A DNA stretch of 61,195 nucleotides from Oscillospiraceae bacterium (GTDB taxonomy: Bacteria; Bacillota; Clostridia; Oscillospirales; Oscillospiraceae): assembly GCA_017506735.1 (NCBI GenBank), contig JAFVMW010000025.1, positions 1 to 61,195 of the forward strand, in the 5' to 3' direction. Both the position numbers and the translations under genes were made by a program. Positions 1 to 61,195 of this stretch are shown here, in pieces; the stretch's first letter is position 1; each line of letters begins with the position of its first letter. The notes under the pieces were generated by a model, which was not told the origin of the DNA, did no database searches, and was given only the letters and a program-made list of their open reading frames with translations.

Positions 1-140
1 AGCCTGACGCTCACCGGCCTAAATTGCACCAGAATGCGTTCTCCTCCTAGGTGGGCGACAGCCCACCGTCGTCGTCGGCCTTTTCTGGCACAATTTATCC
101 TCGCTGAGCATCTAGGCCGTTCTATCAAGAATTAGTATAA
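1..140 (+). repeat. MITE-like palindromic repeat, copy A (truncated by window edge)
   Basis: Inverted copy of the complete element at 4063-4222. About 140 bp align and I see one difference (C at 73). Its outer arm GTTCTATCAAGAATTAGTAT (119-138) is the terminal inverted repeat. Inside are a perfect palindrome GTGGGCGACAGCCCAC (51-66) and longer imperfect arms, so the whole unit can fold on itself. There is no coding capacity. The terminal repeats, small size and palindromic body fit a MITE; the transposase family is unknown. Confidence 0.8.
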
Positions 141-254
141 ACTGTCTGCGATTGCCCGGTATCCCCGGGCAATCATCTATTATTGGATGTTTTTCTGGAC
201 AGAGCGGCAAAGATATGGTTAAATAAAAGGGACATTGATTTGGAGGGGCCCCAC

Positions 255-1628
255 ATGAGAAAATGGAACCAGCTGCCGGAAGAAACCTTTCTGAAATACT
301 TCTTTTCCCTGTTCAGCCTCAGCTTTCTGATCGCCGCCCTGTTTATGCCTGACCGGGCGGATATGCTTCCCGGCCTGTGGCGGATTCTGTCCAGCCCCAC
401 CAAGGCTTCCACCAATTTCTTCAGTGTGGGCGGCTACGCGGCCACCTTCCTGAACATGGCCCTGGTGGGCTTTATCTGCACCGGCCTGTATGCCATTCCC
501 GGTCGTCAGGCCAACAACGCTGCCACCCTGGTGACCCTGCTGACCATCGGCTTCGGCAGCTGGGGCATCCATATGCTGAATATGTGGCCCACCATTCTGG
601 GCGTTTGCCTGTACTGCCTGGTGAAGCGTCAGCCCCTGGGCAAGCACACCAATGCCATGCTGTTCTCCACAGGCCTTGCCCCCTTTATGTCCGAGCTGAT
701 GGTTCGCTATCCCCATCCGGAGGCCGTGGGCTTCTCCCTGCCGGGCATCGGAATGGCCCTGGCGGTGGGACTGATCGTGGGCTATTACCTCCCCTCGGGT
801 CTTGACAACTCTCCCAAAATCCACAAGGGCTTCGCGCTGTACTCCGCCGCCCTGCCGGTGGGCATGATCTCCCTGCTGCTGCAGGGTCTGCTCTACCGGG
901 CGGCAGGCGTTCCCATTCCCGAGGCGGTATCCGATCTGACGGTGGCCGACCCGGTGATCTGCAACACCTTCTGCTGCATTCTGTTCGCTGTCTTTATCGT
1001 CGTCGCCATTGCCATGGGCTGCACCCCCAGAGAGTATCTCCGGGCCTGCCTGAATCCCCAGCACGTGGTTCATTTCGCCGCGGCCTACGGCAACGCCGGC
1101 ATGCTGATGAACGCCGGTGTGTACGGTTTTTTGATTCTGGGCTACTTCAACCTCATCGGCGCGGAGTTCAACGGCATTGTGTTCGGCAGCGTGTTCTGTA
1201 TGCTCTCCACCTGCAATTCCGGCTCCCATCCCGTGAACACCCTGCCCATCATCCTGGGCTATGCATTGTCCGCCCGGATATTTGAGCTTCTCACCCCCAT
1301 CACCGGCGGCGTATTCACCCAGCATCTGTACGCCCAGCCGCTTGTGGTGGGCATCTGCTACGCCAACGGTCTGAGCCCCATTTCCCAGGAATACGGCTGG
1401 ACCTATGGCTGGATGGCAGCCGCCATGCACTACTGCATGGTCACCACGGTGCCTCAGCTTCACGGCGGTATGTGCCTGTACAACGGCGGCTTCACCGCCG
1501 CTCTGGTCTGCCTGCTGGTGGTTCCCAGTCTGGAGCGCCACGCTCGGGACAAGCACACCCGGCGGCAAAGCCATGCCCAGAGCTTTGTGGATTCCCTCCC
1601 CTGGTTCTCCCACACCCATCATCACTGA
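255..1628 (+). CDS. DUF1576 family integral membrane protein
   Basis: A 457-residue protein that is almost entirely hydrophobic, with about 10-12 predicted membrane segments and a His-rich tail ending in three histidines. The opening and its internal repetition resemble the DUF1576 family, which has two related halves and no known activity; transport is a guess. I chose ATG 255 because TGGAGG lies 8 nt upstream; the longer in-frame start at 183 has no ribosome site. A hairpin follows at 1636-1660. It is the first of three same-strand genes between the two MITE-like repeats; its start lies about 115 bp inside copy A. Confidence 0.75.
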   Translation: MRKWNQLPEETFLKYFFSLFSLSFLIAALFMPDRADMLPGLWRILSSPTKASTNFFSVGGYAATFLNMALVGFICTGLYAIPGRQANNAATLVTLLTIGFGSWGIHMLNMWPTILGVCLYCLVKRQPLGKHTNAMLFSTGLAPFMSELMVRYPHPEAVGFSLPGIGMALAVGLIVGYYLPSGLDNSPKIHKGFALYSAALPVGMISLLLQGLLYRAAGVPIPEAVSDLTVADPVICNTFCCILFAVFIVVAIAMGCTPREYLRACLNPQHVVHFAAAYGNAGMLMNAGVYGFLILGYFNLIGAEFNGIVFGSVFCMLSTCNSGSHPVNTLPIILGYALSARIFELLTPITGGVFTQHLYAQPLVVGICYANGLSPISQEYGWTYGWMAAAMHYCMVTTVPQLHGGMCLYNGGFTAALVCLLVVPSLERHARDKHTRRQSHAQSFVDSLPWFSHTHHH

Positions 1629-1635
1629 TCCCAGA

Positions 1636-1660
1636 AACCGGCATGGCTTCCATGCCGGTT
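1636..1660 (+). terminator. Hairpin terminator after the DUF1576 gene
   Basis: AACCGGCATGG-CTT-CCATGCCGGTT, an 11-bp perfect stem, followed by a pyrimidine-rich tail (CTCTCTTGTCATTTTT). Confidence 0.75.
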
Positions 1661-1665
1661 CTCTC

Positions 1666-1694
1666 TTGTCATTTTTCCGGGGATATGATAAGAT
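1666..1694 (+). promoter_or_regulatory. Promoter of the CLC gene
   Basis: TTGTCA (1666-1671), a 17-bp spacer and TAAGAT (1689-1694), placed 36 bp before the CLC start codon. Confidence 0.6.
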
Positions 1695-1730
1695 GTCCTT
1701 GCAAAACGAAAAGAAAAGAGGAGATTCTTC

Positions 1731-2993
1731 ATGGCATGGCTGGATAAGATCCATCATCCCGAACGATTCATCAAAACCTTCCTCCAGTGGGGCATCCTGG
1801 GCCTTCTGATGGGCGCCATCGGCGGTCTGCTGGGCGCGCTCTTCCATCACGCCCTGCATTTTGTCACCCACCTCCGGGGAGAGCACAACTGGCTCATCTT
1901 CCTGCTGCCCCTGGGCGGTCTGCTGACGGTGGCCATCTACAAGGCCTTCAAAATGCAGAACAACCGGGGCACCAACGAGATCATTGACGCGGTTCTGGAC
2001 GGCGAGAAGCTGAATCCCCTGATCGCTCCGGTGATCTTCGCTTCCACCGCCATTACCCATCTGTTCGGCGGCTCCGCCGGCCGGGAGGGCGCGGCGCTGC
2101 AGCTGGGCGGCAGTGTGGCTTCCATGCTCTCCGGTGTGTTCAAGCTCAGTGACGACGACCGGACAGTGCTGATCATGTCCGGCATGAGCGCGGTGTTCGC
2201 CGGTCTTTTCGGCACGCCCCTGACCGCCTGCCTGTTCACCATGGAGTTTGAGTCCGTGGGCACCATTTTCTCCCCGGCTCTGCTGCCCTGCTATCTGTCC
2301 GCCTTCACCGCAAGCAAGGTATCCGCCGCCCTGGGTGTCCATGCCGAGGGCCATCTGATCGAGGCTGTAGCCGCTGTGACCATGGACACGGTATGGCGCT
2401 ACGCTCTGCTTGCCATGGCTCTGTCCTGCCTGGGCATCGCCATGTGCTGGGTGTTCCACAAGGCGGAGCATCTGGCCCACCACCATCTGCCCAATCCCTT
2501 TGTCCGCATTGCTGTGGGCGGTGTGATCGTGGCCGGACTGACCCTGCTGGTGGGCGACCACCGGTTCAACGGCGCAGGCATGGACATGGCCCTGACCGCC
2601 GTGGCAGAGGGCAAAGCCGACTGGTACTCCTTCCTGCTGAAAATGCTCTTCACCGCCGTGACCCTGGCCGCAGGCTTCAAGGGCGGCGAAATCGTGCCCA
2701 CCTTCTGCGTGGGTGCCACCTTCGGCTGCGTGCTGGGCGGTGTGCTGGGTCTGGAGCCTGGCATTGCCGCGGCCCTGGGTCTTGTGGGTCTGTTCTGCTG
2801 CGCCACCAACTCCCCCTTCGCCTCCATCGTGCTGAGCATTGAGATGTTCGGCGGTGCCAATATCCACCTGTTCGCCCTGGTGTGCGTGATCTGCTACGTC
2901 CTGTCCGGTCACAGCGGCCTGTACGCCAGCCAGATCATCCAGTTCGACAAGGCCTCCACCGTCCATACCCCCCGGGAGCCCCAGAAGCACTGA
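1731..2993 (+). CDS. CLC family chloride/fluoride channel or antiporter
   Basis: A 420-residue CLC membrane protein that moves anions across the cytoplasmic membrane. The GREG filter/gate motif is present as GSAGREGAALQ near residue 115, carrying the gating glutamate. The second filter motif appears as KGGEIVPTFCVGATFG near residue 318. A GREGxALQ motif followed by KGGEhxP resembles the fluoride-exporting CLC-F branch more than the classical GREGP/GxFxP chloride antiporters, but I cannot assign the ion from motifs alone. The short length means there are no C-terminal CBS domains. The ribosome site GAGGA precedes ATG 1731; a strong terminator follows, so this is probably a single-gene transcript. 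Confidence 0.9.
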   Translation: MAWLDKIHHPERFIKTFLQWGILGLLMGAIGGLLGALFHHALHFVTHLRGEHNWLIFLLPLGGLLTVAIYKAFKMQNNRGTNEIIDAVLDGEKLNPLIAPVIFASTAITHLFGGSAGREGAALQLGGSVASMLSGVFKLSDDDRTVLIMSGMSAVFAGLFGTPLTACLFTMEFESVGTIFSPALLPCYLSAFTASKVSAALGVHAEGHLIEAVAAVTMDTVWRYALLAMALSCLGIAMCWVFHKAEHLAHHHLPNPFVRIAVGGVIVAGLTLLVGDHRFNGAGMDMALTAVAEGKADWYSFLLKMLFTAVTLAAGFKGGEIVPTFCVGATFGCVLGGVLGLEPGIAAALGLVGLFCCATNSPFASIVLSIEMFGGANIHLFALVCVICYVLSGHSGLYASQIIQFDKASTVHTPREPQKH

Positions 2994-3010
2994 TCCCTTA
3001 AGAATTCTTA

Positions 3011-3042
3011 AAACCGGCGCAAAGGTCTTGCGCCGGTTTTTT
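3011..3042 (+). terminator. Terminator after the CLC gene
   Basis: AAACCGGCGCAA and TTGCGCCGGTTT form a 12-bp stem followed by a T run. The TTGCGC of the stem with TATACT at 3052-3057 also matches a -35/-10 pair with 17-bp spacing, so the promoter of the next gene may overlap this terminator. Confidence 0.85.
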
Positions 3043-3092
3043 CCATCTGATATACTGATATTGACCAAAATTGAATGATTGGAGGAAGAAAA

Positions 3093-4022
3093 ATGAAGCG
3101 ATATCTGTCATTGTTCCTTGCGCTGGCACTGATGGCAGCCCTGCTCACCGGCTGCGGCAGCTCCGCTCCCGAAGCCGCCAACAAGGGCGGCTACTACGAC
3201 ATGGCCGACGATGCCATGTGGGAGACCTCCCCTGCCATGAACGCCCCCATGGAGTCCGGAAAGGATGACGGCTCCCTGACCAGCAATTCTTCTCTGGATT
3301 CCACCCCGGACACCGGCCGGAAGCTGATCAAAACCGTCCACCTTACCGCCGAAACCGAAACCTATGACGATCTGATTGCCGCCATCAACGGCACCATCAC
3401 GGAGCTTGGCGGCTATGTGGAGTCCCGGGAGGTCAGCGGTTCCCGGAGAAGAAGCTGCTCCATGACCATCCGGATTCCGGCAGACAAGCTGGATCTGTTC
3501 GTATCCCATGTCCGGGAAAACGCCAACGTCACCAATTCCACCGAAACCGCCCTGGATGTGACGCTGGAGTACGTAGACACGGAAGCCAAGATCACCGCTC
3601 TGGAAACGGAGCAGGCACGGCTGCTGGAGCTGCTGGCGAGCGCGGAAAGCCTGGACGACATTCTGGCCATCGAAGCCCGGCTCAGCGATGTGACCTACGA
3701 ACTGGAGCGCTACGCCTCCCGGCTGAGAACCCTTGCCAATCAGGTATCCTACGCCACCGTGAATCTGTATCTCCGGGAAGTGGAGGTGCTGACCCCCGTG
3801 GAAGAGCCCACGGTCTGGGATCGGATCACCAAGGGCTTCTCTGAAAATCTGGATGGCCTGGGCGAGGATCTGACGAATATCTTCGTCTGGATTGTCACCG
3901 GTTCTCCCTATCTGGTGTTCTGGGGCGCGGTGTTCGGACTGATCATCGGCCTGATCGTCCGGGCCAACCGGAAAAAGTATAAGGCCCCCAAGAATCCCAC
4001 ACCTCCTCCTGCAACGGAATAA
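3093..4022 (+). CDS. DUF4349 domain lipoprotein with C-terminal membrane anchor
   Basis: 309 residues. The start at 3093 (GGAGG about 8 nt upstream) gives a clean lipoprotein signal with lipobox LLTGC. The mature protein has an acidic linker. The DUF4349 region (about residues 75-240) has the typical beta-strand part, then a long helical coiled coil. A membrane helix near residue 265-285 and a basic, proline-rich cytoplasmic tail follow. Family members are lipoproteins of unknown function, often suspected to sense or contact envelope components. A terminator follows immediately at 4029-4063. It is the last gene of the repeat-bounded block. Confidence 0.85.
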   Translation: MKRYLSLFLALALMAALLTGCGSSAPEAANKGGYYDMADDAMWETSPAMNAPMESGKDDGSLTSNSSLDSTPDTGRKLIKTVHLTAETETYDDLIAAINGTITELGGYVESREVSGSRRRSCSMTIRIPADKLDLFVSHVRENANVTNSTETALDVTLEYVDTEAKITALETEQARLLELLASAESLDDILAIEARLSDVTYELERYASRLRTLANQVSYATVNLYLREVEVLTPVEEPTVWDRITKGFSENLDGLGEDLTNIFVWIVTGSPYLVFWGAVFGLIIGLIVRANRKKYKAPKNPTPPPATE

Positions 4023-4028
4023 CGAACA

Positions 4029-4063
4029 GTGGACGCGCCGTGACCGGCGCGTCCACACTTTTT
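4029..4063 (+). terminator. Terminator after the DUF4349 gene
   Basis: GTGGACGCGCCG-TGAC-CGGCGCGTCCAC, a 12-bp perfect stem, then ACTTTTT. The T run leads directly into the end of repeat copy B. Confidence 0.9.
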
Positions 4064-4222
4064 ATACTAATTCTTGATAGAACGGCCTAGATGCTCAGCG
4101 AGGATAAATTGTGCCAGAAAAGGCCGACAACGACGGTGGGCTGTCGCCCACCTAGGAGGAGAACGCATTCTGGTGCAATTTAGGCCGGTGAGCGTCAGGC
4201 TGTTTTATTAAGAGTTAGTATT
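4063..4222 (-). repeat. MITE-like palindromic repeat, copy B (complete)
   Basis: About 160 bp with 22-bp terminal inverted repeats: TATACTAATTCTTGATAGAA at 4063-4082 and its counterpart ending in GAGTTAGTA at 4212-4220, matching at 18 of 22 positions. The interior contains the GTGGGCTGTCGCCCAC palindrome and nested imperfect arms. It is oriented opposite to copy A. Its end coincides with the stop codon (4221-4223) of the next minus-strand gene, so the insertion abuts or supplies that stop. Confidence 0.8.
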
Positions 4223-4754
4223 ATTCTTCTGTAGGGGGAACGGTTGTTTCCGGGGGTGCGGTTGTTTCCGGAGGCGCGGTGGTCTCGGGGGGTGTCCAGA
4301 CGCCGGTTTCGCTGGGATGCTCCTTCAGATAATCCACAAACGCCATGGCCCGGTCAAACTCCACCGTACACCAGGGCTCTTCGCCCACCTTCAGATACCG
4401 GTAGCCCAGCAGCTGATACACCTGCTTCTCGCCGCAGGAATAGGAGGCGGTGACGGTGTAATAGCTCTGTCCGTCCTCCAGGTCGGGCTGATCCTCCGGA
4501 ATCTCCGTGCTGGTCATCTCCCGCAGCATCCGCAGCAGCAGGGTCAGATTCCGCTGGGACTCGTAGTGCCGGTCAAAGTCCATATCCGAAGGATAAAGCC
4601 GGATATCAATGGACTGCACCATTCTGTGGGGTACAGATTTATCCACACCGCCGTTGGGCGTAATGGCGGTCAATAGGGTGTTCACAATTCCGCAGCCGCT
4701 GAGCATACACACAGCCGTAGCCAGGGCAAACAGGGACAGCAGTTTCCGTTTCAT
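4221..4754 (-). CDS. Small lipoprotein with Pro/Thr repeat tail
   Basis: 177 residues. ATG 4754 is chosen because a GAGAGAGG ribosome site sits 9 nt upstream; the GTG at 4763 falls inside that spacing. An N-terminal signal with lipobox LSGC is followed by a compact domain of about 120 residues that I do not recognise. The C-terminal tail repeats PPETTA three times and ends PPTEE, a flexible low-complexity stretch. The stop codon overlaps the edge of repeat copy B, so the tail may have been cut by the insertion. A TATAAT box is present at 4788-4793. The function is unknown. Confidence 0.75.
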   Translation of the reverse strand: MKRKLLSLFALATAVCMLSGCGIVNTLLTAITPNGGVDKSVPHRMVQSIDIRLYPSDMDFDRHYESQRNLTLLLRMLREMTSTEIPEDQPDLEDGQSYYTVTASYSCGEKQVYQLLGYRYLKVGEEPWCTVEFDRAMAFVDYLKEHPSETGVWTPPETTAPPETTAPPETTVPPTEE

Positions 4755-4850
4755 AGAGGGCACCTCTCTCCGGTTCTCTTTTTCCCTATTATACTACAAC
4801 CGCGGTAAATGTGACCCCCCTGGCGGCATTCTTAAGAAAAATTAAGAATC

Positions 4851-6923
4851 TCAGCCGAAGAGCTTGCGCCAGTAGTCCTGATCCAGGATTCGGGCGGAAA
4901 CGGTAAAACGGTTATTGACCTCGTTTTTGATTCGGTTGACATAATCATCATCCACCGATTCCTCTGTCCGCTCTGTCAGCCGGCCGGTATCGGCGTTGTA
5001 CATGGCCTTGTCCGTGATCCAGCTCCGGTTGCGGAACATGACCAGAGGTGCCGCGTCGCTGAACACATCCCGACCCATATACAGCCGGGAATCAAACTCC
5101 AGGCCAAACAGGTTGCTCAGCGTAGGCAGGATGTCCAGATGGCTGGCAGGCGCCTCCACCACCTCCGGCTCCATGCCCTGCTTCCAGATGATGCAGCCAT
5201 TCCGGAAAATCTCAAAATTCCGCTCCGGGGTGTGGCCCAGCAGCTCTCCCAGCTCCTCCGGCGTCAGGCCGTTGGGGTAATGGTCGGCAGTGAGAACGAT
5301 GACGGTATTTTCAAGAACGCCAGCCGCCTCCAGACGCTCCAGCAGCAGCTGCAGGGAGTATTCCAGCTCCAGCTGGCAGGCAAGGTACGCCCGGACGTGT
5401 TCGGAGTAAGGCTCCTCCCGAACCGCTTCCCGGTTCTTGTAGCACATCATATTGCCGTTGAAATTGTATTCCCGATGGCCGGAGATGGTCATGTAATAGG
5501 TGACGAAGGGAGTGTCGTTTACATAATCCCCAGTGGACAGATCCACAACCTCCACATCCGACTCCGGCCACTGCCAGGTCACGGGCAGATTCTGTCCGTA
5601 GCCCTTGTACTCAAAGCCCAGGTTTTCCAGATACTCGTTCCGGTCATAATAATCGTAGGTGTGGCCGTGGTAGGCATAGGCGGAATAGCCCCGGCCGATG
5701 AGCTGCTGCACCATGGTCAGGGGCATCAGATTGCCCACGGAGGCGCTGAAGCTCCATTCGCCGCTTTTGGGGATGGTGCCGGTGAGATGGGCGTATTCGC
5801 CATCGGTGGTGGACACGCCCCAGTCGGGTACGTAGTATTCCGAGAACCGGAAGCCCTCGTTCATCAGACGGTACAATGTAGGCGTCCGCACCGGGTCCAC
5901 TGCCAGATGGCTGAAGCCCTCGGCGGTGATCATAATCAGGTTGCAGCCTTCAAACAGTCCGGTCTTTTCATTCTGCCGGGAGGGCGTCCGGCTGGCAAAA
6001 TACTGATGAACCTCTGCCACCGCGGCATTGTCCTCCTGTTCGGCAAGGGCATTGAAGTCAAGCTCCAGCACATTCAGCGGCGGCTCCGTAGGCGCGGTGG
6101 TTTCCGTGACCTGAGGCTCCGTTTCCTCCGGAACCGTGGCCGGAGGCTGGGTCTGGGCAGGGGGCTCCGTGGGCTGGGATTCCAGCACAATGGAGCCGGA
6201 GATCTCCTCCCCCATCAGGAACCGCTGGGCATCCAGCCGGAAGGCGGTGAACAGGCCCAGCTTGTTCACGCTTAAGTAGGAATCACTGGAATGATGGTAC
6301 AGGCCGTAGACCGTGGTATCCCCTCTTCCGCCGAAGACCGGAAGAATCAGTACCAGTCCGATCTGAAGCAGCGCGCAGGCCGCCAGGGTCAGGGCATGGC
6401 TCTGCCAGGACTTCACAGGCCGGAAGGAAAACAGCAGTCTGCCCATGGTCAGGCGCACCAGCAGCGGCAGGGCCATCAGCATCAGCCCGGGCAGGCAGGC
6501 CTTCAGCGCCGCGAAAATGGTGTGGGTGAACTGAAGGGCCGCCGTTCCGCTGACCATGGAGCGGATGGAGAAAAAGGTGCCGAACACCCGGTAATACACC
6601 AGCTGGGCACCGCACAGCACCAGGCAGATCACAGAATACACCAGGCTCACTGCCCCGTTTGCCTTGGGATCGGGCAGAACGGTGCACAGGAAAAACACTG
6701 CCAGGGCAGGCACCAGGGCAAACAGGGGGCCCAGAAGCAGGCCGGGACTCATCAGTGTGCCCCAGTTGAGGCTCGTCTGGCAATGAAGCACCAGCTCCGG
6801 CACCGCCAGGGCAAGCCAGAGATACACCAGAAGAAACAGCCGGTTCCGGCGGATGGGGCGGAAGAGCCTGTCCAGCTTCCCCCGGGGCTTTGCGTGATTA
6901 TTCGGTTTTACATCATTGGACAT
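4851..6923 (-). CDS. LtaS-like membrane sulfatase-fold phosphoglycerol transferase
   Basis: 690 residues. Four to five N-terminal membrane helices (about residues 30-190) precede a Thr/Pro-rich linker (about 245-275). A sulfatase-fold extracellular domain (about 320-650) follows. Metal and nucleophile positions of the lipoteichoic acid synthase family are visible: E in LIMITAEGFS, the T of VSTTDGEYAHLTG, and D-H in TADHYPNG. These enzymes transfer glycerol-phosphate from phosphatidylglycerol to polymers or glycans outside the cell. The exact product cannot be told from sequence. The start at 6923 has AGAGGG upstream; the longer ORF reaches into the promoter. It is divergent from murT. Confidence 0.85.
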   Translation of the reverse strand: MSNDVKPNNHAKPRGKLDRLFRPIRRNRLFLLVYLWLALAVPELVLHCQTSLNWGTLMSPGLLLGPLFALVPALAVFFLCTVLPDPKANGAVSLVYSVICLVLCGAQLVYYRVFGTFFSIRSMVSGTAALQFTHTIFAALKACLPGLMLMALPLLVRLTMGRLLFSFRPVKSWQSHALTLAACALLQIGLVLILPVFGGRGDTTVYGLYHHSSDSYLSVNKLGLFTAFRLDAQRFLMGEEISGSIVLESQPTEPPAQTQPPATVPEETEPQVTETTAPTEPPLNVLELDFNALAEQEDNAAVAEVHQYFASRTPSRQNEKTGLFEGCNLIMITAEGFSHLAVDPVRTPTLYRLMNEGFRFSEYYVPDWGVSTTDGEYAHLTGTIPKSGEWSFSASVGNLMPLTMVQQLIGRGYSAYAYHGHTYDYYDRNEYLENLGFEYKGYGQNLPVTWQWPESDVEVVDLSTGDYVNDTPFVTYYMTISGHREYNFNGNMMCYKNREAVREEPYSEHVRAYLACQLELEYSLQLLLERLEAAGVLENTVIVLTADHYPNGLTPEELGELLGHTPERNFEIFRNGCIIWKQGMEPEVVEAPASHLDILPTLSNLFGLEFDSRLYMGRDVFSDAAPLVMFRNRSWITDKAMYNADTGRLTERTEESVDDDYVNRIKNEVNNRFTVSARILDQDYWRKLFG

Positions 6924-6957
6924 GGGGATTTCCCTCTTTTCGAAAACAGATGGTATC

Positions 6958-6986
6958 ATTATACTCCCTGTTTTTCGCGGATGCAA
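6958..6986 (-). promoter_or_regulatory. Promoter of the LtaS-like gene
   Basis: On the minus strand, TTGCAT (6981-6986), 17 bp and TATAAT (6958-6963), 35 bp before the start codon. Confidence 0.7.
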
Positions 6987-7054
6987 TCGGATGGTGTCAG
7001 AATTAAGGATTTTTCAGAATTTGCCTCAAATCTGTCAGAAAATATAAATCCCAT

Positions 7055-7083
7055 TTGACATCCGAAGCTTTTTAGAGTACAAT
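7055..7083 (+). promoter_or_regulatory. Promoter of murT-gatD
   Basis: TTGACA (7055-7060), a 17-bp spacer and TACAAT (7078-7083). The leader before murT is about 140 nt; I see no recognised riboswitch in it. Confidence 0.75.
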
Positions 7084-7230
7084 ATAGTGGAATTTCCATG
7101 GTGTTTCCTGGAGAAATCCGGATTTTTTACCAGATTCGCCAGGGTTTGTACCCACACCGTCAGGGAGATTCAAAAAGACAAACTCACCCCATTTTTATAC
7201 AGAATAACCATTCAGAAAGGAATATCCATT

Positions 7231-8601
7231 ATGGCGAAAATCCGTTTTCACCTGGCAGTCATCGCCGCCAAGCTCACAGGCAAGCTGATCCGGCTCCTGG
7301 GCCGGAAGGGTTCCCACAACCCCGGCGTGGTGGCACTGAAGATCTGCCCCAATTTCATGGACCTTGCCCCCCGGGCAAAGCTGGTGGTCTGCGTCACCGG
7401 CACCAACGGCAAGACCACCGTTTCCAATATGCTCACCGACGCCCTGCTCGTCACCGGCCGGAAGGTGGTCAGCAACCGGGCTGGCTCCAACATCGTCCCC
7501 GGCTGTGTCACCAACCTGGTCAACAGTCTGTCCTGGACCGGCAAATGCGCCGTGGACGCCACCGTGTTTGAAACCGACGAGCGTGCCAGCCGTCTGATTC
7601 TGCCCCATCTGAAGCCCGACTACATGATTGTCACCAATCTGTCCCGGGACACCCTGAAGCGCAACGCCCACACCGACTACATCTTCTCCGTCATCGATAC
7701 CTACTGCCCCGAAACCGTGAAGCTGATTCTGAACGCGGACTGCACCTGCTCCAGCCAGCTCCGTCCCGGCAACGACCGGGTGTTCTTCGGTGTCGGTGCC
7801 CAGCCCGGTGATCATACCGAGCCCTACAATCTGATCGCTGACAACACCCTGTGCCCCAAGTGCGGCACCAAGCTCCAGTACGAATATCTGCGCTACAACC
7901 ACATCGGTAAGGTCAAGTGCCCCGAATGTGATTTCGCTTCCTATGAAGCCAAGAATCTGGCCACCGTCATCGACGGCGAGAACGGCACCCTGTCCGTCAC
8001 CATGAACGGCGAAAGCGCCCGGTTCAAGCTCATCAGCGAAATGATGCACAATGTCTACAACCAGATGGCCATCCTCACCCTGCTGGATGAGATCGGCACC
8101 GACAAGGCCATGATCGAAAAGATCTTCGACACCATCCGTCTGCCCGACATCCGGTTCAACGAGACCCAGGTGGGCAAGCTGAGCCTGGTCATGTCCATGG
8201 GCAAGGGCCAGAACTCCGTTTCCGTCAGCCGGAACTTTGACTTTGTAGCCAACGAACCCGAGGACAAGACCGTGATTCTGGACATGGACGATCCCTTCGA
8301 CCGCCGCAAGAGCGTGGAGTACATGGGCTGGATCTGGGACGTGGAGTACGAGCAGCTCTGCCGGGACAACATCAAGCAGGTTCTGATCACCGGCCCCCGG
8401 TGCTACGACCACAAGGCCCGGCTCCTGCTGGCCGGCTTCCCCGAGGAGAAGATCCTCTGTGTCATGGACGAAATGGAAGCCATGGACCATGTCCTGCTGG
8501 AGGGCGTGGAAAAGATTTATCTGATTTTCGACTGCACCACCCTGGATCTGGCCAACCGGATGAAGGCCAAGCTGCTGGGCATTATGGAGGGCAAGAAATG
8601 A
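7231..8601 (+). CDS. murT: MurT-like lipid II isoglutaminyl synthase ligase subunit
   Basis: 456 residues. MurT is the Mur-ligase half of the cytoplasmic enzyme that amidates D-Glu of lipid II to D-isoGln using ammonia from GatD. Visible features are the P-loop VTGTNGKTT (about residues 52-60), the Mur-ligase central domain, an inserted four-cysteine zinc ribbon (CPKCG and CPECD, about 209-234) and the DUF1727-type C-terminal domain. ATG 7231 follows AGAAAGG by about 10 nt; the upstream in-frame extension covers the leader. The last bases overlap the next gene by ATGA, so the two are translationally coupled as in known murT-gatD pairs. MurT looks intact; its partner does not. Confidence 0.9.
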   Translation: MAKIRFHLAVIAAKLTGKLIRLLGRKGSHNPGVVALKICPNFMDLAPRAKLVVCVTGTNGKTTVSNMLTDALLVTGRKVVSNRAGSNIVPGCVTNLVNSLSWTGKCAVDATVFETDERASRLILPHLKPDYMIVTNLSRDTLKRNAHTDYIFSVIDTYCPETVKLILNADCTCSSQLRPGNDRVFFGVGAQPGDHTEPYNLIADNTLCPKCGTKLQYEYLRYNHIGKVKCPECDFASYEAKNLATVIDGENGTLSVTMNGESARFKLISEMMHNVYNQMAILTLLDEIGTDKAMIEKIFDTIRLPDIRFNETQVGKLSLVMSMGKGQNSVSVSRNFDFVANEPEDKTVILDMDDPFDRRKSVEYMGWIWDVEYEQLCRDNIKQVLITGPRCYDHKARLLLAGFPEEKILCVMDEMEAMDHVLLEGVEKIYLIFDCTTLDLANRMKAKLLGIMEGKK

Positions 8602-9311
8602 GAATTGAGATCCTTTACTCCGACCTGTGCTGCCTGTACGGCGACAAGGGCAACACCATGTTCCTGCGCAAGTGCCTGCCCGAGGCGGAATTCATCGAAA
8701 CGCCTCTGAACGGCAAGCCCGCATTCCTTGAAGGCGATGTGGATGTGGTTTATCTTTGCTCCATGAGTGAAAAGAGCCAGGAGCTGGTTCTGTCCCGTCT
8801 GATGCCCTACCGGGATACCATCGCCGCCATGGCAAAGGAGGGCAGAACGCTGTTCTTCTTCGTGGGCAACGCCTACGAGCTGGTGGGCCAGTACATCCAG
8901 CGTGAGGACGGCTCCAAGGTGGATGCCCTGGGCCTGTTCAACATCTACACCAAGCGTCAGACCCCCAACCGGTTCAACAGTCTGATGAAGATCGGCTTCG
9001 GTGAGATGACCCTGCTGGGCTTCACCAGCCGCTTCTCCCACAGCTACGGTCTGACCAGCGACATCGCCATGGGCCGGGTGGAAGCAGGCTCCGGCGAGAA
9101 TCCCACCAGCAAGCTGGAGGGCATTTACTCCGGCTCTGTGCTGGCCACCTACCTGTCCGGCCCTGTGTTGGTCTCCAACCCCCACTTCGCACACTGGTTC
9201 CTGCGCCGGATCGGCGCCCCCCTGGACAAGCTCCCCTGCGAGGAGATCCTGCTCCAGGCTTACGAGCAGCGCCTGAAGGACTTTACCCGGGACGACCTGG
9301 AAATGGCCTGA
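8598..9311 (+). CDS. GatD-like protein lacking the glutaminase catalytic residues
   Basis: 237 residues, colinear with GatD, the class I glutamine amidotransferase that feeds ammonia to MurT. GatD landmarks are clear: YELVGQYI, LGLFNIYT, PNRF (keeping the conserved Arg, R125) and YLSGPVL. The nucleophile motif ICGGYQLLG of known GatD reads VGNAYELVG here, putting Gly at the Cys position (residue 90). The YFHGP motif reads YLSGP, replacing the catalytic His by Ser (residue 187). The GGGQD segment is also lost. The reading frame is intact, so this is a conserved non-catalytic protein rather than a decayed gene. It is coupled to murT by ATGA. It may be a structural partner of MurT, with ammonia used directly. 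Confidence 0.85.
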   Translation: MRIEILYSDLCCLYGDKGNTMFLRKCLPEAEFIETPLNGKPAFLEGDVDVVYLCSMSEKSQELVLSRLMPYRDTIAAMAKEGRTLFFFVGNAYELVGQYIQREDGSKVDALGLFNIYTKRQTPNRFNSLMKIGFGEMTLLGFTSRFSHSYGLTSDIAMGRVEAGSGENPTSKLEGIYSGSVLATYLSGPVLVSNPHFAHWFLRRIGAPLDKLPCEEILLQAYEQRLKDFTRDDLEMA

Positions 9312-9327
9312 TTATCCTTGATATCCC

Positions 9328-9361
9328 AAAGCACGCCGCGGCTTTCGCGGCGTGCTTTTTT
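9328..9361 (+). terminator. Terminator after murT-gatD
   Basis: AAAGCACGCCGCG and CGCGGCGTGCTTT form a long GC-rich stem followed by a T run. Confidence 0.9.
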
Positions 9362-9381
9362 CTCGCTTTTCTGGAATATTC

Positions 9382-9410
9382 TTGCAATTCCTGCCGATCC
9401 GGGTTATAAT
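9382..9410 (+). promoter_or_regulatory. Promoter of the LRR/SLH surface protein
   Basis: TTGCAA (9382-9387), 17 bp and TATAAT (9405-9410). Confidence 0.75.
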
Positions 9411-9488
9411 TGCGGTATGCAAAATGAACCATTTTACATCGATTCCTGCAAATGGTTCCTTTGAGAAAAACAATATGAGGTGAGGTAA

Positions 9489-12400
9489 TTGAAAAGAGTT
9501 ATTTCTCTGATCCTTGCGCTGTCCCTGCTGTGTTCGTCGGGTCTGTTCGACATCATAGCCTGGGCTGCTGAGGAGCTGCCGGAAGGCAGCCAGAACGTTT
9601 CCCAGGACTCTACCCAGTCCATGACCCCCGTATTCCAGTTTGATCCCATCATTCAGGAAGAGGGCGCCCGGATTCTTGCGGTGGATGAATCCACAGGCCT
9701 TGAATACGAGCGTCTGAACAACACCTACTGCGAGATCACCGGCTACGAGGGCAACGAATCCCGTCTGGTGATCCCCGAGAAGCTGGGCGGCTACACCGTC
9801 CGGAGCATCGGCGAATCCGCCTTCTCCTGGAACGGCGATCTGGAGCAGGTCACCCTTCCCGACACGGTGGAGCGGATCTGCGATTACGCCTTTGACAACT
9901 GTCATAATCTGGAGCAGATCAACATTCCCGACTGTGTGGAAGAGATCGGCGAACGGGCCTTTACCGGCTGCGAGCGCCTCCGCTCCTTCACCATCCCCTC
10001 CAGTCTGAAGCGGTCCGGCAGCGCCGTCTGGGAAGGCTGCGCCGACCTGGAAACCATCGGAATTCCCGAGGATCTGACCGTCATTCCCTGCGAGCTGTTC
10101 ATGGGCAGCTGTATCAGATCCATCACCATCCCCGACTCCGTGGAGAAGATCGAAGAGGGTGCCTTCCGCAACTGCCAGGAGCTGACCGAAATCACCATCC
10201 CTGATTCCGTCACCGAGATCGGCCCCTACGCCTTTGAAAACTGCGCCAATCTGGAGCAGGTGCAGCTTCCCGAGGAAATGGAGCTGCTCAGTGAGGGCAT
10301 CTTCGCCTGGTGTGGGAATCTGCGCTCCATTACCCTGCCCGAAGCGCTGACGGAAATCGGTGCCTACGTCTTTGAGGGCTGCGGCCGGCTGGAAAACATC
10401 CAGCTGCCCGACAGCATCACCTTCCTGGGTGAGCGTGCCTTTGCAGACTGCATCCGTCTGAGTCAGATAAACTATCCCGTTTCTCTGGAAACGGTGGAGG
10501 GCGGTGTGTTCGCCGGCTGCACGGAGCTGGAAACCATCGAAATCCCTGAGGGCGTCACTGCGCTGCCCGACCACCTGTTTGAGTACTGCGATTCTCTGAA
10601 AACCGTGGTGCTGCCCTCCACCCTGGAAACCATTGGCATTTATGTATTTAATTATTGCACCAAGCTGGAGGAAGTCACGCTCCCCGAGGGTCTGACCGAA
10701 ATTGGCGAGGGTGCTTTTGCCGAGTGTGATTCCCTGGAATCCATTGAAATTCCCGGCAGTATCACCATCCTGTCCCCCTTCCTTCTGGCTGGCTGTGACC
10801 GGCTGGTGGATGTGACTCTGCCCGACGGTCTGGAGCGCATTGAGAGCAATGTCTTCGAAGCCTGCCGGGATCTGGAGTCCATCGTCCTGCCCGATTCCGT
10901 AGAATACCTGGGCGGCTACTGTTTCGCCCACTGTGAGCGGCTGAGCCAGATCAATTACCCCCTGAGCCTGAACGAGTCCGAAGGCTGTGTCTTTGTCGGC
11001 TGCCGAGATCTGGAAACCATCACCGTCCCCGAGGGTGTCACCGCGCTGCCCGAGTCCATCTTCTCCGATTGCGACGGTCTGGAAACCATCCTGCTGCCCT
11101 CCACCCTCACCGCCATCGGCCCCTACGCCTTTGTAAACTGTTATGATCTGCAGCACATCACCCTGCCGGAAAACCTGACTGAGCTGGGCTATAATGCCTT
11201 CGAAAACTGCGATTCCCTCCGGGAGATCGTCATTCCCGGCGGCATCTCTGTTCTCCCGGAAGGGCTGTTCTATGACTGCGACCGTCTGACCAGCGTTACC
11301 CTGCCCGAGGGCATGACAGAGCTGGGTTACTACTGCTTTGAAAACTGCCGGACCCTTGCCAGTATCCTGCTTCCTGATTCTCTGGAGATCATCGGCAGCT
11401 CCGCATTCTCCGGCTGTGAAAAGCTTTCCGCCATTCTGCTGCCCGAGGGACTGTATCGCATCGATGACAGCGCATTCTCCTCCTGCGTCAATCTGACCGA
11501 GATCACCATCCCCGATTCCGTCACCGAGATCGGTTGGGATGTGTTCTGGGGCATTGAGGATCTGGCCATCCGCTGCCATCTGAATTCCCACGCAGCTGCC
11601 TATGCCATCGAAAACGGCATCACCATTGCCGAGCTGACCGGCGAGATCGCCGATGACCTGTATGAGCTGGACACCGCCAACAGCTCCTATCAGATCAACT
11701 ACGACGGTCTGTCTGCCACCGGCAGCCTTTCCCTGGTTCTGCGCTACCGCTTCAAGGATCGTTCCTGGGCAGAACCCCATACGCTGACCATCAGCATTCC
11801 CTCCTCCTCTCTGCTTCTGGAGAACACCCTGACTCTGGATGGTGAGTTCTGCGAGGATTATGAGTATTATCCCGATGAAGAGATTCTCTACATCTACGTG
11901 ACCGAAACCGAGGGCATTGTCCGGTTCTCCCTTAAGCCTCTGAGCTATGAAAAGATCACCTCCTTCGCAAAGATCGAGTTTGTGGACGAGAATGACCAGT
12001 ACCGCACCGAGGTGGTGGGCGTTGTTTACGCAGAAATGCCCATCATCACCCTGTCTGCCAAGGAAGAAACCTCTGAGAAGCAGGTCACCGTCAGCGGCGT
12101 GACCATGCCCGGCAACACCGTGACCTTCACCATCAACGGTGAGGAAGCCGGCTCCTGCACCGCAAACTCCGTAGGCAACTATACCGCAGAGCTGCCTCTG
12201 ACCGACACAAGCGACGGCAAGCACTACACCATCCAGGCCCAGACCACCGATGCCGACGGCAATGTTCTTTCCGCCGAAACCCTGGTGATCTACCGGTCCG
12301 GCACACCCACGCTTACCGATTTCGTCATGTACCATGCCGGTCAGACCTACCGGATGGAAGATCTCCAGGGAATCCGGCCTGTGGTGACCTTCGTCCCCAA

Positions 12401-15400
12401 CGAGGTATTCCGCTTTGAGGTGTTCTTCGATCAGCACGAGAGCATTGAATCCCTGTTCATCGTCAGCACCAGAAGCAACCAGCGCAAGATGCTGGAAGCT
12501 CACTGGGACGAAGAACTGGGGGCCTATGTGGCTGAGGGCTTCTTCGATCCTCAGGACGAAAGCTATGTCCCCGGCACCATCACCATCGAGTACGTCCGCA
12601 AGGGCGAAAAGGTTTCCTTCCTGACCGGCTACGATTTCACCTCCGATGAAAGCGTCAACGCGGTTCCCGATGACTGGAAGGATGCCGAGGTCACCGTCAA
12701 TGAAAACACCGAGGACCGCACCGACGTGACCATCACCAAGCCCGATGGCTCTGTGTCTGTCCAGGTCATCACCGACACCGTGGTGATTCCCCAGTATATC
12801 ACCCAGAACAATTACCAGGAGTATGGGTTTGTTCTGGTGTATGATGACTACGGCAACCCTGCCTGGGTCCGCTATCACGAGGATAACGGCGCGCCCCAGA
12901 TCGATGTGCTGGACTGGACTCATGATGTGATGCACAGCCAGGTCATGGAGATCATCGGCGATGCAGTGGGTGTCCCCGGCGAAGTGTTCACCGCCCTTGA
13001 TCTGATCTCTACCCTGGGCGAAACCATTTCCCACGATATGGAATTCCAGCGTGCCCGGAACGAAATCATCAATTCCAATATGACCTCTTCCCAGAAGGCC
13101 GCCGCACTGGCTCAGCTGGACAATGCGCAGAACCTGAACGCCATGCTGGGCGTCACCCGTATGGCAGGCACCCTGGCCGCCGCTGCCATCGGCGCATCCA
13201 TGGGTCCCGCAGGCATCGTTGTTGCCGTGGCTTGGGGTCTGCTTGACCACTACCTTGGCTACCTCCAGGAGAGTAACCTGTACTATATGGGCAGCAAGTC
13301 CCTGTGGGAGCTGATTTTCGGCTGGGTCATCGATCCCAGCGGCTATGTCTATGACAAGCAGTCCGGCAAGCGGCTGTCCGGTGTTACCGTCACCGCATAC
13401 TGGATTCCCTACGATGACAGCGTGGTCAATTTCTGGGACGCAGTGCCTGACGACGGCGAGTATGGTGAATTCTGGGATGCGGAAGCCTATTCCCAGATGA
13501 ATCCCCTGATCACCGACGAAGAAGGCCGCTATGCCTGGGACGTTCCCGAGGGCTGGTGGCGTGTGGAGTACGAGCTGGATGGCTACGAAAGCACCTGGAG
13601 CCATTGGATGCCCGTTCCTCCTCCCCAGACCGAGGTCAATGTAGGCCTGACCGCTACTGACGAAGACCACGAGCATGATTACACCCCCCAGATCGTCGAG
13701 CCCACCTGCACCGAGGAAGGCTACACCCTCTACACCTGCGCCTGCGGCGACAGCTACGAGGACGACTATGTTGAGGCTCTGGATCACGACTTCTGCGAAT
13801 GGTATGTAATCACTGAAGCCACCGAGGATGCCGAGGGCGAAGAGCAGCGTGACTGCTCCCGCTGCGGCGAATCCGAGACCCGTGTGATTCCTGTGATCGA
13901 CCACGTGCACGATTACACTGCCGAAATCACCGATCCCACCTGCACCGAAGGAGGCTATACCACTTACACCTGTGACTGCGGCGACAGCTACGAGGACGAC
14001 TACACCGACGCTCTGGGCCATGAAATGGGCCAGTGGATGGAATCCAAGGCGCCCGGCTGCACCACCGAGGGCGAAGAAATCCGGGGCTGCGACCGCTGCG
14101 ACTACACTGAAACCCAGACCATTGAACCCACCGGGCACAGCCATACCCCCGTTGTAACGGAAGCCACCTGCACCGAGGGCGGCTACACCACCTACTACTG
14201 CGCCTGCGGCGACAGCTATGTGGACGACTACACCGACGCTCTGGGCCATGAAATGGGCCAGTGGATGGAATCCAAGGCGCCCGGTTGCACCACCGAGGGA
14301 GAAGAAATCCGGGGCTGCGACCGCTGCGACTACACCGAAACCCAGACCATTGAGCCCACCGGGCACAGCTGGTCTGACTGGCAGGTTGTCCGGGAAGCCA
14401 CTGAGACAACGGAAGGTGAGGAGCGCAGAGTCTGCGTAAACTGCGGTATGACGGAATCCCGTGTCATCCCCAAGCTGGATCATGTCCACGATTACACCTC
14501 CGTCGTTACCGATCCCACCTGCACTGAAGAAGGCTTCACAACCTACACCTGCAGCTGCGGTCACAGCTATGTGGATGACTATACCGATGCTCTGGGCCAC
14601 AGCTTCGGAGCGTGGTATGTGATCACCGAAGCCACGGAGGATGCCGCAGGCGAAGAGCAGCGGGACTGCAGCCGCTGCGACGCCTTCGAAACCCGGGAGA
14701 TCCCCAAGCTGGACCATGTTCACGGCTACATTCCAATTGTCACTCCCCCCACCTGTACCGAGGCAGGCTATACCACCTATACCTGCAACTGTGGTCACAG
14801 CTATGTGGACGACTATGTCAGCGCAACCGGCCACAGCTACAGCGTCACCATTACCGAGCCGACCTGTACGGACTCCGGCTTCACCACCCACACCTGCTCC
14901 AGCTGCGGCGACAGCTATGTGGACAGCTACACCAGCGCCCTGGGACATGACTTCCAGGATGGCAGCTGTACTCGCTGCGGTGAAAGCGACGGCAGCGAAA
15001 TCGTAAATCCCTTCGAGGATGTGGATCAGACCCAGTGGTATTTTGCCCCCGTCCTCTGGGCAGTGGAGGAGAAGATCACCTCCGGCACCAGCGCCACCAC
15101 CTTCGCACCCAACGCCACCTGCACCCGTGCCCAGGTTGTCACCTTCCTGTGGAGAGCTATGGGTTCCCCGGAACCGGAGTCTGAGGAGAATCCCTTCTCC
15201 GATGTTATGGAAACCGATTATTTCTACAGCGCCGTCCTTTGGGCGGTGGAACAGGGCATCACCTCCGGTACCGGCAACGGTCAGTTCAGCCCCAACCGCC
15301 CCTGCACCCGTGATCAGGTTGTGACCTTCCTGTGGAGAACCATGGGCCAGCCCGAACCGGAAAAGACCGACAACCCCTTCACCGATGTGACAGAGGGAAT

Positions 15401-15539
15401 CTACTACTACCAGCCGGTGCTGTGGGCCGTGGAGAACAACATCACCTCCGGCACCAGCGCCACCACCTTCGCACCCTCCAATCCCTGCACCCGTGCCCAG
15501 GTTGTTACCTTCCTGTTCCGCACGCTGAAGGATCAGTAA
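9489..15539 (+). CDS. Giant BspA-type LRR, Cys-repeat and SLH surface protein
   Basis: 2016 residues, starting at TTG 9489 after GAGGTGAGG, with a Sec signal peptide. Order: BspA/LRR_5 leucine-rich repeats (about residues 70-710, units of about 23 residues with IP-D-SVTEIG-type motifs); beta-sandwich modules (about 730-1080); a helical, alanine-rich segment (about 1150-1260); a carboxypeptidase-regulatory-like module (about 1280-1390). Next come six or more Cys repeats of the type PTCTEGGYTTYTC-x-CGDSY (about 1395-1835) and three C-terminal SLH domains (about 1838-2016). SLH domains bind secondary cell-wall polymers, so the LRR region is displayed outward, probably for adhesion. The Cys repeats recur in the partial protein at the right edge. 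Confidence 0.92.
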   Translation: MKRVISLILALSLLCSSGLFDIIAWAAEELPEGSQNVSQDSTQSMTPVFQFDPIIQEEGARILAVDESTGLEYERLNNTYCEITGYEGNESRLVIPEKLGGYTVRSIGESAFSWNGDLEQVTLPDTVERICDYAFDNCHNLEQINIPDCVEEIGERAFTGCERLRSFTIPSSLKRSGSAVWEGCADLETIGIPEDLTVIPCELFMGSCIRSITIPDSVEKIEEGAFRNCQELTEITIPDSVTEIGPYAFENCANLEQVQLPEEMELLSEGIFAWCGNLRSITLPEALTEIGAYVFEGCGRLENIQLPDSITFLGERAFADCIRLSQINYPVSLETVEGGVFAGCTELETIEIPEGVTALPDHLFEYCDSLKTVVLPSTLETIGIYVFNYCTKLEEVTLPEGLTEIGEGAFAECDSLESIEIPGSITILSPFLLAGCDRLVDVTLPDGLERIESNVFEACRDLESIVLPDSVEYLGGYCFAHCERLSQINYPLSLNESEGCVFVGCRDLETITVPEGVTALPESIFSDCDGLETILLPSTLTAIGPYAFVNCYDLQHITLPENLTELGYNAFENCDSLREIVIPGGISVLPEGLFYDCDRLTSVTLPEGMTELGYYCFENCRTLASILLPDSLEIIGSSAFSGCEKLSAILLPEGLYRIDDSAFSSCVNLTEITIPDSVTEIGWDVFWGIEDLAIRCHLNSHAAAYAIENGITIAELTGEIADDLYELDTANSSYQINYDGLSATGSLSLVLRYRFKDRSWAEPHTLTISIPSSSLLLENTLTLDGEFCEDYEYYPDEEILYIYVTETEGIVRFSLKPLSYEKITSFAKIEFVDENDQYRTEVVGVVYAEMPIITLSAKEETSEKQVTVSGVTMPGNTVTFTINGEEAGSCTANSVGNYTAELPLTDTSDGKHYTIQAQTTDADGNVLSAETLVIYRSGTPTLTDFVMYHAGQTYRMEDLQGIRPVVTFVPNEVFRFEVFFDQHESIESLFIVSTRSNQRKMLEAHWDEELGAYVAEGFFDPQDESYVPGTITIEYVRKGEKVSFLTGYDFTSDESVNAVPDDWKDAEVTVNENTEDRTDVTITKPDGSVSVQVITDTVVIPQYITQNNYQEYGFVLVYDDYGNPAWVRYHEDNGAPQIDVLDWTHDVMHSQVMEIIGDAVGVPGEVFTALDLISTLGETISHDMEFQRARNEIINSNMTSSQKAAALAQLDNAQNLNAMLGVTRMAGTLAAAAIGASMGPAGIVVAVAWGLLDHYLGYLQESNLYYMGSKSLWELIFGWVIDPSGYVYDKQSGKRLSGVTVTAYWIPYDDSVVNFWDAVPDDGEYGEFWDAEAYSQMNPLITDEEGRYAWDVPEGWWRVEYELDGYESTWSHWMPVPPPQTEVNVGLTATDEDHEHDYTPQIVEPTCTEEGYTLYTCACGDSYEDDYVEALDHDFCEWYVITEATEDAEGEEQRDCSRCGESETRVIPVIDHVHDYTAEITDPTCTEGGYTTYTCDCGDSYEDDYTDALGHEMGQWMESKAPGCTTEGEEIRGCDRCDYTETQTIEPTGHSHTPVVTEATCTEGGYTTYYCACGDSYVDDYTDALGHEMGQWMESKAPGCTTEGEEIRGCDRCDYTETQTIEPTGHSWSDWQVVREATETTEGEERRVCVNCGMTESRVIPKLDHVHDYTSVVTDPTCTEEGFTTYTCSCGHSYVDDYTDALGHSFGAWYVITEATEDAAGEEQRDCSRCDAFETREIPKLDHVHGYIPIVTPPTCTEAGYTTYTCNCGHSYVDDYVSATGHSYSVTITEPTCTDSGFTTHTCSSCGDSYVDSYTSALGHDFQDGSCTRCGESDGSEIVNPFEDVDQTQWYFAPVLWAVEEKITSGTSATTFAPNATCTRAQVVTFLWRAMGSPEPESEENPFSDVMETDYFYSAVLWAVEQGITSGTGNGQFSPNRPCTRDQVVTFLWRTMGQPEPEKTDNPFTDVTEGIYYYQPVLWAVENNITSGTSATTFAPSNPCTRAQVVTFLFRTLKDQ
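13995..14369 (+). repeat. Intragenic direct repeat in the Cys-repeat region
   Basis: Segments 13995-14141 and 14223-14369 are nearly identical, offset by 228 bp (76 codons). They encode the same stretch of the Cys-repeat array. Recent unequal crossover within the gene is the simple explanation. Confidence 0.8.
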
Positions 15540-15549
15540 GCAACACAGT

Positions 15550-15575
15550 AGCCCCCTGCCTTACGGCAGGGGGCT
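15550..15575. terminator. Hairpin between convergent genes
   Basis: AGCCCCCTGCC-TTAC-GGCAGGGGGCT, an 11-bp perfect stem, without a strong T run on either side. It lies between the LRR/SLH gene and the convergent TauE gene. Confidence 0.65.
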
Positions 15576-15645
15576 GTAACAATCTGGGCATTCTGACAAT
15601 CGTTATCCTTGATGCGCCATGAAGGCTGATTCGAACTGGTATACC

Positions 15646-16419
15646 TTATTTGCTTAGAATCCAGGAAACCACGCTGACCAGAATCAGCACCGTACCGGCG
15701 GTGAGGTTCAGCTTCCGCTCGCTGACCTTGTTCGCAAACCGGGCAGAGCCGACGGCGCCAATGGTACACATCACCGTCACCACAATGCTGGGAACCAGGT
15801 CAACTGCCGCACCCATAGCCACATGGCTGACCGCACCGGTGAGGGCAACCAGGGTCATGATCATGCTGCTGGTACCTACGGCCAGCTTGGTGTCCATACC
15901 CAGAACCATGGTCAGCACCATCAGCATCAGCGCGCCGCCTGCGCTGCCCATGAAACCGCACTCCACACCGATGAGGAAGCCCAGAATCAAGGCAATGACC
16001 GTCTTGCGTTGGGCCTTCTTCTCTTCCGCAGCAGTCAGGTTTTCCTTTTTGGCCTTGGCAGGCAGGAAGAACTTCAGTGCCATAAACAGGTTGCTGATGA
16101 TGACAAAGTAGCTGATACCGTTCTCAGAAACCATGCTGAACAGATATCCTAAGTAACTGCCCACAACAGCACCGGCAAAGGCAACGCCTGCCATAGGCAT
16201 ACCCTTCTTCATCTGGATATTGCCATTCTGATAGAAGGTCCAGCAAGTGACCATAGCGGAAGGAACGTTGGCAATCAAAGACAGGGTGACAGCATCATAA
16301 CCGCTCCAGCCGCAGACGCTGCACAGGATGGGCGTCAAAACCATGGCAGCGGTCAGGCCTGCCATGCCTGTCAGAACACCGCCGGCAAGACCTGCCAGCA
16401 GATAAACCACGTACATCAT
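15646..16419 (-). CDS. TauE/SafE family membrane permease
   Basis: 257 residues with about 8 membrane segments in two related halves. The family signature glycines are present (GLAGGVLTGMAG at the start; GVECGFMGSAGGALM in the second half). TauE/SafE proteins export or take up small anions such as sulfite, sulfoacetate or other sulfur- or carboxyl-bearing compounds; the substrate here is unknown. ATG 16419 has AGGAGG 11 nt upstream, lying just before the stop codon of the preceding gene. Gap to that gene is 18 bp, so both share a transcript, and the permease may handle a product or substrate of the acyltransferase. Confidence 0.85.
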   Translation of the reverse strand: MMYVVYLLAGLAGGVLTGMAGLTAAMVLTPILCSVCGWSGYDAVTLSLIANVPSAMVTCWTFYQNGNIQMKKGMPMAGVAFAGAVVGSYLGYLFSMVSENGISYFVIISNLFMALKFFLPAKAKKENLTAAEEKKAQRKTVIALILGFLIGVECGFMGSAGGALMLMVLTMVLGMDTKLAVGTSSMIMTLVALTGAVSHVAMGAAVDLVPSIVVTVMCTIGAVGSARFANKVSERKLNLTAGTVLILVSVVSWILSK

Positions 16420-16437
16420 TCTCTCTGTATCCTCCTG

Positions 16438-17724
16438 TTACTTCGCGTAAGCGGTGATCTCCGCAGCCATATCGTCCAGGGTCTTCTGCAGCACAGCAGC
16501 ATCCTCATCGGTGCACTGCACAGCCACAGCCAGCACACATTCGCCGTCGAAGCTGATGATGGAGATCTGCATACCGGGCTTCTTCTTCAGGGGGCCGCCG
16601 AAAATGCCGCCGTTGGGAGTGATGCCGCCCAGGGCAAAATCGGCGCACTTCAGATTGCCCAGATTGGTCACACCCACAGGCGCGGTGCCGTAGACCTTGC
16701 CCATGATTTCCAGCAGCAGGCCAATGGGAACATTCCGGGCCAGGGCGTGGACGATGGGCATACCCTCCAGGCCAGCCAGGGGATTTTCCTTGACCTTGGT
16801 GGTCTGCTCCGCGATGATCGCCAGGGTTTCTGCAAAGGACTGCTGTACCCCCTTCTCCAGCAGGGTCATAAAGGAGCCGGACATATTGCACAGGCCCTCG
16901 GATTCGCCGTCCACACAGTGCCGCCGCAGATCCATGGTGGAGTTCATGCACATGGGAGCAGCCGGATCAACGCCTTCCATTTTTGCATAGGCATGGTAGG
17001 TCGCCGCGATCATCATATCGTTGACGGAGGCACCCACACCCTTGGCCTTCTTCCGGGCGGCGTTCATCACATCCGCCGGAAGCTTCGCAAGCACCAGCCG
17101 GTTCCGGCCCGGCTCCTCACTGGGATAGGGATAGAAGGAACGGACATCGGAAGAAGAGGGGGAAGATTTCTGCAGCTTCTTCATATCCTCCTTGCTGACC
17201 TTGTCATAGACCCTCTCCGGGGCGCGGCTGCCGTTCTTGATTTCCAGCGCATCGGCATTGCCGTTTGCCGCAATCAGATTATACGCCTCTGCCAGCTTAT
17301 GCAGCAGATACTTGCCGTCGCCGCCATCCACCACCAGATGGCTCATGCGAACCACAATGCAGCTCTTCTCCCTGCTCTGCACCAGGGTACAGTGGATCTG
17401 CACCTTATCTTCAGAATAAACCGGCAGCAGGGAAAGAGAATTGGCCGTTGCCACAGGATCACCGTCGGTTTCCACATAGAGGAAATAGTTGCTCTCATCC
17501 ACATTCTCGTTCAGCTTCCAGTGGGCGCTGATGCCCTCGGTAAAGAACGTGCCGTGGAGCACATCCACACTCTCCACCACAGCCTTGATGGCCTTGCGGA
17601 GGATGTCCACATCCAGGATGCCAGGATAGTTCAGCACAAAACGAACCGTGTTGTCGTTGAACTCCCGGAGGATAAACTGACCGCGCTCACCGCCGCCTGC
17701 TTTGATGATTTTGGGCATTGCCAT
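16438..17724 (-). CDS. Condensation/CAT-fold acyltransferase-like protein
   Basis: 428 residues. The active-site motif of the CAT/condensation superfamily is present as SHLVVDGG (HxxxDG, about residues 128-134), and the second half has the usual bridging-region pattern (NLGNLKC). The fold is shared by alcohol acetyltransferases, wax-ester/DGAT enzymes, PapA and NRPS condensation domains. A free-standing protein of this size without carrier domains suggests an O- or N-acyl transferase using acyl-CoA; the acceptor is unknown. ATG 17724 follows AAAGGAG by 9 nt; the upstream extension is in the control region. It is co-transcribed with the TauE permease. Confidence 0.75.
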   Translation of the reverse strand: MAMPKIIKAGGGERGQFILREFNDNTVRFVLNYPGILDVDILRKAIKAVVESVDVLHGTFFTEGISAHWKLNENVDESNYFLYVETDGDPVATANSLSLLPVYSEDKVQIHCTLVQSREKSCIVVRMSHLVVDGGDGKYLLHKLAEAYNLIAANGNADALEIKNGSRAPERVYDKVSKEDMKKLQKSSPSSSDVRSFYPYPSEEPGRNRLVLAKLPADVMNAARKKAKGVGASVNDMMIAATYHAYAKMEGVDPAAPMCMNSTMDLRRHCVDGESEGLCNMSGSFMTLLEKGVQQSFAETLAIIAEQTTKVKENPLAGLEGMPIVHALARNVPIGLLLEIMGKVYGTAPVGVTNLGNLKCADFALGGITPNGGIFGGPLKKKPGMQISIISFDGECVLAVAVQCTDEDAAVLQKTLDDMAAEITAYAK

Positions 17725-17785
17725 AATGATAAGCTCCTTTCGTTTCGGGGATATTGCCACATTTTTGATGTCAACTATGATTTCC

Positions 17786-17799
17786 GTGCCATTTGGCAC
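17786..17799. promoter_or_regulatory. Perfect 14-bp palindrome upstream of the acyltransferase operon
   Basis: GTGCCATTTGGCAC, about 60 bp before the start codon, in the expected promoter zone. The shape fits a dimeric repressor or activator site; the regulator is unknown. Confidence 0.5.
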
Positions 17800-17872
17800 A
17801 GTCAGCAGGCAATATGGGGATCATGCCGTTCCCGCTACCTGCCTGCGTATTCTAGCCCATGGACATTTTTGG

Positions 17873-17908
17873 AATGTTTGCCTTATGTTTCCGAAATATT
17901 AAAAAACA
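17873..17908 (-). promoter_or_regulatory. Shared upstream element, copy 1
   Basis: On the minus strand it reads TTTTTAATATTTC-G-GAAACATAAG and continues to CATT. It matches 22899-22935 at all but about four positions. It lies upstream of the acyltransferase operon, while copy 2 lies upstream of the two-component operon. Probably a shared activator or sigma-factor site. Confidence 0.5.
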
Positions 17909-17932
17909 AGGATTTGAGAACCACTCAAATCC
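17901..17932 (-). terminator. Terminator of the two-component operon
   Basis: On the minus strand GGATTTGAG and CTCAAATCC form a 9-bp stem followed by TTGTTTTTT. It closes the eight-gene operon. The T run overlaps the start of the shared upstream element. Confidence 0.8.
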
Positions 17933-17940
17933 CTGTTCAT

Positions 17941-18327
17941 TCACTGAAGCAATTCGTCCGACAGCCGCAGAATCTCCGGCGCGATCCGCTGGCGTTCCTT
18001 TCTTAAAACCCTATTGTATATCGGATACGCCAGGGCCACCATCACCAGCCCCAGAACACCCACCAGAATACCGATCACCATTGCCAAAGGCCCCAGCGCC
18101 GCCCCCAGGTCTGTCATGCACAGGCTCATGCCGGTGCCCAGAATCAGGATGCCCACAACGCCCATGGCAATGGAAGCCGCCTGGGCTTTCTGCGTGGCGG
18201 AGTAATGGAGTCTGCGGAGCTGCTCCATCTTGTCCTCCTCTTTGGGGAGGTATTTTTTTCGAATGGCCTCCACCTCCCGCTGCTGCTGGGCGGAGTAGGT
18301 ATATTCAAAGGATTGATTCTGTTCCAT
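17941..18327 (-). CDS. Small two-TM membrane protein, FEYTYSA family (paralogue 1)
   Basis: 128 residues. A soluble N-terminal part carries FEYTYSAQQQ and a REVEAIRKKYLPKEEDK helix. Two membrane segments (about residues 48-95) and a basic helix ending in APEILRLSDEL follow. It is a clear paralogue of 21775-22152. As I recall, such proteins are often labelled dihydropteridine reductase, but nothing here supports an enzyme: no nucleotide-binding motif is visible. It overlaps the upstream gene by 23 bp and is last in the operon. The function is unknown. Confidence 0.75.
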   Translation of the reverse strand: MEQNQSFEYTYSAQQQREVEAIRKKYLPKEEDKMEQLRRLHYSATQKAQAASIAMGVVGILILGTGMSLCMTDLGAALGPLAMVIGILVGVLGLVMVALAYPIYNRVLRKERQRIAPEILRLSDELLQ

Positions 18328-19288
18328 TGTCTTTCTCCTTGTGTAGCTGCTTGATTTCCCGGTTTCCCCGGCGGATCATATAGATGCCGATGCTGACCAC
18401 CGACAGGCAGACGGCGCAGCCGGTGAGGATGTTCATCCCATGCTCCCAGCTTTCTCCGGTGCCAAAGGTATGGAACATACTGGCCTGCAGGGAGAAGATC
18501 GCGAAAAAAGCCTGGGCCAGATTCAGCATCCGGACGGAAGAATCCACGGGACGAGCATGTTTTCTGTCTTTGGCAATAAAAACGAAGGACGTAATGATCT
18601 TATAAAAAGCAAAGAACGCAGTGGTAATCACCAGAATCTCCCCCTGCTCCACTGCCCGGTTCCAGTTGACCATCTGAAACACAAGTCCGATCAGCGTCAG
18701 GTGCATCAGCAGGATCAGAACGCCGCAGAAACGGTAGGCCCTCCACTGAAGCTCCAGCGTCCTGGCCTGCTTTCTGCGGAGGATCTGAAACAGCTGAATC
18801 AGTGCCTGGGCAAGGTTATAAATACCGTCACAGCCGATCCAGGCAGAGCCGTAAACAATACCGGCGCCGATCTTATAGCTGCCGTAGGCAAAGTTGATGA
18901 TCTGATCCCGGTACAGATTCCGGGTAAATTTTCGATCCGAGGGGCGGAGCACAGCGGCAGCCCGGGGATGGTCAGCCATCCACTTGTTTCCGTGCCGCGC
19001 CGCACCGGGAAGCCTGACGCAAAGGGCTGTCAGACAGTAGGCAGACAGGGGATACAGGCAGTAGCCCAAAAGACTGCTTTCCAGTCCGGCAGAAAATACC
19101 CATACAAGCCCCACTGCGCACCCAACGCTCAGAACGGCCAGACAAAGCGGCGGCAGCCCAAAAAGGCGCTTCCAGCCGGACCAGCGGATCATCCTGCTCC
19201 AGCCTTTTCCGCAGAAAGCGGCCGCCGCTTTCCAGCCCTTCCATCGGAGAAACGCGTCCCAGCCCTTTTTGATATCCGGTTTTTCCAT
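18305..19288 (-). CDS. Multi-spanning membrane protein of unknown function
   Basis: 327 residues. A Trp-rich amphipathic N-terminus (repeats of the WKGWK/KGW type) precedes roughly six membrane segments: two at about 50-95, then four after residue 150, separated by a cytoplasmic stretch. No family recognised. AGGAG lies 8 nt before ATG 19288, inside the end of the histidine kinase gene (gap 4 bp), so it is tightly coupled to the two-component system. A role as an accessory sensor or as the effector of the system is possible; this is inference only. Confidence 0.7.
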   Translation of the reverse strand: MEKPDIKKGWDAFLRWKGWKAAAAFCGKGWSRMIRWSGWKRLFGLPPLCLAVLSVGCAVGLVWVFSAGLESSLLGYCLYPLSAYCLTALCVRLPGAARHGNKWMADHPRAAAVLRPSDRKFTRNLYRDQIINFAYGSYKIGAGIVYGSAWIGCDGIYNLAQALIQLFQILRRKQARTLELQWRAYRFCGVLILLMHLTLIGLVFQMVNWNRAVEQGEILVITTAFFAFYKIITSFVFIAKDRKHARPVDSSVRMLNLAQAFFAIFSLQASMFHTFGTGESWEHGMNILTGCAVCLSVVSIGIYMIRRGNREIKQLHKEKDNGTESIL

Positions 19289-19292
19289 GTAC

Positions 19293-20360
19293 TTATCTCC
19301 TGAATTTCACGGTAAAGGTACTTCCCTGCCCATAGATGCTCTGGACACCGATTTCGCCGCCCAGAATATCTACCACACGCTTCACCAGCGCCAGTCCCAG
19401 TCCGTTGCCTTGGGTGGCATGGGAGGTATCGCCCTGATAGAATTTTTCGAAAATATGCTGGCCCACCTCCGATTTGATGCCGCAGCCGGTATCCCTTACG
19501 GAAACCACCACCAGCTCCCCCTCCGTTTTCAGACTGACGCCGATGGTTCCCTGCTCCGGAGTGAATTTGACCGCGTTGGAGAACAGATTATTCCACACAA
19601 GGCTCAGAAGCTCCGCATCCGACCGGATGCGGACATCGTCTTCGATCTCTGTTTCAATGTTCAGGCCCTTCTTTTCCCAGATATCCTCAAACTGCAGCAG
19701 GTTTTCGCAGAGCTGCTCTCCCAGATCGTATTCATCCAGCTTGGGAAAAATCTGCTGATTTTCCAGCTTGTTCAGCTTCAGAATGTTGGTAATCAGCGCT
19801 GCCAGCCGCCGGGAGCTGTGGGAAATGGCTTTCGCGTACTCAATCCGTTCTTCCTCAGAGATTCCAGGCTTTTGCAGCATGGTGGCGTAGTTGCCCATGA
19901 CCGCCAGAGGGGTTTTCAGCTCGTGGGACACATTGGCGATAAAGTCGGTGCGCAGCGTCTCGGTTCCCTGCAATTCCGCTGTCATCTTGTTGAGACAGCC
20001 GATGATCTCATTGAAGCCGGTCTCTCCGGCGAATTCCTTCACCGGAGCGATGCGGACAGAGAAATCTCCCTGCATCACCTGATCCAGCGCGGCCAGGATC
20101 TGCTTCACAGGCCGCTCCACCATCTGCTTCCGCCGGATATAATCGATGGTGCCGGAAAGGACGGTGAGCAGAAGCACATTTCCAAAGGTCAGCTTGGCCG
20201 CCTCGTCGATATTGTCCTTGGTAAGCACAAGATCCATGGAATTTGCCAGAGTCCGTACAAAAAGCATCATACAGCAGGTAACCACAAAGGCCACCATCAG
20301 GAAAAACACCAGATAATTATTCACTGCACGCAGAAGCTGCTTGTACTTGGTCCTTTTCAC
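19293..20360 (-). CDS. Membrane sensor histidine kinase
   Basis: 355 residues. Two membrane helices (about 12-35 and 55-75) flank a very short extracytoplasmic loop. A HAMP-like linker, the dimerisation/phosphoacceptor motif SHELKTPL (His near residue 145) and a complete ATPase domain follow: N box NNLFSNAVKF, G1 box DTGCGI, F box FEKFYQ, G2 box GNGLGLAL. The short sensory loop suggests it reads signals in the membrane or through partner membrane proteins, of which this operon has five. ATG 20360 overlaps the response regulator stop by 4 bp. Confidence 0.92.
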   Translation of the reverse strand: MKRTKYKQLLRAVNNYLVFFLMVAFVVTCCMMLFVRTLANSMDLVLTKDNIDEAAKLTFGNVLLLTVLSGTIDYIRRKQMVERPVKQILAALDQVMQGDFSVRIAPVKEFAGETGFNEIIGCLNKMTAELQGTETLRTDFIANVSHELKTPLAVMGNYATMLQKPGISEEERIEYAKAISHSSRRLAALITNILKLNKLENQQIFPKLDEYDLGEQLCENLLQFEDIWEKKGLNIETEIEDDVRIRSDAELLSLVWNNLFSNAVKFTPEQGTIGVSLKTEGELVVVSVRDTGCGIKSEVGQHIFEKFYQGDTSHATQGNGLGLALVKRVVDILGGEIGVQSIYGQGSTFTVKFRR

Positions 20361-21028
20361 CTGATCACCGCCTTGTAGCCCAGACCATGGACGGTCTTGA
20401 TTTCAAAGTCCTCACAGCCGGAAAGCTTTGCGCGAAGCTTTGTCATGTACACATCCACCGCTCTGGGGGCGGTATTGGTATCCGCGTCCCAGAATTCATC
20501 CATCAGCTGCTGCCGGGTGAAGGTTTTCTTTGGATAACTCAGCAGCTTATAGAGAATGTTGAATTCCCGGTTGGTAAGACCAATCTCTTCCTCTCCCAGC
20601 ATGGCGGTATGCTCGTCCATATCCATGGAGAAGCTGCCCACCTCCAGCTTTCGGGAGGAAGAAATCCTGGCCCGGCGCAGCAGCGCGCCGATCCGAAGGA
20701 ACAGTTCATCCAGATCAATGGGCTTGACCATGTAGTCATCCACGCCGATCCGGTAGCCCCACTGCTTGGAGGCAAAATCATCCCGGGCTGTCATAAACAG
20801 GATCGGAATGTTTTCATTCAGCGACCGCACCGTTTTGACAAACTCAAAGCCATCGATACCGGGCATCATAATATCCGATACGATCAGATCAAACATACGG
20901 TCATACATGGCATCATAGGCCTCGCTGGCGCCCAGGCAGCCCGTTGCTTTGTATCCGCTGGAATTCAGGAAGGCGCATACTGTATGGTTTAAGTCCCGGT
21001 CGTCCTCCACCACTAAAATATGAAACAT
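20357..21028 (-). CDS. OmpR/PhoB family response regulator
   Basis: 223 residues. The receiver domain (about 1-115) has the acidic pocket VEDD, the phosphoacceptor Asp in LIVSDIMMPG, T in FMTARD and K in VKP. A winged-helix DNA-binding domain (about 125-223) ends with the typical VHGLGYKAV. ATG 21028 is chosen because GGAGG lies 7 nt upstream; 34 further in-frame codons upstream lack a ribosome site. It is the partner of the histidine kinase that follows by ATGA overlap. The direct-repeat element found upstream of two operons (17873-17908, 22899-22935) is a candidate binding site. Confidence 0.93.
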   Translation of the reverse strand: MFHILVVEDDRDLNHTVCAFLNSSGYKATGCLGASEAYDAMYDRMFDLIVSDIMMPGIDGFEFVKTVRSLNENIPILFMTARDDFASKQWGYRIGVDDYMVKPIDLDELFLRIGALLRRARISSSRKLEVGSFSMDMDEHTAMLGEEEIGLTNREFNILYKLLSYPKKTFTRQQLMDEFWDADTNTAPRAVDVYMTKLRAKLSGCEDFEIKTVHGLGYKAVIR

Positions 21029-21106
21029 GGTCCAACCTCCAAAGCCAGATTTTCTCCAAGTGTAGCATAGATATGTTAAAGTTTTGTTTACGTTCGCACA
21101 TAATAA

Positions 21107-21135
21107 CGCCCATGAGAAAAAATTTCTCATGGGCG
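21107..21135. terminator. Perfect 29-bp hairpin between the membrane protein and regulator genes
   Basis: CGCCCATGAGAAA and TTTCTCATGGGCG form a 13-bp stem with a 3-base loop, between the 194-aa gene and the response regulator. No T run follows on the minus strand, so it may act as a partial terminator or RNA-processing site within the operon. Confidence 0.55.
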
Positions 21136-21145
21136 CGGCGCTTTT

Positions 21146-21730
21146 TTATTTCTTGGGCGTCCGGTATCCGGCAAAGATCATACCGACCGTCAGAACCACC
21201 ACCAGGGCGCAGAAGCCGCAGGCGATCACAGGGATATTGGTCAGCGTGGTGCTCTTCACAAACGCAGAGGCCATCATCATAAAGAACAGCATGGCGTTTG
21301 TCAGAATCAGACCGGGGATCATACGCTGCATGGGCTGCAGACCGCGGCAAACAGGAACTACCGAGGAAATGAACACAATGTCCGCAGCGATGGCGATGAA
21401 CAGCATATCGGTAAAGTAGGGGTTGGGGATGTAGCCGGGATTGAACCGCTGGCCTGCCCAGGTCAGCAGGAGGATCCAGACAAGGTAAACCACCATCAGG
21501 ATCAGCGACACAATGTAGCTGCTGATAACATCCGCAACCGCGCTGGATTCCTGATCCGCTTCGGGGAAATTCTTAAAAATGCAGAAGAAGGGAACGATTG
21601 CCGCGCACACGCCCACCAGCTGAATGGCATCTCCGGAGGTCAGGGTACGGTAGGAAGCCAGCACCAGCAGAACCATCGCCGGAATGGACATACGGACTTT
21701 TCTGAGTTTTTGCGTTACCAGAGTGATCAT
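21146..21730 (-). CDS. Six-TM membrane protein of unknown function
   Basis: 194 residues, mostly hydrophobic, with about six membrane segments and short loops; the N-terminus is basic (MITLVTQKLRKVR). I recognise no family. It sits between the small FEYTYSA paralogue and the response regulator, in the same direction as the rest of the operon. A hairpin after it may reduce read-through into the regulator genes. Confidence 0.7.
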   Translation of the reverse strand: MITLVTQKLRKVRMSIPAMVLLVLASYRTLTSGDAIQLVGVCAAIVPFFCIFKNFPEADQESSAVADVISSYIVSLILMVVYLVWILLLTWAGQRFNPGYIPNPYFTDMLFIAIAADIVFISSVVPVCRGLQPMQRMIPGLILTNAMLFFMMMASAFVKSTTLTNIPVIACGFCALVVVLTVGMIFAGYRTPKK

Positions 21731-21774
21731 ATGTAGTTTCCTCCTGTTTCTTTGATAGAGCTATTATACTTTAA

Positions 21775-22152
21775 TTATTCCCCGAAAGCAAGTTCTTCTG
21801 TCAAACGCAGAATTTCAGGGGCGATTTTGTCCCGATCCTGTTTTATGATGTGGTTGTAAATGGGATACGTTGCCGCTACTCCGGCAAGACCGATACAGCC
21901 GATTGCAATCCCCGGCAAAAACAGGCTTCCGGCCCAAACCATGCAGCAGCTCATGCCCAATCCCAGAACCAGGGTATGCAGAATGCCGTGGAGCAGGAAT
22001 ACTGCCGTTCCCCGTCTGGTCACGCCTGCATCCAGGGCACGAAGCTGATCCAGCTTTGTCACTTCTTTGGGCAGATATTTCTCCCGGATCTTCAAAACCT
22101 CGCTCTGCCGGGGCGCAGAATAGGTATACTCAAATACTTCCTTCTCAGTCAA
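21775..22152 (-). CDS. Small two-TM membrane protein, FEYTYSA family (paralogue 2)
   Basis: About 125 residues, paralogous to 17941-18327: same FEYTYSA opening, REKYLPKE helix, two membrane spans and APEILRLTEEL end. I place the start at TTG 22152, because CTGGAG lies 9 nt upstream and the resulting N-terminus matches the length of the paralogue. A TTG at 22161 would sit almost on the ribosome site. The pair bracketing one operon suggests duplication within the operon or a heteromeric complex. The function is unknown. Confidence 0.7.
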   Translation of the reverse strand: MTEKEVFEYTYSAPRQSEVLKIREKYLPKEVTKLDQLRALDAGVTRRGTAVFLLHGILHTLVLGLGMSCCMVWAGSLFLPGIAIGCIGLAGVAATYPIYNHIIKQDRDKIAPEILRLTEELAFGE

Positions 22153-22171
22153 GGGGATCAACTCCAGATCA

Positions 22172-22537
22172 TCACTTCAGACCCAGGAACATGGGAATCA
22201 GCATCAGCAGCAGAACAATGCCAACGATGCCCACCAGAATACCGGGCAGCATCAGCTTCCAGACCATGATCATGCACATACCCACACCCAGCACCAGGGC
22301 AGAAAACACGCCGTACAGAACCTTACCGGCAAGCTTCCAGTTGATCTTGATTTTCCGGCCGGAACGAATCCAGGCAACAACGGACTGAACCAGCAGAACG
22401 ACGGCGCCGATGGCGGTGCAAACGACACCGGGCTTGAACGCGTTCCACTCAGGCAGCAGGCACATGCACATGCCCAGGGCAAACAGCAGACCGCCGACGG
22501 TGCCAACGATCAGATTCACAAATGCAGACTTCTTCAT
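22172..22537 (-). CDS. Small four-TM membrane protein
   Basis: 121 residues arranged as two hairpins of membrane helices separated by a basic loop (SGRKIKINWK). Each half has a GMCM motif (LGMCMCLL and VGMCMIMV), indicating internal duplication. No family recognised. It is the second gene of the operon, followed 19 bp later by the FEYTYSA paralogue. Confidence 0.7.
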   Translation of the reverse strand: MKKSAFVNLIVGTVGGLLFALGMCMCLLPEWNAFKPGVVCTAIGAVVLLVQSVVAWIRSGRKIKINWKLAGKVLYGVFSALVLGVGMCMIMVWKLMLPGILVGIVGIVLLLMLIPMFLGLK

Positions 22538-22563
22538 GCTTCTATTCTCCTTATGTATGTTTC

Positions 22564-22842
22564 TCAGCGGCGCTTACCGGCATTGCGGCTTGCTTCCAGA
22601 CTTGCTTCGATTCTTGCCTTCTGGGCGGACTCCCGGGATTTCTGATCCTCAGCGATACGGGCCTTTGCTTCCGCAACGGTTTCGCCGTCCCTGGTCAGGA
22701 ACTTGCCCACAAACTGATCGGTCATCTTGTTGAAGCCGTCCACAACACCGGACTCGATCTTCTGATAGCCGGTAACAACGCCATCCTCGATCTTCTCCAG
22801 GCCATCGGTGATCTTCTCGGTAATCTCATTCATTTTTGACAT
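22564..22842 (-). CDS. Small helical cytoplasmic protein
   Basis: 92 residues, starting at ATG 22842 with AAGGAG 9 nt upstream. The first half repeats a short helical unit (GLEKIEDGVV, GYQKIESGVV, GFNKMTDQFV). The second half is a charged helix (AEAKARIAEDQKSRESAQ) ending KRR. There is no signal or membrane segment. It is the first gene of the eight-gene operon. The function is unknown; the repeated amphipathic helices suggest a scaffold or membrane-surface protein. Confidence 0.7.
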   Translation of the reverse strand: MSKMNEITEKITDGLEKIEDGVVTGYQKIESGVVDGFNKMTDQFVGKFLTRDGETVAEAKARIAEDQKSRESAQKARIEASLEASRNAGKRR

Positions 22843-22898
22843 ATTGATTGACTCCTTTTGTTTCATTTGATGGCGTCATTTTACTGCAGCGTTGCTTC

Positions 22899-22935
22899 CA
22901 AAATGCTTATCTTATGTTTCTGAAATATTAAAAAG
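22899..22935 (-). promoter_or_regulatory. Shared upstream element, copy 2
   Basis: Same sequence as 17873-17908 apart from a few bases (TTTTTAATATTTC-A-GAAACATAAG on the minus strand). It lies 57 bp upstream of the first gene of the two-component operon, and also in the divergent control region of the 23018 gene. Confidence 0.5.
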
Positions 22936-23017
22936 CAGAAGCACAGGAAATATTTTCTTTCAAACACCTCCATGCCGTGCTATAATGAACCCAGAACTGT
23001 TGAAAGGTGGATTTCCT

Positions 23018-23875
23018 ATGGGTAAAAAAAGAAACGGGTCGATCCAGCAGACCATGCACCGGTATCCTTATCTGATTGGCCTTCTCACTTTTGGTGCCAT
23101 CACCGGCATTGTTCAGGTGCTGGTCATTCTGGATTGCTTTTTCCCACTGCTGGAATATGCTCCGGATGCTGTCAGCAGTGTTATGTCTACCTGTAGTGAG
23201 GTTCTGGCAGGCCTTTACGGCATCACCCTGACAGGCTACATCTTTTTTGCCGACCGGTTCAAGGACACCTCCCAGGAGGATGAAAGCCTCTACGACGCAG
23301 TTCAGGCCCTGCTGATCCGTTACAATCATCTGGCAGGCTTCATCTCTCTGATGTGCCTGGTCTGCACCGTGCTGGCGGAGGGAATCGTTCTCTACGGCAC
23401 CAATACCCTGCTGTCCGACGGACTGTATCGCTTCTGGATCAATGAAACACTGCTTTTGAGCTTCGGCACCTTTAATCTGATCCTGTATTTTGTCATCAGC
23501 GTTCTGGACCCGCACAAGATAGCCCGGATCAGCAATCAGAAAAAGTCCAAAATCAGCGAAGATTCCACCGCTGGCGATATCGAGGAATTCATGGCTGTCT
23601 GGGGAGAGATCGAGGACAATCTGCTGGCCCTCCGGGAGGAGCTGATCAGCAAAATGCGTTTTATTCCAGGCGCCAATGCCAAAGGAAAGCCTCAAATGGT
23701 GCAGACCCTGGAAGTATTGCGCAACTATGGCCGCATCAATATGAACCTCTGGCGCAAGCTGGACAAGCTGCGGCAGTATCATAATCTCAGCCTCCACGAT
23801 GTGAATATGGCAGTATCCCAGGAAATGTGCGAGCTGGCAAAAAATGTCCTTTCCGAGCTGAAAAACAAAAAGTAA
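23018..23875 (+). CDS. Four-TM membrane protein with cytoplasmic helical domain
   Basis: 285 residues. Four membrane segments (about 15-40, 55-85, 110-135, 148-170) precede a soluble, charged helical domain of about 115 residues ending in K-rich sequence. No family recognised. The start at 23018 is supported by AAAGGTGG. It is transcribed divergently from the two-component operon and shares its 175-bp control region, so joint regulation is possible. Confidence 0.7.
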   Translation: MGKKRNGSIQQTMHRYPYLIGLLTFGAITGIVQVLVILDCFFPLLEYAPDAVSSVMSTCSEVLAGLYGITLTGYIFFADRFKDTSQEDESLYDAVQALLIRYNHLAGFISLMCLVCTVLAEGIVLYGTNTLLSDGLYRFWINETLLLSFGTFNLILYFVISVLDPHKIARISNQKKSKISEDSTAGDIEEFMAVWGEIEDNLLALREELISKMRFIPGANAKGKPQMVQTLEVLRNYGRINMNLWRKLDKLRQYHNLSLHDVNMAVSQEMCELAKNVLSELKNKK

Positions 23876-24175
23876 AGAATGCTGTAACAACAAGGTTATG
23901 CGGTGGGTCGTTTATCGCCCACCGCAGTTCTGTATTATTTCTCCCATCAAATGTCCATCGGACGTTTCCATTATAGACCGTCGAGAATACCCTTGTGAAT
24001 CCCCGGAATTCCACCTTGCAGAAGATGGCCGGAAACGACTGACAGAAGGAGCATCTGCTTTCCCTGGCCGGTGTGTACCGACCCAGAAAAGTACTATAGC
24101 ACTGGGCTTGCCCATATGTCAGCGGAAGGCTGCTCCGCAGGAAAGACGATCTGTTCTTCACAGATAATTCGTCAG
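23876..24175. other. Intergenic stretch with one hairpin
   Basis: About 300 bp without a convincing gene. A perfect hairpin GCGGTGGG/CCCACCGC at 23900-23925 probably ends the upstream transcript, though it lacks a clear T run. The rest shows only short open frames on both strands without ribosome sites. Confidence 0.6.
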
Positions 24176-24210
24176 ATTATACTTGAAATTATTATAATTT
24201 GAAGTATAAT
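24176..24210. promoter_or_regulatory. 35-bp near-perfect palindrome upstream of the DUF234 ATPase
   Basis: ATTATACTT-G-AAATTAT-T-ATAATTT-G-AAGTATAAT: every paired position is complementary except the G/G pair. It lies 28 bp before the start codon and covers the likely -10 region, so it is a strong operator candidate. The ATPase may bind it itself, but it has no obvious HTH except a possible one in the linker region. Confidence 0.65.
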
Positions 24211-24237
24211 AACTCTAAGAAAGCGAGGCGATTGTCA

Positions 24238-25629
24238 ATGAAGCAGTTTGTAGACCGGGAGCAGGAGATGGAAACCCTGCAAAGTGAATATGAAAGAGAC
24301 GGCAGTGCCCTGGTTGTGCTGTACGGACGGCGGAGGGTCGGCAAAACCACACTGATTTCCGAGTTTATCAAGGGCAAAAAAGCACTCTTCTTTTTGGCCA
24401 GCGAGGAAGCGGAGGCGCAGAACCGGAATGCATTCCGGGAGAAGGTTGCGGAATTCATCGACAGCGATCTGCTGCGCAGCGCCGATATCAAAAGCTGGGA
24501 TGTGCTGTTCAAGGCAATCATGGAAACCAGCTTTGACAGCAAGCCTGTGATCGTGCTGGACGAATTTCAGTATTTAGGCAAGGCGAATCCTGCCTTCCCC
24601 TCTATTTTCCAGCGGATTTGGGAGGAGATCCTGAAAGACAGGTCTGTTATGGTCATCCTCTGCGGCTCCCTGATTTCCATGATGGAGTCCCAGACCCTGG
24701 CCTATGGCAGTCCCCTCTATGGCAGACGGACGGCACAGATCCGGCTGAAGCAGATTCCTTTCGGCTACTACCATGCGTTCTTTCCCAGCAAAAGTCGGCG
24801 AGAGCTGATTGAGATGTACGCCGTCACCGGCGGTGTTCCCAAATACATTGAGCTGTTTTCCGAGAGTAAGGACATTTACAGTGCCATTCAGAAGTGCGTT
24901 CTGAACCGGTCCGGCTATTTGTACGACGAACCGCGCTTCCTGCTGCAGCAAGAGGTCAGCGAGGTAGGCAGCTATTTCTCCATCATCCGGGCCATTGCCG
25001 CAGGCAACACAAAGCTGTCCGCCATTGCCAGTATTCTGGAAACGAAAGCCACCAGCCTGACCAAGTATCTGAAGACCCTGATTGATCTGGACATTCTGGA
25101 ACGGGAGGTTCCCGTCACCGAGGATCATCCGGAAAAGAGCAAGAAGGGGCTGTACAAGATCAGGGACAACTATCTGCGGTTTTGGTTTGCCTTTGTCTAT
25201 CCCAACATGAGCTTCATCGAAAGCGGACACAGCCGTATTGTAATGAACAAAATCAGAAACAGTCTGGTGAAAAATCACATTGCGTTCGTGTATGAGGATG
25301 TCTGCAGGGAGCGGATGTGGGATTTGAACGCCGAGGATTTCTGGCCTTTCCATTTCACGAAGCTGGGAAGGTTTTGGGATTCCAGGGACGAAATCGATAT
25401 TGTCGCCCTTGACCCGGAGGGAAAAAATCTGATCCTGGGCGAGTGCAAATACTGGTCTGAGCCTGTGGGTGTCAGTGTTCTGCGGAACCTGGAAGCCAAG
25501 GCCAGCGCCGTAGCATGGGAACGGGATCGGCGGAAGGTCTGGTATGTACTGTTCAGCGCATCCGGCTTTACCCAGGAGCTAATTGACGAAGCCGCATCCA
25601 GAACGGATCTGGAATTGTGTGTGGAGTGA
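24238..25629 (+). CDS. DUF234/archaeal-ATPase-type P-loop protein with nuclease-like C-terminus
   Basis: 463 residues. The N-terminal P-loop ATPase of the PF01637 type has Walker A YGRRRVGKTTL (residues 22-32), Walker B VIVLDEFQYL (about 102-111) and sensor ILCGS. A winged-helix-like linker (about 250-300; LSAIASILETKATSLTKYLKTL) follows. The DUF234 C-terminus (about 330-440) carries a restriction-endonuclease-like core: RDEIDIVALD followed by LGECKYW, i.e. a D...E-x-K pattern. Family members are common, often mobile and of uncertain role; DNA handling or defence has been suspected. It stands alone behind a palindromic operator, next to decayed mobile elements. Confidence 0.85.
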   Translation: MKQFVDREQEMETLQSEYERDGSALVVLYGRRRVGKTTLISEFIKGKKALFFLASEEAEAQNRNAFREKVAEFIDSDLLRSADIKSWDVLFKAIMETSFDSKPVIVLDEFQYLGKANPAFPSIFQRIWEEILKDRSVMVILCGSLISMMESQTLAYGSPLYGRRTAQIRLKQIPFGYYHAFFPSKSRRELIEMYAVTGGVPKYIELFSESKDIYSAIQKCVLNRSGYLYDEPRFLLQQEVSEVGSYFSIIRAIAAGNTKLSAIASILETKATSLTKYLKTLIDLDILEREVPVTEDHPEKSKKGLYKIRDNYLRFWFAFVYPNMSFIESGHSRIVMNKIRNSLVKNHIAFVYEDVCRERMWDLNAEDFWPFHFTKLGRFWDSRDEIDIVALDPEGKNLILGECKYWSEPVGVSVLRNLEAKASAVAWERDRRKVWYVLFSASGFTQELIDEAASRTDLELCVE

Positions 25630-26136
25630 TTCCTTATGGCACAATATATAGCAGATTCATGCGTGGCTCTGCCATAACGCTCTACATCCATTTGGATTAC
25701 AGCTCCAAGCCTTCGAAGCCCATTTTTGACAAGATCGCTGGAGAAGCGAGAAAAACTACGTAAAATCAAAAAAGAACTCGCAAACATGGAAGAAATCCCA
25801 CATTTGCGAGTTCATATGTTGGCAAATACTGCACAATTTGATGCAATACAACGCACTTTGGATCAGCGTTGCATTTATTAAACTGCTGAAAGCTTAATAG
25901 CATTTTCCGAATTTGAAAGCGCAGCAACGACTATCCAAATAATATCACCCGTTCTGGCAGCTTCCTCTCGCTTTCAAACACGCAGTTATTGCGTAAGATA
26001 TTTTGTTTCTATTCAGTAGCCACATGAAATCATCACTTTTCTACATGGCAAAATGACGAACAAGCTGTCCTATTTCGGTCTGCATGATAATCGGGGTCAT
26101 ACTGCCATGATGGAGCTGAGAATCCTGCCGGAATAC
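25630..26136. other. Decayed intergenic region next to broken toxin
   Basis: About 500 bp without an intact gene and visibly more AT-rich than its neighbours. A hairpin GAACTCGCAAA/TTTGCGAGTTC at 25774-25813 may act as a terminator. An uninterrupted plus-strand frame from about 25673 to 25880, containing LEKREKLRKIKKELANMEEI, lacks a start codon and looks like a coding remnant I cannot name. The last part carries the direct repeat also seen at 27194. Confidence 0.5.
26008..26060 (+). repeat. 53-bp direct repeat, copy 1
   Basis: Begins TCTATTCAGTAGCCACATGA and ends AAAATGACGAA. It matches 27194-27246 over its full length with a handful of substitutions, in the same orientation. Together they bracket the AbiEi antitoxin and the broken toxin. 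Copy 2 lies just before the IS66 remnant, so these may be leftovers of insertion-sequence ends. Confidence 0.65.
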
Positions 26137-26269
26137 CATATCTGGACTTTTCCAAACGGCGCAGGAATTCTTCCTGGCAAAAGAGTTGCAGACACAGTTG
26201 GTGACTTCTTCCGCTTGCAGCCGCTTTATTTTTCAGTCTTGCCAGTACAGATGCTGCCTTATCAGCCAT
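26033..26269 (-). pseudogene. abiEii: Truncated AbiEii toxin
   Basis: The first 44 codons (MADKAASVLARLKNKA... to LEKSRY) look like the N-terminus of AbiEii nucleotidyltransferase toxins. The remainder, up to a stop at 26033, is unrelated sequence that runs into the repeat at 26008-26060. The nucleotidyltransferase core (KGG and DxD region) is absent. A full toxin is about 280-300 residues, so this is a remnant. It overlaps the antitoxin end by 8 bp (ATGGCTGA), the usual arrangement in abiEi-abiEii operons. The break point is near 26137. Confidence 0.7.
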
Positions 26270-26867
26270 TGAGAAGCACTTCCATCAGTTCGATTACTTT
26301 TTTATATACTCGCAGCTTTTTTGCGTATATGGAAAGGTTGTTCAGATTCTTTTGGGGATCGTTTGCATAGGCCTTCAGCGCCTTGGAAAACAGTTCCGTA
26401 TCCAGCCGAGAACGATACTTGAAGCAGTCACAGATCGTACGCTCCCGGTCATATACGGGCAGCGTGACACCATGGAAGTCCCCGGAGGTTATGCCCAATT
26501 CATACAGATCCTGCTGAACAAAATAAGTTTGAAGAGGCAGTCCGCCCAAATCCAGCCTGGTTCTGGATACAGTGCGGGGCACAGCAACAGACCATTTGCG
26601 CGGTGCGAAATCACTGTATCCATGGTGGAACAGTGCTGACTCCACGCATACAACACCCATAGGGAGCAGCGTTGCCAGCATCTGTTCCTCCGTTGCCTCA
26701 TCTTTTTCAGCCATCTGATAATAGCCATGCCGGACACGATCCAGATAACCAGCATTACACATATTCACAACATCGACTGCACGGATTCCGGCCGCCACAA
26801 AATCAGCAGACTTTGCAATGCCGCCTTTGTTCTCAATTACTTTTTTTGCTACTGTACGAATATCCAC
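26262..26867 (-). CDS. abiEi: AbiEi-type antitoxin (type IV toxin-antitoxin), now orphaned
   Basis: About 201 residues. The N-terminal winged-helix part (DIRTVAKKVIENKGGIAKSA) and the AbiEi C-terminal domain are complete. In this family the antitoxin represses its own operon through inverted repeats, and neutralises AbiEii without direct binding. I choose GTG 26867 because AAAGGTAGG lies just upstream; a longer version from GTG 26903 would have no ribosome site and would overlap an operator half-site. The toxin gene directly downstream is truncated, so only the repressor function is likely to remain. Confidence 0.8.
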   Translation of the reverse strand: MDIRTVAKKVIENKGGIAKSADFVAAGIRAVDVVNMCNAGYLDRVRHGYYQMAEKDEATEEQMLATLLPMGVVCVESALFHHGYSDFAPRKWSVAVPRTVSRTRLDLGGLPLQTYFVQQDLYELGITSGDFHGVTLPVYDRERTICDCFKYRSRLDTELFSKALKAYANDPQKNLNNLSIYAKKLRVYKKVIELMEVLLNG

Positions 26868-26889
26868 GCAATCACCTACCTTTAGATTA

Positions 26890-26997
26890 AAATTCATACA
26901 CACTTACAACATTTCTGTGTTTTATTTTATTATATCCACCATACGAAAAAAAAGCAACTAAAATTCGTACACACTTAACAAATAAATGTGTACGAAT
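26890..26997. promoter_or_regulatory. AbiEi operator region
   Basis: ATTCGTACACA (26963-26973) and TGTGTACGAAT (26987-26997) are perfect inverted arms 13 bp apart. A second related half-site ATTCATACACA lies at 26892-26902 with a weaker TGTGT at 26916. Paired inverted repeats upstream are what AbiEi antitoxins bind in characterised systems, so these are probably its autoregulatory sites. Confidence 0.7.
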
Positions 26998-27193
26998 ATA
27001 AACACCTGACTCTGAAAAGCTCGCACGGTGGTCAATCGTGCGGACTTTCCATCACCATCGGTCATGCCATTCTTCATTTTTTCTCTCTGAATTTTACGAT
27101 AATAATAGTCTTTGGATTTTCGTCTGTCTCTTTCCAGTTTACATTCCGGATCGTCACAGTATTTCTGCCGATTGCCGTTTTTATTAAAAAGTA

Positions 27194-27246
27194 TCTATTC
27201 AGTAGCCACATGAAGTCAAAACTTTTCCACACTGCAAAATGACGAA
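27194..27246 (+). repeat. 53-bp direct repeat, copy 2
   Basis: Partner of 26008-26060. It lies about 90 bp upstream of the IS66 remnant and may be part of the ancestral insertion-sequence left end. Confidence 0.65.
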
Positions 27247-27335
27247 GAAATCTCCACCAGGAAAAATAAACTCTTCCCAATGCGCTTTGGTTGCGGTAAA
27301 ATATCCCTGTAAACGAAACCGCAGGGGGCGTAGCA

Positions 27336-27869
27336 ATGGAAGAGCAGATCAAACTGTTGATGCAGATGAATCAAATGCTGGCAGCTCAGAATGAACGTCA
27401 GGCAGCCCTTCTCGAACAGCAGGCAAAACAGCTTGAAAGTCAATCCAAGCAGATTCAGGCTCTAACTGCCAGAATTGACGAACTCCTTCAGCGGATCGAC
27501 GAACTGAGTCACAAGAAGAACAGCCGTAACAGCTCCGTACCTCCATCTTCTGACGGCTATTCCAAGCCGGCTCCCAAGAGCCAGTGAAAGTCCACCGGTG
27601 CAAACCCCGGTGGTCAGACCGGTCATAAGGGCAGTTCAATGAAACTGATGAAGGAGCCCGACGAAGTCAGAGCGCATTATCCGGATCTGCGCGCAGGGTA
27701 TCCCAACAGAGGAAGCTGTCACGCCCGTATCGCTGAAAGGCGATATGAGACGAACATTGTGGTGGAGAGCAGATTGGTTGAACACCGCCAGATGGTTTGC
27801 TGCTGCCCCATACGCAAAATCAAGGAAATCAATGACGCTGGAAGTGATGAGATGTGGTGTCGGGGATGA
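27336..27869 (+). pseudogene. IS66-family transposase (TnpC) N-terminal remnant
   Basis: A Gln-rich coiled coil (QNERQAALLEQQAKQLESQ), the family motif NSSVPPSSDGYSKPAPKS, then an in-frame TGA at 27585. The same frame continues with GGQTGHKGSS and the Cys/His region RIAERRYE...HRQMVCC. It then ends in unrelated codons at 27869. About 178 of some 500 codons remain and the DDE catalytic domain is missing, so it is dead. It marks the area around the broken toxin as an insertion hot spot. Confidence 0.85.
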
Positions 27870-27888
27870 ATAAGCACGAAAAGGGTAT

Positions 27889-27939
27889 AAAAAAGCAGAT
27901 ACCGTAACTGACACGATTGTATCAATTACGGTATCTGCT
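27889..27939 (-). terminator. Terminator of the tRNA-Leu gene
   Basis: On the minus strand AGCAGATACCGTAA pairs with TTACGGTATCTGCT, followed by TTTTTT, directly after the tRNA 3' end. Confidence 0.9.
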
Positions 27940-27940
27940 A

Positions 27941-28027
27941 TGGTGCCGGTGACCGGAGTCGAACCGGTACGCTGTCGCCAGCGGCGGATTTTGAGTCCGC
28001 TACGTCTACCAATTCCATCACACCGGC
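27941..28027 (-). tRNA. tRNA-Leu (anticodon CAA)
   Basis: 87 nt including an encoded CCA end. Acceptor stem GCCGGTG/CACCGGC, D-arm GGAATTGGTAGAC, anticodon arm GCGGA-CTCAAAA-TCCGC giving CAA, a long variable arm (CGCTGGCGACAGCG), and T-arm ACCGG-TTCGACT-CCGGT. The long variable arm is typical of leucine tRNAs. Confidence 0.95.
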
Positions 28028-28106
28028 ATTTATTACCCAAGTATTATAGTACAGTCTGGGGAAAATAGCAAGTCTTTTTTTCGGACGATTCTGGAGAGGT
28101 GATTCC

Positions 28107-28784
28107 ATGCGTTATTCTGATATGCTCCCGGGGATTTTTCTTTCCCGGCCCAACCGCTTCATTGCCCATGTTCAGATGGATGGACGGGAAGAAATCTGTC
28201 ATGTGAAAAATACCGGCCGCTGCCGGGAACTTCTGATTCCCGGCGTGACGGTCTGGTGCCAGAGGGCAGCCAATCCCAACCGGAAAACAAAATTCGATCT
28301 GATCGCTGTTCAGAAGGGAGACCGGCTCATCAATATGGATTCCCAGGCTCCCAACACTGCGGCCGGCGAATGGCTCCGCAGCGGCGGACTGGGCAGGCTG
28401 GAAAGCATCCGGCCGGAAACCGTCCACGGGGACTCCCGGTATGACTTCTCCTTCACAAAAGACGGCCGCCCCTGCCTGATGGAGATCAAGGGCTGCACGC
28501 TGGAGTCAGACGGCATCTGCGCCTTCCCCGACGCACCTACGGAACGGGGCGCAAAGCACCTCCGGGGCCTGATCCGGGCGGTGTGGGAAGGCTTTGACTG
28601 CTATGTGCTGATCGTGATTCAGATGACGGATGTAAAATACTTCCACCCCAACGATGCCACCGACCCGGAATTCGGGAAAGCCCTCCGGGAGGCGGCGCAG
28701 GCCGGTGTCCACGTAATCGCCATGGACTGTGACGTAACGCCGGATTCCATGGCCATCGGCAAGCCGGTTGCTGTGATGCTTTGA
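28107..28784 (+). CDS. sfsA: SfsA family DNA/RNA nuclease
   Basis: 225 residues, full family length. An OB-like N-terminal part (FIAHVQMDGREEICHVKNTGR) precedes a restriction-endonuclease-like C-terminal domain with PCLMEIKGCTL carrying the E-x-K catalytic pair, plus the conserved FPDAPTERGAKHL block. SfsA was first linked to sugar fermentation gene expression in E. coli; family proteins are now viewed as nucleases. GGAGAGGTGA supports ATG 28107. It is a single gene between the tRNA and a convergent operon. Confidence 0.93.
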   Translation: MRYSDMLPGIFLSRPNRFIAHVQMDGREEICHVKNTGRCRELLIPGVTVWCQRAANPNRKTKFDLIAVQKGDRLINMDSQAPNTAAGEWLRSGGLGRLESIRPETVHGDSRYDFSFTKDGRPCLMEIKGCTLESDGICAFPDAPTERGAKHLRGLIRAVWEGFDCYVLIVIQMTDVKYFHPNDATDPEFGKALREAAQAGVHVIAMDCDVTPDSMAIGKPVAVML

Positions 28785-28841
28785 TACAAGGCTGCAGGGG
28801 GCGACGTCCCCGACGCCCCGATGCCCCAGAAAACCAGGAAA

Positions 28842-28874
28842 GGGTGTGCCGCAATTGCAGCACACCCTCATTTT
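28842..28874. terminator. Hairpin between convergent sfsA and yjjG
   Basis: GGGTGTGC-C-GCAATTGC-A-GCACACCC, a 26-bp palindrome with one mismatched pair, followed on the plus strand by TCATTTT. Confidence 0.75.
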
Positions 28875-29563
28875 CACAGCTTTTCCAGCAATTCCGGCAG
28901 CTCTGCCAGGCTTCCGATCTGATAATCCGGCTGGATATGGGCCGGGGCCTGTCTGCCCTCGGGGTTCACCCAGACGGTTTTGATGCCGGCATTGATGCCG
29001 CCCAGAATGTCCGAGGTCAGGCTGTCGCCCACCATCAGGCATTTTTCCCGGTCAAATCCGGGAATCCGGGCAAAGCAGGCATCGAAATAGGCTTTGGAGG
29101 GCTTGTTGTGGCCGATCTCCTGGGACACGAAGGCCTGCTCGAAATAGGGATACAGGCCCGCGCTGGTCAGCCGTCCATGCTGGACAGAGGCGGTGCCATT
29201 AGAGGCCAGGAACAGCCGGTATTTGCCGAAAAGGATCTGTTTCACCGTTTCCTCCGCTCCGGGGAGATACCAGTGGCCCATGCCCAGCAGACGCTCGTAA
29301 TTCCGGGCCACCGCCTCCTTGTCCACAGTCAGGCCCAGCTCCTCAAAGAGCAGACCGAACCGGTTCTGAAGAACCTCCTCCCGGGTCCATTCGCCCCGTT
29401 CCAGCCGCTCCCAGCAGCCCTTGTTGATCACGCTGTACCGGGCGCAGATTTCGTCGGTGGGCTCCACCCCGGCTTCGGCGATGGCCTTGCGGATGGCGAT
29501 ATGCTCCGCTTTTTTGAAGTCCAGAATGGTGTCATCCAGATCAAGAAACAGAAATTCGATCAT
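28874..29563 (-). CDS. yjjG: YjjG family HAD pyrimidine nucleotidase
   Basis: 229 residues. HAD motifs: DLDDTILDF (I, with nucleophile Asp10), LASNG (II), NKPSKAYFD (III lysine) and LMVGDSLTSDI (IV). The cap domain is helical, as in YjjG, which dephosphorylates non-canonical pyrimidine nucleotides and so cleans the nucleotide pool. It overlaps rsmA by 4 bp (ATGA), so it is translated from the same transcript. Confidence 0.88.
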   Translation of the reverse strand: MIEFLFLDLDDTILDFKKAEHIAIRKAIAEAGVEPTDEICARYSVINKGCWERLERGEWTREEVLQNRFGLLFEELGLTVDKEAVARNYERLLGMGHWYLPGAEETVKQILFGKYRLFLASNGTASVQHGRLTSAGLYPYFEQAFVSQEIGHNKPSKAYFDACFARIPGFDREKCLMVGDSLTSDILGGINAGIKTVWVNPEGRQAPAHIQPDYQIGSLAELPELLEKL

Positions 29564-30426
29564 GCGCCTCTCCTCCGGACGATTTCGTTGGCGATCCGGG
29601 CGAACTGGTCAATGCTCAGGGTCTCGCCCCGGACATTGACATCCATGCCGCAGGCTTCCAGCACCTCAGCCGCACCGGTCTTGCCCAGCTCGGGGAAGCC
29701 GGAGGCCAGGCCGTTGGTCAGCTTCTTCCGCCGCATGGCAAAGCTGGCCTTCACCACCCGGAAGAAAATCTCCTGGTCATCAATCTGCCAGGGCCGTTCC
29801 TTTCGCACCTTCAGCTGGATCACTGCGGAAGTGACCTTGGGCTGGGGCAGGAAGCAGTGGGCCGGTACATCGAAGAGGATCTCCGGCTCGGTGTAATACT
29901 GGCAGAAGATGGTGAAGGCGCTGTAATCGGCGGAGCCGGGCTTGGCCGCAATGCGGACAGCAACCTCCTTCTGCACCATGACGGTGACGGACTCGAAGCA
30001 CTCCGCCTCCAGCAGGGCGCTGAGGATGGGAGATGTAATATAATAAGGAAGGTTGGCGCAGGCCATGGGCCGGAGCCCCTGGAACTGTTCTGCAACCAGG
30101 GCCTTCACATCGGTTTTCAGCACATCGTTCCAGATGATGTCCAGATTGTCGAACTCGCCCACAGTGATGTCCAGAATGGGCTTCAGCCGCTGATCCAGCT
30201 CACAGGCCACCACCTTCTTTGCCCGAAGGCACAGCTGCTGGGTCAGAGGGCCGATGCCGGGGCCGATTTCCAGCACACCGGCGGTTTCATCCACACCGGC
30301 ATCCTCGGCAATCTGCCGGGGCACCCAGGACTGGATCAGAAAGTTCTGACCCTTTGCCTTGGAAAAATGAAAGCCGTGGGCGGCAAGCAAAGGCTTCATC
30401 ACCTGAATATCCGTAACATTTACCAT
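29560..30426 (-). CDS. rsmA: 16S rRNA A1518/A1519 N6-dimethyltransferase RsmA (KsgA)
   Basis: 288 residues. It dimethylates two adjacent adenines in helix 45 of 16S rRNA during small-subunit maturation, using SAM. Visible motifs are KAKGQNFL at the N-terminus, VLEIGPGIGPLTQQL (SAM binding), ACELDQRL, and the catalytic NLPYYITSPIL. It is followed by yjjG and preceded by a G5/3D protein gene. The order resembles the yabE-(rnmV)-ksgA neighbourhood of Bacilli, but no ribonuclease M5 gene is present here. Confidence 0.95.
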   Translation of the reverse strand: MVNVTDIQVMKPLLAAHGFHFSKAKGQNFLIQSWVPRQIAEDAGVDETAGVLEIGPGIGPLTQQLCLRAKKVVACELDQRLKPILDITVGEFDNLDIIWNDVLKTDVKALVAEQFQGLRPMACANLPYYITSPILSALLEAECFESVTVMVQKEVAVRIAAKPGSADYSAFTIFCQYYTEPEILFDVPAHCFLPQPKVTSAVIQLKVRKERPWQIDDQEIFFRVVKASFAMRRKKLTNGLASGFPELGKTGAAEVLEACGMDVNVRGETLSIDQFARIANEIVRRRGA

Positions 30427-30441
30427 AAAAAATACCTCGTT

Positions 30442-30485
30442 TCAAAAAGAAAACCTTTCTTCAGGCTATCATACCAGAAGAAAGG
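30442..30485 (-). terminator. Terminator after the G5/3D gene
   Basis: On the minus strand CCTTTCTTC and GAAGAAAGG form a 9-bp stem with a 14-nt loop, followed by TTTTCTTTTT. Confidence 0.75.
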
Positions 30486-30507
30486 CTCTTTTTCAATATG
30501 TTTTGTA

Positions 30508-31566
30508 TCAGCCCAGGATGTACACGGTGCAGTTTCTCGCGCCGAACTGGATGCACTCGTACTCGGTGTCCATGTACAGGTCGATGCGGTGACCCACGAT
30601 GAAATCGGGGTGGCCGGTATCCTCGGCGGTGGCGATGCCGTAGATGTACTCACCGTCGTTGGAAACGATGAACATCCGGGTGCCGTAGGGGATGACCCGG
30701 GGGTCAACGGCGATGGCGCCCACACGGGCGATGGTGCCGGTGGCGGTGATGCCGGGGCGGCCCCAGCCCTCACAGGTGTAGGCAGTGGCAAGAACGGACA
30801 CGGTGCCGGTGTAGGTCAGAACGTCGCCGTCCTGGGTGATGATCACACCGTCGCCGATTACCAGCTCGCCGGTCATCTCCCGGGAATTCATTGCGGTGCC
30901 CACAGCCACAACCTGGTTGACAGGCTGGGTGGAAATGTGGGTGCGAAGGGTCCGGCGGCTGCTTTCCATGCCGTTCTCGTAAGTGACAACGGCGGTGCAG
31001 AGCATTTCGCCGTCGGAGCCTGCGGCGATCACCTTCTCCTGGCCCACGGGCAGGGTGGGATCATCCACATACTCGGTTTCATAAGGCAATGTCTTGGAAT
31101 AGGTTTCAACGCTGCGATGGATTCGGTCAATGACGATCTCCATGCCGTCGAAGGTCTCTTCGCCGGGCTCCACAGAGATCATATCCTCCTCGCCCAGCTT
31201 CAGATTCAGACGGTCCAGGAGTTCCTCCACGGTGCCGCCGTAAGTACCGGTCTTCAGAATCTGACCACCGTTGTTGATGGTGACCATCTGGACTCTCTGT
31301 ACATGAATTTCCGTATAGCCATTGCTCTCCTCAGTTGTGTAGGTATCATCGATGCCAAGTTCCAGGCCTGCTTCATCCAGAACAATTTCCGGATCGGTGG
31401 CAGAAGTGGTGTGATAGGACACCTTGCCGTTGTCATTGATCTTATAAGTGGTATCAGCGTTGACGCGGAGCGCGTTGGAGCCGACTACCATGACCAGGAA
31501 CATCATTACGATCAGAGCGTATACCCGGACGACGGGTTTGACTGCTCTGTGCGTATTGCTGTGCAT
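30508..31566 (-). CDS. YabE-like cell-wall protein: DUF348, G5 and 3D domains
   Basis: 352 residues. An N-terminal membrane anchor or signal (about 14-35) precedes ubiquitin-like DUF348 domain(s) (about 45-160). A G5 domain (about 165-240) with the TLPYETEYVDDPTLPVGQ pattern follows. The C-terminal 3D domain (about 255-352) has its three aspartates in AVDPRVIPYG, AEDTG and RIDLYM. The 3D fold is shared with MltA-type lytic transglycosylases, and YabE/Rpf relatives remodel peptidoglycan. AAGGAGGG precedes ATG 31566. It has its own strong promoter and a terminator. Confidence 0.9.
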   Translation of the reverse strand: MHSNTHRAVKPVVRVYALIVMMFLVMVVGSNALRVNADTTYKINDNGKVSYHTTSATDPEIVLDEAGLELGIDDTYTTEESNGYTEIHVQRVQMVTINNGGQILKTGTYGGTVEELLDRLNLKLGEEDMISVEPGEETFDGMEIVIDRIHRSVETYSKTLPYETEYVDDPTLPVGQEKVIAAGSDGEMLCTAVVTYENGMESSRRTLRTHISTQPVNQVVAVGTAMNSREMTGELVIGDGVIITQDGDVLTYTGTVSVLATAYTCEGWGRPGITATGTIARVGAIAVDPRVIPYGTRMFIVSNDGEYIYGIATAEDTGHPDFIVGHRIDLYMDTEYECIQFGARNCTVYILG

Positions 31567-31677
31567 TGCGTATACCCTCCTTTCAAAAGTAAATAGTTGG
31601 GAGCATTCAAAATTAGCGTTTGGTTATGTTTACGTTGCATTTTTGGGTTTTTTCGCATTCCGCGAGCAACCTGGGGT

Positions 31678-31705
31678 ATTATATCAAATATTTCAAAAAA
31701 GTCAA
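31678..31705 (-). promoter_or_regulatory. Promoter of the G5/3D gene
   Basis: On the minus strand TTGACT (31700-31705), 16 bp, TATAAT (31678-31683). The leader is about 105 nt. Confidence 0.8.
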
Positions 31706-32014
31706 GTATTTTCCGATTTTAGGCCGGATTCACGAACATAATTCACCTTACGGCACAAATTCATTATGTCAACCGTTGGCCAATTATGCGTATCAGCCCC
31801 TTCAAATCTATCCAAAATAGTGTTAAATTTCAAACTTTTCCTTTTCGTTTTGGTGAAAGTGACGATAAAATAACGAGTTGCAAGATTTTCTCAGTTATGT
31901 CACCTTTGTATCCACAAAAACAGGGGTCTGTCCTCCATTTCTGCCCCAAACAGGCCGGTTTGTCGGGGCTAATCCCCCACTTTTCCTTCATGCATTCTTT
32001 TTATGCATTTCCAT
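31706..32014. other. AT-rich intergenic stretch before the thrS promoter
   Basis: About 300 bp with short frames only and no ribosome sites. I see no gene, repeat or structured RNA in it. Confidence 0.5.
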
Positions 32015-32043
32015 TTGACACACCCGATATTATATGCTATAGT
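32015..32043 (+). promoter_or_regulatory. Promoter of the T-box-thrS transcript
   Basis: TTGACA (32015-32020), 17 bp, TATAGT (32038-32043). Confidence 0.85.
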
Positions 32044-32049
32044 TAGGGT

Positions 32050-32292
32050 GAATATGAAGGCTGTGATGAAGACACGCCCCGGAGGAAGCCTCCCAGAGAG
32101 GAGCCTGATTGGTGAAATGGCTCTGTGCGCCGGTCCCGGTGGATACCACTTCTGAGCCGTGGGGAAGAAATGCCCCACCGGGTGCGCCCGTTACCGCGTC
32201 AATGAGTGACGGCTTGATTGCCGTAACCAGGGTGGAACCGTGGAATACTTCTGTATCCCACCCCTGAGTCCGTCAGGGGATGGGGTATTTTT
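32050..32292 (+). promoter_or_regulatory. Threonine T-box leader
   Basis: A tRNA-sensing leader. The conserved T-box motif AGGGTGGAACCGTGG starts at 32229. The Stem I region contains a threonine specifier ACC at 32145-32147 (context GGATACCACTTC). The terminator stem GTATCCCACCCCTGA / TCAGGGGATGGGGTAT with a T run spans 32253-32292. Uncharged tRNA-Thr should favour the antiterminator and raise thrS expression. Confidence 0.92.
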
Positions 32293-32305
32293 ATACCCTC
32301 CCCAA

Positions 32306-32433
32306 TCAAGCCTCCCCTTGAGGGGAGGTGCCCCAAAGGGGCGGAGGGGTGAAAGCCTTCGATTACAGAGATCGCTGATCGTTACCGTTCACCCCTCAGT
32401 CAGCTTTGCTGACAGCTCCCCTCAAGGGGAGCC
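32306..32433. repeat. Palindromic intergenic repeat unit in the thrS leader
   Basis: Starts TCAAGCCTCCCCTTGAGGGG and ends with the reverse pattern CCCCTCAAGGGGAGCC. Inner arms GGCGGAGGGGTGA and TCACCCCTCAGTCAGC also face each other, so the unit folds into one long hairpin. It resembles REP-type elements common between genes of Oscillospiraceae. It lies between the T-box terminator and the thrS ribosome site, so it is transcribed on every full-length thrS mRNA. Confidence 0.75.
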
Positions 32434-32456
32434 ATATCAAAAAAGGAGGAATCATC

Positions 32457-34250
32457 ATGTCCGAAAATCTGTACACCTTTGAAAACCCCGAATTCCGCAA
32501 GACCTTCTGGCACACCAGCTCCCATGTGATGGCCCAGGCCGTCAAGAGACTGTGGCCCGAGGTGCAGCTTGCCATCGGCCCTGCCATTGACGAGGGCTGG
32601 TACTACGACTTCGACGCTCCCTTCTCCTTCACCCCCGAGCATCTGACCAAGATCGAGGCTGAGATGAAGAAGATCGTCAAGGAGCGCATCCGCCTGGAGC
32701 GCAGCGAGAAGTCCCGTGAGGAGGCCATTGCCTGGGCAGAGGCCAACAACGAGCCCTACAAGAAGGAGCTCATCGAGGATCTGCCTGCCGACGCTGTCAT
32801 CTCCTTCTACACCCAGGGCGAGTTCACCGACCTCTGCGCCGGTCCCCATCTGGATCACACCGGCCGTCTGCGCCACAACGGCTTCAAGCTGACCAAGTCC
32901 TGCGGCGCTTACTGGCGGGGCGACTCCAACCGCAAGATGCTCCAGAGAATCTATGGCATCGGCTTCCCCTCCAAGGACGAGCTGGATGCCTATCTGAAGG
33001 CCCAGGAAGAAGCCCTGAAGCGTGACCACAACAAGCTGGGCCGTGAGCTGGAGTTCTTCACCACTGTTGAGGAAATCGGCCAGGGCCTGCCCATCCTGCT
33101 GCCCAAGGGCGCAAGAGTCATCCAGACCCTGCAGCGCTGGGTGGAGGACGAGGAGCAGAAGCGCGGCTACCTGCTGACCAAGACCCCCCTGATGGCAAAG
33201 CGTGACCTGTACCGGATCTCCGGCCACTGGGATCACTATCTGGACGGCATGTTCATCCTGGGCGATCCCCACGACGAGGAGAAGGAGTGCTTCGCGCTGC
33301 GTCCCATGACCTGCCCCTTCCAGTACCAGGTCTATCTGAACCGTGCCCGTTCCTACCGTGACCTGCCCATGCGTTTGGGCGAGACTTCCACCCTGTTCCG
33401 CAACGAGGACTCCGGCGAGATGCACGGTCTGATCCGTGTGCGCCAGTTCACCATCTCCGAGGGCCACCTGGTGCTGCGTCCCGATCAGCTGGAGGAGGAG
33501 TTCAAGGGCTGTCTGGAGCTGGCCAAGTACTGCCTGGACACCGTCGGCATGCTGGAAAACTGCTCCTTCCGCTTCTCCCAGTGGGACCCCGCCAAGGCAG
33601 GCATCAAGTACGAGGGCACTGCCGAGCAGTGGGAAACCGCGCAGGCCATCATGAAGGATATTCTGGATAACATCGGCCTTGAGTACGAGGTCGGTATCGA
33701 CGAGGCCGCCTTCTACGGCCCCAAGCTGGACATCCAGTACAAGAACGTCTTCGGCAAGGAAGACACCATCGTCACCATCCAGATCGATATGCTGCTGGCT
33801 CAGAAGTTCGGCATGGAATACACCGACTCCGACGGTCAGAAGAAGATCCCCTATATCATCCACCGCACCTCCCTGGGCTGCTATGAGCGTACCCTGGCTT
33901 ACCTGATCGAGCGTTACGCCGGTGCTCTGCCCCTGTGGATGATGCCCACCCAGGTGAAGGTTCTGCCCATCACCGACCGTGCCCACGGCTACGCCAAGGA
34001 GCTGGCTGAGAAGCTGAACGCCCTGAACATTCACGCGGAGACCGACTGCCGCTCCGAGAAGCTGGGCTACAAGATCCGCGAGGCCCAGATGCAGAAGATC
34101 CCCTATATGCTGGTCATCGGCGACCGGGATATGGAGAACGGCACTGTGTCCGTCCGTACCCGCAAGGGCGAGGACCTGGGTGCCATGACTCCCGATGCCT
34201 TCATCGCCAAGTGCCTGATGGAGATCGCCACCAAGAGCAAGGAAGTCTGA
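32457..34250 (+). CDS. thrS: Threonyl-tRNA synthetase without TGS domain
   Basis: 597 residues; typical bacterial ThrRS has about 635-645. It charges tRNA-Thr. The editing domain starts almost at once with HTSSHVMAQAV (HxxxH) and DLCAGPHL. The class II catalytic core follows, with motif 2 LFRNEDSGEMHGLIRVRQFT, the zinc cysteine in RPMTCPFQYQ, and motif 3 HRTSLGCYERTLAYL; the anticodon-binding domain (about 495-597) ends the protein. The N-terminal TGS domain (about 60 residues) is missing. The strong ribosome site AAAAGGAGGA 6 nt before ATG 32457 confirms the short start. Regulated by the T-box leader. Confidence 0.95.
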   Translation: MSENLYTFENPEFRKTFWHTSSHVMAQAVKRLWPEVQLAIGPAIDEGWYYDFDAPFSFTPEHLTKIEAEMKKIVKERIRLERSEKSREEAIAWAEANNEPYKKELIEDLPADAVISFYTQGEFTDLCAGPHLDHTGRLRHNGFKLTKSCGAYWRGDSNRKMLQRIYGIGFPSKDELDAYLKAQEEALKRDHNKLGRELEFFTTVEEIGQGLPILLPKGARVIQTLQRWVEDEEQKRGYLLTKTPLMAKRDLYRISGHWDHYLDGMFILGDPHDEEKECFALRPMTCPFQYQVYLNRARSYRDLPMRLGETSTLFRNEDSGEMHGLIRVRQFTISEGHLVLRPDQLEEEFKGCLELAKYCLDTVGMLENCSFRFSQWDPAKAGIKYEGTAEQWETAQAIMKDILDNIGLEYEVGIDEAAFYGPKLDIQYKNVFGKEDTIVTIQIDMLLAQKFGMEYTDSDGQKKIPYIIHRTSLGCYERTLAYLIERYAGALPLWMMPTQVKVLPITDRAHGYAKELAEKLNALNIHAETDCRSEKLGYKIREAQMQKIPYMLVIGDRDMENGTVSVRTRKGEDLGAMTPDAFIAKCLMEIATKSKEV

Positions 34251-34281
34251 TCATTCGTTCTGTTTGCAAGGGAGTCCTGCC

Positions 34282-34800
34282 ATGAGAACCTACACCATCA
34301 TTGGCGGTGTCAACGGCACCGGAAAGTCCAGCTTCACCGGCGTTCTGAAGGAGTGCTGTACTGATGTAGGTACTCTCATAGATACGGACGAAAAAGCTGC
34401 CGTTATCAACGATTTCATCCGCAAAGGGGTTTCCTTCACACAGGAAACAACCCTTTCCGGTCGAAAAACCGAGCTCACCGCCAAACAGGTCAAGGAGCTT
34501 GGCTACCACGTCCGGCTGTTCTATGTGGCACTGGATACCGCTGCTGAAAGTCTGGCCCGAATCCAAAACCGGGTTCGCCGCGGCGGCCACGACATTCCTG
34601 AGAATGATGTGGAGCGGCGTTTTGCCGGACGCTGGGAAGCCGTCGCCAAGGTGCTTCCCTACTGCGATGAAGCCGAGTTCTACGACAATGACAACGGTTT
34701 CGTCAAGGTTGCGGAATACCGCAACGGCGAACTGCGCACCGTAGGAAGCTATCGCCCCCACTGGCTCGCGGAATTGCAGACTTATCTGGAAAAACAGTAA
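34282..34800 (+). CDS. Zeta-toxin-like P-loop kinase
   Basis: 172 residues. Walker A GGVNGTGKSSF is at the N-terminus (about residues 8-18). The order DTDE (about 36-39), then ETTLSGRK, then GYHVRLFYVAL and a basic helix with R-x-RRGGHD follows zeta-toxin/AAA_33-type kinases. The conserved Asp and the lid arginines are present. Many such chromosomal proteins lack an epsilon antitoxin and are probably housekeeping or nucleotide-sugar kinases; no antitoxin gene is adjacent. GGGAG precedes ATG 34282. It lies 31 bp after thrS and may be partly co-transcribed. Confidence 0.8.
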   Translation: MRTYTIIGGVNGTGKSSFTGVLKECCTDVGTLIDTDEKAAVINDFIRKGVSFTQETTLSGRKTELTAKQVKELGYHVRLFYVALDTAAESLARIQNRVRRGGHDIPENDVERRFAGRWEAVAKVLPYCDEAEFYDNDNGFVKVAEYRNGELRTVGSYRPHWLAELQTYLEKQ

Positions 34801-34812
34801 ATCCAAAACCTC

Positions 34813-34837
34813 AGCCCGTCCCGGAATGGGACGGGCT
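34813..34837 (+). terminator. Hairpin after the zeta-like gene
   Basis: AGCCCGTCCC-GGAAT-GGGACGGGCT, a 10-bp stem, followed by GTCATTCT; the T run is weak. Confidence 0.65.
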
Positions 34838-34862
34838 GTCATTCTATTGTGAGGTGAGGATC

Positions 34863-35393
34863 ATGTATGTATGGATCGGCTGTAAGCTCCCCCAGGATTT
34901 CGAGGATTCCATCCGTCAGCCCTGTCTGGAGCTGGCATCCCGGCTTGGGCTGAATATCTCCGGCTTTACACTGCCCCAACACATCTCCCTGAAAATCAGC
35001 TTTGATGCAGGCGAACGCTATGAATGTGTCCTTGATGCCATTGAAACGCTGCTCCGGAAATCTGTTCCGTTTTATGTAAACCCTTCTTCCATAGAGCAGG
35101 CAGGTTCCATCCTCTGGATCTCCTTCCGCGAGAATCCCCAGCTCCGGCGACTGCACAACATTTTGGATCGGGATCTGAACCGCCAATTCTGTATCCCCCA
35201 GCATCTGTTTGACAAAGCTTTCCGGTTCCACTCTACCCTGTTCGTCGGCCCGGAGGAAGCCATCCGGTCTGCTCGGGATGCCTTGGTCGGTTTTCCTCTG
35301 CCTGAACAGTTGTCCGTTGACACTATTCTGTTGGGCACCTCCGAATCCGGTGCTTCCGGCACCTATCGTGTGGTCCGGGAAATCCGTCTGTAA
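34863..35393 (+). CDS. 2H phosphoesterase (2'-5' RNA ligase-like)
   Basis: 176 residues. The two catalytic H-x-[ST] motifs of the 2H superfamily are visible as PQHISLKIS (about residue 40) and FRFHSTLFVG (about residue 121). Family members act on 2',3'-cyclic phosphates or 2'-5' linkages in RNA; the real substrate here is unknown. GTGAGG precedes ATG 34863. A terminator follows, shared with the convergent YitT gene. Confidence 0.82.
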   Translation: MYVWIGCKLPQDFEDSIRQPCLELASRLGLNISGFTLPQHISLKISFDAGERYECVLDAIETLLRKSVPFYVNPSSIEQAGSILWISFRENPQLRRLHNILDRDLNRQFCIPQHLFDKAFRFHSTLFVGPEEAIRSARDALVGFPLPEQLSVDTILLGTSESGASGTYRVVREIRL

Positions 35394-35402
35394 AACATCA
35401 TC

Positions 35403-35440
35403 GGGCCGCTCCCCACATTTGGGAAGCGGCCCGTTTCTTT
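35403..35440. terminator. Bidirectional terminator
   Basis: GGGCCGCTCCC and GGGAAGCGGCCC pair over about 11 bp, with TTTCTTT on the plus side; it lies between convergent genes. Confidence 0.8.
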
Positions 35441-36332
35441 ATGCTTTTTTCGGCCCGATTTTCGGTGCGTGCTCTGCTCTGGACAGGGTATAGCCCACGC
35501 CGTTGACGTTTTTCACATCCGAGGTCACCAGGAAGGCCCGGGGATCGATCTTCAGCACCGCGTCCCGGAGCTCCGGGTATTTCTTGGCGTAGACCACGCT
35601 GAGGATGGCCTTGGACTTCTCTCCAAGGTAGCCGGTTTCAATGTCCAACAGGGTCACACCGGCATCCTGGTTGTTGAGAATCTCGGTGCGGATCTGCTCA
35701 TACAGTTCAGAGATGATGAAAATTTCCACCTTCTGCTCGCCGGACACCGCCGTGTAGTCCACCGCCGCAGAGGTCAGAGCCACGATCAGCAGGCTGTAGA
35801 GCATTCCGTCCATTCCCTTGGACAGGATCTGAAGCAGCAGGATCAGTCCGTCAAAAAACAGCAGGGATTTTCCCAGGGGGATGCCCTTCTTTTGCAGCAG
35901 AATGCAGGGAGGAATGTCCATGCCGCCGGTGGAGCCGCCCTCCCGGACCACCAGGCCAATGCCGCAGCCCATGAGCAGCGCGGTGTAGACCGCGCACAGC
36001 AGCTTATCCTCCCCTGCGAAGAGGGTATCCACCGGCAGGGTTTCAAACACCGCCAGGATCACCGGATATACCACCGTGGACAGCAGACTCCTGGCCGCGA
36101 ACCGCCAGCCAAGGCAGCCCCAGCCCAGCAAAAACAGAGCGGAGTTGATCATTGCCGTCAGCACCGACAGCCGCAGGGGAAGCACCGCCTGCAAGCCCAG
36201 GGCGATACCTCCGGCGCCGCCCAGCATATACCCCTGGGGCACCACGAAGGCGCACACCGCAAAGGCCAGCATCGTATTTCCGATCAATGTAAACAGCAGA
36301 AGCTTTCCATGCTCCCGGGCGAATCCCTTCAT
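35439..36332 (-). CDS. YitT family membrane protein (DUF161 + DUF2179)
   Basis: 297 residues. Five to six membrane segments (about 12-195) contain the duplicated glycine-rich DUF161 pattern (GYMLGGAGGIALGL; VREGGSTGGMDI). The C-terminal cytoplasmic DUF2179 domain (about 205-285) ends in the family pattern VVYAKKYPELRDAVLKIDPRAFL. The biochemical role of the family is unknown; transport has been proposed. ATG 36332 has AAAGGGATGG upstream; the longer ORF reaches beyond it without a ribosome site. Confidence 0.9.
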   Translation of the reverse strand: MKGFAREHGKLLLFTLIGNTMLAFAVCAFVVPQGYMLGGAGGIALGLQAVLPLRLSVLTAMINSALFLLGWGCLGWRFAARSLLSTVVYPVILAVFETLPVDTLFAGEDKLLCAVYTALLMGCGIGLVVREGGSTGGMDIPPCILLQKKGIPLGKSLLFFDGLILLLQILSKGMDGMLYSLLIVALTSAAVDYTAVSGEQKVEIFIISELYEQIRTEILNNQDAGVTLLDIETGYLGEKSKAILSVVYAKKYPELRDAVLKIDPRAFLVTSDVKNVNGVGYTLSRAEHAPKIGPKKA

Positions 36333-36512
36333 TGAAGCACCATCCCTTTCCGGCCCCAAGGCCAAACCTCCCATATTGTAGCAAAATGCAGCCCTTCCCT
36401 GCAAGAACCATTCCGGACAAAAGATGCACAAAATTTACAGGCTCCATTTGTGCAGGTACTTTCCTGCCGTCATCTTTTTTACTTTGTTATGGGGGCGGCC
36501 AGATGTTTCCTA

Positions 36513-36541
36513 TTGTAAAATTAGTCTTTTTTTGATATAAT
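36513..36541 (+). promoter_or_regulatory. Promoter of the RnfCDG-type redox operon
   Basis: TTGTAA (36513-36518), 17 bp, TATAAT (36536-36541), 33 bp before the first start codon. Confidence 0.75.
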
Positions 36542-36573
36542 TCTACCGATTCTATTTTATGGAGGTACCCAAA

Positions 36574-37653
36574 ATGAAAAAAATCGCACTGATCCTGACC
36601 CTCGCTCTGGTCGTCGGTCTGTTCTCCGGCTGCGCAGGCACCCCCGTTGTGTATTACACCGACTGCACCTGCCCCACCGGCGCTCATGACAATACTCCCG
36701 TTGAGACCAAGCCCGTTGAGACCACTCCTGCCGAGACCTTCGTCCCTGCTGAAGGTGCTGTCAAGACCGGCCTTGCCATCGTCACCGACATCTCCGGCTC
36801 CACCGACGGTGAAGCCAAGTTCGAGCTGACTCTGGTTGGTGTTACCGTGGATGACAACGGCGTGATCCAGAGCTGCGCCATCGACGGCATCAACACTTCC
36901 GTCAAGTTCGACACCACCGGCGCCATCACCACCGACCTGACCGTGGCTCCCCAGACCAAGAACGAGCTGGGCGCAAACTACAACATGGTCACCTACGGCG
37001 GCGCAATCGCTGAGTGGGACGCACAGGCCGCCGCCCTAGCTGCCTTCGCCTGCGGCAAGACCGTGGAGGAGCTGAAGACCGGCGCCATCGACGAAACCGG
37101 CTACGCTCCCGAGGGCTCCGACCTGGCCACCTCTGCCACCATCTACCTGGGCGGCTACGTTGCTGCCATTGAGAAGGCTGTTGCCAACGCACAGCATCTG
37201 GGCGCGCAGTCCGGCGACAAGCTGATTCTGTGCTGCACCACCGGCCTGGGCTCCTCTGCCGCTGCCACCGCCGAGGCTGCCGGCAACGCTCAGCTGGATG
37301 TGGATGTCACCGCTCTGACCATGGCTGGCGACATCATCACCTCCTGCGTCATCGACGCTGTTCAGGCCAAGGTTGGCTTCGATGCTGCCGGTGTCATCAC
37401 CTCTGAGCTGACCGCTCCCCAGACCAAGACCGAGCTGGGCGATGCCTACGGCATGGTCGCCTGGGCCGGTGCCACCGCTGAGTGGTACGAGCAGGCCGCT
37501 TCCTTCGCTTCCTACATCACCGGCATGACCGCCGCTGAGGTCGCCGGCATTGCCGTCAACGAGGGCACCAAGCCCGTGGACGCTGACCTGTCCACCTCCG
37601 TCACCATCGCCATCGGCGGCTTCCAGGCTCTGATCGCCAAGGCTTGCTCCTGA
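36574..37653 (+). CDS. Lipoprotein with two tandem FMN_bind-like domains
   Basis: 359 residues. The start at 36574 (GGAGGT 7 nt upstream) gives a lipoprotein signal with lipobox FSGC. A T/P-rich linker and two homologous domains (about residues 60-205 and 210-359) follow. Each domain has the FMN_bind-like opening (GVTVDDNGVIQSC; SCVIDAVQAKVGF) and ends in a D-x-x-T-S-x-T motif plus helix: DLATSAT (183-189) and DLSTSVT (338-344). These align with the flavinylation motif DALTGAT and the helix after it in RnfG of this operon. With apbE as the next gene, I infer a surface lipoprotein carrying one or two covalent FMNs. Confidence 0.75.
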   Translation: MKKIALILTLALVVGLFSGCAGTPVVYYTDCTCPTGAHDNTPVETKPVETTPAETFVPAEGAVKTGLAIVTDISGSTDGEAKFELTLVGVTVDDNGVIQSCAIDGINTSVKFDTTGAITTDLTVAPQTKNELGANYNMVTYGGAIAEWDAQAAALAAFACGKTVEELKTGAIDETGYAPEGSDLATSATIYLGGYVAAIEKAVANAQHLGAQSGDKLILCCTTGLGSSAAATAEAAGNAQLDVDVTALTMAGDIITSCVIDAVQAKVGFDAAGVITSELTAPQTKTELGDAYGMVAWAGATAEWYEQAASFASYITGMTAAEVAGIAVNEGTKPVDADLSTSVTIAIGGFQALIAKACS

Positions 37654-38678
37654 TGAAGCGATTTCTCTGCGTTCTGCTGCTGGCTTCCCTGCTGCTCACC
37701 GGCTGCACCGGGATCGGGGAGCCGGAGCAGAAAAAGTACACCGCTACCTTCCTGACCCTGTTTGACACCATCACCAGCATGGTGGGCTACGGCTCCAGCG
37801 AGGAAGCCTTCCGGGAGGCCGCCCAGGGGGTTCACGACGAGCTTCTTGTGTATCACCAGCTCTTCGACATCTACAACGACTACGAAGGTGTGGTCAATCT
37901 GAAAACCCTCAACGACACTGCCGCCCTCGGCCCTGTTACCGTAGACCGGAAGATCATTGATCTTCTGCTGGACTGCAAGGAATACGCGCAGCTCACCGGC
38001 GGACGGGTCAATGTGGCCATGGGCAGCGTGCTGTACCTGTGGCACCAGGCCCGGGAGGACGGCTACAACGACCCTGCCAACGCCTATCTCCCCGACCAGG
38101 CTGCCCTGGCGGAAGCCGCGGCCCATACAAGCCTTGATGCGCTGGTCATCGACGAGGAAAACAGCACCGTTTTCTATGCCGATCCCGCCCTCCGGCTGGA
38201 TGTGGGCGCCATTGCCAAGGGCTGGGCCCTCCAGAGGGTCTGCGAAAACGCCCCGGAGGGACTGCTGATCAGCGTGGGCGGCAACGTCTGCGCCACCGGC
38301 CCCCGGAGCGTGGACGGCACCGACTGGGTGGTTGGTGTCACCGACCCCGACGGCGGTGAGAATTATCTGCACACCATCTACTTAAACCGGGGCAGCGTGG
38401 TCACCAGCGGTGACTATCAGCGTGCCTACCTGGTGGATGGCGTCATGTACCACCACATCATCGATCCGGACACCCTGTTCCCCAGCACCCACTGGCGGTC
38501 TGTGTCCATTGTGTGCGCCGATTCCGGCCTGGCCGATGCCCTGTCTACGGCATTGTTCCTGCTCCCCTATGAGGAGGGCCTAGCCCTGCTGGAAAAAACC
38601 GGCGCGGAGGCCTTCTGGATCGACGCAGCCGGAAACCGGTTCTACAGCCCCGGCTTTGAAGCACTTATCCGTACTTAA
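37653..38678 (+). CDS. apbE: FAD:protein FMN transferase (ApbE), lipoprotein form
   Basis: 341 residues with lipobox LLTGC. ApbE attaches FMN from FAD through a phosphoester to Thr/Ser in the D-x-x-[ST]-G-A-T motifs of extracytoplasmic and membrane flavoproteins. Family blocks are present: LFDTITSM near the N-terminus, the LRLDVGAIAKGWALQ core, LLISVGGNV, the VTSGDYQRAY segment, HHIIDPDT and ADALSTALFLLP. The ATG shares one base with the preceding stop codon. Targets in the same operon are the lipoprotein, RnfD and RnfG. Confidence 0.93.
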   Translation: MKRFLCVLLLASLLLTGCTGIGEPEQKKYTATFLTLFDTITSMVGYGSSEEAFREAAQGVHDELLVYHQLFDIYNDYEGVVNLKTLNDTAALGPVTVDRKIIDLLLDCKEYAQLTGGRVNVAMGSVLYLWHQAREDGYNDPANAYLPDQAALAEAAAHTSLDALVIDEENSTVFYADPALRLDVGAIAKGWALQRVCENAPEGLLISVGGNVCATGPRSVDGTDWVVGVTDPDGGENYLHTIYLNRGSVVTSGDYQRAYLVDGVMYHHIIDPDTLFPSTHWRSVSIVCADSGLADALSTALFLLPYEEGLALLEKTGAEAFWIDAAGNRFYSPGFEALIRT

Positions 38679-38694
38679 TTGAGGTGAAATAACC

Positions 38695-40005
38695 ATGAAA
38701 CGCCACTTTTTTGGAGGCATCCACCCCAAATACAACAAAGAAATGTCCACCCAGGTGACGGACTTCCGTTCCATCACCCCCAGGGAGGTCATCATCCCCC
38801 TGTCCCAGCACATCGGCGCGCCCTGTAACCCTCTGGTGAAGGTGGGCGACACAGTGATGCGTGGTCAGAAGGTGGGCGACGGCGAGGGCCTGTGCGTGCC
38901 TGTTCACGCTTCCGTGTCCGGCACCGTCATCGCCATTGAGCCCCGGCCCCACACCAGCGGCCGGATGGTGAATTCCATTGTCATCCGCAACGATTTCAAG
39001 GACGATTCCATTGAGATGACTCCCAACAACGCCCCTCTGGAGGAGCTTGACAACGATCAGATCCTCCACGCCATCCGGGAGGCCGGTATTGTCGGCATGG
39101 GCGGTGCCGCCTTCCCCGGCAACGTCAAGGCCCTGTCCTCCATGGGCAAGATCAACACCCTGATCGCCAACGCCTGCGAGTGTGAGCCCTACATCACCGC
39201 CGACGATTCCCTGCTCCGCACGGAGCCCGAGCACGTTCTGGAGGGTATGCTGATCCTGCGCCATGTGCTGAAGCCCGAACGGGTGGTTCTGGCGGTGGAG
39301 GACAACAAGGCCCAGGCCATCGAGAAGGTCCAGGCCCTGCTGCCCCAGTACCCCGGCATCGAGATCGTGGTTCTGCCCACTCGCTATCCCCAGGGCGCGG
39401 AGAAGCAGCTGATCCAGTCCGTCACCGGCCGGGAGGTTCTCCCCGGTCAGCTTCCTGTGTCCGTTGGCTGCGCCGTATTCAACGTGTCCACCTACGCCGC
39501 CATCTACCGGGCCGTCCGTCTGGGCCTGCCTCTGATCCAGAGAATCGTCACCGTGTCCGGCGAGGCCATTGCCCAGCCCCAGAACTTCATCGTCCGCATC
39601 GGTACCCCCTTCCACGATCTGGTGGAGGCCGCCGGCGGTCTGCATGACAAGACCGAGCGCGTCATCTCCGGCGGCCCCATGATGGGCTTTGCCCAGAAGG
39701 ATCTGGCAGTTCCCGTCATCAAGGCCACCAACTCCATCCTGTGTCTGCTGAAGGACCAGAACGGCGCGGCGGAGAATCCCGTGTGTCTGCGCTGCGGCAA
39801 GTGCGTAGCAGCCTGCCCCATGCGGCTGCAGCCCCTGTATATGTACCGGTTCGTCAACGCAGGCCGGACAGACGAGCTGGAGCGGCTCCACATCCTTGAC
39901 TGCATGGAATGTGGCAGCTGCTCGTTCACCTGCCCCGGAAAGCTGCCCCTGGTGGAGTCTTTCCGCAAGGGCAAGCAAATGGTAAGGGAGGCGGCAAAGA
40001 AATGA
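38695..40005 (+). CDS. rnfC: Electron transport complex subunit RnfC
   Basis: 436 residues. RnfC is the peripheral, NADH-facing subunit of Rnf complexes. Visible features are the N-terminal GGIHP and barrel-sandwich (VHASVSGTV), the flavin/NADH fold with GMGGAAFPGNVK (about 137-148) and NACECEPY, the SLBB region, and two 4Fe-4S motifs CLRCGKCVAACP (about 363-374) and CMECGSCSFTCP (about 403-414). The ATGA overlap couples it to rnfD. Confidence 0.95.
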   Translation: MKRHFFGGIHPKYNKEMSTQVTDFRSITPREVIIPLSQHIGAPCNPLVKVGDTVMRGQKVGDGEGLCVPVHASVSGTVIAIEPRPHTSGRMVNSIVIRNDFKDDSIEMTPNNAPLEELDNDQILHAIREAGIVGMGGAAFPGNVKALSSMGKINTLIANACECEPYITADDSLLRTEPEHVLEGMLILRHVLKPERVVLAVEDNKAQAIEKVQALLPQYPGIEIVVLPTRYPQGAEKQLIQSVTGREVLPGQLPVSVGCAVFNVSTYAAIYRAVRLGLPLIQRIVTVSGEAIAQPQNFIVRIGTPFHDLVEAAGGLHDKTERVISGGPMMGFAQKDLAVPVIKATNSILCLLKDQNGAAENPVCLRCGKCVAACPMRLQPLYMYRFVNAGRTDELERLHILDCMECGSCSFTCPGKLPLVESFRKGKQMVREAAKK

Positions 40006-40943
40006 ATCTGACCGTAGCTTCTTCTCCCCACATCCGGGGAAATTTCCGGACAAACCGGATCATGCTGGACGTTGTCCTGTCCCTGATGCCTGCCCTGGCC
40101 GTAGGCGTGTGGCAGTTCGGCTTCCGAGCGCTGGTGGTGACATTGCTGTGCATGGCCGCCGCCGTATTCACTGAGTGGCTCTACTCCCTTGTAACCAAAA
40201 CCCGGAACACCGTGGTGGACTGCTCCGCCCTGGTCACCGGTCTGCTGCTGGCTCTGACCCTGCCTCACACCGTGCCCTACTGGCAGGCAGCTCTGGGCAG
40301 CGCCTTTGCAATCCTGTTCGTCAAATGCCTCTGCGGCGGTCTGGGTCAGAACATCTTCAACCCTGCCCTGGCAGCCCGTGCCTTCCTGATGCTCGTATGG
40401 CCCGTGGGTCTGACCCGTTACATGGGTGTGGACGGCGTTACCGCTGCCACTCCCCTGCACCACATGGTCATGCCTGCCCTGCCCACAGAAAGCATTCTGG
40501 ATATGTTCCTGGGCAACTGCCCCGGCTCCATCGGTGAGATCTCTGCCCTGGCATTGCTTGCCGGCGGCGCTTACCTGATCTGGAGAAGGGTCATCTCCAT
40601 CCGGATTCCTGCCGCTTACCTGGGCGCTGTGGCTGTGCTGACTCTGGTGTTCTCCAAGACCGATTCCCCCATCGACTGGATGCTCTACAGCCTGCTGTCC
40701 GGCGGCGTAATGCTGGGCGCCATCTTCATGGCCACGGACTACGCCACCTCCCCTGCCACCCCCATGGGTCAGGTCATCTACGGCGGCCTGTGCGGTGTCC
40801 TCACCGTCATCTTCCGCTACTTCGGCCTGTTCCCCGAGGGCGTGACCTATGCAATTCTCATTATGAACGCCTGTGTCTGGTTCATCGACCGGCACACCGC
40901 CATGCGCCGCTTCGGCACCGGGAAAGGAGTGCAGGTAAAATGA
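40002..40943 (+). CDS. rnfD: Electron transport complex subunit RnfD
   Basis: 313 residues with about 9-10 membrane helices. RnfD carries a covalent FMN on a Thr. The usual D-G-x-SGATPL site reads DGVTAATPLHHM here (about residue 140), so the acceptor Thr is kept but Gly is replaced by Ala. NPALAARAFL and the late FMATDYATSP segment are typical of RnfD/NqrB. The start at 40002 is fixed by overlap with rnfC; it overlaps rnfG by ATGA. Confidence 0.93.
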   Translation: MNLTVASSPHIRGNFRTNRIMLDVVLSLMPALAVGVWQFGFRALVVTLLCMAAAVFTEWLYSLVTKTRNTVVDCSALVTGLLLALTLPHTVPYWQAALGSAFAILFVKCLCGGLGQNIFNPALAARAFLMLVWPVGLTRYMGVDGVTAATPLHHMVMPALPTESILDMFLGNCPGSIGEISALALLAGGAYLIWRRVISIRIPAAYLGAVAVLTLVFSKTDSPIDWMLYSLLSGGVMLGAIFMATDYATSPATPMGQVIYGGLCGVLTVIFRYFGLFPEGVTYAILIMNACVWFIDRHTAMRRFGTGKGVQVK

Positions 40944-41536
40944 AAAAGCCCATTCTTGCCATCGCTCTGGCGGCTATGATCCTGTTCGGCGCGTCCTTCG
41001 GCCTCAACGGCATCGCCGCGAAGAACGCCCAGGACACCCACCTGCGCCTGCTGCAGACCGTCCTGCCCGACGCCAAGGAATTCACCCTGGAGCCTTATTC
41101 CGGGGAGGATGCCAACATTCGCTCCGTCCACAAGTCTGACATCGGCTTTGTGGTGGAGGCATCCACCTACGGCTATGCAGGCAACATCACCATGCTCATC
41201 GGCGTGAACAACGCAGGAAAAGTCACCGGTCTGGTTGTCACCGAAGCCCATGAAACCTGGGGCCTGGGAAGCAAGGCTCTCACCGACCACGTGTTCCTTG
41301 CCCAGTTTCTGAACAAGTCCGGCACCTTCGCCGTTGCCACCCATGGTGACGAAGCCGATGCCTTCTCCTCTGCCACCGGCGAGGATACCGCCGCAGCTGA
41401 CGGCGAATCCATCGAAGTGGATGCCCTCACCGGCGCAACCGTCACCACCAAGGCCGTGATCCGCTGTGTCAACTCCGCCGTGGCTTATGTCACCGGTGCG
41501 GATACGTCCTCCAGCGCAACCAGTTGGGGAGGTTAA
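40940..41536 (+). CDS. rnfG: Electron transport complex subunit RnfG (FMN_bind)
   Basis: 198 residues. One N-terminal membrane helix anchors an extracytoplasmic FMN_bind domain. The covalent flavinylation motif DALTGATVTT is intact near residue 162. The family feature TEAHETWGLGSKAL is also present. AAAGGAG precedes ATG 40940. It is followed only 3 bp later by an unknown membrane protein instead of rnfE. Confidence 0.93.
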   Translation: MKKPILAIALAAMILFGASFGLNGIAAKNAQDTHLRLLQTVLPDAKEFTLEPYSGEDANIRSVHKSDIGFVVEASTYGYAGNITMLIGVNNAGKVTGLVVTEAHETWGLGSKALTDHVFLAQFLNKSGTFAVATHGDEADAFSSATGEDTAAADGESIEVDALTGATVTTKAVIRCVNSAVAYVTGADTSSSATSWGG

Positions 41537-41539
41537 GCC

Positions 41540-41974
41540 ATGAAGAACAAAATGTATACCCTGAATACCATGCTGGCAGACGTGCTGTGCCTGCTGCTCC
41601 TTGCCTTTGTGCTGGTTCGCACCTTCCTGCCCCACTTCATTATCCCGGAGCTGGATGTGCCCAACATGGTCGCCATTTCCCTGCTGGCGCTGATCGCTGA
41701 CCACTATCTTGCCCCCGGTGCCAAGCGGTGCTACATCTGCATCGCCGGTCTGGGTGCCATCACCTTCGGTCTGCTGCCCTTCGCCGCCTGCTTCGTGGGC
41801 GCAATGGATGCCCTGAAGCTGGGCATCACCGGCGGCATCGTGTTCACCGTCACCACCTTTGTCTTTACCGACATGGCAGAACGCCTGTCCTCCGGTCCTG
41901 CCGCCAAGGCAGCCCCCTGGCTCAGCGCCTTCGGCCTGTACCTGGCTGTCCAGGCTCTCATGGGAATGTTCTGA
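41540..41974 (+). CDS. Short membrane protein closing the RnfCDG operon
   Basis: 144 residues with four to five membrane segments (about 13-33, 41-58, 66-90, 94-113, 124-143). It sits where rnfE and rnfA normally follow rnfG, but I see no RnfA/RnfE features. Those proteins are about 190-200 residues with six helices and a characteristic two-Cys iron site; this one is shorter and its two cysteines lie together in KRCYICIAG. The start follows rnfG by 3 bp with GGAGG inside the rnfG end. It could be a membrane partner for RnfD/RnfG or a quinone-side adaptor. The function is unknown. Confidence 0.75.
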   Translation: MKNKMYTLNTMLADVLCLLLLAFVLVRTFLPHFIIPELDVPNMVAISLLALIADHYLAPGAKRCYICIAGLGAITFGLLPFAACFVGAMDALKLGITGGIVFTVTTFVFTDMAERLSSGPAAKAAPWLSAFGLYLAVQALMGMF

Positions 41975-41990
41975 TTTCCAACAAAAAGCG

Positions 41991-42031
41991 TCCTCCGCGG
42001 TACCGTCTGGCACTGCGGAGGACTTCTTTTA
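41991..42031. terminator. Terminator of the RnfCDG operon
   Basis: GTCCTCCGC and GCGGAGGAC form a 9-bp stem with a long loop, followed by TTCTTTT. It confirms that the operon ends without rnfE, rnfA and rnfB. Confidence 0.85.
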
Positions 42032-42283
42032 TAATATCATGGCCTTCTTCGGCTTGCCGCTCTGGTAGAACACCTGTACCGTGCTGCCCACCTGGGGCAC
42101 ATAGTCCCGGGCACCGATCCATTTCCGTTTGGTGTAGACCTGACCGTCCACGGTGTATTCCACACGGATGATGTGGGGAAAGACGGCCCCATCCAGAGGG
42201 CCCTTGCGGAAGGACTTGGTGTTGATCTTCAGCCACCACTGCTTTGTCACCTTGGTGACGGTTCCCATCGTCTGCTGGTCCAT
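42029..42283 (-). CDS. Small beta-rich protein, DUF3592-like
   Basis: 84 residues, without signal or membrane segment. The pattern TMGTVTKVTKQWWLKINTK, then HIIRVEYTVDGQVYTKRKW, then VGSTVQVFYQSGKPKKAM resembles the soluble beta core of DUF3592-type proteins. As I recall, such small proteins are sometimes labelled sugar ABC transporter permease, which this sequence does not support. Third gene of an operon with an XRE regulator. The function is unknown. Confidence 0.65.
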   Translation of the reverse strand: MDQQTMGTVTKVTKQWWLKINTKSFRKGPLDGAVFPHIIRVEYTVDGQVYTKRKWIGARDYVPQVGSTVQVFYQSGKPKKAMIL

Positions 42284-42292
42284 AAATGCCTC

Positions 42293-42499
42293 CTAAAAGT
42301 AAAACAGCTCTTCAAATTTCTTATCCAGCGCGATGCACAGGATCAGCGCCAGCTTTGCCGTGGGGTTGAACTGTCCCGTTTCAATGGAGCTGATGGTATT
42401 CCGGGATACGCCCACCAGCTCTGCCAGCTGCTGCTGGGAAAGCCCTGCCCCGGTTCGGGCGGCTTTCAGATTGTTTTTCAGAATCAGCCGATCATCCAT
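42293..42499 (-). CDS. Small XRE-family HTH regulator
   Basis: 68 residues consisting almost entirely of a Cro/CI-type helix-turn-helix: LKAARTGAGLSQQQLAEL then GVSRNTISSIETGQFNPTAKLAL. It probably represses its own operon: two palindromic sites, CAAGTAAACTTG and CAAGAAAACTTG on the minus strand, lie in the promoter. It starts 3 bp after the stop of the upstream membrane protein gene. Confidence 0.9.
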   Translation of the reverse strand: MDDRLILKNNLKAARTGAGLSQQQLAELVGVSRNTISSIETGQFNPTAKLALILCIALDKKFEELFYF

Positions 42500-42502
42500 G
42501 GC

Positions 42503-42832
42503 TCACCTCAGGCTGTAGACCGCCAGGCACACAGCAAAAGCCGCCGCAAACACCAGCTCCACCACGGCCCAGATCAGATCCTTCCGATTCCGCAGCTGCC
42601 GGTACAGCACCACGTTTCCGCTGCCCTGCATGGCAAAGTACACCAGCCACCCCACCAGGCCAACCTCCGGACTGTGGAGCAAAAACTCGCTGGCCCACAC
42701 CAGTGCCACGCACAGAATTGCGCCCACTGCCATTCCTGTCCGGGAGGCGTTGGCATGGGCCATCATCTCCCGTTCATCCCGGCGGCCCTCATGCTCTGCC
42801 CGGCTTCGTTTCAGAATTTCCTCTTTGTCCAT
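42503..42832 (-). CDS. Small three-TM protein, DUF6442-like
   Basis: 109 residues. A charged N-terminus (MDKEEILKRSRAEHEGRRDERE) precedes three membrane helices (about 33-50, 58-75, 85-107). This matches the layout of the DUF6442 type of small proteins that travel with an XRE regulator, but the family call is from memory. First gene of the operon, with AAGGAG upstream. The function is unknown. Confidence 0.7.
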   Translation of the reverse strand: MDKEEILKRSRAEHEGRRDEREMMAHANASRTGMAVGAILCVALVWASEFLLHSPEVGLVGWLVYFAMQGSGNVVLYRQLRNRKDLIWAVVELVFAAAFAVCLAVYSLR

Positions 42833-42848
42833 GAGATAATCTCCTTGC

Positions 42849-42899
42849 CAAGTTTTCTTGTCGCATCTATATTATACCCACGCCAAGTTTACTTGTCAA
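42849..42899 (-). promoter_or_regulatory. XRE operon promoter with two palindromic operators
   Basis: On the minus strand, -35 TTGACA (42894-42899), 17 bp, -10 TATAAT (42871-42876). CAAGTAAACTTG (42884-42895) overlaps the -35 box and spacer, and CAAGAAAACTTG (42849-42860) lies downstream of the -10. Both are bounded by GA...GC, giving the same 16-bp site twice. Very likely bound by the operon's XRE protein. Confidence 0.8.
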
Positions 42900-42907
42900 G
42901 GGTTCCG

Positions 42908-43170
42908 GCAAAAAATCCGCCGCAAGTACGGCGGATTTTAATGTACAATACGAATCGTAGGGGACGGTTTGAATCAATGTGTGATTGCCACCGGCAATCA
43001 CCAGGATTTTGATTCGCTGCGCGGAGCACCACCTCGACGTCCCGTGCCGTGTAAGCGACAATCAGAGATTGCCGCGCGGGTCGTCCAGGAGGCCGACCCC
43101 TACAAACAGGTTTACCGCCAGTCAGAAATCCGCCGGTCGCCCGGCGGATTTCCAATCAACAGGATACCTC
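42908..43170. repeat. Repeat-rich intergenic strip
   Basis: A hairpin AAATCCGCC/GGCGGATTT at 42909-42937, a GTAGGGGACG...GACCCCTAC unit at about 42957-43112 that resembles dispersed intergenic repeats of this family, and another hairpin AAATCCGCCGG/CCGGCGGATTT at about 43128-43151. There is no gene. CCGGCGGATTT recurs at 43267-43277, so this motif brackets the 85-bp copy that follows. Confidence 0.6.
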
Positions 43171-43255
43171 TTACAGCTTCTTCACAAACAATGCCCGGAT
43201 GGCGTTCAGCACCGCCAGAACCATCACGCCCACGTCGGCGAAGATGGCGATCCAC
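43171..43255 (-). repeat. 85-bp exact copy of the metal-ATPase 3' end
   Basis: Identical to 44318-44402, including the stop codon and the last 27 codons of the P-type ATPase gene. The two copies are in direct orientation and enclose the terpenoid-cyclase-like gene. This copy has no start codon or upstream gene part. Confidence 0.9.
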
Positions 43256-43286
43256 CTTCGGAATATCCGGCGGATTTTTATACATA

Positions 43287-44201
43287 TTAGGAACCAAATT
43301 CCCGTAAAAATCTCATATATCTGATACAGAAGTCAGCCTTCCACCAGATCTTTGCGATTTCATACTCCTTATATTCTGTCCACCATTCCCACGGAATCAC
43401 AAAAGAACCATCTTCCAGTTGCCGCTGTACAATATAGACACATTCTCTTTCAATGAGCTCCGCGTTGTCTGCATAGAAGATACTGTCTCTTCTGCTGATA
43501 AAGTTTGATGGCATACACACATACTCACTGTCCCACTTGTCTGCAACACTGATAAGTTCATACCTTACCTGTTCCATCAGCTTTTGCCTAAATATATCCA
43601 TATCTGCAATCTGAACACCTGCCTCTGTACAGTATTCATAAAGCCGGATAAAACATGCTGTCACATGCTGTTCCGTATATGGCACACAGGAAATCCAATA
43701 GTCGTATGCCTCCCGTGCAATTTTAACTGCTGTATTGTAGAACGCACAATTCTCGTCACCATACTTGAGGAAGAAACCAGCAAGGCACGCCGTAGGATTG
43801 TACTTGAATTCCACTTCCCCTTCTTTATAGGCCCACCAGATCGCATGGGGATAGTCGTTATTACTGGGCACCGTATTGAGCCACTGCCGATGTTCCCAAT
43901 CAAAATCCTGTCCCGAGGAAAGATAGTTCAGAATTCTGTTAATCATGGGGTGCCCAGGATCCGTACAATTTATCTCCCGCAGAATTTCTGTTGCCACCCA
44001 GGTTTGAATCGGGGAGGAATTGGGGTTCGTGTAATCCCCCTCCAAGCCGTAACCAAATCCGCCGTCTTCGTTCTGATACATCTGTAACACGGCAATAACA
44101 TTTTCCGCGCTTCCCTTTTCAAAGTGGTATTGCCATCGGGCCAAATCCAACGGTCTGGCAGATCGATATACAAATCTCCGTGCCTTTTCAAATGCGTTCA
44201 T
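43287..44201 (-). CDS. Terpenoid-cyclase/prenyltransferase-fold protein
   Basis: 304 residues, starting at ATG 44201 after AAAAGGGG. Helical alpha/alpha-barrel repeats of the squalene-cyclase type: QNEDGGFGYGLEGD (about 35-48), IQTWVATEIL, and a second QLEDGSFVIPWEWW near the C-terminus. There is no signal peptide and no cyclase DxDD motif, so it is probably a glycan- or protein-binding or lyase-like member rather than a terpene cyclase. The codon use is visibly more AT-rich than in its neighbours. It is enclosed by the 85-bp direct repeats, which suggests lateral gain. Confidence 0.75.
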   Translation of the reverse strand: MNAFEKARRFVYRSARPLDLARWQYHFEKGSAENVIAVLQMYQNEDGGFGYGLEGDYTNPNSSPIQTWVATEILREINCTDPGHPMINRILNYLSSGQDFDWEHRQWLNTVPSNNDYPHAIWWAYKEGEVEFKYNPTACLAGFFLKYGDENCAFYNTAVKIAREAYDYWISCVPYTEQHVTACFIRLYEYCTEAGVQIADMDIFRQKLMEQVRYELISVADKWDSEYVCMPSNFISRRDSIFYADNAELIERECVYIVQRQLEDGSFVIPWEWWTEYKEYEIAKIWWKADFCIRYMRFLREFGS

Positions 44202-44263
44202 TGTACACCCCTTTTCTGTCAATTCAAGGTTGACCAATCTAATTCTATCCTACTACAACAGCG

Positions 44264-44304
44264 TAAAATATGCAAGAACAGGCATGACCGAAGCCATGCC
44301 TGTT
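44264..44304 (-). terminator. Terminator of the metal-ATPase gene
   Basis: On the minus strand AACAGGCATG-GCTTCGGT-CATGCCTGTT, a 10-bp stem, then CTTGCATATTTTA. Confidence 0.7.
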
Positions 44305-44317
44305 GGTTTCAATTATG

Positions 44318-46198
<1,881 letters not shown>

Positions 46199-46210
46199 AG
46201 TCGTTCCTCC

Positions 46211-46240
46211 AAAAAAGGGCAGAGCATTTCCGCTCTGCCC
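46211..46240 (-). terminator. Intra-operon terminator/attenuator between HMA protein and ATPase
   Basis: On the minus strand GGGCAGAGC-GGAAAT-GCTCTGCCC followed at once by TTTTTT, which runs into the GGAGG ribosome site of the ATPase. A partial terminator here would make more chaperone than pump. Confidence 0.75.
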
Positions 46241-46252
46241 CCTCAAACCGTA

Positions 46253-46471
46253 TCAGAGATAAATCACGCAGTCGTCTTCCACCTTTTTGCAGCCCTTGAC
46301 CACATTGGCCATGACAGCAGCCACGTCCGCGCCGTCCTCGAACTCCACGATCAGCTTCTGGGTCATGAAGTTGACCACGGCAGCCTTGACACCGGGGGTC
46401 TTCTTGGTGACGTCCTCCATCTTTGCAGCGCAGTTGGCGCAGTCCACTTCGATCTTGTAGGTCTTTTTCAT
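46253..46471 (-). CDS. Free-standing HMA domain metal-binding protein
   Basis: 72 residues, one heavy-metal-associated domain. The metal site is CANCAAKME (Cys11 and Cys14), followed by the typical GVKAAVVNFMTQKLIVEF strand-helix pattern. It probably delivers the metal to, or regulates, the following ATPase. First gene of the two-gene metal operon, divergent from the ArsR-AraC regulator. Confidence 0.9.
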   Translation of the reverse strand: MKKTYKIEVDCANCAAKMEDVTKKTPGVKAAVVNFMTQKLIVEFEDGADVAAVMANVVKGCKKVEDDCVIYL

Positions 46472-46506
46472 TGCGTGATCCGCCCTTTCTTTTTTCTGAT
46501 GGTACT

Positions 46507-46535
46507 ATCATACGAAACGATTCAACGTTTGTCAA
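46507..46535 (-). promoter_or_regulatory. Metal operon promoter with embedded operator
   Basis: On the minus strand TTGACA (46530-46535), 17 bp, TATGAT (46507-46512). The spacer holds the inverted repeat AAACGATTCAACGTTT (46515-46530). A site between -35 and -10 is typical for ArsR/SmtB repressors that release DNA when metal binds. Confidence 0.78.
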
Positions 46536-46632
46536 TCCGAACCGACAAAACACTGCTCTTCCGGATATTTTCCTGTCCAAACGGAGCATTTTGTGATATA
46601 CTGTCAGCATCCGAGAAAGGAGGGTATCCCTC

Positions 46633-47352
46633 ATGCACAGCCATCTTCCCCACACCCACCACGACCACGCCCACAGCATCCTGACCGGAATGCCCAGCCC
46701 CGGAAATTTCGAGCTGGTGTCCGAGCTGATGAAAATGATGTCCGACCCCAAGCGGATTCAGCTGTTCTGGATTCTGTGCCACTGCCAGGAGTGCGTCATC
46801 AATCTGTCGGCCCTGCTGGAGCTGTCCAGCCCTGCCGTGTCCCACCATCTGAAGCTGCTGAAAACCGCCGGGCTCATCGTCAGCCGCCGGGAGGGCAAGG
46901 AGGTCTACTACACCGCCGCCCACACCCCCAACGCCCAGGTACTCCACGAAATGACGGAGCGAATCATGGAAACCACCTGCCCCATCCCGGAATCCGTGGG
47001 GGATGGGGAGCCCTACGATGCCCAGGTTCATGTGATCCGGAAGATCCACGATCTGCTGGTGTCCGATCTGAGGGCCCGGCCCACCATCGAGGAGCTGTCC
47101 GCCCGGTTCCACATCAACCAGACCACGCTGAAGCATTCCTTCAAAACCGTCTATGGCCAGCCCATCGCCGCCTATATGAAGGAATACCGGATCAAACGGG
47201 CCCGGGAGCTGCTGGCTCAGACTGACCTCCCCATCGCCGCCGTAGCCGCCCAGGTGGGCTACGAAAACCAAAGCAAATTCACCCAGAGCTTCAAGGATCT
47301 GACCGGCATTCTTCCCAAGGATTACCGGAAGGAGCAAAAGGGACGGGGATAA
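46633..47352 (+). CDS. ArsR/SmtB-AraC fusion transcription regulator
   Basis: 239 residues. A His-rich N-terminus (MHSHLPHTHHDHAHS) precedes an ArsR winged helix (about 25-105) with CHCQECVINLSALLEL and SSPAVSHHLKLLKTAGLI. A linker leads to a full AraC-type double HTH (about 135-235: TIEELSARFHINQTTLKHSF and AAQVGYENQSKFTQSFK). ArsR proteins are normally about 100-120 residues, so this is a fusion. It is divergent from the metal operon. The Cys pair in CHCQEC and the His tail are plausible metal ligands. It may repress through the ArsR half and activate through the AraC half. Confidence 0.88.
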   Translation: MHSHLPHTHHDHAHSILTGMPSPGNFELVSELMKMMSDPKRIQLFWILCHCQECVINLSALLELSSPAVSHHLKLLKTAGLIVSRREGKEVYYTAAHTPNAQVLHEMTERIMETTCPIPESVGDGEPYDAQVHVIRKIHDLLVSDLRARPTIEELSARFHINQTTLKHSFKTVYGQPIAAYMKEYRIKRARELLAQTDLPIAAVAAQVGYENQSKFTQSFKDLTGILPKDYRKEQKGRG

Positions 47353-47354
47353 CT

Positions 47355-47389
47355 GAAGGGCGTGCCGCGGCACGCCCTTCCATTTTTTT
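47355..47389 (+). terminator. Terminator after the ArsR-AraC gene
   Basis: GAAGGGCGTGCC-GC-GGCACGCCCTTC, a 12-bp perfect stem, then CATTTTTTT. It can also serve the convergent L,D-transpeptidase gene. Confidence 0.88.
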
Positions 47390-47391
47390 GA

Positions 47392-48405
47392 TTACTCCGG
47401 CAGAATCAGCCTTACCTCCGGTTTGGGGAAGGCGATGAAGCCATTCTCCCGGGGCAGATACCTTGCCCGGGTGGGATTATTTGGATGGGAGTCCGTGGGG
47501 TCCCATCCGGCGTTGGGGCTGTCCGGGTCGATCCAAATCGGAACCGGCTTCACCACCGGCAGCTCCTCCGAATCAAACAGCTGAACCGACGTGCCGTAAA
47601 CACAGTTGTCGAAGATCCATTTCGCGTCACTGACCGCCAGACGGATGCAGCCGTCCGAGGCAGGCTGACCCAGCTTATTGTACTCCGCCGCCTTCAGCAG
47701 ATGGTTCCAGCTTCCCCGGTAGGGAACGGAATGGAACAGAAAATCTCCCCAGATCAGGGTGGCGTAGTGTCCCGACACGCCGCCCATCAGACTGAGCCAC
47801 ACTTCCCGGTCATAGGCCCCGTAGCGCCCCGTAATGGTCCAGTTATTCCGGCCCGGGGAACAGACAAAGGCATTGACCACCCGGCCAGGCTGGCCGTCTG
47901 AAAGCTTCTCATAGACGATCACAGCGCACTGGTTCCGGATCACATGAACAATATAGCTGTCCTTGTCCGGGGCTTCCGCTGCCCCGATGGGGGCCGTTTC
48001 CAGGGGACAGACGAACCATGCCTTATCGGGCCGGGGGCCGTTTGCCGTCAGCTCCACCCACAGGATGGATTGGGCCGGGGTGTCGTTGTCAAAATGGAAG
48101 CTGACCGTCAGCTCCGCGGATGCGCCGGATTCCAGCCAGAAGTGCCGGTCCTCCCGGTACAGAACGCCGTTGATATACCACCGGAGGGTGCATTCCGTCC
48201 GCTCTGTCACGTTCTGAAACTGAACCCAGGTACGCACCACCGAGGCTTCGGCGGACACAGGCTCCGGGGCATCAAACTGTGCCCGAACCTGTGCCAGCAC
48301 ACCGGTGTCTTCCGCAGCGCCCACAGGAACTGCCAGCAGCAGAAGCATACATACACTCAGCAAACCCATTAACAATCTGCGCAAACCGTTTCCTCCGTCC
48401 TTCAC
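47392..48405 (-). CDS. Secreted L,D-transpeptidase (YkuD)
   Basis: 337 residues with a Sec signal (RRLLMGLLSVC...VPVGAAE). An N-terminal beta domain (about 45-145) is followed by a YkuD catalytic domain (about 150-285). The catalytic motif is complete: HSVPYRG, then SDGCIRLAVSDAKW with the nucleophilic Cys. Such enzymes make 3-3 peptidoglycan cross-links or attach proteins to the wall. GTG 48405 overlaps the HprK-like stop by 4 bp (GTGA); a TTG at 48384 with GGAGG 6 nt upstream is an equally good start. Co-transcribed with the HprK-like gene. Confidence 0.88.
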   Translation of the reverse strand: MKDGGNGLRRLLMGLLSVCMLLLLAVPVGAAEDTGVLAQVRAQFDAPEPVSAEASVVRTWVQFQNVTERTECTLRWYINGVLYREDRHFWLESGASAELTVSFHFDNDTPAQSILWVELTANGPRPDKAWFVCPLETAPIGAAEAPDKDSYIVHVIRNQCAVIVYEKLSDGQPGRVVNAFVCSPGRNNWTITGRYGAYDREVWLSLMGGVSGHYATLIWGDFLFHSVPYRGSWNHLLKAAEYNKLGQPASDGCIRLAVSDAKWIFDNCVYGTSVQLFDSEELPVVKPVPIWIDPDSPNAGWDPTDSHPNNPTRARYLPRENGFIAFPKPEVRLILPE

Positions 48406-49142
48406 AGGCCCTCTGACATGGCCTGGAAGCTCATTTTAGCCGCCTCCGGGTTCATGTTGCATTCCAGCCGATAAAAGGCTGCACAGGCCGCCAGGCGGTC
48501 CAGAAGCTCCATATACTTAGGCATCAGCCGGGGATTCCGGGGTCTCGCGCTCTGCTGGAACAGCATGGGCAGGGCCTCCCGGGCATCAATCCTGGTGATC
48601 CGGTTCTCCGTTCCGCGCTCCAGAACGCAGATGGCCTTCAGGGGCACCATAATATTGCTGCCCAGCCGGTGCTTGCCGTTCCAGGGAGAGCCACAGGCGA
48701 TGATCTGATCCCCCTCGAACCGCAGAAAGGGCTTGTCATCGTTGACCATCACCGCCCGATCCCCCAGCAGCTCACGCCAGAGCCGGGTGTGGGTGGACTT
48801 GCCGGTGCCGCTTTTGGCGGTGAACAGATAGGCGACCCCATCCACAGCCACCACAGAGCCGTGGAAGAGCAGAATGTCGTATTCAAAAAACTTCTCGGTG
48901 ATCTTCCGCTGGATGGCAGTGGATTCCAGGTAAGCGTCGCTGTATTCCCGAACCGGCAGGCCCTCCAGCTCGTCCTCCCGGGCTGCCTTCATCCGCTCAT
49001 ACTCCAGATCCCGGGGAGAGATGGAAACGGAAAAATCCCCCTCTCCCCCCTCTGTTGGCCGGGCAAAGGCATCCATCAGGTTTCCATAATTCTGTTCAAT
49101 CTCCACAGCCCGTCCGGCCACGGAAAGCAGTAATTTGCTCAT
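48402..49142 (-). CDS. HprK-like P-loop kinase of peptide-modification loci
   Basis: 246 residues. The Walker A motif is FTAKSGTGKSTHTRLW (about residues 107-122), with VNDDKPFLR downstream as in HPr kinase/PEP-carboxykinase-fold proteins. It lacks the HprK N-terminal domain. Relatives occur in lasso-peptide and other RiPP loci; the enzyme from the paeninodin locus phosphorylates the precursor C-terminus. Here it lies just beyond the terminator that follows the 44-residue peptide. It has its own promoter (49182-49210). Likely substrates are the two small peptides, both of which contain Ser/Thr after the leader motif; this is inference. Confidence 0.8.
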   Translation of the reverse strand: MSKLLLSVAGRAVEIEQNYGNLMDAFARPTEGGEGDFSVSISPRDLEYERMKAAREDELEGLPVREYSDAYLESTAIQRKITEKFFEYDILLFHGSVVAVDGVAYLFTAKSGTGKSTHTRLWRELLGDRAVMVNDDKPFLRFEGDQIIACGSPWNGKHRLGSNIMVPLKAICVLERGTENRITRIDAREALPMLFQQSARPRNPRLMPKYMELLDRLAACAAFYRLECNMNPEAAKMSFQAMSEGL

Positions 49143-49181
49143 AAACCTATCTCCATTTCAATACAGGCACATTTTTGCTCT

Positions 49182-49210
49182 ATTATAGCCCAAGCAGGTC
49201 CGGAATTCAA
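49182..49210 (-). promoter_or_regulatory. Promoter of the HprK-like/L,D-transpeptidase operon
   Basis: On the minus strand TTGAAT (49205-49210), 17 bp, TATAAT (49182-49187). Confidence 0.75.
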
Positions 49211-49243
49211 TGCTCTTTGCGACCCATTGTTTGTCTGATCCTG

Positions 49244-49279
49244 AAAAAACCGGGCCAGGGACAACTGTCCCTGGCCCGG
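49244..49279 (-). terminator. Terminator after the pullulanase-peptide transcript
   Basis: On the minus strand CCGGGCCAGGGACA pairs with TGTCCCTGGCCCGG around a tiny loop, followed by TTTTTT. It shows that the 44-residue peptide gene is the last gene of the pullulanase transcript. Confidence 0.93.
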
Positions 49280-49348
49280 CCGAAGGTGCGAATGTTCTGC
49301 GTATTCGGTCTTCCGCCCGGATAGGCGGAGTCTTAAATCACAGGATCA

Positions 49349-49483
49349 TCATTTGGTGAGAATATCCTCATCCATCATGTTCAAATCGTAATGTGTAACA
49401 GGCTTGCCGGAATCGGAGGTAGTGATCACGTCCTCCATCTGGAATCTGCTGATTTCCACAACGGGCTCTTCAAAAAACTTCAT
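49349..49483 (-). CDS. Putative RiPP precursor peptide 1 (44 aa)
   Basis: 44 residues. The leader-like half has MKFFEEPVVEISRF, then EDVITTS; the C-terminal half is SDSGKPVTHYDLNMMDEDIL plus TK, acidic and without Cys. AAAGGAG lies 10 nt before the ATG. It begins 25 bp after the pullulanase stop and is followed by a strong terminator, so it is co-transcribed with that enzyme. It is homologous to the 36-residue peptide at 58966-59076: both share MK-x-F-x2-P-x-[VI]-E and D-V-I-x-T-S at the same spacing, then diverge. That conserved-leader, variable-core pattern is the mark of modified peptides; maturation is inferred. Confidence 0.7.
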   Translation of the reverse strand: MKFFEEPVVEISRFQMEDVITTSDSGKPVTHYDLNMMDEDILTK

Positions 49484-49508
49484 AATAATGTTTCTCCTTT
49501 CTGGTTGC

Positions 49509-52500
49509 TCAATTGCCTTTGATTGCCTTGTCTGCCGCGTCAATGTACATGACCAGTGCCTTCGCCAGATCAATTGTTTCTGGTTTATTCGTTGAGTCAG
49601 AAATGATGCGGTGGGCATATTCGTATCCACTGTAGACCAGCTCAGGGCCATAGATCTTATTTCCGCTTTCATGCAGATAATAGGGCTTGACCACAATGGT
49701 CTCGTCCATATCCTTTGCAGCAACGCCACGAACGTATCCGTAATAGTAGCCATCAATCAGGGTCAGCAGCACACTGCTGGTTTCTCCCATGATGATGTAT
49801 TCCAGATACAAGTCCTTCTCCTGAAGCTCCTGGCTTACGGTATATCTGAACCGGTAGGTAATGGCACCCTCCAGCTGCAGGGTCGCGGCCTCTGTGGTAA
49901 ATCCTTCGGTGGCCTCCTCAAGGCTGAATGCATAGCCGCCCATCACAGAGCTGTTGAAAGGCACTTCCGCAAAGCCTACATTCATCAGCTGTTCTGTCTT
50001 ATAGTCAAAGCTGATCTGAGCCGCCGCGCCATACTGCATCAATGCGTTACACAGATGCCGGGTCGCTGCGCTGGTGCTTTCTTTTGCCACCATTCTCTGG
50101 GCGTAAATTCTGGGGCTGTACTCCAGAACCTGTGTATAGACATAGGTTCCGTCACTCAGTTTCAGATAACCAACCACGAACTGAGAGTCGCCCATTTCCT
50201 TTGCGGCGATGCCGTCGGTATAGCCATAGTAGATACCAGGCTCATCCTCATAGTGGACCAGGGTCTTCTGGATGGCCTTAGAGGGATCGTGCGTTTCCGC
50301 ATCTTCCAGATTATTGAAGATATACATACCGTACTCTGCGACATTTTCAGCCTCTACCTGGAAGCGGTAGCGGATCTGGATCATATCCTCAACCAGCAGC
50401 GTTGCAGAGACTGCTTCAATGGTTTCGGTGGGTACCACACGTTCACCCTGGGTCAGAACCATGGCAGAGATGCCTGCCACACTGACGGTGCTGCTGACGG
50501 GATTGCCCTGAGCTACAGTTCCGGCATTGTTACCGTCGATGCAGATATTCCAATCTCCTGCAGGCAGGGTGACCTCTGCGGCTTTCTGGGTTGCGTTGAA
50601 GATCACAACGATGGAATTGACGGATTCACCGATCACCTGGCTTGCATCGATGGTGAACATAACCACCTCATTGGTGACCCATGTGTACTTGACCAGTCTG
50701 TCAATCTCCGCACGGGTTGCCAGCCGCAGGGCAGGATGGGCATTACGGAAGGCGATTAAGCCCTTGTAGTAGGCAGAGTTGTTGGCGTACTGCTCCTTCT
50801 CCAGATTGGACCACTCGATGTGATTGACATAATCGGATGCATTGTAGCTGTTCTCGCAGCGGCCGCCATCCTCTTCCAGCTTCTCACGGAGGAATTCCTC
50901 ACCGGCGTGGATGAAGGGGATGCCCTGGGAGGTCATGTAGATGGCTGCGGCCAGATTGTTCATCTTGATGATGTCAGCATCAATACCGGGCTTTCCGGTG
51001 GAGAGGATCAGCTTGTCCACCAGCGTGTAGTTATCATGGCAGGAAGCGTACTGGACGATCTGCTGGGGATTGCTGGTCCAGCCGGGCTTTGCCATGAAGT
51101 TGTCCCGGATGGCCTCTTCCTTGCCGGTCAGACCGGACACGAAGCCCAGAGAAGTACCGTTGGAGCCGCCCAGCAGGTTGCGCATGGTGTCGGAGAAGTA
51201 GGCGAACTCAGGAGTCTCGGCAGAGTTTGCCTGCGTAGCCATGCCGTTGCCGGGCTCCACAGCAGTGCCCAGGGTCCAGCCCTCGCCGTAGAAGATCACA
51301 TCGGGGCAGCAGGCGTGGACAGTATCCACAATCTCGTTGATCGTGGTGGCATCCAGCAGGCCCACCAGGTCGAAGCGGAAGCCGTCAATGTGGTATTCCT
51401 GATGCCAGTACAGCACGGATTCCACGATGAATTTGCGAACCATCTCACGCTCGGAGGCGGTATCGTTGCCGCAGCCGGAGCCGTTGGAGTAGCTGCCGTC
51501 GGCGTTGACACGGGAGAAGTACTGGGGCACGATCTGGTTCATGGAGAACTTGCCTGCGTCGTAAACATGGTTGTACACCACGTCCATGATGACGCTGATG
51601 TCGTGGTCATGGAGGGACTTGACCATCTGTTTGAACTCCTTCACACGGGTTGTTCCATCATAAGGATCGGTGGAGTAGGAGCCCTCGGGGAGATTGTAGT
51701 TCACAGGATCGTAGCCCCAGTTGAAGTTATCGCACTTGGTCTCGTCCACGGAGCCGTAGTCGTAGACAGGCAGCAGATGCAGGTGGGTGATGCCCAGATC
51801 ATCCAGATAGTCGATGCCGGACTTGATCTTACCATCGCCGGTACCATTCTCATCCGCATCAACTGTGGTTCCGGTCTGTGTGAATGCCAGATACTTACCC
51901 TGCCATGCTTCCTGAATGCCGGAGGAATCATCGATGGAGAAGTCACGGACGTGCAGCTCATAGATGATGGCATCGGAGTACTTGGTGATGGGTTTGGGAT
52001 TTCTGTCGCTCGCCCAGCCCTCGGGGTCGGTGGAATCCAGGTCGATGACCATGCCGCGCTTGCCGTTGACACCGGCGGTACGGGCATAGGGGTCAATGAC
52101 TTCCACCTTTTCACCGTCCACGTTGACGGAGTAGGTGTAGTAGGTGCCGTCCAGGTCGCCCTCGACAGTAGCGTACCAGGTTCCGTCCTCACCGGCGGTC
52201 ATGGAAACGCTCTTGATCAGATCGTCGGTCTTGTCTGTGCCTGACTCATACAGGTTCACACTGACGGAAGCCGCAGTGGGGGCCCAGACCCGGAAGGTAG
52301 TGGAATTCGCAGTCCAGAGTGCGCCCAGCTCGCCGTCGTAGGTGAACTCCTCAGCGAACTTATCGGAGGCGTAGACGGTGTTGGTGTTGATCTTGTAATC
52401 CGTATCCGTAAACTTGTCCTGCTCGGAGAAGCGGATGCTGTACTGGTGCAACGTTACCAGATCCAGTGTCTGCTTCAACTTCAAGGTATATGTGCTGCCT

Positions 52501-55088
52501 TCAGCAAGGACTTCATCGATAATCTCTGCCTCGATTCCATTCCGATAGATGGAGAAAGCGGTTTCGGGATCGGAAACCAACTGGCTGGTCTTGATGACAA
52601 TGGAGTTCCGGTCGTAATCCAGTTCAATGGAGTTGATCTTTTTGGTAATCACAACATCAGCATTGAGCTGTCTGCTCCAGCTCATATCGTGCTTCAGTTC
52701 GTTGTTTTCGTACCATTCTCCATTGCAGGTGATGTACAGGTCAATGGTACCGGACACAATGTTGCGCAGATCCGCAACCACCTCGCCCTCCTGGGCTTCC
52801 CATTCGTTTCCGGCAACACTCTTCCGCACCTTCATACTGATGGACTGAACCGCGCGGCCATCCACATTCCCGATCACCGCAACCGCTTCACCATTCTCTA
52901 CGGTGAAGGAGTATTCTCCGCCGCCATCCCAGTTGGTACCCCAGGTAAACAGATTCCAGTTGCTGTAATTACTGTCTGCTCGCCTGTAGTGGACCCGGAT
53001 GGTGACGCTATTGTTGTCCAGCGTTGGATCAGAGATCAAGAATGCACAGTTGTCTTCCTGATACCAGTCGTTCAGGGGGTCTTTATACCATGCTTCCTTA
53101 TCCATATTGCGGTCTGCAACGAACTTATACTGATAAACACCGGGAGCCAGATCCGTTAGGGTTACAGTCCACACACCATCGCCCTGCTCCTTCATCTCGG
53201 TATCGCCCCATCCATTGAATGTACCAGCGATCGTCACCTTGTCAGCATCCTTGTTTTTATACTGGATGGTCACAGACTGGCCGTCCACCACCATGGGCCA
53301 AACGATACTCGCAGCGTCACTCTCGATGTCGGCGTTATACTTGCCTTCGTTCCTGGTAGTAATACCCACCCACTTCTCGATGGAGTAGTTGCCAAAAACA
53401 TCCCGCTCAAAGGCACTTGCATCCAGCCACAAATCCACCGTCTGTCCATCACCGCTGTACAGGAAGCTCTTGCCCTGGCCCTCAATTGCGGTATAGGTAA
53501 ACTGGGCAGTATACCAGCCATTCTCGTCCTCGGAAAGCTGAGCGCCCGGCCAGCCACCATGCTGCTCGCCACCAGCGCCCCAGGTATACAGTTTTACCGT
53601 ACTCCAATTCTGTACATTAACAAAGTGCAGGGTCACATCGTAAGTATAGGTGGGCATAGAGCCGTTAGGCCAGGAAGTATCCTTCGATTCGGTCAAAAGG
53701 CCGCCGTTCACGGCATCATACCAGTATTCTCCATCCGCCTCGATGATGATGTCTGGAGTTTTACCATCGTCTCCGCCTTTGCTGAACAGAATGCCAACGC
53801 CCTTTGTCGCATTCAGGTCAGACAAGGTGAGGGTGTACCAGTTTTCATGATCATCATCCTCGGACAGAGCCTTACCAGGCCAATCGCCCGTTAATGTATC
53901 ACCGCTACCCTTCAGCCAGCTGTAGGCATAGACCTTGTCCCACATATTGGTGTTGCGGTAGTGGATGATGACATTGTTGACGGGCTCGTCCAGATCGGGT
54001 TCCTCAGCAGTATAGCTCAGGTACAAAGAACCATCATCATTTTCTGTCAGCAAAAACTCGACAATCATGCCACTTGGAATGTGCAGCTTGTCGCCCTTCT
54101 GAGAATTGGTCACCAGCGTGGCGGAGGCAACCTCGCCCAGCCATCCATCCGTTTTATACTCAGTGCCTTGGCTGTCCTGAACATAGATATAGGTATCCCC
54201 TGTTACACGCAAGGACAGCTTTCCATCAATAAACTTGTAGTCTTGTCCGTTATAGTCTGCACCGTTGATATATCCTACAAGGTAGTAGTCATCGGGTACA
54301 GGTTCCTCGCCCTCGCCACCAGGGTTGTAAGTGAATTCGCTGACCTGGTTGCTGTCATTTGCCCAGTGGATGTAGTAGGCATCGCCGTCTGCAAATCCAG
54401 TGATATTGGGGGTCTGCTGGCGGTTGGAGGGGTTGCCGTTTTCCAGGCCGTTGAACAGCAGGCCGGTGGCCCATGTCGGAATCTCGATGCTGTAAACATC
54501 GTAGCCGCTGTCAGTGCCCACCTTAGTCATCTTCTCGCCGGGCCATGCGGTACCCTGCCCGGAAGGATCATCCCAATAATGGGCATAAACCTCGGGCCAA
54601 GCCCAGTCGTTGCGGAAGTAGACTGTGATGGTCTCGGGTTCTGCAGGTTCTTCGGGTTCAACTACGGGAGGCGTATAGGTAGACCAGCTTCCGCCCCCCT
54701 GATCCCAGGTGCCCTCTTGGACTGTGTAGCAATTCGTACCATCAGTCGGAACTGTCAGATTGCCGGTCTGATTCCACTTGTTGCTCCAGTTGTTTGCAGC
54801 AACACTGGGGTTCATCCGGCAGAAGATGACGCTAGTATAACCGGAAGGTACTGCTACCTCATAAATTCCATCGCCGTCCGGATCGGTCATGCTGACCCAG
54901 GTTTCTCCATTGCCGAAGAAATAGGCCGCAAACCGGGCATTTGCCTGTGTCCAGTTGCTGTTCGGCTTCAGATACAGGATCTTCGGCGTATCGGCAGCAA
55001 TCGCCGTCACAGGCATCATGCTCAGCATCAAGGCCAGGGCCAGGATGAAGCATGACAGCCGTTTCCATTGTTGGTTTCCGTGTTTCAT
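49509..55088 (-). CDS. pulA: Giant secreted multi-CBM type I pullulanase
   Basis: 1859 residues with a Sec signal peptide. Starch-binding modules: an N-terminal unit (about 33-145), three CBM26-like units (about 150-235, 370-460, 480-570; pattern YFRN...WPG), a glycogen-binding E-set-like unit (about 600-685) and a CBM41-like unit (about 690-790). Then CBM48 (about 920-1030) and the GH13_14 catalytic domain: YNWGYDP-type NWGYDPVNY, DVVYNH (about 1168), GFRFDLVG with the nucleophile Asp (about 1234), YGEGWT acid/base Glu (about 1266), CHDN (about 1349). It debranches alpha-1,6 links of starch outside the cell. The C-terminus (about 1550-1859) has two units with L-x-x-YGAAAQ-type helices; no dockerin, SLH or LPxTG. 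Confidence 0.93.
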   Translation of the reverse strand: MKHGNQQWKRLSCFILALALMLSMMPVTAIAADTPKILYLKPNSNWTQANARFAAYFFGNGETWVSMTDPDGDGIYEVAVPSGYTSVIFCRMNPSVAANNWSNKWNQTGNLTVPTDGTNCYTVQEGTWDQGGGSWSTYTPPVVEPEEPAEPETITVYFRNDWAWPEVYAHYWDDPSGQGTAWPGEKMTKVGTDSGYDVYSIEIPTWATGLLFNGLENGNPSNRQQTPNITGFADGDAYYIHWANDSNQVSEFTYNPGGEGEEPVPDDYYLVGYINGADYNGQDYKFIDGKLSLRVTGDTYIYVQDSQGTEYKTDGWLGEVASATLVTNSQKGDKLHIPSGMIVEFLLTENDDGSLYLSYTAEEPDLDEPVNNVIIHYRNTNMWDKVYAYSWLKGSGDTLTGDWPGKALSEDDDHENWYTLTLSDLNATKGVGILFSKGGDDGKTPDIIIEADGEYWYDAVNGGLLTESKDTSWPNGSMPTYTYDVTLHFVNVQNWSTVKLYTWGAGGEQHGGWPGAQLSEDENGWYTAQFTYTAIEGQGKSFLYSGDGQTVDLWLDASAFERDVFGNYSIEKWVGITTRNEGKYNADIESDAASIVWPMVVDGQSVTIQYKNKDADKVTIAGTFNGWGDTEMKEQGDGVWTVTLTDLAPGVYQYKFVADRNMDKEAWYKDPLNDWYQEDNCAFLISDPTLDNNSVTIRVHYRRADSNYSNWNLFTWGTNWDGGGEYSFTVENGEAVAVIGNVDGRAVQSISMKVRKSVAGNEWEAQEGEVVADLRNIVSGTIDLYITCNGEWYENNELKHDMSWSRQLNADVVITKKINSIELDYDRNSIVIKTSQLVSDPETAFSIYRNGIEAEIIDEVLAEGSTYTLKLKQTLDLVTLHQYSIRFSEQDKFTDTDYKINTNTVYASDKFAEEFTYDGELGALWTANSTTFRVWAPTAASVSVNLYESGTDKTDDLIKSVSMTAGEDGTWYATVEGDLDGTYYTYSVNVDGEKVEVIDPYARTAGVNGKRGMVIDLDSTDPEGWASDRNPKPITKYSDAIIYELHVRDFSIDDSSGIQEAWQGKYLAFTQTGTTVDADENGTGDGKIKSGIDYLDDLGITHLHLLPVYDYGSVDETKCDNFNWGYDPVNYNLPEGSYSTDPYDGTTRVKEFKQMVKSLHDHDISVIMDVVYNHVYDAGKFSMNQIVPQYFSRVNADGSYSNGSGCGNDTASEREMVRKFIVESVLYWHQEYHIDGFRFDLVGLLDATTINEIVDTVHACCPDVIFYGEGWTLGTAVEPGNGMATQANSAETPEFAYFSDTMRNLLGGSNGTSLGFVSGLTGKEEAIRDNFMAKPGWTSNPQQIVQYASCHDNYTLVDKLILSTGKPGIDADIIKMNNLAAAIYMTSQGIPFIHAGEEFLREKLEEDGGRCENSYNASDYVNHIEWSNLEKEQYANNSAYYKGLIAFRNAHPALRLATRAEIDRLVKYTWVTNEVVMFTIDASQVIGESVNSIVVIFNATQKAAEVTLPAGDWNICIDGNNAGTVAQGNPVSSTVSVAGISAMVLTQGERVVPTETIEAVSATLLVEDMIQIRYRFQVEAENVAEYGMYIFNNLEDAETHDPSKAIQKTLVHYEDEPGIYYGYTDGIAAKEMGDSQFVVGYLKLSDGTYVYTQVLEYSPRIYAQRMVAKESTSAATRHLCNALMQYGAAAQISFDYKTEQLMNVGFAEVPFNSSVMGGYAFSLEEATEGFTTEAATLQLEGAITYRFRYTVSQELQEKDLYLEYIIMGETSSVLLTLIDGYYYGYVRGVAAKDMDETIVVKPYYLHESGNKIYGPELVYSGYEYAHRIISDSTNKPETIDLAKALVMYIDAADKAIKGN

Positions 55089-55124
55089 TTTTACACATAC
55101 CTCCTCTGTGTAATCTTATTTTCC

Positions 55125-55181
55125 ATTATACCCCAGCGTAACCGTTTGCGCAAGTGGCGTTTCTCACAAAAGAAACGTTTC
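55125..55181 (-). promoter_or_regulatory. Pullulanase promoter with two LacI/CcpA-like operators
   Basis: On the minus strand TTGCGC (55148-55153), 17 bp, TATAAT (55125-55130). GCGCAAACGGTTACGC (55136-55151, 6 of 8 arm positions paired) overlaps the -35 box, and GAAACGTTTC (55172-55181, perfect) lies just upstream. Both have the central CG and AAAC arms of LacI-family sites such as MalR or CcpA cre boxes, which fits sugar control of a starch enzyme. Confidence 0.65.
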
Positions 55182-55199
55182 CATTCCGTGAAACGACAC

Positions 55200-55229
55200 A
55201 AAAAAGGAACTGCCCTCTCGGGCAGTTCC
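55200..55229 (-). terminator. Terminator after the ABC exporter gene
   Basis: On the minus strand GGAACTGCCC-GAGA-GGGCAGTTCC then TTTTTT. It separates the exporter operon from the pullulanase transcript. Confidence 0.9.
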
Positions 55230-55241
55230 TTTCACAGGCCA

Positions 55242-56909
55242 TTATGCTTTTCCGGACTGGAACGCATGGATTTTCCTGTCCCGGACCTCCAGCTGCCAGT
55301 CGCTGATCTCCATGGCGGCAGGCCGGTGGGTCACGGCGATGCAGGTTCTGCCGGGCAGGGCCCGGAGCCGCTCCAGCACCCGGGATTCGGTCGCGCTGTC
55401 CAGTGCGGAGGTGCATTCGTCCAGCAGCAGAATGGGCGCGCCGCCCAGCACCGCCCGGGCAATGCTCAGCCGCTGGGCCTGGCCCTCGGACAGTCCGGCG
55501 CCGCTTTCTCCCAGCACCGTGTCCAGTCCGTTGGGCAGCTGATCCAGGTACTCGTCCATGCAGCTCACATGGATGGCCTGCCGGATCTCGTCCTCCGCCG
55601 CATCGGGCTTGATGATGGTCAGATTGTCCCGGAGGGTGCCGCTGAGCAGCAGATTTCCCTGGGGCACATAGGCGAACAGCCGCCGGGTTCTCCGGTCAAT
55701 GGGCCGTTCTTCCCCACCGCTGACGGCGTACATGCCGCCCCCGTTGGGCTTGTATATGCCCAGCAGGAGCTTTAACAGCGTGCTTTTGCCGATGCCGGAG
55801 GCACCGGTAATCACCGCGAAGGCCCCCTTAGGCAGGGTGAATTCCGCATCCGACAGAATCTGATCCCGGTCATAGGCGAAGGACAGCTCCCTGGCCCGGA
55901 AGGCATCCATACGGGCATACAGCGCCTGGGCATCCTCCTCCATGGGCTCCGGCTCCCCCTGGATCTGATCCAGCTCCATGAGCCGCTCGGCAGAGGCCAC
56001 CATGGCAATGTACTGGGGCAGCACACCGGAAAGATTGACAATGGGGGTCTGGATCTGGTTCACCAGCTGGATCACCGCCGTCAGAGAGCCGAAGCTCATC
56101 TGTCCGTGGAGCATCCGCCAGGCGCACCATATCAGAGCCAGGAAGCCTGCCCCCTGGTACATCAGACTGATGCAGGTGTTTGTCAGCAGGGAGATGTTCT
56201 TCCGCCTGCGCTGAACCTCATACCGCTCCTCCATCAGAATATCCGCCCGGCGCTCCACCTCGGCGGACACGTCCATGGCCTGGACCATCAGCAGCTTCTC
56301 CATCGTCTCCTGCAAAAGGCCGGAAACCCTGCCGTTGTGGGCGCTGACCTGTTTGTTCAGATCCTTCAGCCTGCGGCGCATGACCGCAGTGGCTCCCAGA
56401 ACCACAGCCCCGGCCAGGGCCACCAGGATGGTGAATCGTCCGTCCAGCGCACCCAGCACCACCACCGCGGCAGCCAGCCGGGTGATCATCGAAGCGGTAT
56501 TGGGCAGGATGTTCAGCACACCGGAATTGACCTGGTTCACATCGGCATTGAGCCGGTTCAGCAGCTCCGCGCTGTGGTAGCCGGACACGGCGGCATATTC
56601 GCCATGGAGCAGGCCGTGGAGCAGGTCACGCTTCCAGTCCCGTTCCAGATCCATGCTCAGCCGGTCCCGGAGGTGGCGCATCAGAGTGGTGCAGAGCAGG
56701 ATTCCGGCAATAATCGCCGCCTGGACACCGCAGGCCCGGAAAAAGGCCATCTGATCTCTGGACACCGCGCTGTCAATGACACCCCGGCTGCCCAGGGCGA
56801 AGAACACAGACAGCAATGCCTGCCCCACCTGGGCCAGCACCAGCAGGCACAGCCCGGGAATCCGCCGCCGAATCCGCCCGGCAGTCCAGAGAATGGGGTT
56901 TTGTTTCAT
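55242..56909 (-). CDS. ABC exporter (fused membrane and ATPase domains)
   Basis: 555 residues. Six membrane helices (about 15-310) precede an ATPase domain with Walker A GASGIGKST (about 368-376), Q-loop YVPQGN, signature LSEGQAQR, Walker B ILLLDECTSALD and H-loop VTHRP. It is type I exporter-like (MsbA/bacteriocin family) without an N-terminal C39 peptidase domain. The separate S26-type peptidase encoded directly upstream (ATGA overlap) could do the cleavage. Last gene of the PqqD-S26-ABC operon. The likely cargo is the modified small peptides; no other substrate is suggested by context. Confidence 0.88.
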   Translation of the reverse strand: MKQNPILWTAGRIRRRIPGLCLLVLAQVGQALLSVFFALGSRGVIDSAVSRDQMAFFRACGVQAAIIAGILLCTTLMRHLRDRLSMDLERDWKRDLLHGLLHGEYAAVSGYHSAELLNRLNADVNQVNSGVLNILPNTASMITRLAAAVVVLGALDGRFTILVALAGAVVLGATAVMRRRLKDLNKQVSAHNGRVSGLLQETMEKLLMVQAMDVSAEVERRADILMEERYEVQRRRKNISLLTNTCISLMYQGAGFLALIWCAWRMLHGQMSFGSLTAVIQLVNQIQTPIVNLSGVLPQYIAMVASAERLMELDQIQGEPEPMEEDAQALYARMDAFRARELSFAYDRDQILSDAEFTLPKGAFAVITGASGIGKSTLLKLLLGIYKPNGGGMYAVSGGEERPIDRRTRRLFAYVPQGNLLLSGTLRDNLTIIKPDAAEDEIRQAIHVSCMDEYLDQLPNGLDTVLGESGAGLSEGQAQRLSIARAVLGGAPILLLDECTSALDSATESRVLERLRALPGRTCIAVTHRPAAMEISDWQLEVRDRKIHAFQSGKA

Positions 56910-57367
56910 TTCAGATGCCTCCCGAGCCAGCCGACGCCCCTCCGCCAGAAGTGTCTGATGTGTCGGCTGTGATACCACACCCGGCAGTAAAGCCAATATC
57001 CAGGCTCGTTCACAGAGTGCCTCTTGTCGCCTCTGGTGAAGGCTGTAACCACAGCGATCATCTGGTCATGACGGATTCCCGGCTCCTTTTCGAACTGGTT
57101 GTCGCCTAAACAAGTGTAGGAATCCCCCACTTCTACGATCCGGTGCAACACAAATTGGCCGCTGGATCGCTGATACAACGGCAAATCGTACTTTTTCAGC
57201 TGTTCCGGCAGCGGTGACAGCACCACACTGTCAATCCCCTGCCGCAGCATAGGCAGCATACTGGTTCCTCTCGGCTTGAAGCGCACCTGTCTGCCAGCAG
57301 CCAGTTGTTCCCGGATCAGAGGCATCAGATCCTTCAGCCTGTATTCGTTCTCAAGCAAGGAATCCAT
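56906..57367 (-). CDS. S24/S26-family signal peptidase-like protein
   Basis: About 153 residues. The Ser nucleophile motif is RGTSMLPMLRQGID (about residues 33-46). The general-base segment is FVLHRIVEV: His replaces Lys, as in the Ser-His (SipW/eukaryotic) type of signal peptidase. It is followed by CLGDNQFEKEP, the usual GDN block. There is no convincing N-terminal membrane helix; the C-terminus is basic and Trp/His-rich. It overlaps the end of the PqqD gene (starts GTG 57373 or ATG 57367), so it is translationally coupled. Small S24/S26 proteases next to PqqD genes are seen in peptide-modification loci; leader removal is the likely role. Confidence 0.8.
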   Translation of the reverse strand: MDSLLENEYRLKDLMPLIREQLAAGRQVRFKPRGTSMLPMLRQGIDSVVLSPLPEQLKKYDLPLYQRSSGQFVLHRIVEVGDSYTCLGDNQFEKEPGIRHDQMIAVVTAFTRGDKRHSVNEPGYWLYCRVWYHSRHIRHFWRRGVGWLGRHLK

Positions 57368-57611
57368 TTTCACTCAGCTTCTTTACAAAGTTGGAAACCG
57401 CAATCCGGGCGGTGGCTTCGTCCACGTCGTATTCCCCCAGCAGGGCCTGCACCAAGGCGTCCTCGGTGGTGTCCTCGTTCAGCCGCTCCCACAGGAACTT
57501 GCCGGTGTCATTCAGAGTAATCATCATATTCAGATCCAGCTCATCGCCGGTGGGCAGCACCACAGTCTGCCCTGCCACAGTCCGCAGCAGAAATCCATCC
57601 TTCAGCTTCAT
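57351..57611 (-). CDS. PqqD-type peptide recognition protein (RRE)
   Basis: 86 residues. The PqqD fold pattern is clear: VVLPTGDELDLNMMITLNDT, then GKFLWERL, then the helices to the C-terminal FVKKLSENGFL. PqqD-like proteins bind the leader of a precursor peptide and present it to the modifying enzyme. AAAGGA precedes ATG 57611; the longer ORF runs over the promoter. First gene of the PqqD-S26-ABC operon, directly downstream of the radical SAM gene's terminator. The shared leader of the two small peptides is the obvious candidate ligand. Confidence 0.88.
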   Translation of the reverse strand: MKLKDGFLLRTVAGQTVVLPTGDELDLNMMITLNDTGKFLWERLNEDTTEDALVQALLGEYDVDEATARIAVSNFVKKLSENGFLA

Positions 57612-57657
57612 ATTGTAAAATCCTTTCCGATTGTCTGTTTTTGCTTTCGCTCTGGTT

Positions 57658-57686
57658 ATCATATCATAAAAGTTACACTTTGTCAC
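57658..57686 (-). promoter_or_regulatory. Promoter of the PqqD-S26-ABC operon
   Basis: On the minus strand GTGACA (57681-57686), 17 bp, TATGAT (57658-57663). Confidence 0.65.
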
Positions 57687-57694
57687 CAGAGAAT

Positions 57695-57725
57695 CATAAA
57701 AAAACGAGCGGACGAACCGCTCGTT
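57695..57725 (-). terminator. Terminator after the radical SAM gene
   Basis: On the minus strand AACGAGCGG-TTCGT-CCGCTCGTT then TTTTTTT. Confidence 0.9.
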
Positions 57726-57739
57726 TTTCGAAATAATAC

Positions 57740-57779
57740 GTCATTCCGAGCCAGTCCGCAGACTGGCGTGGGAATCTCA
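57740..57779. repeat. Short palindromic intergenic repeat
   Basis: GTCATTCCGAGCCAGTCCGC followed by a facing GACTGGC and GGGAATCTCA. The inner GCCAGTC/GACTGGC pair forms a hairpin. It resembles a dispersed intergenic repeat of Oscillospiraceae; only one copy is in this window. Confidence 0.4.
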
Positions 57780-57790
57780 TGGATGATGGA

Positions 57791-58897
57791 TCAGTCGCAG
57801 GACTCAGCCTCAGGTACTGCCTGACCAGGGTCAGGGAGCTTTTTCACACCAGCCGCAACCAGCCGCCGGCTCAGCTCGCAGACCTCCGGCTTGCAATGGC
57901 CGGTGTAAAGGCCGGTCAATCGCATCGCTGGACACTTGGGACAAACATCGTCATAAGGGCAGCCCACGCATTCCATACCCAGCAGCATTTCACCCACTGC
58001 TTCCTTAGTCTTCTCCCAGGCTTCTGCGTAGGACATTTCCAATAGCGATACATCACCAATCGGTAACATTACACAAGGATACATTCTTCCATCCCAGCTA
58101 ACCACCGCTGCGCCAGCACCTGCGTTGCAAGTCAAACCCTTTGGCGAAACCTTGCTATTACCATGGGGCTCAGGAGTAATCTCTACCGGAATTGCCGGAC
58201 CATTCGATAATTCATACTGCGCTTTAGAAAGTTCTACAATATCGTCTATACTCAGGAAATGATCATCTTTTTCCGGGCATTCCCGATTCTTTAGCAGCAG
58301 AAAGTTATTGGACTGACAAGGAAATCCATTTTCTATACAATATCGTCGGATGCCGATATATTCATCCTTCATATAGCTACTCGGCGTCACCACAACGCTT
58401 ACACGAATTTTAGCATCGCGCAATTTGCGAATTGCGGAAACCGCCTTTTCAAAACCCTTATGGCCTGTAACTTGTAAATACCCTTCTTCCGAACACCCAT
58501 ATAAAGAGACTCGAACAAAATCAGGAGGATACTTCCTGAAAAATTCAACATGACCATCCGAAATCAATGTGCCATTAGTCAAAACACCCACTCTGACACG
58601 TTTCTTCCATAGATGTAAATACAGTTCCTCAAAATCCGAACGCATGAGGCATTCGCCTCCACTGAGGGCTGCAAAGAAAAGACCTGAATCGTAGGCTTCA
58701 TCAAAAATTCGTTTCCATGTCTCTGTTGATAATTCCCGGGCACGCAGGGCATTAGAATCCGCATTATGAATAAAGCACATTTTGCAATCCAGATTGCAGC
58801 AAGCCGTTAATTCATAGTGACCAACAATCGGTGTTTTCATTTTCTTTGCCGCCCGCACCATGCTTTTTTTCCATTGTATATATGTTTGGTTTTCCAT
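57791..58897 (-). CDS. Radical SAM/SPASM peptide-modifying enzyme
   Basis: 368 residues. The radical SAM cluster motif is CNLDCKMC (about residues 34-41), followed by the SAM-binding GGE in LSGGECLM. The C-terminal SPASM region has the Cys set for auxiliary 4Fe-4S clusters: TCNAG, YPCVM, ECVGCPYDDVCPKCPAM and GHC. SPASM enzymes modify peptides (thioether, C-C or C-O bonds) or proteins such as sulfatases. GGAGG lies 5 nt before ATG 58897. It is directly downstream of the 36-residue peptide gene, separated by a 15-bp hairpin, and upstream of the PqqD gene. The base composition is more AT-rich than its neighbours. Confidence 0.88.
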   Translation of the reverse strand: MENQTYIQWKKSMVRAAKKMKTPIVGHYELTACCNLDCKMCFIHNADSNALRARELSTETWKRIFDEAYDSGLFFAALSGGECLMRSDFEELYLHLWKKRVRVGVLTNGTLISDGHVEFFRKYPPDFVRVSLYGCSEEGYLQVTGHKGFEKAVSAIRKLRDAKIRVSVVVTPSSYMKDEYIGIRRYCIENGFPCQSNNFLLLKNRECPEKDDHFLSIDDIVELSKAQYELSNGPAIPVEITPEPHGNSKVSPKGLTCNAGAGAAVVSWDGRMYPCVMLPIGDVSLLEMSYAEAWEKTKEAVGEMLLGMECVGCPYDDVCPKCPAMRLTGLYTGHCKPEVCELSRRLVAAGVKKLPDPGQAVPEAESCD

Positions 58898-58914
58898 GGA
58901 AACCTCCTGATTTT

Positions 58915-58948
58915 TTTGGCAGATGGAGCTTCCGCTCCATCTGCCAAA
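58915..58948. promoter_or_regulatory. 15-bp perfect hairpin between peptide 2 and the radical SAM gene
   Basis: TTTGGCAGATGGAGC-TTCC-GCTCCATCTGCCAAA. On the minus strand it is followed by A residues rather than T, so it is probably not a full terminator. Such stems after precursor genes often stabilise the peptide mRNA and set its ratio to the downstream enzyme. Confidence 0.75.
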
Positions 58949-58965
58949 TGATTTCTGCTAACTAA

Positions 58966-59076
58966 TTAGACTACGCAATATTCCTCGGGAGTGGGTTCTT
59001 CTTCCGTGGAGGTGGCAATAACATCCATTGCATCGAACTTCATCAGTTCGATTTCAGGGGTCTGAAACTTCTTCAT
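58966..59076 (-). CDS. Putative RiPP precursor peptide 2 (36 aa)
   Basis: 36 residues: the leader-like part MKKFQTPEIELMKFDAMDVI is followed by ATS and the acidic tail TEEEPTPEEYCVV with one Cys. AAAGGAG precedes the ATG at 59076. It shares the MK-x-F-x2-P-x-[VI]-E and D-V-I-x-T-S pattern with peptide 1 at 49349-49483. Its neighbours are a giant secreted protein gene upstream and the radical SAM/SPASM gene downstream, all in one direction. It is bracketed by two strong hairpins. Too short for most gene finders. Modification and export are inferred from context. Confidence 0.72.
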   Translation of the reverse strand: MKKFQTPEIELMKFDAMDVIATSTEEEPTPEEYCVV

Positions 59077-59177
59077 CGATTTTACTCCTTTCGTCATATT
59101 TACATAAGAACTGCCAACTATTAAAGTTCACTAGTTCTTATATCACTTTAATATCCTTTGGCATAAAATTTCCCTCC

Positions 59178-59213
59178 AGGCATCTTATCGATGCATGGCA
59201 TCGACAAGATGCC
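59178..59213. promoter_or_regulatory. Hairpin between the secreted protein gene and peptide 2
   Basis: AGGCATCTT-ATCGATGC on one side and GCATCGA-C-AAGATGCCT on the other, a long stem with a small central loop. A T run follows only on the plus strand, so on the minus strand it is more likely a stability or processing element than a terminator. Confidence 0.6.
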
Positions 59214-59232
59214 TTTTTAGAAACCTTTTGCT

Positions 59233-61195
59233 TTAACCAAAGAATGCCTTTGCGGCATCACAGTAATTCATCATTGCATACATCAACGGATTCAGTGCAT
59301 CAGACTGCTTGCCCTGGGCCAGTGCGCTCAAGTTGGTCACTACTGTTTCAGAAACTGCCACATTATCCTTATACAGAGTGATTTCCAACCGATCACGGCC
59401 TTCCGCTCCCGCAATTGCAAAGTCGTATCTAATACGGTTGTTTTTGGGACTCTTAAGGACTTCTGCACCAAAGGTGTGTTTAACTACACTGCCATCCTTG
59501 CTCTTCGTCTGTACAATCCGCACTTCATAACCTTCCAGACTGCTGTAAGCAGGAACCGCAAAGGTAAATGCTATCTTAATCTGCTCCTGCAACATGGGTG
59601 TATAAGAAGTAAGATAATATGTTGCCTTAGCCGGTGCTGTCCAGGTATCCAATGCAGGCACATCGTTGTTAATCATTGCCAGATAAGTATCGGACAGGCC
59701 CGCAGTTGCCAGATTATCAACGCTAATGTTGAATCGCTTCTGTGCTTCCTCACCGTACTTCAACAGATTTGCCAGCATAACACAGCCATTCAGAGACTGC
59801 AGATCTGTCTCATTGCTCTGATACCTACCATAGAATGTATCCATCATCGCAATCACTATTTCCTTATAGGTGAAAGTAATGGGATCACCGATATAAACCT
59901 TGCCATCCTTCTCACCGCAAACAACAACTGTCATTTCTGCGGTCATTTCAGGTGCTGCCAAGGTATAGCGGAATTGATGGTTGCTAGTATTAGAGCTATA
60001 AGCATCTAAATACGTAGTTTTGTCGAGCTTCGTGATCTGCAGGAATACGCGGTCATAAGCAGTAGTAGTCTTTGCATTGACATTGAAGCTCAGTTTCAGT
60101 TCTGCGCCAAGCATCAAAGTTGCGGTTAGGCCAGTAGAAGCAGGCTTAATTGCCAAAGCGTTATCTGCGCCTGCTGCCAGAGCAGAGATAACCCAACTGC
60201 CCTCAGCAATCTCATTTACACCGTCGGCATCAGAGAAGTACTTACCACATTCGCAGAAGTAGTATGCAATGTTACCAGCGACTGTGTATGTGGGGTCCTT
60301 AGCTGCAACTTCAGTTAGTGTATGCGTGTGGGTTTCAACACTCTTTCGGGACAGTTCTTCATTACAACCAGAGCAATACACTACTTCATAAGTAATGCCG
60401 TCAATGGTCTCATGTACTGCCTCGCCGGGAGTATGAACATGGGAAACAATGTCACCACAAACACTGCACACGCCATCCACATAGTTATGAGAACCAATGT
60501 TCACCTGCTCGCCACAGTCACTGCAGAACTTCCAGTGCTCATCGTCATTGAAGTTCCACTCAGCATTCAGGGTGCCGTTCACATGGTTGGTAGCAGGAAC
60601 CTTCACAGTAGTACGGCTCATTTCCTCACCACACACGCTACAGTATACCACAGAATCATAGCTGCCGTCAACTGTGCAAGTTGCATCAACAGTATTCTCC
60701 GTAACTGCCGTACCCGCGGTATGATTACCAGTTGCAGGAATCTCTTCTGTGCTAATGGTGATACCACAATCATCGCACTTGACAGTAACGGAACCAGCCT
60801 CAGCACAGGTTGCATCCTCAGTGGTCGTAGTGGTGTTCACATGACCGGAAGCTTCCACTTCATCTGCAACATAGCTGTCGCCACAGACGGTGCAGGTGTA
60901 GGTGGTGTAGCCCTTTGCGGTACAGGTGGGCGCGGTTACGACTGCTGCGTAGCTATGAGCGGCTACAGGAATCACTTCCTGCGCAACCAGAACCTCGTTA
61001 CAGACGGAGCAGTGCTTGCCTTCGGTCAGGCCGGTTGTGGTACAGGTTGCGGCAACTGCCTCATCAATAACCTCGCTATGGGGTGCCATCTCTGTTTCAT
61101 CCGCAATATAGCTGTCGCCACAGACGGAGCAGGTGTAGGTGGTGTAGCCCTTTGCGGTACAGGTGGGCGCGGTTACGACTGCTGCGTAGCTATGA
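59233..61195 (-). CDS. Large Cys-repeat secreted protein, 5' end outside the window
   Basis: At least 654 residues; the reading frame is open to the window edge, so the true start and signal peptide lie beyond it. The visible N-part is an array of two-CxxC repeats ([39 protein letters not shown]), each about 40 residues and probably metal- or disulfide-stabilised. The C-terminal 310 residues are beta modules plus two helices of the type [15 protein letters not shown] and [20 protein letters not shown]. Both helix types recur in the pullulanase C-terminus. No SLH or LPxTG is seen. Peptide 2 follows 157 bp downstream. Confidence 0.85.
60871..61195 (-). repeat. Direct repeat in the Cys-repeat array
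   Basis: 60871-60958 and 61108-61195 are almost identical (offset 237 bp, 79 codons), encoding the same [20 protein letters not shown] unit. The second copy is cut by the window edge, so the array continues outside. Confidence 0.85.

Follow-up and report, generated by a model that had tools for sequence, protein, structure and literature searches.

The window analysed here is the whole 61,195-nucleotide contig JAFVMW010000025.1 of an Oscillospiraceae bacterium (C26 of a 2.31 Mb genome that is 81% complete). Two of its small genes probably belong to a clostridial variant of the LPP (Linear Polyphosphorylated Peptides; Popov et al., 20 May 2026, PMC13381572) kind of RiPP, the mature peptide of which would act outside the cell with partner proteins. 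At the level of sequence there is a gene family with a leader motif and a cassette, a pairing with secreted proteins, and a co-occurrence of peptide and kinase. What appears to be new is a clostridial branch with its own leader end, ED[VI][IL]-xxS, its dispersed precursors, many of them a few bases behind genes of signal-peptide proteins, and a radical SAM enzyme that is optional and goes with Cys-bearing cores. An earlier note on this DNA had proposed that a leader guides the peptides through modification, cleavage and export, and had linked them to the secreted proteins; the gene sets and the pairing support this reading. The note had also put the system forward as a candidate new kind of RiPP, which is not supported, because the cassette matches the LPPs published in May 2026.

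Precursor peptides

The two leader-sharing small ORFs that had been reported are present:

49349..49483, minus strand: LPP-like precursor peptide 1, 44 aa, no Cys, profile E 3.1e-11
58966..59076, minus strand: LPP-like precursor peptide 2, 36 aa, profile E 2.2e-12

The leader of peptide 2 runs to DVI and is followed by the core ATSTEEEPTPEEYCVV, which has one Cys; a radical SAM gene adjoins. The leader profile was built from 30 sequences, with the window peptides left out, and was run on the 675 window ORFs of at least 22 aa. Only the two peptides matched (third-ranked ORF, E 4.8), and the lowest E-value against reversed proteins was 2.5. The pattern DVIxTS has five matches in the own genome, among which the only small ORFs of the peptide kind are the two window peptides. 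A comparison of the leader profile with the PDB turned up nothing above chance level, the weak matches being mostly to RIG-I.

It is scarcely credible that the small ORFs are chance frames that are not translated. They are short, and those tested matched no Pfam or NCBIfam model, but the profile E-values and the conservation of the leader across families contradict such a reading. So do the Shine-Dalgarno-like sites in the window (AAAGGAG close upstream of ATG in both ORFs), the peptide-kinase co-occurrence described below, and the finding of dN < dS in 15 of 18 close peptide pairs (dN > dS in two pairs, at saturated distance; dS not computable for one).

Motif positions were counted on 84 of 95 unique peptides, the 11 that do not fit the motif expression being left out. 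Position -17 is Y/F in 82, -14 is P in 63, and -12 is I/L/V/M in 75 of the 84; in the window leaders the [YF]xxP motif falls on -17/-14, and Ser occupies +3. This Ser and the preceding D-[VI]-[IL] were required by the selecting expression and are thus not independent counts. The first core residue is T or A in 68/84 peptides and never Gly. Precursor genes are dispersed, with as many as 17 in one genome, and the loci are not independent, since genomes G329 and G135 contribute 31 of the 96 peptides (L140, a repeat of L072, was excluded from the peptide counts). Cores differ widely among the copies.

It is unlikely, in our judgement, that these LPP-like RiPPs act on their own account, in antagonism or defence, with the position behind a secreted gene setting only the timing of expression. 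At locus L068 there are tandem peptide copies with one common C-terminus, presumably resembling bacteriocin arrays. The core charge, however, is negative in 56 and cationic in none of 57 unique peptides (of 58, one having no parsed core; those of L014 and L024 were included after visual inspection), unlike most membrane-active peptides. The sharing of C-terminal domains among partners and the co-occurrence of the window-type domain with the peptide across genomes, both given below, also go beyond what timing alone predicts. In favour of an own role, LPPs are patchy in Bacilli, which their authors take, in the main text, as typical of conflict genes (PMC13381572).

Cassette genes

The features beside the peptides are as follows:

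47392..48405, minus strand: YkuD L,D-transpeptidase, PF03734 E 8e-11
48402..49142, minus strand: HprK-like peptide kinase (LppK-like), Walker A GTGKST, NDDKP; HPr_kinase_C weak, below cut-off
55242..56996, minus strand: MsbA/HlyB-like ABC exporter, PF00664 and PF00005; start likely 56909
56906..57373, minus strand: S26/SpI-like leader peptidase, Ser38, His77 and invariant Asp91 (155-aa reading)
57351..57611, minus strand: discrete RRE (PqqD, lasso B1-like), PF05402 E 8e-19
57791..58897, minus strand: radical SAM/SPASM enzyme, optional tailoring, PF04055 and PF13186

Models identified the radical SAM/SPASM enzyme, PqqD, ABC exporter, YkuD L,D-transpeptidase and type I pullulanase with CBM26 that the earlier note had listed. 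The S26-type peptidase was missed by Pfam, yet it aligns as a Sec11/SipW-like protease. As to the HprK-like kinase, the motifs are common to 11 aligned relatives, in which H93, K114 and D135 are invariant, but the protein scores below the Pfam and NCBIfam cut-offs; no HPrK structure was found by sequence.

The PqqD ORF extends to 57686 with a GTG start (111-aa frame); its start is most likely 57611 (86 aa). The PqqD family profile places it with the discrete RREs of lasso peptides (B1) and of LPPs (LppB) (E-values: TbiB1 5.8e-10, TfuB1 5.4e-8, 9x90 4.2e-7, 9x8z (LppB) 2.5e-6), the best E-value for window PqqD alone being 0.013. The S26 protease, whose true start is uncertain (57325 is an alternative), has Ser38 in G-x-SM, His77 in HR and the invariant Asp91, and so the Ser, His and Asp expected of an SpI/SipW-like leader peptidase as in LPPs, with motif counts of 31, 33 and 33 of 34. 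Its Ser-His spacing of 39 residues equals that of S29/H68 in the published description of LppS, whereas the spacing from His to the invariant Asp91 is 14 compared with 25, so that Asp91 is only a candidate match of D93. The nearest solved relative is Sec11C, a weak match (E 0.02), and at L179 S26 and ABC are fused in one protein. The exporter is MsbA-like, as in LPPs (MsbA_rel 222.8 bits, under the NCBIfam cut-off).

Genes in the fetched loci were called with a simple script. Of 57 loci with HprK, 13 have a nucleotidyltransferase (PF14907); the local profile recognised none in the window, whose contig is cut and whose genome is 81% complete. The L,D-transpeptidase gene overlaps the kinase gene by 4 bp, and the two probably share one transcription unit. 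It had been counted among the parts of the system; it is instead local, with no homologue among the genes called at other loci.

Co-occurrence with kinase and radical SAM genes

Conservation of the small ORFs had been set as a refuting test, and they are kept in related genomes (30 of 119 relatives have the peptide). Full-length HprK is found in 27/30 of the peptide-positive relatives vs 15/89 of the peptide-negative ones. Across 391 genomes of the class, the kinase is present in 49/52 peptide-bearing genomes, being absent from three, and in 53/339 others (p 7e-30). The links persist within G000-G072, which are of the same genus wherever a genus is given (p 3.5e-7 to 2.6e-5); these Fisher tests ignore phylogeny. 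The expected genome-wide co-occurrence of the peptides with their enzyme set therefore holds for the kinase, and PqqD was counted beside the kinase, in 44 of 57 loci.

The radical SAM enzyme had been regarded as a core part, but the window type is found in only 6/119 relatives (E<=1e-40, own genome included) vs 30/119 for the peptide, and a contig search with the protein gave two close relatives and one weak match. The window enzyme scores below the cut-off of all NCBIfam models shown (best 25 of 70), so that a maturase over a curated cut-off with a Cys core, as in sacti- or ranthipeptide systems, was not found in the window. We consider it very improbable that radical SAM is the main maker of a thioether (sacti-/ranthi-) peptide system with the kinase and S26 protease as side players. 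Such a system would accord with the Cys-bearing cores that accompany an adjoining radical SAM gene (Cys in 7/9 cores with such a gene within 2 kb vs 10/48 without, p 0.002), with a second enzyme type closest to TIGR04463, and with G067 (89% complete), which has a radical SAM gene and peptides and no HprK match at E<=1e-8. However, a radical SAM gene of either type is lacking within 2 kb of 48 of the 57 unique peptides, the kinase is nearly always in peptide-bearing genomes, window peptide 1 has no Cys, and all NCBIfam radical SAM scores seen, including that of the second type, are far under cut-off. The strict sacti/ranthipeptide reading was rejected because radical SAM is optional.

Pairing with secreted proteins

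Each window peptide lies behind the gene of a partner protein:

49509..55088, minus strand: partner 1, secreted pullulanase, TIGR02104 683.9 bits (cut-off 504.5), CBM26 x3
59233..61195, minus strand: partner 2, Cys-repeat protein, N-terminus past the contig end

The Cys-repeat protein is truncated at 61195, since the window is the whole contig. The pullulanase stop is 25 bp from the start of peptide 1. A C-terminal domain of the YGAAAQ type lies in the pullulanase at about 49512-50411 (family alignment), and the Cys-repeat protein has the same domain at about 59236-60135.

An upstream gene was called for 88 of the 96 peptides (none for 8), and for 55 of the 88 it is co-oriented and lies <=40 bp away. 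Leaving aside 6 partners cut before the N-terminus, 42 of 49 such neighbours have a signal peptide, compared with 43/262 control pairs; without G329 and G135 the count is 19/24 (p 4e-10). Signal peptides were scored by a hydrophobicity rule, not SignalP. Of the 39 genomes in which peptides were inspected, only 18 show strict pairing; among the remaining cases, some are explained by a contig end or by a partner that the signal-peptide rule missed, and others are not next to a secreted gene.

Strict second-cistron positions behind a secreted gene are held by 14/17 peptides in G329 and 9/14 in G135. Such an arrangement, with a common cassette, would suit an exported signal by which the cell gauges secreted-protein output or product diffusion, a role we think improbable. 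Cassette genes and radical SAM make up the six largest neighbour clusters. Of five smaller clusters, each with 3 loci, one is the second radical SAM type and four carry no annotation; a receptor is possible among these four. The wide differences among cores also argue against a signal.

The pullulanase or the Cys-repeat body had been seen as the point of the pairing. The partner bodies, however, are varied (LRR, F5/8, lectin-like, CBM, Ig-like, or no family), and the common feature tends to be the C-terminal domain. The last 160 aa of another partner match 48/63 partners vs 23/758 other genes. Among the 63 are some full-length paralogues, L024 (406 bp away, added by hand) and L067, a second-type radical SAM gene that accounts for 4 of the 23 non-partner matches. 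The peptide is found in 17/20 CTD2 genomes vs 35/371 others, and in two genomes (2/20 class genomes) the domain occurs without peptide or kinase. We also inspected 40 domain-bearing gene ends in domain-rich genomes (G067, G028 and G016, 10 each; G039, 5; G065, 4; G008, 1), independently of frame. The leader profile found no peptide there at E<=1, a longer-peptide profile gave one (L211), and one more (L197) was seen by eye. We therefore rejected a one-to-one scheme in which each protein with the C-terminal domain would have a peptide of its own. The domain and the cassette may track a common lifestyle.

Proposed pathway

In the pathway that we favour, the PqqD protein (RRE) would bind the leader via [YF]xxPx[IVLM]. 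From the published LPPs we infer phosphorylation of the peptide and cleavage of its leader: by analogy, the HprK-like kinase would phosphorylate the conserved Ser +3 (DV[IL]-xx-S), and the Sec11/SipW-like S26 protease would cut off the leader, probably after DVI. The ABC transporter would export the acidic linear core. With a radical SAM gene alongside, the core Cys would also be modified. Many precursor genes are second cistrons after secreted proteins, whose C-terminal domain is often a common one; the dispersed precursors would be served by one or two cassettes. The mature peptide would work extracellularly with the partners, most simply by being bound or joined to the C-terminal domain, although its action on a partner protein is something we only infer. 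More tentatively, the phosphorylated peptide could be a ligand or covalent tag of the C-terminal domain on secreted proteins. If so, clostridial surface proteins would be attached or matured by a so far unrecognised system made up of domain, peptide and cassette, with a logic comparable to sortase or PEP-CTERM sorting and a RiPP as linker or cofactor.

The clostridial branch links LPPs to a class of partners, namely glycan-active, repeat and Ig-like proteins that gut-type bacteria secrete and whose C-terminal domain is rarely found without the system in the genomes searched. This pairing is a first hint of the purpose of LPP-type peptides, and a role at surface proteins is testable. A functional link would give phosphorylated RiPPs a testable role and would point to a new manner in which surface proteins are handled. 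Co-expression alone would still leave a family that appears to exceed, in size and variety, the one described in the published main text, given its radical SAM add-ons and the many precursors in a genome.

Comparison with known systems

The best NCBIfam matches of the window kinase (ScmC) and radical SAM enzyme (ScmE) come from the SynChlorMet cassette (ScmC, ScmD, ScmE), but the window scores (21 of 125, 20 of 100 and 93 of 400 bits) are far under the curated cut-offs.

Phosphorylated lasso peptides (paeninodin, pseudomycoidin PMC9266682; BsfA PMC10368454) share with the clostridial family the PqqD-type B1, the HprK-like kinase and the nucleotidyltransferase; those of the Bsf type likewise have YxxPxL at -17/-14/-12, BsfK phosphorylating Ser3, and Ile/Val(-2). 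The window cassette differs in having neither a macrolactam cyclase nor a B2 peptidase, and the core +1 in the family is never Gly. As the earlier note had held, no lasso cyclase is apparent: the Asn-synthetase P-loop motif SGGxDS is in none of the window genes (across all loci scanned it is in 5 genes, two of them Asn-synthetase-like by eye, L070 and L153). Transglut_core3 (lasso B2) had no match in G000; it matched at E<=0.001 in 9/35 peptide-bearing genomes, over cut-off in 1. The lasso reading was dropped because cyclase and B2 are lacking.

The published LPP clusters, by the main text of the paper (PMC13381572), are those of Bacilli, near capsule loci; LppK phosphorylates core Ser3, and the authors state the biological role as unknown. 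That main text makes no mention of clostridi-, lachnospir-, oscillospir-, secreted, surface, extracellular or radical SAM. Both systems have a discrete RRE, an HprK-like kinase, a SipW-like leader peptidase and an MsbA-like exporter, and precursors with a YxxP leader (F for Y in the window), a variable C-terminus and Ser3; the window cassette, like the LPP one, has no cyclase. A nucleotidyltransferase, often present in LPP clusters, is in 13 of the 57 loci counted above. Unlike the published LPPs, clostridial precursors are dispersed, often behind secreted-protein genes, and radical SAM is optional. Their leaders end in ED[VI][IL] and not FET, with a [YF]-to-Ser distance of 19 compared with 18 (counted from the printed motif). 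The published leader consensus, YxxPxVLxHQxIxFETxxS, is matched at YxxP only, and the clostridial system is therefore a variant of the LPPs and no plain member.

Organization of the locus

The window spans contig C26 completely; its source genome is 2.31 Mb (81% complete). Among named organisms, the closest relatives of the window's radical SAM protein come from Oscillospiraceae MAGs. On the minus strand the genes are ordered as Cys-repeat protein (truncated by the contig end), peptide 2, radical SAM/SPASM enzyme, PqqD, S26 protease, ABC exporter, pullulanase, peptide 1, HprK-like kinase and L,D-transpeptidase. The last of these overlaps the kinase gene by 4 bp, and the gene calls from the other loci that were fetched include no homologue of it. 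The features referred to are:

58966-59076, minus strand: peptide 2
49349-49483, minus strand: peptide 1
47392-48405, minus strand: L,D-transpeptidase
46633-47352, plus strand: 239-aa protein adjoining the cluster, by eye an ArsR-type repressor plus an AraC-type domain
9312-15539, both strands: very long open frames, 1878 aa on the minus strand and 2016 aa on the plus strand; the plus-strand frame matches an LRR partner protein over a short stretch

The peptide family and its leader

The earlier note had described two small ORFs with a common leader and had made their conservation in related genomes a check on the proposal. Both points are borne out: a leader profile that excluded the window sequences matched exactly these two among 675 ORFs, and a 23-column profile (A2) matched 30 of 119 relatives, the window genome counted, at E<=0.05. 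A 24-position profile (A6) matched 52 of 391 genomes of the class at E<=0.01, with as many as 17 copies per genome (17 in G329, 14 in G135, 13 in G473). The 58 unique peptides are 28-77 aa long (median 43), the shortest possibly being clipped by contig ends, and negative net charge was found for 56 of 57 cores. In 15 of 18 close peptide pairs dN was below dS; two pairs showed the reverse, at saturated distance, and one dS was not computable. Those peptides that were tested are covered by no Pfam or NCBIfam model.

Five precursors in tandem (L068:7022-8116) vary in the middle and have the C-terminus NPNCENEGPAGDAFL in common, which is found again at two further sites of that genome (L086, L099). 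Another precursor (L122:2751-2984, minus strand) has Cys roughly every six residues; its locus also holds HprK, S26, PqqD and, about 4 kb away, a second-type radical SAM gene.

Leader positions were numbered backwards from DV[IL] in 84 peptides. Position -17 is Tyr or Phe in 82, position -14 is Pro in 63 and Ala in 16, and position -12 is Ile, Leu, Val or Met in 75. In a lasso peptide study (PMC10368454), positions -17, -14 and -12 of lasso leaders are reported as necessary for B1/RRE binding, and the HprK-like lasso kinase BsfK phosphorylates Ser3. The RRE family profile matches solved lasso B1 proteins as well as LppB, the RRE of Linear Polyphosphorylated Peptides (LPP; Popov et al. 2026, PMC13381572). 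In the main text on LPP, the kinase LppK is likewise described as phosphorylating Ser3, and cleavage by the SipW-like LppS after T-1 leaves A1-Q2-S3. Our peptides have a conserved Ser at +3, a position demanded by the selecting expression and so not an independent count; the [YF]-to-Ser spacing is 19 in 79 of 81. The predicted cleavage boundary, after DVI with Ser at +3, was placed from the lasso papers independently of the LPP data, which agree. The S26 proteins match LppS in their Ser-His spacing of 39 residues, and their invariant Asp lies 14 residues past the His, versus 25 in LppS.

At L179:3406-5673 (minus strand) an ABC exporter carries an S26 leader-peptidase domain fused at its N-terminus, a layout that C39 peptidase exporters also have. 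Judged from this fusion, leader removal is probably coupled with export.

Cassette genes and radical SAM enzymes

The recurrent peptide neighbors in the first loci fetched were an HprK-like kinase, PqqD, ABC, S26 and a radical SAM family, with nucleotidyltransferase PF14907 in fewer; five smaller clusters had three loci each, one being a second radical SAM type. Among 57 HprK loci, often cut, PqqD was present in 44, S26 in 31, ABC in 29 and the nucleotidyltransferase in 13.

Full-length HprK was found in 27 of 30 peptide-positive relatives versus 15 of 89 others (p 6e-13), and in 49 of 52 peptide-positive genomes of the class versus 53 of 339 others (p 7e-30), by Fisher tests that ignore phylogeny; among the relatives, the S26 profile matched 27 of the 30 peptide-positive genomes and 21 of the 89 others. 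The earlier note had made co-occurrence of the peptides with the PqqD/radical SAM/HprK set a check, and this is borne out for the kinase. The radical SAM enzyme is an add-on: the window-type enzyme occurs in 6 of 119 relatives, the window genome included. A full-length kinase lies within 5 kb of 17 of 62 leader-profile matches, and most precursors are therefore outside the cassette.

The second radical SAM type, nearest to TIGR04463, lies near other peptides. Of the 9 unique peptides encoded no more than 2 kb from a radical SAM gene, 7 have Cys in the core, versus 10 of the 48 that are not; 7 of those 10 come from one genome (G065) and belong to a single related group. Peptide 2, adjoining the radical SAM gene, has Cys as the third residue from its end, and peptide 1 contains no Cys.

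Secreted partners of the peptides

Where an upstream gene was called, it was co-oriented and within 40 bp for 55 of 88 peptides, the gap mostly being 14-26 bp. By a hydrophobicity rule, 42 of 49 such partners with the N-terminus in view have a signal peptide; for ordinary close pairs the count is 43 of 262 (p 4e-21, phylogeny ignored). With the two peptide-richest genomes removed the partner figure is 19 of 24 (p 4e-10). The pairing with secreted proteins described in the earlier note is supported but not universal, with at least one strict pair in 18 of 39 genomes.

The partner bodies are diverse (BspA-type LRR, F5/8, lectin-like, Ig-like, CBM, pullulanase, or no family). Of 63 partners, 48 are matched by the last 160 residues of another partner, and in 45 the match falls near the C-terminus; among other genes 23 of 758 are matched in this way. 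The C-termini form several groups, not one. In all 13 peptide pairs at least 70% alike, all from G135, the partners have a common stretch, which in 6 takes up under 40% of the shorter protein and sits at the C-terminal end. Peptide pairs less than 50% alike had any partner match in only 11 of 349.

The window-type C-terminal domain has two YGAAAQ-like repeats and occurs twice in the window genome, once on each of the window's two partners. Among 119 relatives, 19 have the domain, 17 together with full-length HprK and 16 with a peptide. Among 391 genomes of the class it is present in 20, of which 17 have a peptide and 16 the kinase; G150 and G424 have the domain and neither peptide nor kinase. 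Among the 57 class-set matches listed, a peptide follows the domain within 250 bp in 19. Six other genomes contributed 40 inspected domain ends, where no peptide matched the leader profile at E<=1, one (L211) matched a longer-peptide profile, and one more was seen by eye (L197). These ends contradict a one-to-one rule of a domain protein with its own peptide. Given the genome-level co-occurrence and the few peptides at domain ends, the domain looks to be tied to the system at the genome level, with the peptides shared in trans or the link being indirect. The peptide may bind its partner, tag it or simply go along with it.

A further class of peptides, Cys-bearing and longer at 83-99 aa, has a MKKxYxKP-like start and CYH close to the end:

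L025:5476-5727
L026:8570-8869
L028:12070-12327
L029:6947-7216
L030:2417-2671
L211:998-1261

Several lie directly behind giant proteins and adjoin a second, shorter-matching HprK class. This class is probably a sister system.

Comparison with known systems

The LPP main text (PMC13381572) describes the same enzymes and logic as the window system and states the role of LPPs as unknown; the laboratory host in that work was B. subtilis 168. It contains none of the terms clostridi-, lachnospir-, oscillospir-, secreted, surface, extracellular or radical SAM; its supplements may list clostridial members. Among the other open-licence PMC papers listed by literature searches, no title or abstract opening reported a secreted-protein pairing of such peptides. 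The system is therefore best read as a probable clostridial variation on LPP, in which the secreted-protein pairing appears to be an added feature.
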